Of a DNA stretch of 32,176 nucleotides, positions 1 through 32,176 are shown piece after piece. Position 1 is the first letter of the stretch. Each line of letters begins with the position of its first letter. The stretch comes from Thioalkalivibrio denitrificans (GTDB taxonomy: Bacteria; Pseudomonadota; Gammaproteobacteria; Ectothiorhodospirales; Ectothiorhodospiraceae): contig NZ_MVBK01000049.1 of assembly GCF_002000365.1 (NCBI RefSeq), positions 1 to 32,176 on the forward strand, read 5' to 3'. The notes beneath the pieces were generated by a model. The model did not search any database, was not told the DNA's origin, and was given only the letters and a program-made list of their open reading frames with translations. Both the position numbers and the translations under genes were made by a program.

Positions 1-1481
1 GACGCCGCCGGCGTCTCGATCTGCGGTTGGCCCAGTTCAATGCGCACGCTCAGGTGTTCCCCGAGCTGCCGCTTCACCGCCTCGACCAGACGGCGTTCAC
101 TGGCGGCGGATTTCATGGCCTCGTGGCTGGGTGCAAGCATCAGCACCAGTTCCTTGTCCGTGGCGCGCCCCGGCGCACAATGTTTGGCCAGGTTCAGTAC
201 CGGCCCCGAGAGCCCGAGAGCCGCTACCGTGGCCGTCCAGTCCAGGGCGTCGCCATCTCCGCGCGTCGCCGGCCTGACCGGCGGTGTCTCCATCCTTGCC
301 TGCGGCGTGCCGGCCGATTCCACCGGCGACGCGGACCGTCGCGCCGGTGTGCTTGCGGGACGCTTGCCCGACGCCACCGCACCGCCCGACTCCCCCGCGA
401 CAGGGCGAAACGCCAGCATGCGCAGCATGGTCATCTCGAAACCGGCCCTTGGGTCCGGCGCCAGTGGCAGGTCACGACGGGCGAGCAGCGCGATCTGGTA
501 GTACAGCTGCACGTCCTCAGCGGCGAGCAACCCGGCGAGACCGCGCACCGCCTCGGCATCCACGGCAGCCTCGTCCACCGCCTCGGGCACCTGCTGCGCC
601 AACGCCACCTGGTGGAGCAAGGACACCAGTTCGCCCAGCACCGCTGCATAATCCGGCGCCCGCTGGGCCAGATCGTCCACCACAGCCATCACGGCCGGTC
701 CGTCGCCCCCCGCGAGCGCCTGCAGGATACGCTCCAGGTGATCGCCCGCGAGGGCCCCGAGCATGTCACGCACATCCTCATCAGTGAGCCTGCCGCCTCC
801 GTGGGCGATGGCCTGATCCACCAGGCTCAGCGCGTCGCGCATGCTGCCCGCCGCGGCCCGCGCCAGGCGCATCACGGCCGGCATGTCGTGCTCGATGCCC
901 TCTTCCTGCAGCACCCTGGCGAGATACCCCGCCACCATGTCAGCAGGCATGGCCTTGAGACTGAACTGCAGGCAGCGGGACAGGATGGTGGCCGGTAGCT
1001 TCTGGGGATCGGTGGTCGCCAGCAGGAACTTCACATGCGGCGGCGGCTCCTCCAGGGTCTTCAGGAGGGCGTTGAAGCTGTGCGCGGAGAGCATGTGGAC
1101 CTCGTCTATGAGGTACACCTTGTAGCGGCCCCGGGTAGGGGCGTACTGCACGTTGTCCAGCAGCTCGCGCGTGTCCTCCACCTTGGTGCGCGAGGCGGCA
1201 TCCACCTCGATGAGATCGATAAATCGTCCCTCATCGATCTCCGTGCAGGCGGCGCACTGCCCGCACGGCGTGGCCGTGACACCGGTCTCACAGTTCAGGC
1301 ACTTGGCCAGCACCCGCGCCACGGTGGTCTTGCCCACGCCCCGCGTGCCAGTGAACAGGTAGGCATGGTGCAGACGCTGCTCGCGTAAGGCGTTGGCCAG
1401 CGCCCGTACCACATGGGGCTGGCCCACCATTTCCTCGAAACTGCGCGGACGCCACTTACGGGCGAGGACCTGATAAGACAT
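1..1481 (-). CDS. dnaX: DNA polymerase III subunit gamma/tau (5' part, runs off the window)
   Basis: This is the clamp-loader ATPase of the replicative polymerase. The frame is open from an ATG at 1481 to the left edge (493 codons), so the C-terminus lies outside. It begins MSYQVLARKWRPRSFEEMVG, the DnaX signature. A Walker A motif GTRGVGKT lies near residues 45-52, a four-cysteine zinc module (C64, C73, C76, C79) follows, then a Walker B motif LIDEVHM near 124-130, the sensor segment FLLATTDPQKLP and the SRC arginine-finger motif near 168-170. The last visible part is the start of the poorly conserved tau region. I see no A-rich slippery heptamer of the E. coli gamma type in the visible part. 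The SRP RNA gene lies just upstream on the same strand, the usual ffs-dnaX order in gammaproteobacteria; ybaB and recR would be expected beyond the left edge. Confidence 0.96.
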   Translation of the reverse strand, partial: MSYQVLARKWRPRSFEEMVGQPHVVRALANALREQRLHHAYLFTGTRGVGKTTVARVLAKCLNCETGVTATPCGQCAACTEIDEGRFIDLIEVDAASRTKVEDTRELLDNVQYAPTRGRYKVYLIDEVHMLSAHSFNALLKTLEEPPPHVKFLLATTDPQKLPATILSRCLQFSLKAMPADMVAGYLARVLQEEGIEHDMPAVMRLARAAAGSMRDALSLVDQAIAHGGGRLTDEDVRDMLGALAGDHLERILQALAGGDGPAVMAVVDDLAQRAPDYAAVLGELVSLLHQVALAQQVPEAVDEAAVDAEAVRGLAGLLAAEDVQLYYQIALLARRDLPLAPDPRAGFEMTMLRMLAFRPVAGESGGAVASGKRPASTPARRSASPVESAGTPQARMETPPVRPATRGDGDALDWTATVAALGLSGPVLNLAKHCAPGRATDKELVLMLAPSHEAMKSAASERRLVEAVKRQLGEHLSVRIELGQPQIETPAA

Positions 1482-1548
1482 GGGATCCGATGGATGCTCA
1501 GTGATGGATCGAAGAGAACTCCATCATACAGCAGGGTGGGTCAGTTAT

Positions 1549-1643
1549 CAGTGGTCTAAGGGCTGTCAGTGGTCAGTGGTCAGTCGTCAGTTGAAAAACA
1601 ACGGACCACGGACAACTGACCACTGACAGCCCTTAGACCACTG
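1549..1643. repeat. Long inverted repeat built from GTCAGTGGTCA units
   Basis: Two perfectly complementary 29-nt arms (1549-1577 and 1615-1643) flank a 37-nt centre that contains a further small TTG/CAA stem. The arms consist of overlapping copies of GTCAGTGGTCA. The element lies between the 3' end of ffs and the start of dnaX, so any ffs-dnaX read-through transcript would carry it as a large hairpin. There is no T-run, so it does not look like an intrinsic terminator. Similar TCAGTGGTCAGT intergenic repeats are scattered in many bacterial genomes; I see no transposase or target-site duplication. Confidence 0.8.
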
Positions 1644-1658
1644 ACAGCCTTTAAAGGT

Positions 1659-1773
1659 GGCAACCCGCACCAGCCACACCCCGGCGCCCGAGTCCGCTGC
1701 TGCCGTTGCTCCCTTCCGGGCCTGGCGGGGTTCACAGCTTGTCGTCGCGAGGGGACCGATGCGGGTCACCATT
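1659..1773 (-). ncRNA. ffs: 4.5S signal recognition particle RNA
   Basis: The minus strand carries the SRP RNA domain IV signature CAGGCCCGGAAGGGAGCA (apical GGAA tetraloop and asymmetric loop that bind Ffh) at about 1707-1724. The terminal helix is visible: GGTGACCCGCA at the 5' side (1770-1760) pairs with TGCGGGTTGCC at the 3' side (1669-1659), including G-U pairs. The length of about 115 nt matches the small bacterial 4.5S type. The exact ends are estimated from the helix. A TACACT hexamer at 1818-1823 (minus strand) could be a -10 element, but no good -35 is seen. The RNA works with Ffh and FtsY in cotranslational membrane targeting. Confidence 0.92.
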
Positions 1774-1856
1774 GAGCGGGGGCACGAACCGTGTGGTCGT
1801 CCGTGCGGCGGGCAGGCAGTGTAACACCGCGCCCGCGGACGGTACACCGGACACGG

Positions 1857-3818
1857 TCAGCGGCCGAGCAGATCGTCCACCTGCCGCAACAGCCTGGCGA
1901 CATCCACCGGCATGTGAACCACGCCGGCGAATCCGGCCTGATGGTAGCGGGGCACCTCGCCCGCCGCATCCTGTTCCGAAACAATCAGGATCACGGGCAC
2001 CTCCTCGGCCTGAGTGCCATCACGCAGCAGATTCAGAACCTCCTCGGGCTCGGAGCCGCGACAAGCCAGTTCCAGCACCACCAGATCCGGCCAACCGTGC
2101 TCGCGGAAGGCCTGGTCGAACTCTTCCACTGGGAGTGCATGAACATGCAGGTCCGTCCGCCTGGCGAGCACGCGGCCGATCAGCGGCCCCCGGGCACAAC
2201 GGTCGCGCACATGCCAGACGACAGGGCCCGCGGCCGGCATCCCGTCCGCCGCCGCGGACGGCGTTTCCGGCCGTTGCGCCCGCGGTATCCGGATCCAGAA
2301 GCTGCTCCCGCCGCCCGGCACGGCATCAACCCCGGCTTCCCCGTCCATGAGCGCCATCAGCGCCCGGACGAGCGCGAGCCCAATGCCCAGACCGCCGGCA
2401 CCATGGATGCCCGCGTCCGTGGACTCAAACGCCCGGAACAGCCGATCCCTCACGGCCGGATCGACGCCACGCCCTGCGTCCGATACCCGCACCCGGACCG
2501 AATCACCCGCTTCTTCCAGGCCAAGGCATACCCTGCCGCCGGCCTGACTGGCCTTCACCGCGTTGGACAGGAGCTGGCGCAGCACCTCCTTGAGGCGCTC
2601 GCGGTCACCCAGTACGTACACCTCATGACGGAAGTCGGTCTCGCACGACTCCACCGAAACACCCCTCCCGGAGGCCGCCTGGTGCATTTCGTCCGCACAC
2701 TCCCGTAGCAGTGGCGCCAAGGGAAACGCAGTCTTTTCCAGACTTACCCCACCTGCCTGCACACTGCTGAAGGCCAGCAGATCGTCGATCAGGTGCAGCA
2801 GGTGCGATCCCGCACGCAGGATTTCCTCGGCATTGCTGCGATGCTCGGCGTTCGCCGCTCCGTCCAGACCCGTTTCCAGCAACTGGGCGAACCCCAGGAT
2901 GGCATTGAGCGGGGTACGTAGCTCATGGCTGACGCGGGACAGGAACGCGGATTTCGCCCGATTCGCCTGGTGGGCAAGATCCCGGGCCCTGGACAATTCA
3001 CGGGTACGTTCCCTCACCCGGGCCTCGAGCTGGCGGTTCAGCCGACGGATCCGCTCCGCCTCCTGCCTGCGCCTGCTCACGTCCCGAAAGAAACCCGTCA
3101 GCAGGGTGCGCCCCGAGAGCGTCAGCGACTGCGCGGTGATATCGGCATGGAAAACAGAGCCGTCGCGCCGCAACACCGGGACATCCATGGCCACCCGCAG
3201 GCGCCCCGTGGCCATCTCGTTGAACTGCTCCAGCACCCACGGCAGGGACTTGGGCGGATGAATCCGGGTGACGCCGAGCCCCGGGATCTCATCACGCTCA
3301 TAACCCAGCATGTCGGCGAACCGGCTGTTGGCTTCCACGAACTGCCCGCTGGCGGGGTCCGCGTACACGATCCCGTCGGAAGCGGTTTCGAACAGTGTTC
3401 GATAGCGGGCCTCGCTTTCACGCAGCGCCGCTTCGGCCAGCTTGCGGGCCGTGATGTCCTGGATAAAGGCGATAAAGAAGGCTGGCTGCCCGTCGCCCTC
3501 CCGGACCGGCGAAACCGTCAGGTGCGCCCAGACCGACTGACCGTCAGCACGCACATAGCGCTTGTCCATGAAATAGCACGGCAGCTCCCCGGCCAGCACA
3601 CGCCGCACCTGGGCCCGGTCCCTGGCCAGGTCGTCAGCGTGGGTCACTTCCGCCAGCGACTTCTCAAGCAGGCGTGCGCGCGGGTATCCGAGGAGCTCGC
3701 AGAGATAAGGGTTGACCTCAAGAATCCGTTCGTCGAGATCGACGACGGCCACGCCCATTGCCGCATGCTCGAACAGGGTGCGATACGATGCCTCCCCGGA
3801 AGGCACCCCGCTATCCAC
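1857..3818 (-). CDS. PAS-PAS hybrid histidine kinase with a degenerate receiver
   Basis: This is a 653-residue cytosolic sensor kinase with no membrane segment. Order: PAS 1 (about 12-125), PAS 2 (about 138-250), a coiled coil with the RxREL motif, HisKA with the H-box SHELRTPLNAILGFAQLLE (His298), HATPase_c with Asn419 in LLSNA and Asp447 in the G1 box, then a receiver-like domain (about 532-653). In that last domain the phospho-acceptor position is Glu583 (DLVVLEL), the acidic pocket is reduced to R538-D539 and the conserved Lys is Met636, so it probably cannot be phosphorylated. The start codon is GTG, preceded by GGGAGG with 4-nt spacing. The 193-bp gap to the upstream kinase gene may hold a promoter, but I cannot identify one. 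The kinase core looks functional; the signal is unknown. Confidence 0.9.
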   Translation of the reverse strand: MDSGVPSGEASYRTLFEHAAMGVAVVDLDERILEVNPYLCELLGYPRARLLEKSLAEVTHADDLARDRAQVRRVLAGELPCYFMDKRYVRADGQSVWAHLTVSPVREGDGQPAFFIAFIQDITARKLAEAALRESEARYRTLFETASDGIVYADPASGQFVEANSRFADMLGYERDEIPGLGVTRIHPPKSLPWVLEQFNEMATGRLRVAMDVPVLRRDGSVFHADITAQSLTLSGRTLLTGFFRDVSRRRQEAERIRRLNRQLEARVRERTRELSRARDLAHQANRAKSAFLSRVSHELRTPLNAILGFAQLLETGLDGAANAEHRSNAEEILRAGSHLLHLIDDLLAFSSVQAGGVSLEKTAFPLAPLLRECADEMHQAASGRGVSVESCETDFRHEVYVLGDRERLKEVLRQLLSNAVKASQAGGRVCLGLEEAGDSVRVRVSDAGRGVDPAVRDRLFRAFESTDAGIHGAGGLGIGLALVRALMALMDGEAGVDAVPGGGSSFWIRIPRAQRPETPSAAADGMPAAGPVVWHVRDRCARGPLIGRVLARRTDLHVHALPVEEFDQAFREHGWPDLVVLELACRGSEPEEVLNLLRDGTQAEEVPVILIVSEQDAAGEVPRYHQAGFAGVVHMPVDVARLLRQVDDLLGR

Positions 3819-4011
3819 CCCGCCTCCCTGCGGGGGCTGAAACCGCCCCGCGCACCATAGTCCTCCCCGTCACGCCGCGGCCATTGGCGGCCCCCCGGCG
3901 GACAACCCTAATACGATGAGGCTAGCGCCCACCGGCGATCAGTGAAATAAACCACAGTTCTTGCAGCAGAATTTCCGATGATCGGGGCAATTCGATGAAT
4001 GAACGGTCAGC

Positions 4012-5619
4012 TCACCGCTCATCGCGGTCCGAGAGCAGTTCTTCCACCGTGTCGATCAGGAGATGCATGTCCAGGGGCTTCGTGAGGTAACGGGAGAAGC
4101 CGGCTTCGAGCCCCCTGCTGACATCGGGGGGCATGGCGTTGGCGCTCACGGCCACGAACGGCGTGCGTTGCAGGGCGGGTTCACGCCGCATCAGCTCGAG
4201 CAGTTCGAATCCGTCGGTTTCCGGGAGGTTGATGTCCAGCATGATCAGATCGGGAGATTCCCGCAGCGCGAGTTCCCGGCAACCCCGCGGGTGTGGCAGG
4301 CCCAGAAACCGGATGTCCGAACGTCGGCCCAGGATCTGCTCCACCAGCCGCAGGTTGGCGGGGTTGTCCTCCACATAGAGCACGGTGTGACAGCGGTCGC
4401 CCGCGGCGGCCGGGACCTTCTCCACCCGCGTCGCGATGGCGGGTTCGGTCTCGGGCGGCCGTGTCCCCGACAGGGTCACGCGAAAGGTGCTCCCCCCGCC
4501 CGGGACGGTGTCCACGTCGATTTCTCCGCCCATGAGTTCGACCAGGTGCCTGCTGATGACCAGCCCCAGGCCGGTGCCCTCGATGCCGCTGCCCTCCCGC
4601 CCCAGCCGGTTGAAGGGCGTGAACAGTTCATTGTGCCGCGCCTCGGGAATGCCCATGCCGGTGTCGACGACGCAGATGGCCACCCTGTCTGCCTGCCGGA
4701 GATCGCAGCGGACCTCCACGCGCCCGCCGGGGCGATTGTACTTGATGGCGTTCGATATCAGATTGATGAGCACCTGGCGCAGCCGCCTTCGATCGGCCCT
4801 GATCCATGGATCGTTTCCGCCACAGTCCGGCGGCAGGAGCACCACCCGGGCCGCCGCCGCTTCTGACTCGGCCAATGCCAGACATTCCGAGATCAGCACT
4901 TGGGCGCGCACCGCTTCCATCTGCAATTCCACCCGCCCCTCCTCGATCCGGGACAGGTCAAGCACGTCGTCGAGCAATTCCTGCAGATGGCGCCCGGCGC
5001 GCAGGATCTCGCGGATGTTCTCGGCCCGGTCGGCCTCCGGCTCGATCTCCAGGAGCTGGGCGAAACCGAGGATCGCGTTCAGGGGGGTGCGCATCTCGTG
5101 ACTCATGCTGGCGAGAAAAGCGCTCTTGGCGTGGCTGGCGTGTTCCGCACGGTCTCGTGCGTACACCAACTGCTGTTCCAGGCTGCGCCGCTGGCGCTCG
5201 CCCTCCGCGAGCCTGGCTTCGGCCGCGCCCCCGTGACCCGCCTCGTCGATGCGCACGAACGCCCGGCCCGGATCCGCCGCATCAAGTGGCGTCACCTGGA
5301 CTACATGGGTCGACGTTCCGCCCTCGCCGGGCAGGATCAGGGGATGTTCCAGAGACTGCAACCGGCCGGCAACCACCTGACGGATGCCCTCGGCCAGTTT
5401 CGACATGCCCGCCACGCCCCCGGCGGCCATGCGTTCGCAGAGTTGCGGGAGTTGATGGTCCCGATCGCCAGCACCGAAGGCCTTCCTGGCGAACGCCTTC
5501 CAGCGTCGGTTCGCCCAGAGAATCTCCCCATGCTGCCCCAGCACGGCCACAGGGTCCCGGAGACCCTCCAGGACCTGGCCTGCGAGTTCGCTCCAGCATG
5601 ACGGGGAGAGCGGCGGCAT
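4012..5619 (-). CDS. Hybrid histidine kinase (PAS-like, HisKA, HATPase, REC)
   Basis: A 535-residue soluble kinase. A weak PAS-like sensor (about 10-125) is followed by a short coiled coil, HisKA (SMSHEMRTPLNAILGFAQLLE, His174), HATPase_c (N-box Asn290 in NLISNAIKYN; G1 Asp319 in VVDTGMGIP; GTGLGL in G2) and a complete C-terminal receiver with E417-D418, phospho-acceptor Asp462 (MLDINLP) and Lys514 (YLTKPLD). All catalytic residues are present, so autophosphorylation and His-to-Asp transfer are expected. The ATG at 5619 is the first in-frame start before the PAS-like fold; the ribosome binding site is weak (AAAGG close to the ATG). It is related to the kinases at 6792-9410 and 9407-13072 but does not share their near-identical DNA block. 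Confidence 0.92.
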   Translation of the reverse strand: MPPLSPSCWSELAGQVLEGLRDPVAVLGQHGEILWANRRWKAFARKAFGAGDRDHQLPQLCERMAAGGVAGMSKLAEGIRQVVAGRLQSLEHPLILPGEGGTSTHVVQVTPLDAADPGRAFVRIDEAGHGGAAEARLAEGERQRRSLEQQLVYARDRAEHASHAKSAFLASMSHEMRTPLNAILGFAQLLEIEPEADRAENIREILRAGRHLQELLDDVLDLSRIEEGRVELQMEAVRAQVLISECLALAESEAAAARVVLLPPDCGGNDPWIRADRRRLRQVLINLISNAIKYNRPGGRVEVRCDLRQADRVAICVVDTGMGIPEARHNELFTPFNRLGREGSGIEGTGLGLVISRHLVELMGGEIDVDTVPGGGSTFRVTLSGTRPPETEPAIATRVEKVPAAAGDRCHTVLYVEDNPANLRLVEQILGRRSDIRFLGLPHPRGCRELALRESPDLIMLDINLPETDGFELLELMRREPALQRTPFVAVSANAMPPDVSRGLEAGFSRYLTKPLDMHLLIDTVEELLSDRDER

Positions 5620-5705
5620 GGACCTTTATCCTTAGAGTTTGGAGTGATACTAGACCATTGGCATGGATTTCACACTCCTAGGAGCCTGTCCGACTCATCT
5701 GCACG

Positions 5706-6761
<1,056 letters not shown>

Positions 6762-6791
6762 ATCAGACAGCCCCTTTTCACAAGACAGACC

Positions 6792-9410
6792 TCAGATTAC
6801 CGAGGACGGAGGACAGAAATGCCGGGGCGCCCCGGGGCCTGATTCATCATCTGCCCTCTCGGCACCCCCGCTCAGCCAGCTTTCCACGACAGCATAGAAA
6901 CGCCCTACGTCGATGGGCTTGGTGAGGTAGTCATCGAACCCCGCCGCCATGCCCCGCTCCACCTCCCGGGGCATGGCGCTGGCGCTGATGGCCACCACGG
7001 GTGTATTGCGAAGCCGGCTGTCGGCGCGCAGGATCTCCAGGACCTGGTAGCCGTCCATGCCCGGCAGGTTGATATCCAGCAGGATCAGTTCGGGGCGACG
7101 CGCGGCGGCCAGCTCGAGGCCCAGTTCCGGGGTGTGGGCGGTGATCAGTTGAACATGCTCGTGCCGGCCCAACAGCTGGCTGATAAGCTTCAGGTTGGCG
7201 GGGTTGTCCTCGATGTAGAGCACCAGGTGCTGATGGTCACTGTCAGGCCGCCACGCGTTACCACCGACCGACGCAGGACGCATGTCGCCGGCCCCCTCAA
7301 CACCCCCCGTGGGCAGTTCCACCCAGAAGCGGCTGCCCGCACCCGGTTCAGAGTCCACCCCGATCTCACCGCCCATCATCTCCACCAGGCGCCGGGTGAT
7401 GGTCAGGCCGATTCCGGTGCCCTCCACGCCGCTGTACTCCGCCTCCAGGCGGCTGAAGGGCTGGAACAGATCGGCAATCCGCTCGGGGGCGATGCCCGGC
7501 CCGGTGTCGGCCACGGTGATGCGCACCCGATCCTCCCCGGTGTCGCATGCGGTGACCTCGACACGGCCCTGCTCGCGGTTGTACTTGATGCCATTGGAGA
7601 GCAGGTTGAGCAGCACCTGCTTGAGACGCACCCGGTCCGCCCGCACCAGCGCCGCCCCGGTGCTGCAGCGCCGTTGCATCGACAGGCCGCGTTCCGCCGC
7701 CAGCGGCTCCACCAGCCCGAAGCACTCCTCCACCAGGCCGCACAGATCCAGCGGCTCCAGCGACAGGTCGATACGCCCCGACTCCACCTTGACCAGATCC
7801 AGCACCTCGTTGATCAGATCCAGCAGGTGGCGCCCGGAGCGCAGGATCTCTTGCACGCTGTCGAGCTGGTCCCGGTCCAGGCGGCCGTCGTATTCCAGAA
7901 GCTGGGCAAAACCCAGAATGGCGTTCATGGGGGTGCGCAGCTCGTGGCTCATGCTGGAAAGGAAATCGGACTTGGCGCGCGAAGCGGTTTCCGCGGCCTC
8001 TCGGGCTGATATCAGTTCCTGCTCCGCCCGCTTGCGGTCACTGATGTCACGCACCACCCCGGTGAAGAGTTGACGACCGGCGAGACGGGTTTCAGTGATG
8101 GCCAGTTCGACCGGGAAAACGGCGCCGTCCTTGCTCCGGCCGTTCGTCTCGCCGCCCCGCGGATGAGGGCGTCCGTCATCCTCTGGCCCGGAACCCGGCA
8201 GGTCAGGCATCAACAGGCTGACAGGACGACCCAGGACTTCCTCGGACCGGTAACCGAAGATGGTTTCCGCCGCCGGATTGACCAGTTCCATATTGCCGCG
8301 TTCGTCGATCACGATAATTCCGTCCGGCACGGTATCGAACACCGCCTTGCGCAGCGCCTCGGTACGGAGCAGTTCCGCCTGCTGGGCCAGCAATTGCCGG
8401 TCGGTGCGCCGCAGCAGGCGATACAGCGAAAACAACAGCAGGCTCAGCACCAGCAGGATTGCCGTGCCGACCACGATCAGGGTGCGGTGGAATTCCGCCT
8501 GCGTGGCGGACATATCGAGCATCACCGCCAGGTTACCGACCTCGCGGCCGGAGGCATCAAGCATGGGCGTGTCGGCAAAACGCCAGGCGCGGCCCTTGGC
8601 ATGAAACATGCGGCTCGCCCGGCCGTCCCCGGGGAGAGCAGAACCTGAATGTTCCCGGATAAGCAGTTGCGTGGGAAAGTCTTCCAGGGAGCTGTAACTG
8701 ATCACCTCATCCGGCAACAGGTCCCAGTCGCCTGTGCCGTCTATCAACCCAACGCCGGTTTCCCAGCGTTCACGATCGAGAAGTTCCTTGCGCAGGGTCA
8801 CCGCCACTTCCACTGCCGGGTCGGCATGCAGTTCCCGCAGGATGTCGTAGATGTCGCGCCCAAGCTCCACGTAGCCGATCAGGGCCCCATCCACGAACAC
8901 CGGGCGCACCACCCGCAGCATATAGATGCCGAAGGTGCCTGTCTCGATACCGCCCACGGTCTTGCCCGAGCGTTCCGCCTCGAGCGTGGTGTAGCGGTCG
9001 ATGCGGCCACCCGACCTCTCCGGAAACTGCACCCGCAGGATGTTGTAACGCGCCGGATCCTGGAAATAGAAATGCGCGATACCCCACTCCCGGCGCAGGG
9101 TTTCGAAGAGATCCCGGCTCTGTTCAAGCAGACCGACCCGGTCCCTGGCCGCCAGGCTGGCACGAATCGCCTCGTCGCTCGTAATCAGTTCCAGCAACGC
9201 CTCCATCACGGCGATGTCACGCGACTGTATGCCCTGCAGATGCGTGTAGATCTCGTTGATTCGCTGGCCAATGGCATCGTCCAGACGCCGCTCCTGCTGA
9301 TGCCACAGCAGCGCGGTGGCCGCCGCGACCATCAGCACCAGGGTAAGGGACAGGGGCCAAAGCAGGCGCCCGAGGATGGGTGTGACGGAACGGGAGGCAA
9401 CATCGTTCAC
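6792..9410 (-). CDS. Membrane hybrid histidine kinase with a dCache-like periplasmic sensor
   Basis: An 872-residue kinase. The GTG start at 9410 overlaps the TGA of the upstream kinase gene (GTGA); upstream the same frame is only a shifted reading of that gene. TM1 is at about 13-36, a periplasmic domain at 37-308 resembles the dCache_3 type (FYFQDP...NILRVQFPE near 114-131), and TM2 is at about 309-332. Then come PAS (353-465), HisKA (His489), HATPase_c (Asn606, Asp635, GTGIGL) and REC (about 728-845; Asp779, Lys831). It should sense an external small molecule and pass phosphate to its own receiver. Residues 477-700 differ from the upstream kinase at only two positions. The 27-residue linker before REC has the same length as in that kinase but an unrelated sequence. 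Confidence 0.93.
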   Translation of the reverse strand: MNDVASRSVTPILGRLLWPLSLTLVLMVAAATALLWHQQERRLDDAIGQRINEIYTHLQGIQSRDIAVMEALLELITSDEAIRASLAARDRVGLLEQSRDLFETLRREWGIAHFYFQDPARYNILRVQFPERSGGRIDRYTTLEAERSGKTVGGIETGTFGIYMLRVVRPVFVDGALIGYVELGRDIYDILRELHADPAVEVAVTLRKELLDRERWETGVGLIDGTGDWDLLPDEVISYSSLEDFPTQLLIREHSGSALPGDGRASRMFHAKGRAWRFADTPMLDASGREVGNLAVMLDMSATQAEFHRTLIVVGTAILLVLSLLLFSLYRLLRRTDRQLLAQQAELLRTEALRKAVFDTVPDGIIVIDERGNMELVNPAAETIFGYRSEEVLGRPVSLLMPDLPGSGPEDDGRPHPRGGETNGRSKDGAVFPVELAITETRLAGRQLFTGVVRDISDRKRAEQELISAREAAETASRAKSDFLSSMSHELRTPMNAILGFAQLLEYDGRLDRDQLDSVQEILRSGRHLLDLINEVLDLVKVESGRIDLSLEPLDLCGLVEECFGLVEPLAAERGLSMQRRCSTGAALVRADRVRLKQVLLNLLSNGIKYNREQGRVEVTACDTGEDRVRITVADTGPGIAPERIADLFQPFSRLEAEYSGVEGTGIGLTITRRLVEMMGGEIGVDSEPGAGSRFWVELPTGGVEGAGDMRPASVGGNAWRPDSDHQHLVLYIEDNPANLKLISQLLGRHEHVQLITAHTPELGLELAAARRPELILLDINLPGMDGYQVLEILRADSRLRNTPVVAISASAMPREVERGMAAGFDDYLTKPIDVGRFYAVVESWLSGGAERADDESGPGAPRHFCPPSSVI
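6900..7982 (-). repeat. Duplicated kinase-core DNA block, copy 1
   Basis: This HisKA-HATPase-REC coding block matches 9449-10531 at a constant offset of 2549 bp. The HisKA-HATPase part (7311-7982) is nearly identical in DNA. The roughly 80-bp linker (about 7232-7310) is unrelated in sequence but equal in length, and the REC part is again very similar with more substitutions. Similarity falls off sharply beyond 7976. Confidence 0.9.
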
Positions 9411-12400
9411 GTGTCCGCCCCCAACCAGCGATCGACAGTGGCGTGAAAATGTCCGATATCGATCGGTTTGCACAGATACTCCGCGAACCCGGCCGCGCGC
9501 CCGCGCTCTACCTCCCGGGGCATGGCACTGGCGCTGATGGCCACCACAGGTGTGTCCCGAAGCCGGCTGTCGGCGCGCAGGATCTCCAGGACCTGGTAGC
9601 CGTCCATACCCGGCAGGTTGATATCCAGCAGGATCAGTTCGGGGCGGCGCGCGGCGGCCAGCTCCAGCCCCAGCTCCGGGGTATGGGCGGTGATCAGGCA
9701 CACTTGCCGGTGTCGGCCCAGGAGCTGGCTGACCAGCTTCAGGTTGGCCGGGTTGTCCTCGATGTAGAGCACCAGGTGCCGGCGCTCCGTGCAGCATCCG
9801 GTGGCGCCGTCCGTTGCCGGCGTCTGGAGGGTTTCCACATTCCCGGCGGCGTCTTCCAGAGGCAGTTCCACCCAGAAGCGGCTGCCCGCGCCGGGCTCGG
9901 AGTCCACCCCGATCTCGCCGCCCATCATCTCCACCAGGCGTCGGGTGATGGTCAGGCCGATTCCGGTGCCCTCCACACCGCTGTACTCCGCCTCCAGGCG
10001 GCTGAAGGGCTGGAACAGATCGGCAATCCGCTCGGGGGCGATGCCCGGCCCGGTGTCGGCCACGGTGATGCGCACCCGATCCTCCCCGGTGTCGCATGCG
10101 GTGACCTCGACACGGCCCTGCTCGCGGTTGTACTTGATGCCATTGGAGAGCAGGTTGAGCAGCACCTGCTTGAGACGCACCCGGTCCGCCCGCACCAGCG
10201 CCGCCCCGGTGCTGCAGCGCCGTTGCATCGACAGGCCGCGTTCCGCCGCCAGCGGCTCCACCAGCCCGAAGCACTCCTCCACCAGGTCGCACAGATCCAG
10301 CGGCTCCAGGGACAGGTCGATGCGCCCCGACTCCACCTTGGCCAGATCCAGCACCTCGTTGATCAGATCCAGCAGGTGGCGCCCGGAGCGCAGGATCTCT
10401 TGCACGCTATCGAGCTGGTCCCGGTCCAGCCGTCCGTCGTATTCCAGCAGCTGAGCAAAACCGAGAATGGCGTTCATGGGGGTGCGCAGCTCGTGGCTCA
10501 TGCTGGAAAGGAAATCGGACTTGGCCCTGCTGGCCCGTTCCGCCTCCTCGCGGGCCTCGATCAGTGCCCGCCGGTTCTCCTCCCGGGCGCTGATGTCCCG
10601 CACGAAGGCATAGAACAGGGGACCGTCGCCCGCGTCCACGAGGCTCGTGCTGACTTCCACCTCCAGCACGGCCCCGTCCTTGCGCCGGTGACGGCTGTCG
10701 AAGCGATCGGAACCGCCGCCCTCGATGATTCTCTCCATGTGGGCCCGCACCTCCTGCGGGGACTCGCTGGCCTCGATATCGGCGATGTTCATGACCCTCA
10801 GTTCCGATTCGTCGTAGCCCAGCATCTCGCAGAACGACCGGTTGGCGTGCAGGACGTCGCCCTTGAGATCGGCGGCGAAGAATCCGTCGGTGGTGGTGGC
10901 GAGAACCAGTTCGTTGCGCCGTGCCATCAGCCGCAAGTCGGCCTCCCTGCGGCGCAGTTCCACCTCGCTGCGGTGACGGGCCAGGGCGTTGGCGAACATC
11001 TGCGCCAGCACGCCCAGGCCCGCAATCTCATCCTCGCGCCAGTGCCGGCACCCGGTCACCGCGTCGTAGCCCAGAAACCCGATGGTGCGGCCGGCGTGTT
11101 CGAGCGCCATCAGCAGCACGGTGCGTATACCCTGATCCCCCAGCACCGCCTTGTCGCCGGCGGCCGACGCCGACAGGGCCTCCACGTCGGGGATGTACAG
11201 CATGCCGCGCCCGCCGACGGCGCTCGCCACCCAGGGATTCTCGCCCACGGCCATGGCCTGGATCTTGTCCACCTGCGACGCGATCCCCGGCGCACACCAT
11301 TCGTGAGTGTTCGTGATGGTGGTCCCGTTCTCGGAATGGAGGAACAGGTAGGCCCGGTCCGCACCGATGAACTCGCCGCTGGCCTCGAGTGCGCCCTCCA
11401 GCGCCGCGTCCATGTCCGCCGCGCCGACGCCCAGAAAGCCTGCGGCCACCCGGGTGATCATCTGCTGCATGTTGTGGCGGCGGCGCAGTTCCTCCTCGGC
11501 GGCCTTCACGTGGGTGATGTCGGTACGGATGGAGATGTATTGGTAAGGCAGCCCCGCGTCGTCCAGCAGGGGCATGATGGTGGTCTCCACCCAGTAGGTG
11601 GAACCGTCGCGGGTCCGGTTGCAGATCTCACCCTGCCAGATGCGGCCGGAACTGATAGCGCACCACATCTCGTCGTAGAACTCCGGCGGATGGGCGCCGG
11701 ACTTGACGATGCGATGGCTATGCCCCAGCAGTTCCGCGCGGGTGTAACCGCTCACCTGGCAGAACTTGTCATTCACGGCGATGATGTCGCCGGCCGCGTC
11801 GGCGATACTCACGATGGCGTGCTCGTTGAGCGCCATGCGCTCGCATTCACGCTCGTAGAGTGTCTGGCGCAGGGTGTTCACCATGTCACCCACTTCCCGG
11901 GCACGGCGTGCCCGGGCGATGACCACGTTGACCAGATAGGCGGGCGCCACAGGCTTGACCAGAAAATCATCGGCACCCATGGCAAGGGCCAGGGCATGGC
12001 GCGAGGGATCGGTCTCCCCGGACAGAAACACGATGGGCAGGCCGGTATGGGCCTCGTCCTCACGCAGCAGGGCGGCCAGCTCCGGCCCGCTGCAGGCGGG
12101 CATGCGCACCCCGGCCACCAGCACGTCCGGATTGAAGCGCCCCACCGCCTCCAGGGCCTTCAGGGGATCCGATTCGGCCAGCACCTCCATGCCCGCCTCG
12201 CGCAGGGCGGCCACCTGCTGCTCCAGGGCAGTGAGGTCTGCGTCCACCACCATCACCCGATAGGGCACGGCGGGTACCTGGCGCACGAGCTGTCCGACCA
12301 TCTCCAGCAGACACCGGTCGTGGTACGGCCGGGAGAGGCGGCGGGTGGCGCCGGCCCGGTAGGCGGCCAGGCGTGAATCCAGATCATCGTCATCCGTGAT

Positions 12401-13072
12401 CACGATCACCGGCGCCGAACAAAAGCAACCCGGACGCAGTTCGGCCCAGGCCCCTTCCCGTTGCTCACGGGCATCTTCCCCGAGACAGGCCACGTCGAGG
12501 ATCACCGCGTCAGGTGGCGAACCGCACCGGCAGACCCGGCGCAGGGCATCCAGGTCACCATGGGCCTCGACACGGTAGTCGGCACGGGTCAGCAGCGCCC
12601 GCAGATGCTCACGCCGGGCGAAATCCGGCTCCACCACGTGGACTCGGGCGGCGCTCGCCTGCTCCTCCTGCGCCCCTTCCTCCCGCTCCCTGAACCAATG
12701 CCCGCGCCGCGGCCCCACCGCATGCAAATGGGTTTCAAGGACCCCGGTCAAACGCTGCACGGTGGCCTGGAATTCAGCGGGCGTCATCCCGGCCGATCCG
12801 CTGCCCTCCCCCGGGGGGTGCTCCAGTTCCGCCTCCAGGGCCCGGACGGCACCTGCGAGGGCATTCAGGTGCAACCGGTCCGCCAGGCCGGCCAGGTCTC
12901 CGACGCGGCCGCGCAGGGCCTCCAGCCGCGCGGCATCGACCGACGCTGCGTCCAAAGCCCGGAGATCCCCAATGACAGCGTGCGCCCGCGCGAAGAGGTG
13001 GTCCAGGAACTTCAGTTGCCGGGGAACAACGTCGTAGGCGTTGGAAAACATGGAAAGACGATTCTCGTTCAT
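9407..13072 (-). CDS. Large multi-domain hybrid histidine kinase (REC-REC-PAS-GAF-PAS-HisKA-HATPase-REC)
   Basis: A 1221-residue soluble kinase. Order: a helical N-terminal region without a recognisable Hpt histidine (1-130), REC1 (143-262; Asp193 kept, conserved Lys replaced by Arg248), REC2 (271-392; phospho-acceptor position is Gly321 in DVLVAGVRMP, Lys373 kept), PAS (415-520), GAF (540-700), PAS (715-830), HisKA (His860), HATPase_c (Asn977, Asp1006) and intact REC3 (1098-1217; Asp1150, Lys1202). REC2 cannot be phosphorylated in the usual way and REC1 is doubtful, so the N-terminal pair may act as binding or dimer platforms. The ATG overlaps the stop of the upstream REC-Hpt gene (ATGA), and its own TGA overlaps the next kinase start (GTGA), so translational coupling is likely on both sides. 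Confidence 0.93.
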   Translation of the reverse strand: MNENRLSMFSNAYDVVPRQLKFLDHLFARAHAVIGDLRALDAASVDAARLEALRGRVGDLAGLADRLHLNALAGAVRALEAELEHPPGEGSGSAGMTPAEFQATVQRLTGVLETHLHAVGPRRGHWFREREEGAQEEQASAARVHVVEPDFARREHLRALLTRADYRVEAHGDLDALRRVCRCGSPPDAVILDVACLGEDAREQREGAWAELRPGCFCSAPVIVITDDDDLDSRLAAYRAGATRRLSRPYHDRCLLEMVGQLVRQVPAVPYRVMVVDADLTALEQQVAALREAGMEVLAESDPLKALEAVGRFNPDVLVAGVRMPACSGPELAALLREDEAHTGLPIVFLSGETDPSRHALALAMGADDFLVKPVAPAYLVNVVIARARRAREVGDMVNTLRQTLYERECERMALNEHAIVSIADAAGDIIAVNDKFCQVSGYTRAELLGHSHRIVKSGAHPPEFYDEMWCAISSGRIWQGEICNRTRDGSTYWVETTIMPLLDDAGLPYQYISIRTDITHVKAAEEELRRRHNMQQMITRVAAGFLGVGAADMDAALEGALEASGEFIGADRAYLFLHSENGTTITNTHEWCAPGIASQVDKIQAMAVGENPWVASAVGGRGMLYIPDVEALSASAAGDKAVLGDQGIRTVLLMALEHAGRTIGFLGYDAVTGCRHWREDEIAGLGVLAQMFANALARHRSEVELRRREADLRLMARRNELVLATTTDGFFAADLKGDVLHANRSFCEMLGYDESELRVMNIADIEASESPQEVRAHMERIIEGGGSDRFDSRHRRKDGAVLEVEVSTSLVDAGDGPLFYAFVRDISAREENRRALIEAREEAERASRAKSDFLSSMSHELRTPMNAILGFAQLLEYDGRLDRDQLDSVQEILRSGRHLLDLINEVLDLAKVESGRIDLSLEPLDLCDLVEECFGLVEPLAAERGLSMQRRCSTGAALVRADRVRLKQVLLNLLSNGIKYNREQGRVEVTACDTGEDRVRITVADTGPGIAPERIADLFQPFSRLEAEYSGVEGTGIGLTITRRLVEMMGGEIGVDSEPGAGSRFWVELPLEDAAGNVETLQTPATDGATGCCTERRHLVLYIEDNPANLKLVSQLLGRHRQVCLITAHTPELGLELAAARRPELILLDINLPGMDGYQVLEILRADSRLRDTPVVAISASAMPREVERGRAAGFAEYLCKPIDIGHFHATVDRWLGADT
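9449..10531 (-). repeat. Duplicated kinase-core DNA block, copy 2
   Basis: Partner of 6900-7982 at a constant offset of 2549 bp. The part encoding residues 848-1071 of this kinase (9860-10531) is almost the same DNA as in the downstream kinase; the linker is different and the REC part has about 15 amino-acid changes over the domain. Confidence 0.9.
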
Positions 13073-13929
13073 CTGCTTTGTTCAACTTGTCTGCGGTGAC
13101 GGCCGCCGGACCGACGGGTCGGTTTGTGGCTCCTGCCATCCGCCTGCTGCCTGAAGCTCTCGAGGTCGGCAGCCAGATACGTCTCGATCCCTGACACGGT
13201 GGCCTCCAGTTGCGGCCAGCACTCGCCTACCGTCTCCCAGTCCTCCGCGGCCACGGCCGACTCCATGCGGCCCGCCAGCGTGGCGAATCGCGCCGCGCCG
13301 ACAGCCCCGGCGGCGGACCACTGCCGATGCAGGTAACGCTTCAAGGGCCGGGCATCCCGCGCCTCGATGGCCCGGGCCGCCTCCGCCATTCCCGCGCGCG
13401 CCGACTCGACGAACAGGTGGATCAGTCGACGCGCGTCCTCGGCACCGTCCTCACCCAGCAATCCCCGCAGTACAGCGGGGTCCAGGTCGGGGGAGCCGTC
13501 ATCGGGATCGGGGCACGAGGCTGGCGACGCAGGTTCGGGATTGGAGCCGTCGATCCAGTCTTCGAGCAGGGCCTTCAGGCGCTCCACACTCACCGGCTTG
13601 ACCAGCACGTCGTCCACACCCGCGGCCCGCAGACTCGCCAGCGTCTCGGGATCGCTCTCTCCGGTGACCGCGATCAGCGCCGGGGCGGAAACCTGCCCGC
13701 GGAATCGCTCATGCAGCCGGCGCAAGAGTTCCTCGCCGCCCATGCCGGGCAGCCCAAGATCGGTCAGGACCAGCCGATAGCTGACCCGCTCCATTCGTTG
13801 CAGCGCCGATTCGGCATCGGGGACGGCATCCACCTTGACCCCGAGCATTCCCAGTTGCCGCTTCAGGAGTTTCCGGTTGACCGGATGGTCCTCCACGAGC
13901 AGCGCCCGGGAATCACAGGCCCATTTCAC
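13069..13929 (-). CDS. REC-Hpt phosphorelay protein with a divergent Hpt motif
   Basis: A 286-residue protein. The receiver (about 7-125) has E13-D14, Asp57 (LVLTDLGLPGMGG) and Lys111. After a Pro/Asp-rich linker comes a helical domain (about 148-262) that fits Hpt by position and helix pattern. The presumed phospho-histidine is His201 in YLHRQWSAAGAVGA; the usual H-x-L-K-G-S is changed to H-R-Q-W-S-A, so Lys and Gly after the His are lost. The basic C-terminal tail (265-286) has no known role. The start is GTG at 13929, overlapping the TGA of the upstream HTH-REC gene, and its stop overlaps the ATG of the big kinase. It could shuttle phosphate from the hybrid kinases to the output receivers, but the altered Hpt motif makes this uncertain. 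Confidence 0.85.
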   Translation of the reverse strand: MKWACDSRALLVEDHPVNRKLLKRQLGMLGVKVDAVPDAESALQRMERVSYRLVLTDLGLPGMGGEELLRRLHERFRGQVSAPALIAVTGESDPETLASLRAAGVDDVLVKPVSVERLKALLEDWIDGSNPEPASPASCPDPDDGSPDLDPAVLRGLLGEDGAEDARRLIHLFVESARAGMAEAARAIEARDARPLKRYLHRQWSAAGAVGAARFATLAGRMESAVAAEDWETVGECWPQLEATVSGIETYLAADLESFRQQADGRSHKPTRRSGGRHRRQVEQSR

Positions 13930-14525
13930 GATGCCCTCCGGTCACGGCTGAGCATCCCCTCGATATGACTGCGCAAGGCCGCAAAGGGTATGGGCTTTGC
14001 GTAGACGGGGATCTCGGGCGGCAACCCGCCCCGGGAGGCGATCTGCTCCGGGGTGAGGGCCGTGACCACCACGACCTCGCTGATGCCCGGCACGTGCTCC
14101 AGCAGGTGACGGATCATCCGGAACCCGTCCATGCCGGGCATGTCCAGATCGCTGATCACCAGATCCGGGACCTGACGGCCCACCTGAACGAGACCGTCAA
14201 AGCCGTTCTCCGCGAGGCGTACGTCCAGGTTCAGCCCCCAGCGGGCGAACTGCAGCCGGTAGAGTTCCCGCTGCACCGGCTCGTCCTCCACCACCAACAC
14301 CCGCAGGTGCCCGGCGCGTGCCTTGGCTGCGCTGCGCTGCTCCGAGTACAGCGCGTCCACTGCTGCACGTGATACCCGCCGGTGCCCGCCCGGGGTTTTC
14401 CAGGCGGGCAGCACCCCGGCCTCCACCCACAACTGCACCGTAGTCAGCGACACGTCGAGCACACGTGCCGCCTCGCGGGTGGTGTAGAAATCCCGTTGTT
14501 TCCTTGACTGCTTCTGCTTCGCCAT
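13926..14525 (-). CDS. Response regulator with N-terminal excisionase/MerR-like HTH and C-terminal receiver
   Basis: A 199-residue protein. A winged HTH of the excisionase/MerR-like (HTH_17) type lies at about 13-60 (FYTTREAARVLDVS, then WKTPGGHRRVS in the wing). A receiver at about 74-195 has E80-D81, phospho-acceptor Asp126 (LVISDLDMPGMDG) and Lys177. The order DNA-binding then receiver is the reverse of most response regulators. It heads the overlapping block of relay genes. Its upstream gap is AT-rich and holds a perfect palindrome TGTTAACA (14535-14542) and the motif at 14545-14557, which could be operator sites for its own product (inference). DNA targets are unknown. Confidence 0.92.
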   Translation of the reverse strand: MAKQKQSRKQRDFYTTREAARVLDVSLTTVQLWVEAGVLPAWKTPGGHRRVSRAAVDALYSEQRSAAKARAGHLRVLVVEDEPVQRELYRLQFARWGLNLDVRLAENGFDGLVQVGRQVPDLVISDLDMPGMDGFRMIRHLLEHVPGISEVVVVTALTPEQIASRGGLPPEIPVYAKPIPFAALRSHIEGMLSRDRRAS

Positions 14526-14544
14526 ATCCAGGAGTGTTAACAGA

Positions 14545-14557
14545 TTTCACATTTTTT
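14545..14557 (-). promoter_or_regulatory. AT-rich motif shared with the che operon leader
   Basis: The 13-nt sequence TTTCACATTTTTT (plus strand) lies 20-32 nt upstream of the HTH-REC start and recurs exactly at 28068-28080 upstream of the che operon. A TTGAAA hexamer (14555-14560, minus strand) could be a weak -35, without a convincing -10. A related GATTTCACA also occurs at 5666-5674, ahead of the kinase at 4012-5619. This is a candidate regulator site or promoter; chance similarity of A/T runs is possible. Confidence 0.35.
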
Positions 14558-14588
14558 CAATGCCGGGATGCCTGTACGGCGCAAACCG

Positions 14589-16307
14589 TCAGACCGCCCG
14601 GGACCCCTGCCAGCGGTAGACCGCCTCCGCGAGACTGCCGCCGGCGAAGAACTCCAGGGATTCACACAACTCCCGTACCAGCGCAATGCCGCGTCCCCAC
14701 GGACGAAGCAGCGCCTCCTCGACGGGGACCAGCGTCCCGGGGTCGAATCCCCGCCCACTGTCCGATATGCGCACGACGAGCTGGCCGCCGTCATCCAGAG
14801 GCTCGTAAGAGAGCTCAAGGGCAATGGACCCGCGCACACCCTCGGCCAGACGCCGGGCACGCTCCGTGTAATAGGCATCGAAACCGTCGGAATCCACCTT
14901 CATGGTGGACGGCAGTCTCATGAGGCCGTGCTCCAGGGCATTGGCGTAGAGCTCGCTGACAATGACCTCCAATGCCCCCGCATGCGCCTCAAGGCCATCC
15001 AGGAGCCCCAGCGGACGCAGGGCCTCAAGTACTGCGGGCGCGCCGACCAGACGCCGGTCTGCCCATTCCATGGACCAGCGCCAGCCGTCCGTCATGCCCG
15101 CGCCCTTGCCGTGCGCTCGCGGCCCCGACACGCCGTCCATGGGGATCTCCACCACCGTGATGTCGTCGCGCTGCTCAACACCTGCGCAGTGGGCATCCAG
15201 CGTCCTCACCAGCTCGGGCAGCAACGGGCCGCCGACAGCCGTCTCCATCAGGGAGTACAAGGCGGCCTCCCCGAACATGGTCCCGTCAAGCCCTTCCGCT
15301 TCCAACAGACCGTCGGAGACCATCAGGAGCCGCTCGTCGCCCTGCACGGGGACGCGCTCGAGTGCGCCGTCGCCGGGCAGCTCCGGCAGGATGCCCAGCG
15401 GCAGGGAACGGGAAGACAACACACGTCGGCCCCGGGGCCCGGACAACAGCGCGCAGGGCATGCCCCCGTTCCAGAAGCGCAGCTCCCCGTCCCGGGCCGG
15501 GAGGGTGGCCATGCACGCGGCCATGAATCGGTCTGCCGGCAACAGCTCGAACAGCCTGCGGTTGATCTCCGCGAGCAGGTCCGTGTCACGCGCACCGTCC
15601 CAGCTCATGGAGTGGAAAATCTCCGTCACCGGCAAGGCGCCGATGGCCGCTCCCAGGCCGTGGCCCGTGAAATCCCCCACCAGCACACGCAGTCCGCCGT
15701 CCGGCAGGTGGGCGGTGAGCACCAGGTCACCGCAGAAAAGCGTCGCGGGCCGCTGCAGCACCCCGATCCGATCGGTTGCCACGTTGCGCGCGGCCACGAC
15801 CCGGTTGAAGATGCGTTCCGCCAGCTGCTGCTCCAGCAGGTCACGCTCATGAGCGCAGGTCAGCATCCGATGTTGTTCCACCAGGCGGCGGTTCAGATCC
15901 CGGATGCGCTCCATGGCCCGTACCCGGGAATTCAAGGCCGCAAAACTGAACGGCTTGCCGAGGAAGTCGTCCCCGCCCGCTTCGGTGCATCGCCACATGG
16001 AGTCGTCGTCTTTCAGGGCGGTGAGAAAGATCACCGGCACGAAACGCTCTCCCGCCAGGGCCTTGATGCGCCGACAGGCCTCGATGCCATCCATCACCGG
16101 CATCATGACGTCCATGAACACCATGTCCACGTTGTCCGCCGAGAAGCGCTCCACCGCCTCCAGCCCGTTCTCGGCGCAGACGGTGGCGAAGCCCTCACGC
16201 TGGAGCAGCGCCTCGAGCAGTCCGCGGTTGGCCGGCGAATCGTCCACCACGAGCGCCGTGCCCCGGGAGCTCGCGGGCAAGGGCGGGTTCCCCGGTGGCG
16301 GAGACAT
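14589..16307 (-). CDS. REC-PP2C-HATPase partner-switch regulator (HsbR-like)
   Basis: A 572-residue three-domain switch protein. The receiver (about 15-135) has D22-D23, Asp66 (MVFMDVMMPVMDG) and Lys118. After a coiled coil, a SpoIIE/RsbU-type PP2C phosphatase (about 170-390) shows metal ligands in CGDLV (Asp194), GDFTGHG (Asp212), SDGLLE (Asp332) and RDDIT (Asp381-382). The C-terminal HATPase (about 415-570) is RsbW-like: SELYANALEHG (Asn456) and ISDSGRGFDP (Asp516). Family knowledge: Pseudomonas HsbR has this architecture and both dephosphorylates and phosphorylates the STAS protein HsbA. The STAS gene 16 bp upstream is the obvious partner. The ATG at 16307 was chosen because upstream the frame only re-reads the STAS gene; its ribosome binding site is weak. 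Confidence 0.93.
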   Translation of the reverse strand: MSPPPGNPPLPASSRGTALVVDDSPANRGLLEALLQREGFATVCAENGLEAVERFSADNVDMVFMDVMMPVMDGIEACRRIKALAGERFVPVIFLTALKDDDSMWRCTEAGGDDFLGKPFSFAALNSRVRAMERIRDLNRRLVEQHRMLTCAHERDLLEQQLAERIFNRVVAARNVATDRIGVLQRPATLFCGDLVLTAHLPDGGLRVLVGDFTGHGLGAAIGALPVTEIFHSMSWDGARDTDLLAEINRRLFELLPADRFMAACMATLPARDGELRFWNGGMPCALLSGPRGRRVLSSRSLPLGILPELPGDGALERVPVQGDERLLMVSDGLLEAEGLDGTMFGEAALYSLMETAVGGPLLPELVRTLDAHCAGVEQRDDITVVEIPMDGVSGPRAHGKGAGMTDGWRWSMEWADRRLVGAPAVLEALRPLGLLDGLEAHAGALEVIVSELYANALEHGLMRLPSTMKVDSDGFDAYYTERARRLAEGVRGSIALELSYEPLDDGGQLVVRISDSGRGFDPGTLVPVEEALLRPWGRGIALVRELCESLEFFAGGSLAEAVYRWQGSRAV

Positions 16308-16323
16308 CGAATGGGATACCGAG

Positions 16324-16629
16324 TCAGTCAATGTCGAACAACCTCGGAAAGTTGGCGATGTCCAGTACACGCCGCACCTCCGGCGTGCACCCCGTGATGC
16401 GCACGCGGGCGTCGTCGCCGCCCGCATGCTCACGCAGGAGCAGAAGCATGCCGAGCGCCGCGCTGTCCACGTAGGTAACACCCTTGAGGTCCACCACGTA
16501 GTTCATGTGTCCGGACGGCAGATCGCGATACGCGTCCCGGAACGCGCGCTGCTGGGCGAAATCGAACCGGCCGCTGACGGATATCACGGCCCGTTTTCCG
16601 TTATCGCCCAAGGTGTATCTGATACCCAT
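16324..16629 (-). CDS. STAS-domain anti-anti-sigma factor (HsbA-like)
   Basis: A 101-residue single STAS domain. The motif VTYVDSAALGMLLLLRE at 51-67 contains the expected phospho-serine (Ser56) of SpoIIAA/RsbV/HsbA proteins. The ATG at 16629 follows AGGAG with about 5-nt spacing. Unphosphorylated, such proteins bind an anti-sigma factor or another partner; the phosphatase/kinase encoded immediately downstream would set the phosphorylation state. No sigma or anti-sigma gene is in the window, so the final partner (FlgM or a diguanylate cyclase in the Pseudomonas case) is not known here. Confidence 0.94.
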   Translation of the reverse strand: MGIRYTLGDNGKRAVISVSGRFDFAQQRAFRDAYRDLPSGHMNYVVDLKGVTYVDSAALGMLLLLREHAGGDDARVRITGCTPEVRRVLDIANFPRLFDID

Positions 16630-16687
16630 ACCTGCTCCTGAGTTGGTTGCTGATCATCCTCAAACGTCCCTTCGGCCCGAGCACGAG

Positions 16688-16736
16688 CCTCCTACAGCCC
16701 ATCCTCGTCACCACGTAGGAGCGGCGCCCTCGCCGC
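16688..16736. repeat. REP-like palindromic element
   Basis: The 131-bp gap between the MCP-like gene and the STAS gene contains CTCCTAC (16689-16695) inverted against GTAGGAG (16715-16721), immediately followed by GCGGCG-CCCT-CGCCGC (16721-16736). GTAGGAGCGGC...GCCGCGA resembles the Pseudomonas REP consensus. On the transcript it would form hairpins between the two genes and might stabilise or attenuate the message. It also argues that the STAS pair could be expressed at a different level from the che genes. Confidence 0.6.
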
Positions 16737-16760
16737 GAACCGCCCTTCCCTGATATCCAT

Positions 16761-17945
16761 TCAGAACAACTCCACCGAACCCTCTTCAACGGACGTCTGC
16801 GACACGGGGCAATGGCGCTCGCGCTGCCATGTCTCGCGCCGCTCACGGACGCGTTCGGCGAGCTCGCCGCCATCCCCTGCGCCGTCCAGCTCCTGACACA
16901 ATTGCATCAACTGGCCGAGACTGCGCGATGCCGAGGCCAGGGCCTGTGAGGACATGTCCTCAAACTGCAGGGCGCGCACCGCGGTGGCCACCGCCTCGTC
17001 CAGCTCCGGACCCAGCATTGCAAGGGTATCCAGGGAAGACTGCATGCGGCTGCTGAGGGCCTCGGCGCGGCCGAACATGTCCTGAATGCGCTCCTTCTCC
17101 CGAAGGGTCTCGTTCATGTCCCGAGAGGCCATCCGGTTGACCGTTTCCTGCACCCGCGCCACCGCCTGGCGCGTCTCACCCACCTGGGTGCGTATCTGCT
17201 CGTTGAACTGGGCCGAGCGCTGGGACAGGCCGCGCACCTCCGTGGCCACCACCGCAAAGCCGCGCCCGGCCTCCCCCGCCCGTGCCGCCTCGATGCTGGC
17301 ATTGAGTGCCAGCAGGTTGGTCTGGTCCGCCAGGGCGCGGGACTCCTCCAGCAGACGGAAGATGCCGTCCAGATGTCCCAGCATGTCGTCCATGTGGTGG
17401 GCCGTCTGCACACTGAGCCTGCTCACCTGAACCAGGGTGTCAACGAAGAGTTGCAGGGCATCCTCCGACTTCGCGGCGAAACCGCTCATGAATCCGCTCA
17501 GAGTCATGGCGTCGCCCTGCTCGTCCTTCAACTCGATGCCGTCGCGCACCAGATCTCCCTGCTGGCGGGACAACTGGTGCAACCGGGTAAACGTATCGGA
17601 GAGTTCAGTAACCGCATGGCCGATCATGGAGGTGACCCGGTTCACCTCCTGCTCCACTTCACGCACCTCTCCTCCCACGGTCTCACGCACCTCGTCCAGG
17701 ACGCGTTCATGATGCCGCCTGTGGCTCTCAAGCGCCTGCGCGGGATCGGGGGCATCATCCGGCCGCGCGCCAGTCGGCCATCCGCCCATGATCACCGCGC
17801 CCAGAACGAGCGCCAGCAGCGCCTGCAGCCAGGCACCGCTGACAAGACCCATAAGCACCAGCACGACAGCCAACGCAATGCCCGTCCACCTCGGCCATTG
17901 CGCATCGCTCATGTGTTCCATCACGGATCTTGCCTGTTTCAACAT
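16761..17945 (-). CDS. Divergent membrane-anchored MCP-like signalling protein with CheZ-like motif and C-terminal VELF
   Basis: A 394-residue protein. Two hydrophobic segments (about 21-37 and 40-56) sit at the N-terminus with almost no periplasmic loop, so there is no external sensor. The rest is helical with an MCP hairpin tip at about 200-245 ([28 protein letters not shown], in two recognisable halves). HAMP and classical methylation helices are not apparent. Near the C-terminus LQFEDMSSQ (326-334) holds Asp330-x-x-x-Gln334, the spacing of the catalytic Asp143/Gln147 pair of CheZ. The protein ends EEGSVELF, matching the VELF end of CheD. The start at 17945 is favoured by AAGGAG 5 nt upstream, just after the cheB stop; longer starts would overlap cheB. 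It may be an array component or a CheY-P phosphatase-like element (inference). Confidence 0.85.
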
Positions 17946-17950
17946 CATCG

Positions 17951-17956
17951 CTCCTT
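17951..17956 (-). promoter_or_regulatory. Ribosome binding site deciding the MCP-like gene start
   Basis: AAGGAG on the minus strand lies 5 nt before the ATG at 17945 and only 2 nt before the alternative ATG at 17948. It overlaps the last base of the cheB stop codon, which supports translational coupling and the 17945 start. Confidence 0.7.
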
Positions 17957-19059
17957 CATCCCGCATGGGCCGCAGGCTGGCGGAAGGCGGCGCGCAACAG
18001 GGCACCCGCGATGGCCTCCAGCGGCAACACCTCCTCCGCCGCCCCCCGTTTCACCGCCGCCCCGGGCATGCCCCAGACGACGCTGCTCGCTTCGTCCTGG
18101 GCCAGGGTCCGGCCCCCGGCGTCGCGCATCTCCCTGAGCCCCCGGGCACCGTCGTCGCCCATGCCCGTCAGCAGTGCCCCCACCGCGTTGATGCCCGCGC
18201 TCTGGGCCACCGAGCGAAACAGCACGTCCACGCTCGGACGATGCCGGTTCACCGGGGGACCGTCGCTCAGGTCGCACACGTAACGGGCGCCGTCGCGCCG
18301 CACCAGCAGGTGGCGCCCCCCCGGGGCGATGTAGGCGTGACCCGGCAGGAGCTGCTGGCCGTCGCGCGCCTCGCACACGGACAGGGCGCTCACCCCGTCC
18401 ATGCGCCGGGCGAACGGGCCGCTGAACTCGGCGGGGATATGCTGGGTGATCACGACGCCGGGGGCATCGGCGGGCAGTCGCTGCAGCACCTCGCGGATCG
18501 CCTCGGTGCCGCCCGTGGAGGCCCCGATGGCGATGATCGCATCCGTGGTCCTGAAAGGGCGGCCCCCGGGACGCGCATTGAGCACCGCGTCGGCACCGAG
18601 CCTGGGGGGCGCGCTGCCCGTCACCGCCGACACGCGCTCCCGTGTCAGGCGCGAGCGCGGCACCCGGGCGGCGGTCTTCACCTTGGCACGGATCTCCTCG
18701 GCGTACTCCTGCATTCCCTGCTGCACATCGATCCTGGGCTTGGAAACGAAATCCACCGCGCCCAGCTCCAGGGCCTGGAGGGTGATCTCCGCGCCTCTTT
18801 CCGTCAGGGAGGAGATCATCACCACCGGCAGGGGATGAAGCCGCATCAGGTTGCCCAGAAAGGTGATGCCGTCCATGCGCGGCATCTCCACATCGAGCGT
18901 CAACACATCCGGATGCAGCGCCTTGATCCGCTCCCGGGCCGCATAGGGATCCGGCGCCGTGCCCACCACCTCGATCTGCGGGTCGCCCCCCAGGATCTCG
19001 GTCAGCAGCTTGCGAATCAGCGCAGAATCGTCGATGACCAACACCTTCACCCTGTTCAT
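17956..19059 (-). CDS. cheB: Chemotaxis protein-glutamate methylesterase/deamidase CheB
   Basis: A 367-residue enzyme that removes methyl groups from receptor glutamates. The receiver (4-120) has D10-D11, Asp56 ([12 protein letters not shown]) and Lys107. After a basic linker, the methylesterase domain (172-362) holds the catalytic triad Ser181 (GASTGG), His207 (ITQHIP) and Asp303 (GMGDDGARG). The ATG at 19059 begins [12 protein letters not shown]; earlier in-frame starts only re-read cheD in another frame. The order cheR-cheD-cheB is that of the Pseudomonas aeruginosa che2 cluster. All catalytic residues are intact. Confidence 0.97.
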
Positions 19060-19144
19060 TGTCTGCCTCGATACCCATAGGGCGGCCCGTGGCCGCCGTG
19101 CCGTCGACCGGCATCGCCGGCTCCATGGCCGTCCGTCGTTCGCA

Positions 19145-19795
19145 TCAGAAAAGCTCCACCTCGCCCTGCACCGGCTTCGACTCGATCTCATGCAGATAGC
19201 GCGTCTCGCGCTCGAGGACGGTGTTGTTGTGCAGGGAGCGCAGCTTCTTGACCAGCATCCTGCCGGTGGCGGGGGTGTAATAGACCTTGCGCGGATGGAT
19301 GTCCCCCAGGTCCTGGGAGAGCACCCGCAGACGCTCGGCGCGCACATACTCCTGCACAAAACGGATGTTCTGGTCGCCGACGTCCGTCATCTGCGCAAGG
19401 ACACGCCCGCCGCCGGTGAGCTTGACCTCCAGCGCCTCCCGCCGGCCGCCGTGCTTGAGGATCTCGTTGATCAGCCGCTCCATGGCATGGCTGCCGTAAC
19501 GGGTGGAGGCGTCGACCCCCCTGGCCTCCCAGCTCCCCGCACCCAGACTCACCGGCAGCATGAAGTGATTCATGCCGCCCACGCCGGTCTCCGGATCCCG
19601 GATGCAGGCCGAGACGCAGGACCCCAGCACGGTGACGATGGTCTCGTTCTCCGCGGTCACGTAGAACTCGCCTGGCAGGAGCTTGGCGGCGTACATGCCG
19701 TGGGCATCGTCCCAGTAACGGTTGATGGCAGCGAAACCGGGCAGCGCCCTGGGCATGGGCGCACGGACCTGGTTATGGCGCACGGGGGTGTCCAT
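19145..19795 (-). CDS. cheD: Chemoreceptor glutamine deamidase CheD, with C-terminal VELF
   Basis: A 216-residue CheD. The catalytic Cys60 lies in [14 protein letters not shown] and His77 in GGMNHFMLP, with conserved Thr residues nearby; the family converts receptor Gln to Glu. The ATG at 19795 sits one base after the TGA of cheR, so coupling is likely. The protein is longer than the Thermotoga enzyme because of an N-terminal extension of about 40 residues and a C-terminal tail. The tail ends VQGEVELF, closely like the SVELF end of the MCP-like protein encoded two genes downstream. Function is secure; the tail role is open. Confidence 0.96.
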
Positions 19796-19796
19796 C

Positions 19797-20657
19797 TCAG
19801 CGCTTCCGGTAGATTGTGCCGCCCACGGAGTCGAAGCGATCGTTGATCCGGAACAGACTCTCCGAGTGACCGATATACAGGTAGCCGCCCGGTGCCAGAA
19901 TGTCCGCGTAGCGGTCGAACAGGTTGCGCTGGGTCTTCTTGTCAAAATAGATCACCACGTTGCGGCAAAAGATGATGTCGAACGGGCCGCGCATCGGCCA
20001 CGGGCCGAGGAGGTTCAGGGGACGAAAAGCGATCATCTCGCGCAGTGAAGGGTGCACCCGGCACTTGCCGGCGTTCGCCCCCGTGCCCTTCTGGAACCAC
20101 TGGCGCCGGCGCTTGGAGTCCATGTCCCTGACGCGCTCGATGGGGTAGACACCCGTATCGGCCCTGGCCACCACGTTGGTGTCGATGTCGGTAGCCAGGA
20201 TACGGGTGTCCCAGCCGGAGAGCGCGGCACTCTCCCCGAGCACCATGGCGATGGAGTAGGGCTCCTCCCCCGTGGAGCAGCCCGCGGACCAGATGCGCAG
20301 ACGCCGCGTGGCGGCGTTGCGCTCCAGGACTTCGGGCACGGCCGTACGCGCCAGATGCTCGAAGTGATGATTCTCACGAAAGAAGGCGGTCAGGTTGGTG
20401 GTGATGGCGTTGACCAGCTCACCCAGCTCGCTTTCCGGGTCCTCCTCCAGGCGCGCGCAGTATTCGTCGAAGCTGCGCAGACCCAGCTGCCGGATACGCC
20501 GCGCCAGACGCCCGTACATCATCTGGCGTTTGTTCTCCCCCAGTACGATACCGGTGTGCTCCGAGGCCAGACGGCGCAGTTTGTCGAAGTGACGGTCGGT
20601 GAACTGGAACTCCCGGATCTCTGTATCCACGGGACGAACTCCCCTCTTGGCCGCCAT
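19797..20657 (-). CDS. cheR: Chemotaxis protein methyltransferase CheR
   Basis: A 286-residue S-adenosylmethionine-dependent methyltransferase that methylates receptor glutamates. The N-terminal helical domain (about 15-90) includes the basic helix GRLARRIRQLGL. NLTAFFRE (88-95) precedes the SAM site SAGCSTGEEPYS (124-135), ATDIDT (155-160) and FCRNVVIYFD (230-239). The ATG at 20657 was chosen because CheR proteins normally begin about 15-20 residues before the FxFTDRHF segment; a GTG at 20711 would add 18 residues and is a real alternative, as neither start has a strong ribosome binding site. A receptor two genes upstream carries a CheR-docking pentapeptide. Confidence 0.95.
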   Translation of the reverse strand: MAAKRGVRPVDTEIREFQFTDRHFDKLRRLASEHTGIVLGENKRQMMYGRLARRIRQLGLRSFDEYCARLEEDPESELGELVNAITTNLTAFFRENHHFEHLARTAVPEVLERNAATRRLRIWSAGCSTGEEPYSIAMVLGESAALSGWDTRILATDIDTNVVARADTGVYPIERVRDMDSKRRRQWFQKGTGANAGKCRVHPSLREMIAFRPLNLLGPWPMRGPFDIIFCRNVVIYFDKKTQRNLFDRYADILAPGGYLYIGHSESLFRINDRFDSVGGTIYRKR

Positions 20658-20759
20658 GGCCGCCCGCCCGGGCGGTCCTTGGTACGCCACACAGGATGCC
20701 GCCGGGTTCACTCAGGTACCCCCCCCGTTCGCCGGTGCCGGACAACTCGCACCGATCAC

Positions 20760-22772
20760 TCAGGAGGCACCCGCGTGGGCGGCCACCATCGAATCCTCGG
20801 ACACCGGATTCTCGCGCTTCCCGCCTTGGACGGTGTGCGCCTGAGCGCCCGCGCCGGCGGTCCGAAAGAAGCTCATGATCTCCACCATGCGCTGAGCCTG
20901 CTCCTCCATGGAACGCGAGGCCGCGGCCGCCTCCTCCACCAGCGAGGCGTTCTGCTGCGTCACCTCGTCCATCTGCGTGATCGCCTTGTTCACCTGCTCG
21001 ATCCCCGCCGACTGCTCCTGGCTCGCCGCGGCAATCTCCGCCACGATGTCGGTCACCTTCTTCACACTCTCCACAATCTCCGTGAGCGTCTTGCCGGAGT
21101 TGTCCACCAGCTCCGATCCGTTCTTCACCTTCTCCACCGAATCCTTGATCAGGTCCTTGATCTCCTTGGCCGCACCCGCGGAACGCTGCGCCAGATTGCG
21201 CACCTCCGTGGCCACCACCGCAAAGCCCCGGCCCTGCTCCCCGGCACGCGCCGCCTCCACCGCCGCGTTGAGCGCCAGCAGGTTCGTCTGGAAGGCGATC
21301 TCGTCGATTACGCTGATGATGTCGGCAATCTTGCGGCTCGAGGCGCTGATCTCGTTCATGGCCGAAACCGCCTGGGAGACCACCTTGCCGCCCGTCTCTG
21401 CCTGGCCGCGCGCGCCGATCGCCAGCTGATTGGCCTGGCTCGCGCTGTCGGCGTTCTGCTTCACCGTGGAGGTCATCTCCTCCATGCTCGACGCCGTCTC
21501 CTCCAGCGCGGATGCCTGCTCCTGCGTGCGCTGACTCAGATCGTCATTGCCCGTGGCGATCTCCTGGGCGGAGGTGCCCACGGCATCGGAGGCCTGACGG
21601 ACCTCAGTGACGATCCCGGCCAGCTTCTCCACCATGGTCCTCATGGCGGCCATCAGGCTGGTGCTGTCACCGCTGCGCACGGGCACCTGCACATCCAGTT
21701 CACCCGCGGCGATGCGGCCCGCGATGGACGCGGCCAGGGCGGGCTCGCCGCCCAGCTGCCGCAGGATGCTGCGAATGGTTGAAAAGGCCAGCAGGGCCGT
21801 GGCCGCCAGCGCCATGGCCGTGAGCAACAGGAACAGGTAGAGGGTATTCTGCGCGCCGGCACGCAAGGCCGCAGCCGCGTCCATGAGATCCACCGCCAGG
21901 CGGTCCTCCACGTCCTTGAGCCGGTCGATCCTGCCCGTGACCATCTCGAACCAGTGATCGGCGTCCACGTTCAGGGGGCGCCCGTCGATGCCCTCCACGG
22001 CCGTACGCACCATGCGCTCCGACGCCTCCACTTCGCGTCCGCTTACGGTCTGGCGGAAGAACTGCATCTGCTGCTCGCCGGCGGCCACCTCGAACTCGTG
22101 AAAATAGGTAGCCTGGGCGGCGGCGTTGCTCAGGAAACGCTCCACCATCTCGGGCGTGAAGCTGCCCGCGCCAAACACGACGTTGAGCACGGCGCGCTCG
22201 ATGCCGGCCCGCTCCTTGGCATGGGACAAGTTCGAATAGGCCGTGGCGAGCCGCGTCACCTCGCGGTCGTCGCTGAGCAGCATCGCCTGACGGCCCACGG
22301 ACAGCAGCGAGGCGATGGTGCGGGTGTAGTAGCCCAGGGCATCCGCGCCGGCGATGGAATGGTTGCTGATGGCGCCGCGCGTGGAATCCAGTTCGCGCAG
22401 GTCCCGCTCGGCCGCGTTGAGTGCCTGGATCAGGTCAGCGGACTGTCCGGAACGGTCAAAGGCCTGCAGGGTGGTGTTGAGTTCACCCAGCATGCGATCG
22501 GACTGCGTGCGCTGGGCCGGCAGTTCCGAGGCAAAGCGCTCGCCGCGGCTGGCCAGGAAGCCCCCGGTCATGCCGCGCTCGATCTGCAACTCGTGCGCCA
22601 CTGCGGAGAAACGCACCGACAGTTCCGCCAGGGCCTCAAGGTCCTGCATGGCGTTGGCCGTGCGCGACCGGTCCAGCACGCTGTTCACGGAGAAGAACAG
22701 CAGCCCGATCACGGGGAAGGCCAGAACCAGAAGCAGCCTGGCGCGTACGGTCATGTTATTGAATGAAATCAT
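20760..22772 (-). CDS. Methyl-accepting chemotaxis protein with NIT sensor domain
   Basis: A 670-residue receptor. TM1 is at about 11-33, TM2 at 311-333. The periplasmic domain contains the NIT signature [16 protein letters not shown]...QR (62-88), named for nitrate/nitrite-sensing proteins; the true ligand is unknown. A HAMP region (about 333-385) leads to an E. coli Tsr-like 36-heptad signalling domain with methylation helix [16 protein letters not shown] (420-435) and tip [20 protein letters not shown] (490-509). The C-terminus (ends VAAHAGAS) lacks the CheR-docking pentapeptide, so its methylation may depend on tagged neighbours in the array. The ATG at 22772 follows AGGAGGGAG. Residues 408-638 differ from the upstream MCP at only four positions. 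Confidence 0.95.
20859..21551 (-). repeat. Duplicated MCP signalling-domain DNA, copy 1
   Basis: Nearly identical DNA to 23040-23732 at a constant offset of 2181 bp, encoding 231 residues with four amino-acid differences. The sequences upstream (sensor, HAMP) and downstream (C-terminal tail) are unrelated or far more diverged. Confidence 0.92.
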
Positions 22773-22823
22773 GTCAACTCCCTCCTGATGTTCGGGATCG
22801 TTTCCTCGGACCGAAACGGCCCC

Positions 22824-24575
22824 TCAGAACTCTTGCCATTCGTCGGGCTCGGCGACCGGGCGCAGCGGCTTGCGCGGCGGGGGTGGCGGCTCCGGGCGTG
22901 GCTTTGCGGCCTGTACTGGCTTGGACTTGGGTTTTTCGGGTTTAGGCTTGTCCTGCCCGTTGGTCTTCGCGGCGGCCGGAGCCGCCTTCTCCTGACGCAT
23001 CGGCACGGAAGCCGTCACGGCACGGGCCGCGGCCGCGCCGGTGCGGAAGAAGCTCATGATCTGCACCATGCGCTGGGCCTGCTCCTCCATGGAACGCGAG
23101 GCCGCGGCCGCCTCCTCCACCAGCGAGGCGTTCTGCTGCGTCACTTCGTCCATCTGCGTGATCGCCTTGTTCACCTGCTCAATGCCCGCCGACTGCTCCT
23201 GGCTCGCCGCGGCAATCTCCGCCACAATGTCCGTCACCTTCTTCACGCTCTCCACAATCTCCGTGAGCGTCTTGCCGGAGTTGTCCACCAGCTCCGATCC
23301 GTTCTTCACCTTCTCCACCGAATCCTCGATCAGGTCCTTGATCTCCTTGGCCGCACCCGCGGAACGCTGCGCCAGATTGCGCACCTCCGTGGCCACCACC
23401 GCAAAGCCCCGGCCCTGCTCGCCGGCTCGCGCCGCCTCCACCGCCGCGTTGAGCGCCAGCAGGTTCGTCTGAAAGGCGATCTCGTCGATTACGCTGATGA
23501 TGTCGGCAATCTTGCGGCTCGAGGCGCTGATCTCGTTCATGGCCGAAACCGCCTGGGAGACCACCTTGCCGCCCGACTCTGCCTGGCCGCGCGCGCCGAT
23601 CGCCAGCTGATTGGCCTGGCTCGCGTTGTCGGCGTTCTGCTTCACCGTGGAGGTCATCTCCTCCATGCTCGACGCCGTCTCCTCCAGCGCAGACGCCTGC
23701 TCCTGCGTGCGCTGACTCAGATCGTCGTTGCCTGAGGCGATCTCACGGGCAGACGAGCCCACGGAATCAGACGCCGTGCGCACCTCGCCGACGATCTCCG
23801 AGAGTTTGCCGGACATCTCCCGCAGGGCGGTGAGCAACCGGCCCAGCTCGTCGTTTCGCTGCACCTGGATGTCATTGTCCAGTTCTCCCTGCGCAATGCG
23901 GTTGGCCACCGTCACCGCCTGGTTGAGCGGGCCCATGATGGCGCGCACCAGCAGCCACCCCATGGCGACCAGGAACACGAGGCCGAAGCCCATGGCGAGC
24001 ACCGTATACAGCCGCAGGTTCTCGTAGAGCGTCACGGCGTTGGCGTATTCCTCGCCGGCCACGTCGATCTGAAGACGCAGCAGCGCCTCGATGTTCTCCC
24101 CCACCGGTTCAAACAGCCGCATCATGTTGGCGTTGATGTGGGCACGGCTCTGCTCGAACTCGCCGGCGCGCAACAGCGACTGCGCCGGACGCAGCCCCTC
24201 CTGCACGAACCGCCCGCGGTTCCGGGCGAAGTCCTCCGCCAGGCGCGCCTCCTCCGGGGTCAGGTAAGTCGCCATGTACTCGTCCCAGATGCGGGTGATG
24301 GTGGCGATATTGGCGTCCATGCGTTCCATGTCCCGGCGGGCAGCCTGTGCGTCGGCATTCATGGTGGAACGGGTGGCCAGGTTGATGTTTTCCTGCAGCA
24401 ATCGTCCGATGTTGCGCAGCTGATCCAGGGGAACGGTGCGGTCCTCGTAGACCGTCTGCAGACCGTCGCGAACCATGCCAAGGCCGGTAATGCCCATGGC
24501 GCCCACCATCAGCAACAGCACGATCGCCACCGCCAGGGTGACATTCAATCGCAGCTTGACCGTAAGAGACTTCAT
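22824..24575 (-). CDS. Methyl-accepting chemotaxis protein with 4-helix-bundle sensor and C-terminal CheR-docking EWQEF
   Basis: A 583-residue receptor. TM1 is at about 10-33, a helical periplasmic domain of the 4HB_MCP type at 34-188, TM2 at 189-210, HAMP at 211-263, and a 36-heptad signalling domain with methylation helix (293-310) and tip (363-395). A flexible Lys/Pro/Ala-rich linker (about 513-577) ends in EWQEF, matching the [N/D/E/G]WxxF pentapeptide that tethers CheR (NWETF in E. coli Tar, GWEEF in Pseudomonas Aer2). It therefore probably serves as the methyltransferase anchor for this array. The gene lies between cheW and the NIT-domain MCP; the ATG at 24575 precedes a typical short cytoplasmic N-terminus. 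Confidence 0.96.
23040..23732 (-). repeat. Duplicated MCP signalling-domain DNA, copy 2
   Basis: Partner of 20859-21551 (offset 2181 bp, no indels). It starts within the FFRT codons after the signalling domain and ends at the GNDDL codons, where similarity drops abruptly. Confidence 0.92.
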
Positions 24576-24596
24576 CGTTTGATTACCTCGAAAAGG

Positions 24597-25124
24597 TCAT
24601 TCGGTTGCGCGGGAGATAGCGCTCAGCTCTTCCGGCCTCAACAGGCGGTCGATGTCCAGAAGCATCACCATGCTCTTGTCCAGGGTGGCCAGACCGCTGA
24701 TGAAGTCGGCGTCCACCACCGTGCCGAAATCCGGCTTCGGGCGGATGTCCTCGGGCGCGAAGTTCAGCACGTCCGAGACCGCATCGACGACGATGCCGAA
24801 TGTGCGCTCGCGGTCTTCGTGCATGAGCGACAGCACGATCACCACCGTGGTGGGGGTGTATTCCACCGATTCCAGGTTGAAGCGCATGCGCAGGTCCACG
24901 ATGGGCACGATAACGCCGCGCAGGTTCAACACACCCTTGAGATAGGCCGGCGCGTTGGGGATCTGGGTCACCGGGGTCCAGCCCTTGATCTCCTGAACGC
25001 GCAGGATGTCCACCCCGTAGTACTCGTCGGCCAGGGAGAAGGTCAGGTACTGGTTGACCTGTGAATCGCCGGCCTTCCCGGCGGTCTCCCGAAGACTCTG
25101 CTCTTGCTTGATCACCTGGGTCAT
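24597..25124 (-). CDS. cheW: Chemotaxis coupling protein CheW
   Basis: A 175-residue SH3-like adaptor that links receptors to CheA. The CheW fold starts at about residue 24 (YLTFSLADEYYGVDILRVQEI) and includes the conserved NLRGVIVPIVDLR (67-79) and a GIVVDAVSDV segment. A 20-residue polar N-terminal extension precedes it. The ATG at 25124 overlaps the TGA of cheA (ATGA) and is preceded by AGGAGG 4 nt upstream, inside the cheA end, so the two proteins should be made in a coupled ratio. Confidence 0.97.
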   Translation of the reverse strand: MTQVIKQEQSLRETAGKAGDSQVNQYLTFSLADEYYGVDILRVQEIKGWTPVTQIPNAPAYLKGVLNLRGVIVPIVDLRMRFNLESVEYTPTTVVIVLSLMHEDRERTFGIVVDAVSDVLNFAPEDIRPKPDFGTVVDADFISGLATLDKSMVMLLDIDRLLRPEELSAISRATE

Positions 25125-27205
25125 ACAGCCTCCTCAATCTGGGCCCGTTTTCGTACGGCGTCCTGCGCCGGCGGATTGGTCATGCGGATCAGTCCGGGGA
25201 TGTCCATGATCAGCGCGACGGAGCCGTCACCGAGGATCGTCGCCCCCGAGGTGCCCTCCACGCGCCGGAAATTGGTTTCGAGACTCTTGATCACCACCTG
25301 CTGCTGACCGAGCAGTTCGTCCACGAACACGGCGGCCCGCTGGCCGTCGCCCTCCACGACCACCAGCAGGCCCTTGGTGAGGTCCTCGGTATCGCCCCGA
25401 ACGCCGAACACCCGGTGCAGGCGGATCACCGAGAGATACTCGTCGCGCAGCCGGTAGACCTCGGCCATACCCGCCACCACGTTGAGCGACTCAGGCATGG
25501 CCTGCAGCGATTCGATGATAGAGACCAGCGGGATGATGTAGATCTGCTCGCCCACGCGTACCAGCTGGCCGTCCAGAATGGCGAGCGTCAGCGGCAGGCG
25601 GATGGTGATGCGCGAACCCTGTCCCTGGCGCGAGGTGATCTCGACGCTTCCACCCAGGTCCTGGATGTTGCGCCGAACCACGTCCATGCCGACACCGCGC
25701 CCGGATACATCGCTCACCGTCTCGGCCGTGGAGAAGCCGGGCTGGAAGATGAGGTCGCACACCCGCTCATCGGGCATCGCGGCCGCATCCGCCTCGCTGA
25801 TCAGGCCCCGCTCGATGGCTTTTTTCAGCACCTTCTCCCGGTTGATGCCGGCGCCATCGTCGATGATCTCGATAACGATGTTGCCCCCCTGGTGGTACGC
25901 GTTGAGCAGAAGATGACCGGTAGCGGGCTTGCCGGCGGCCAACCGCACCTCCGGGACCTCCAGACCGTGATCCAGCGCGTTGCGCACCAGGTGCACCAGT
26001 GGATCGCCGATCTTCTCCATGACCGTCTTGTCCAGTTCCGTGTTCTCGCCCGACATGCTCAGTTCCACCTGCTTGCCCAGCTGCGCGCTCAGATCGTGCA
26101 CCAGGCGCGGAAAGCGGTTGAAGGCGAAGCTGATGGGCAGCATGCGGATGCGCATCACCGATTCCTGGAGTTCCCGGGTGTTGCGTTCCAGTGACGTCAG
26201 ACCGTCGCGCAGCTTCTCCAGCTGCACCTGCGAGCCGCCCTGCACCAGTTCGTTGCCGATCTGGCCCAGCATGGACTGGGTGATCACCAGCTCACCCACC
26301 ATGTTGATGAGGGCATCTATCTTGTCGGTGTTGACACGAATGGAGCCGGTGTCGGCACGCCGGTCGCCCGCCCCACGGCGGTCACCACCGGAACGCCGAT
26401 CAAACCCGGAACGGGTCTGCGCAGGCGGATTCACCCCGGAGCCGGCGGACGCATGCTGCGCGACGGCCGTCGATGATTGAACGGGTGCCGCCACCTCGCC
26501 GCCCGAGAGCGGCTCTATGCGCAACTCGCACTGATCCTCCACCCACTCGAACACCTCGTTGACCGCCTCCCGACCCACGGGACCTTCGAGGCGGATATCC
26601 CAGGACAGCAGACAGTCCTCCGGATCGAGCTCCTCAAGGGAGGGGAGCCGCGCCAGATCACACGTCACCTGCACGCTGCCCAACTCCTCCAGGGCTGCGA
26701 GAATGCGCAACGGATCGTTCCCGGTACGCATGACATCGGGCTCCGGGGCAAATCGTATGTGCCATCCGGCGCCATTCCCTCCGGTGCTTACCGCAGTCTG
26801 CTCAGGCATCGGGGCGGTGTTTTCCTCGTTAAGCGAGGCGTCGATGGCACTTCGCACCGTGGCGATGCGCTGCGCGTCCACCTCCACGCCGTCACGGGCG
26901 GCCACCAGCATCTCGCGCATGCAGTCCACCGCCTCCAGCAGAAGCTTCACCAGTTCGGGGCTGACCGCGCGGCGCCCCCCGCGCATCTCATCGAGCAACG
27001 TCTCGACGCCGTGGGTAAACTCGCCTACGGGACCAAAGCCAAAGGTCCCCGCACCGCCCTTGATGGAATGCGCCGCTCGAAAGATAGTGTTGATCGCCTC
27101 CACGTCGTCCGCCTGAAGCTCCAGCAACTGGGACTCCATGGCATCCAGACCCTCGAAGCTCTCGTCGAGGAAGGTCTGCACGAACTGGCTGACATCGATG
27201 CTCAT
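25121..27205 (-). CDS. cheA: Chemotaxis histidine kinase CheA
   Basis: A 694-residue kinase. P1/Hpt (1-125) has the phospho-histidine His46 in AAHSIKGGAGTFGF. A P2-like regulator-binding domain follows (about 146-235), then a Gly/Arg/Asp-rich linker (252-285), the P3 dimerisation helices (about 288-355), the P4 ATPase (356-540) with the N-box HLVRNALDHG (Asn409, His413), DDGAGI (449-454) and GRGVGMDVV (502-510), and a P5 CheW-like domain (542-680). All catalytic motifs are present. The start at 27205 lies 9 bp after the cheY stop. It phosphorylates CheY and CheB, and perhaps other receivers nearby (inference). Confidence 0.97.
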   Translation of the reverse strand: MSIDVSQFVQTFLDESFEGLDAMESQLLELQADDVEAINTIFRAAHSIKGGAGTFGFGPVGEFTHGVETLLDEMRGGRRAVSPELVKLLLEAVDCMREMLVAARDGVEVDAQRIATVRSAIDASLNEENTAPMPEQTAVSTGGNGAGWHIRFAPEPDVMRTGNDPLRILAALEELGSVQVTCDLARLPSLEELDPEDCLLSWDIRLEGPVGREAVNEVFEWVEDQCELRIEPLSGGEVAAPVQSSTAVAQHASAGSGVNPPAQTRSGFDRRSGGDRRGAGDRRADTGSIRVNTDKIDALINMVGELVITQSMLGQIGNELVQGGSQVQLEKLRDGLTSLERNTRELQESVMRIRMLPISFAFNRFPRLVHDLSAQLGKQVELSMSGENTELDKTVMEKIGDPLVHLVRNALDHGLEVPEVRLAAGKPATGHLLLNAYHQGGNIVIEIIDDGAGINREKVLKKAIERGLISEADAAAMPDERVCDLIFQPGFSTAETVSDVSGRGVGMDVVRRNIQDLGGSVEITSRQGQGSRITIRLPLTLAILDGQLVRVGEQIYIIPLVSIIESLQAMPESLNVVAGMAEVYRLRDEYLSVIRLHRVFGVRGDTEDLTKGLLVVVEGDGQRAAVFVDELLGQQQVVIKSLETNFRRVEGTSGATILGDGSVALIMDIPGLIRMTNPPAQDAVRKRAQIEEAV

Positions 27206-27214
27206 GATGACCGG

Positions 27215-27577
27215 TCAGCCAAGGACACGCTTGACGGTGGACAGCAGCTGATCCGGACTGAAGGGCTTGACGATCCAGCCGGTGGCACCGGCCGCCTTGC
27301 CCTCCTGCTTCTTCTCCGGGCTGGATTCGGTGGTCAGCATGAGGATGGGCGTGAACTTGTAGCTGGGCAGGGATCGCAGTTCGCGCACAAGGGAGATCCC
27401 GTCCATGCCCGGCATGTTGACGTCCGAAAGCACCAGGTCCACGCCTCCCCCCTTGGCCTTTGTAAGGGCATCACGCCCGTCGGTCGCCTCCAACACGTCA
27501 TGACCGGCCTCCTTCAGGGTGAAAACAACCATCTGGCGCAACGAGGTCGAATCATCTACCGCAAGAATCTTTGCCAC
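27215..27577 (-). CDS. cheY: Chemotaxis response regulator CheY
   Basis: A 120-residue single receiver. D8-D9, phospho-acceptor Asp52 (LVLSDVNMPGMDG), Thr82/83 in LTTESS and Lys104 in IVKPF are all present. The start is GTG at 27577 (VAKILAVDDS) with GGAGA 7 nt upstream; longer starts run into the STAS gene in another frame. It is the diffusible output of the CheA in this operon; no flagellar motor gene is nearby to show what it binds. Confidence 0.96.
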   Translation of the reverse strand: MAKILAVDDSTSLRQMVVFTLKEAGHDVLEATDGRDALTKAKGGGVDLVLSDVNMPGMDGISLVRELRSLPSYKFTPILMLTTESSPEKKQEGKAAGATGWIVKPFSPDQLLSTVKRVLG

Positions 27578-27605
27578 TGGCTTCTCTCCGTTGCTTCCTG
27601 TCAAC

Positions 27606-27929
27606 TCAGTCGTCCCGGCCCCGAATGGCGGGCCCGAACAGGGACTCAACACCCAGCCGCCGAACGGCGGCCGGCAACACATCTCCCGCGGCGTGCACGC
27701 TGACCGGTACCTGGCGTGCGTGAGCCTCTCGCAGGAACGCCACCAGTAACTGAAGGCCCGCGGTGTCGGTCCGGGATACGGGGTGCGCGTGCAGTTCCAC
27801 CGGGACACCCGCACCCAGGGCCGCGAGAAGTTGCTCGCGTACCGCCCGCACACTCGTGATGTCCATTGATTCGGGCAGAGACACGCAGGTCGCGTCCCCC
27901 TGAGCCCTCGATTGTTCACGTTCCGGCAT
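27606..27929 (-). CDS. STAS-domain protein at the head of the che operon
   Basis: A 107-residue STAS-like protein. The segment VSRTDTAGLQLLVAFLREA (51-69) aligns with the phosphorylation loop of anti-anti-sigma factors, but the acceptor position is Thr56 rather than Ser. A small STAS gene often precedes cheY-cheA in operons of this class, as known from other gammaproteobacteria; its role there is poorly defined. The ATG at 27929 is preceded by a G-run that could serve as ribosome binding site; a TTG at 27944 would add five residues. It could be a second substrate of the HsbR-like protein or an array-associated factor (inference). Confidence 0.85.
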   Translation of the reverse strand: MPEREQSRAQGDATCVSLPESMDITSVRAVREQLLAALGAGVPVELHAHPVSRTDTAGLQLLVAFLREAHARQVPVSVHAAGDVLPAAVRRLGVESLFGPAIRGRDD

Positions 27930-28067
27930 GCTGCCCCCCAACAAATGTCGTCGATGGCCTCCTGCACTGCCCCGTGTGGGTCAGCACATTCGGCGTACTT
28001 GCCCCCAGGGCCAGGATCATGTCAGCGATACCCGGCTCAAATTAACAATTGTAATACTATTCATATT

Positions 28068-28098
28068 TTTCACATTTTTTGCGCAGTTCATCTGTCAA
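28068..28098 (-). promoter_or_regulatory. Candidate promoter/operator upstream of the che operon
   Basis: The 276-bp gap between the STAS start and the protease stop is strikingly AT-rich around 28040-28080. On the minus strand a perfect -35 hexamer TTGACA (28098-28093) is followed after 17 nt by ATGTGA (28075-28070), a poor -10. The 13-nt TTTCACATTTTTT (28068-28080) is shared with the gap before the HTH-REC gene. An 8-bp palindrome ACAATTGT lies nearby. No sigma-28 type promoter is seen. The leader to the STAS start would be about 135 nt. Confidence 0.35.
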
Positions 28099-28205
28099 TA
28101 TGCTCCGGCTGTCGCACCCGCCGGTTCATCGGGCCAGCGATGGGCGCCCGAAATACCTCGATCCGGACAGAAAAGCGTCTCGGGAGTCCCCTGGCGCAGC
28201 TGGCG

Positions 28206-31200
28206 CTATCGTTCCCCGTCCAGCCGGTGCAACAGATCCTCCACGGCCCGTTCGAGCTGGGGATCCCGGCCGGCCACCTCGTCCTCGGGCGTCTGGTCCA
28301 CCGGCAGGTCGGGCATGGCCCCGTGATGCTCCATGTCGGTTCCGTCCGGCAGATACCAGCCGCGGTACGGTCGCCGTACGGTGGCGCCGTCGATCAGGCT
28401 GTACCGGCCGCTGGAGATCACACCGCCGTAGGTCTGGCGGCCCACGAGCGTGCCGCGATCCAGCGTTGTGAACGCGTGCGCAAGAATCTCTGCATTGGAA
28501 TAGCTCTTCTCGTTGGCCAGCATATTGATGGGCAGGGTGTAGCGCGGCGCATCAAGCCTGCCCTGCGGGTAATGGCCGGCCTGTTCGGGGTCGGCGCCGG
28601 CCGGGACGGTGTAGGCATGCTCCGGCGCCATGATGGACGTGAGGATGCGATCCGTCGTGCTCCCTCCGCCGTTGTTGCGTACATCGATGATCAGACCCTC
28701 CCTGCCCTCCGCGGCGGCGTACAGGTCGGCCTGAAACCCTTCGAGGGAGGTCTGGTTCATCGCCTGAATGTGCAGATACCCGATCCGCCCGTCGGAGAGC
28801 GTGTTGACGGTGCGGCGGCTCTCCTCCAGAAAGGCCTCGTAACGAAGCCGGGCGAGCGCGTCGTAATCCACCGGTGTGATCAGAGTGCGATAGACGTTTC
28901 GCAGGGTCCCGACCGGACGTTCCAGGGTCACGATGACCTCCTGCCCGACACGTCCGCGCAGTCGCCGTGTGAGCGACTCATCCGGCTCGAAGGGCTGCAG
29001 GTCGACCTCAGTGACGATGTCGCCCTCCCGGAGCTGCATCGAACCGCTATCGGCAGGGCCGTTTGGCACGATGCCGGTGATTCGAAAACCGACATAGCCG
29101 TTCGCCAGGGTCACGGTCTCGTGCTCGATGCCGAGGCGCCCGACCGGTTGCCGCAACGGCGAGCCCGGGCCGGGATTGGATACGCCCGTGTGCGATGCCG
29201 CCAGTTCACCCATCAGGCGGTTGGCCACGTCGCTGAACTCGCTCGGCGTGCGCGCGCGCGCGATCAGCGCCTCGTAGTCTTCCACCACGGTGGCCCAGTC
29301 GAGCCCCTTCATGTCAGGGCGATAGAAGTGCTCCTCGATCATGCGTGCCGCCTCGTGAAACTTCTGCAGGGACTGGCGCCGCAGATCGACGCGGATGGTA
29401 TCCGATATGTCGAGTTGACGGTGCACCGGATTCCCGCTCAGGTTCACCATGCCCACGCGACCCCGGGAGATGTAGATCAGCCGGTCTCCGGCGTTGTCCA
29501 GGTGCTGCACGTTGACCTCGGGCCCCAGCGGCTGCCTCAGACTGCCGTCCCAGTTCATGACGATCAGCCCCTCCCCCGCGGAATTGAACACGTAACGATC
29601 CCCCCCGGGGCTCATCTCGTTGGAAAACTGATGCGTCGGTTGCGCCGTCACGCGCTTCACACGTCGCCAGGCCCCTTCCAGGTCGAGGTCGAGTTCCTCG
29701 CCGGCCCGGGCGCTCCCGTCCCGATCACTCTCCGACTGTCCTGCGGCGGCTGCCGTGCGCGCGTCACGGTAGTACCTTGTCAGCTCCCTTGCCGTGTAGC
29801 GCTCCAGATCCCGGTCGAGGTATACCCGGTAGAGGTCGTAGCTGCCACCGGATCGGTTGGAAATGAACGTCAGTTTGCGTCCATCCGCGGACCAGCGGGG
29901 GTTGATGTCGTCACGCGGATGTCGGGTGATGTTGACCGGATCCCCCGATCCGTCTGCAGCCACGATGAAGATGTTGGCACTGAAGTTGAGATCGTTCTGG
30001 GCGTAGACGATATACCGACCGTCAGGCGACCACCGCCAGCGAATGGTGCTGTCCCACCCGCGTACCAGCCTGTGCTCGTCACCGCTTTCCAGGTGCCTGA
30101 CCACCAGGTCACCCCGTCCGCGCCGAAACGCAATGTACTGTCCGTCGGGCGATGGCGCGGCATCCCGTTCGTTATGTTCCGTCTGCACCACCGGCAGCAC
30201 CGTGAACATCACGGCCTCGTGCCAGCGTGCGGGATCGTCCGCCAGGGGCGGCTCCCGCGCGGGGGTCGGCTCCAGTTCCCGCTCTGGAATGCTCTCCGGC
30301 AGTTCGGGCAGTTCCTGGATCGGCTCGGGCAGCGCTGCCGGGTCGGTGGGCGTATCGGGATCCGGCTCCGCGAGTGGATCATCGGGGATGGCGGGATCCA
30401 CCGGGGCGAACGGGTCTTCCGGATCCAGCGCGGGTGGTTCGGGTTCCGGCTCCGGTTCGTCGGCCTGATCCGGCTCGGCCGTCGCCCCCGTTGCATCCGG
30501 GACGTCGGCGGCGGCCCGGGGTGCGGGATCCGGTGTCGCGGCAGACTCACCGCCGGGGTGGCGTTCGTAGGTGCGACGGATCTCGCCACGCGTCAGTGCC
30601 ACGCGCGCTTCGTAGATGGACTCCGTCCCATCGGAGTCATTGGTGAAGTACAGACTGACGCCGTCGGGGGACCAGGCCAGATCCCTGTGACGGGCATGGG
30701 TGCCGGGTGTCACGGCGCGGGTGGCGCTGTGCCGATCCGTATGGCGCACATAGACACGCCCATACGCGATATAGGCCATGGTCCTCCCGTCGGGACTCAG
30801 CCTCGCCTCGGTCACATCCCGGTCGATGCGGCGCAGTTCGTGGTCGTCATGGCCCTCGTCGCCCACATGCATGCGGACCGGCCGGGGTTCGGCCTCAGGA
30901 TCGGTGAGATCCAGCGTATAGATCGTGTCCCAGACATGGAGCACTGCCGTGTCGCCGTGACGTGCCACATCGAAATGCTGGATATCGCGCCCCTCGAACC
31001 CGGTCAGGCGCCGGACCTGTCGGTCCTCGTCGTCCAGATCGACACGATAGAGATTGACGGTATCGAGTTCACGATCCGACATGAAAACCAGGGTGCGACC
31101 ATCGACCCACTGGGCGTTGCCGTCGTCTCCGTCCCGATCCGTCAGCGCCTCGAAAGTGCCTTCCCGACGGTCCAGTATCCAGATGTTCATCGCATCCGGA

Positions 31201-31814
31201 CCCCGGTAATGCCGGCGGCCCCAGTCGTGGTAGTACCCGCCCCGGGTGAACGCCACACGGCGGCCATCGGGCGAGAGCCGGGGCGCCGATCCGAACGCTT
31301 CATGCAGACGCCTCGGCTCTCCGCCTTCCGGGGAAACTACATAGGGGCGCTGATCGCGATAGACGTCGGCCTCGAGAAGACCGGAGAACGTGATCACCGA
31401 CTGCCCGTCCTCGTCGAGGCTGTAGGCCGGAAAGCGAACGTGGCGGTCGCCGTGCGTGATCTGGGACAGGCGGGTGCCGTCGCGGTGAATCCGCCAGAGG
31501 TTGAGGTACCCGTCCCGCATGGAGGTGAAGATGATCCACTCCCCGTCGGGGCTCCAGCTGGAGTGCAGATCATCCAGCTGATGACGCGTCAGGCGTATCG
31601 CATCCCCGCCAACGCCGGGAACACGCCATAGGTCCCCGCCCCAGCTGAAGATCAGTTCCGAACCATCCGGACTGATCGAGGGGAAGCGTGGCAGGCCAAG
31701 GTGTTCATCGTCGGCGCCCGCGGATCCCAGCAGGGCCGCAATCACCAAACCTGCCAAAATCAGGATGGCGTTCCGTCGCCGCCATTCCGTCCTTTCGGCT
31801 TGCTCAAACATCAT
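28206..31814 (-). CDS. Tricorn-type S41 serine protease, secreted
   Basis: A 1202-residue tricorn protease homologue. A signal peptide (about 1-34, cleaved after SAGA) predicts export. Residues 37-420 and 530-800 are repeated SPDG beta-propeller blades (WD40-like/TolB-like). The C-terminal half has the C1 domain with Ser874-His875 (GELAASHTGV), a PDZ domain (about 890-975) and the C2 domain with DVRNNGGG, the nucleophile Ser1106 in SYSNAEI and Glu1162 in MEHHGAMPDL. The Ser-His-Ser-Glu tetrad of tricorn is thus complete. A Pro/Glu/Asp-rich stretch of about 107 residues (421-527) separates the two propeller parts and is unusual. The ATG at 31814 (another follows at 31811) puts the signal peptide at the N-terminus. 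It probably degrades peptides in the periplasm; no link to the che genes is evident. Confidence 0.93.
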   Translation of the reverse strand: MMFEQAERTEWRRRNAILILAGLVIAALLGSAGADDEHLGLPRFPSISPDGSELIFSWGGDLWRVPGVGGDAIRLTRHQLDDLHSSWSPDGEWIIFTSMRDGYLNLWRIHRDGTRLSQITHGDRHVRFPAYSLDEDGQSVITFSGLLEADVYRDQRPYVVSPEGGEPRRLHEAFGSAPRLSPDGRRVAFTRGGYYHDWGRRHYRGPDAMNIWILDRREGTFEALTDRDGDDGNAQWVDGRTLVFMSDRELDTVNLYRVDLDDEDRQVRRLTGFEGRDIQHFDVARHGDTAVLHVWDTIYTLDLTDPEAEPRPVRMHVGDEGHDDHELRRIDRDVTEARLSPDGRTMAYIAYGRVYVRHTDRHSATRAVTPGTHARHRDLAWSPDGVSLYFTNDSDGTESIYEARVALTRGEIRRTYERHPGGESAATPDPAPRAAADVPDATGATAEPDQADEPEPEPEPPALDPEDPFAPVDPAIPDDPLAEPDPDTPTDPAALPEPIQELPELPESIPERELEPTPAREPPLADDPARWHEAVMFTVLPVVQTEHNERDAAPSPDGQYIAFRRGRGDLVVRHLESGDEHRLVRGWDSTIRWRWSPDGRYIVYAQNDLNFSANIFIVAADGSGDPVNITRHPRDDINPRWSADGRKLTFISNRSGGSYDLYRVYLDRDLERYTARELTRYYRDARTAAAAGQSESDRDGSARAGEELDLDLEGAWRRVKRVTAQPTHQFSNEMSPGGDRYVFNSAGEGLIVMNWDGSLRQPLGPEVNVQHLDNAGDRLIYISRGRVGMVNLSGNPVHRQLDISDTIRVDLRRQSLQKFHEAARMIEEHFYRPDMKGLDWATVVEDYEALIARARTPSEFSDVANRLMGELAASHTGVSNPGPGSPLRQPVGRLGIEHETVTLANGYVGFRITGIVPNGPADSGSMQLREGDIVTEVDLQPFEPDESLTRRLRGRVGQEVIVTLERPVGTLRNVYRTLITPVDYDALARLRYEAFLEESRRTVNTLSDGRIGYLHIQAMNQTSLEGFQADLYAAAEGREGLIIDVRNNGGGSTTDRILTSIMAPEHAYTVPAGADPEQAGHYPQGRLDAPRYTLPINMLANEKSYSNAEILAHAFTTLDRGTLVGRQTYGGVISSGRYSLIDGATVRRPYRGWYLPDGTDMEHHGAMPDLPVDQTPEDEVAGRDPQLERAVEDLLHRLDGER

Positions 31815-31965
31815 CCATCCCAAACCCGTATCGTCAGGGACGCACCAAGGCGGATCCCTGCGGGTCACTATGCCAGAGAGAAAATGATGCGTCAGGCCTG
31901 TCTCCCGAGGGCGACACCTGAGGAAGATTTGTTACCAAGTGTTCAAGCGCTGTTTCAAGAGATTG

Positions 31966-32006
31966 AAAGCGAAGGGGCCCCGATAACACCGGGGACCCTT
32001 TGCTTT
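31966..32006. terminator. Bidirectional terminator-like hairpin
   Basis: AAAGCGAAGGGGCCCC and its near-perfect complement GGGGACCCTTTGCTTT flank a short loop (around GATAACAC), giving a GC-rich stem with A/T-rich ends on both strands. Such hairpins commonly follow tRNA genes, fitting the tRNA-like 3' fragment beside it. The stretch 31815-31965 between it and the protease start holds no gene I can support and presumably the protease promoter, which I cannot pinpoint. Confidence 0.65.
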
Positions 32007-32011
32007 GAATA

Positions 32012-32157
32012 TGGCGGAGAGGGAGGGATTGACGGGCGACCTCCATGTCGCCCGCCCCTTCGGGGCGTTGCGCTACGCGCAACGTCAGATCGGCTTCCTG
32101 CCGATCTGATCGAACCCACGTCTCTATATCGAGGGTTCGAATCTCGTTCCCATCAAA
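32012..32157. repeat. Five-hairpin palindromic array interrupting a tRNA-Ser-like 3' end
   Basis: On the minus strand 32030-32012 reads ATCCCTCCCTCTCCGCCA, the typical T-stem half plus acceptor and CCA of tRNA-Ser. Instead of the T-loop there follows an 80-bp block (32031-32110) of perfect hairpins: 32033-32040/32047-32054, 32054-32058/32062-32066, 32066-32073/32077-32084 and 32085-32094/32100-32109. A fifth stem, TCGAACCC (32110-32117) with GGGTTCGA (32133-32140), contains T-loop-like sequence on both strands. On the plus strand 32129-32150 resembles another tRNA T-arm (CGAGGGTTCGAATCTCG). No complete tRNA can be folded here. It may be a small mobile or integration-derived repeat; its right end may lie beyond the window. 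Confidence 0.55.
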
Positions 32158-32176
32158 TATCCAAACGCAGAGGGGC

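Follow-up and report, generated by a model that had tools for sequence, protein, structure and literature searches.

A receptor-shaped protein encoded in a chemosensory cluster of Thioalkalivibrio denitrificans carries what we take, with slightly better than even confidence and on the basis of sequence comparison, to be a CheZ-like CheY-P phosphatase module, split in two by the signalling hairpin of the receptor. The window (the whole stretch of DNA analysed, 32,176 nucleotides) holds the gene together with the cluster around it, and the features that matter for the argument are these:

16761..17945, minus strand: McpA-like, MCP-shaped protein of 394 residues (open reading frame with its ATG at 17945; Pfam MCPsignal; family assigned by gene order as in PMC7184735)
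17772..17897, minus strand: double transmembrane anchor, residues about 17-58 (hydropathy; AF2 helices 2-35 and 39-54)
17535..17711, minus strand: N-terminal part of the putative CheZ-like module, residues about 79-137 (profile of the stand-alone module; AF2 helix)
17046..17501, minus strand: MCP signalling hairpin, residues about 149-300, tip at Glu225 (Pfam MCPsignal; VIA-align to Tsr/Tm chemoreceptors)
16881..17018, minus strand: C-terminal module helix, residues about 310-355 (profile of the stand-alone module, whole genome)
16944..16967, minus strand: motif QFEDMSSQ, residues 327-334, with D330 and Q334 (conservation in orthologues and in the wider family)
16764..16814, minus strand: conserved C-terminal tail, residues 378-394 (tail pattern counts)
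27215..27580, minus strand: cheY of the F7 cluster, the proposed substrate, a single receiver domain with its start inferred (Pfam Response_reg)
25121..27205, minus strand: cheA (Pfam)
24597..25124, minus strand: cheW (Pfam)
19797..20711, minus strand: cheR (Pfam)
19145..19945, minus strand: cheD frame (Pfam)
17956..19359, minus strand: cheB frame (Pfam)
16324..16629, minus strand: STAS anti-sigma-factor antagonist (Pfam)
14589..16481, minus strand: receiver - SpoIIE/PP2C phosphatase - HATPase protein, the presumed output together with the STAS protein (Pfam)

Pfam matches the 394-residue protein solely with MCPsignal (residues 181-320, 3.2e-27) and detects no ligand domain in it. The AF2 monomer model has a helix over residues 68-137 and a break at 138-148, and the hairpin tip reads EAARAGE (Glu225), which places D330 at tip+105 and Q334 at tip+109. 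The original prediction, of an MCP tip and a short double anchor with no ligand domain, is borne out by Pfam, hydropathy and AF2. On the same strand the genes run in the order cheY, cheA, cheW, two MCP genes, cheR, cheD, cheB, the McpA-like gene, STAS and receiver-PP2C-HATPase, an arrangement that fits the F7 'stage 1' type of cluster (PMC7184735) minus one cheW-like and one STAS gene. The McpA-like gene adjoins cheB and the STAS gene, not cheY. With its MCP hairpin, its place between cheB and the STAS/serine phosphatase genes, and a C-terminus that has no CheR pentapeptide, the window protein is an McpA-like receptor of an F7 system, a relative of PA0180/CttP and VCA1088.

Both this receptor family and its conserved C-terminus are already known. 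The McpA-like receptors PA0180 (CttP/McpA), VCA1088 and SO_2117 share with the window protein the F7 gene position, the anchor, the hairpin and the conserved C-terminus (PMC7184735, PMC9855816); that C-terminus is described as strikingly conserved with an unclear role, and the function of stage 1/2 F7 systems and of McpA-like receptors is stated as unknown (PMC7184735). McpA-like proteins are dispensable for F7 arrays (PMC7184735), and published work finds them with the F6 array, where a CheZ is already present, and not with the F7 array (PMC7184735, PMC9855816); the Shewanella protein McpAso, for example, co-localises with CheA3, the kinase of F6 (PMC9855816). F7 clusters of stages 1 and 2 have cheY and no cheZ (PMC7184735). 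The window agrees with this, and with an earlier statement that the cluster holds no cheZ, cheC or cheX: the three family models give zero matches against the main window ORFs. The CheX and CheC models find no match in the whole genome either, and the genome has one ordinary CheZ on another contig (G000:C29, 3.1e-74).

The remaining genes of the window provide some context for the cluster. One of its two other receptors (22824-24575, minus strand) is a TarH/HAMP protein whose C-terminal EWQEF conforms to the pentapeptide pattern by which F7 receptors tether CheR, and the second (20760-22772, minus strand) has a NIT nitrate/nitrite sensing domain and is a possible F7 input. At 13926-14525 (minus strand) a single protein joins an excisionase/MerR-type helix-turn-helix to a receiver domain, and after it come a receiver-Hpt protein and large hybrid kinases. 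A Tricorn-type protease (28206-31868, minus strand) adjoins the chemosensory cluster.

What drew attention to the protein was a helix reading LQFEDMSSQ, in which Asp330 and Gln334 were said to reproduce the spacing of the catalytic pair Asp143/Gln147 that CheZ brings to its complex with CheY. We locate the motif just as described (codons 16944-16967). By itself the spacing is no more than chance would give, because the genome encodes eight other MCPs and six of them carry a bare DxxxQ after the tip, and we rejected the bare DxxxQ as evidence. The longer patterns [FY]xDxxxQ and QFxDxxxQ after the tip occur, among the MCPs of this genome, in the window protein only. Four ordinary MCPs of the genome (L303-L306) share a DM[NT]xQ at tip+77, which is presumably structural.

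Conservation of the pair was the check proposed with the original prediction, and it comes out in favour: Asp and Gln are essentially invariant. A search with the full-length protein gave 24 orthologues (29-64% identity), all of which have both residues; V319, A322-R324, L326-D330 and Q334 do not vary among them, whether they face the core or not. Among 123 wider relatives Asp is kept in 120 and Gln likewise in 120, figures that are somewhat favourable in that the selection used no motif pattern but did use profiles containing the motif; 80 loci fetched by the pattern AVR[ASL]LQFED were left out of these counts. Three of the exceptions (L138, L139 and L156) are MCP-like paralogues in which Asp has become Glu, Gln is lost in two of the three and the tail is missing; in G144, G199 and G120 a degenerate copy of this kind has an intact one about 1 kb away. 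By the hydrophobic pattern of the sequence, D330 and Q334 are predicted to lie off the helix core, in a register that matches CheZ.

A profile of residues 296-394, run on 398 Pseudomonadota genomes, retrieves MCP-shaped proteins and also short proteins of 139-194 residues. These short forms consist of an N-helix resembling residues 79-137 of the window protein, followed directly by a helix with QF[QEHG]D[ML]xxQ and a tail ...G[SDE][IV][ED]LF, and they have neither membrane anchor nor MCP hairpin. A profile built from the short forms matches the window protein in two pieces, 79-189 and 290-394, and we conclude from this that the MCP hairpin lies within the module or else was removed from it. 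The N-terminal piece (residues about 79-137) scores iE 0.0016 within the protein and E 0.016 against the whole genome; a separate N-part (iE<0.05) is found in 22 of 47 McpA-like proteins, a median of 148 residues ahead of the C-part. The receptor hairpin thus divides the conserved unit, a helical module whose C-terminal tail ends in [IV]x[LF]F. The tail pattern is present in 190 of 193 module proteins as against 61 of 10574 other frames, and the window protein has it in the form GSVELF, with no CheR pentapeptide. Neither Pfam nor NCBIfam has a model covering the short forms, one of which has CheZ as its best Pfam match (E 0.014). In the plasmid records searched, the short form was not found, and the Vibrio McpA-like matches there came without gene annotation. 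A tree of the C-terminal 95 residues scatters the short forms over several places with weak support, and we therefore do not claim independent losses of the hairpin. A second stand-alone family of about 190 residues (L231, L234, L242, L244, L245) has AFQFYDKLxQRL and C-termini such as DDIELF and GEVELF; hhalign joins it to the short module with P 2.5e-8.

Now we consider the genes beside which these proteins are encoded. A family of genomes that is Burkholderiales-type by gene content has the short form, one each, in 93 of 150 genomes, and in all 31 loci of this type that we examined cheY and then cheA come after the short form (28 satisfy a strict distance rule, and the other three have an over-long cheY frame). 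The same order is found in L142 and L144, which belong to other families, and in the Pseudomonas-like L160, as well as in L172-L174, the full MCP-shaped form occupies that place before cheY. Conversely, in L178 and L184 the short form sits between cheB and the PP2C gene, that is, in the McpA position, with no STAS gene between. One named Vibrio record has the order cheA-cheW-cheW-mcp-cheR-cheD-cheB-X-STAS-PP2C, where protein X carries QFTDIIVQ and the tail SQESIEEGEVELF. Since proteins that lack the receptor part still keep the module with its motif and tail, it is the module and not the receptor hairpin that would carry the conserved function, and this persistence is our strongest argument. 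A different MCP-like protein (L163, 6685-8670), with QFQDRMTQ and the tail GITFF, has genes for a single receiver, a STAS protein and CheA after it, in that order; its arrangement suggests that the module may extend beyond F7 systems.

How close is this module to CheZ? The short-form profile was built from short forms only, with CheZ excluded. Run on the window's own genome, it returns just three matches up to E 0.1, namely the C-part of the window protein (3.8e-13), the genome's CheZ (0.002) and the N-part (0.016), and among its weaker matches in 369 genomes of the class are ordinary CheZ proteins, confirmed by reading their sequences. Against 10,864 frames the profile finds 29 of 29 independently fetched CheZ proteins at E<10, 23 of them at E<0.1, while the 57 ordinary MCPs all go unmatched. 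When 12 motif columns are masked, recovery of CheZ drops to 3/29 or 11/29 at E<10; with most of the similarity gone, convergence on a shared local motif may account for it. When hhalign compares the short module with CheZ, the alignment spans 61 columns and the two motifs coincide in it (pairwise P 9e-5, probability 59%), and the hydrophobic patterns of the two correlate best at zero shift (0.53). A median of 78 residues separates Asp from the C-terminus in the module, against 76 for CheZ, and proteins of both kinds mostly end in Phe. The Pfam CheZ model picks up QFQD proteins below its cut-off (3.4e-6 for L247); it leaves the window protein unmatched, and the best short form reaches 15.7 bits against a cut-off of 30.7 (PF04344). 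Two profiles searched against PDB sequences return no CheZ chain, the top matches of the short-form profile being a designed beta-propeller repeat. Foldseek and VIA-align, queried with the AF2 monomer, whose long hairpin makes a poor query, give receptors and other coiled coils, with CheZ not among the matches listed. As most of the similarity lies within the motif, we put common descent of the module and CheZ no higher than likely. Because masking removes most of the signal and the PDB and fold searches miss CheZ, we call the module CheZ-like and do not file it as CheZ. The two share an Asp/Gln pair at i and i+4 that sits, in matching hydrophobic register, on the C-terminal helix of a helical hairpin, and they also share a similar linker length, a conserved C-terminal peptide ending in Phe, a stand-alone module beside cheY and a sub-threshold profile similarity. 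They differ in the tail, DDLLSSLGF in CheZ and GxVELF in the module, and in that the module of McpA-like proteins is interrupted by an MCP hairpin and sits on a membrane anchor.

If the module works as CheZ does, the N-helix (residues about 79-137) and the C-helix (about 310-355) would form a helical hairpin, presumably dimerising into a four-helix bundle, with D330 and Q334 facing outward on the C-helix. Like Gln147 of CheZ, Q334 would enter the active site of phosphorylated CheY, or of another phosphorylated receiver, and position a water molecule there. Asp330 would hold the receiver, and the conserved tail would dock or tether it in the manner of the CheZ tail. Through its inserted MCP hairpin the protein would bring the module into a receptor array. 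VIA-align superposes residues 67-350 on Tsr 244-516, with D330 close to Tsr 496; the motif, 105 residues from the tip and near the second methylation helix of Tsr, would then lie in the membrane-proximal half if the protein is in an array. Dimerisation, docking, catalysis and the choice of substrate are all steps that we infer. The most likely substrate is the cluster's own CheY, because the short form adjoins cheY; next in line comes the receiver domain of the PP2C protein. Against the phosphatase reading speak the place of the gene in the window, away from cheY, the reported association of McpA-like proteins with an F6 array that has a CheZ, and the DxxxQ at tip+77 in ordinary MCPs.

The same conserved helix and tail could instead bind CheY-P or the PP2C receiver with no catalysis, sequestering the receiver or reporting its state to the array. 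The neighbour genes and the conserved tail would be the same in that case, and in Comamonas the F7 CheY1 sheds its phosphate fast and unaided (PMC6391922), so that a phosphatase may be unneeded. Docking of this kind leaves unexplained why precisely Asp and Gln are invariant at the CheZ spacing, and we hold it unlikely. Binding to the STAS or PP2C protein encoded after the gene, as in a partner switch, would account for the STAS and/or PP2C genes that come next in the window and in many loci. It is harder to reconcile with the Burkholderiales-type loci, where the module precedes cheY and cheA, with neither a STAS nor a PP2C gene seen between or beside them, and with L178 and L184, where the PP2C gene follows without an intervening STAS gene; we rate it as distinctly improbable.

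The original prediction had left a choice between a phosphatase and a structural helix motif of this receptor class, and here the evidence takes a side in part. A purely structural or adaptation role (packing, methylation, a CheD site), with the tail tethering an adaptation enzyme, would suit the position of D330 at the second methylation helix of Tsr and the recurrence of DxxxQ in other MCPs, and C-terminal pentapeptides do serve Aer2-like receptors as CheR tethers (PMC7184735). The published McpA-like tail, however, has no CheR pentapeptide, and McpA of P. aeruginosa binds no CheR protein (PMC7184735). A motif of the QFxDxxxQ type is also kept in short proteins that have no receptor hairpin, and the invariant residues include polar ones off the core and not those of the core alone. 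We rejected a methylation or CheD site on the ground that the motif persists in proteins without a receptor; nor does its sequence fit the usual consensus of such sites. A structural or adaptation motif is in our judgement very unlikely. The stand-alone form beside cheY, the CheZ-like profile match and the tail at a CheZ-like distance favour the phosphatase module over a purely structural motif, so that of the two readings first offered the phosphatase is the one that gains support.

Taken across genomes, these observations would be accounted for by an undescribed family of CheZ-related receiver phosphatases acting on F7 CheY, a generalisation to which we give somewhat less than even confidence. 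McpA-like proteins would be its split members, with an array-docking arm, and in other lineages, where the hairpin is missing, the protein would be small and encoded beside cheY, so that the mcpA-like gene reportedly lost from later F7 systems would partly survive. If the phosphatase module is real, it would explain how a cheY without a cheZ is switched off, why evolution keeps McpA-like proteins that arrays do not need in order to form, and how one protein could link F6 and F7 arrays. It would also be an instance of a single coiled coil that houses a signalling enzyme with a receptor hairpin nested in it. The stand-alone form, a soluble protein of about 150 residues, makes the phosphatase idea directly testable. 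Comamonas CheY1, encoded beside cheA, is known for fast phosphate loss and has been proposed as a phosphate sink (PMC6391922). Our own prediction is that the gene ahead of cheY1 encodes the short module. Among the freely accessible papers searched, we found no published account of the CheZ-like module, of the stand-alone form or of the link to CheZ.

A precedent has been reported in CheT, which dephosphorylates CheY-P, has a DxxxQ and shows no significant sequence similarity to chemotaxis proteins known before (PMC12654446). CheT of Sinorhizobium meliloti resembles our module in being a DxxxQ phosphatase with a predicted CheZ-like fold (PMC12654446), whereas in our case the activity is a proposal; it differs in being alphaproteobacterial, in binding CheR and in having no receptor fusion. 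A synteny search for CheT in alphaproteobacteria gave weak candidates only. At L288 (1712-2308, plus strand) a small protein encoded behind cheD, with a GIDLAVQ helix and the C-terminus GDFDFF, is a possible CheT-like protein.
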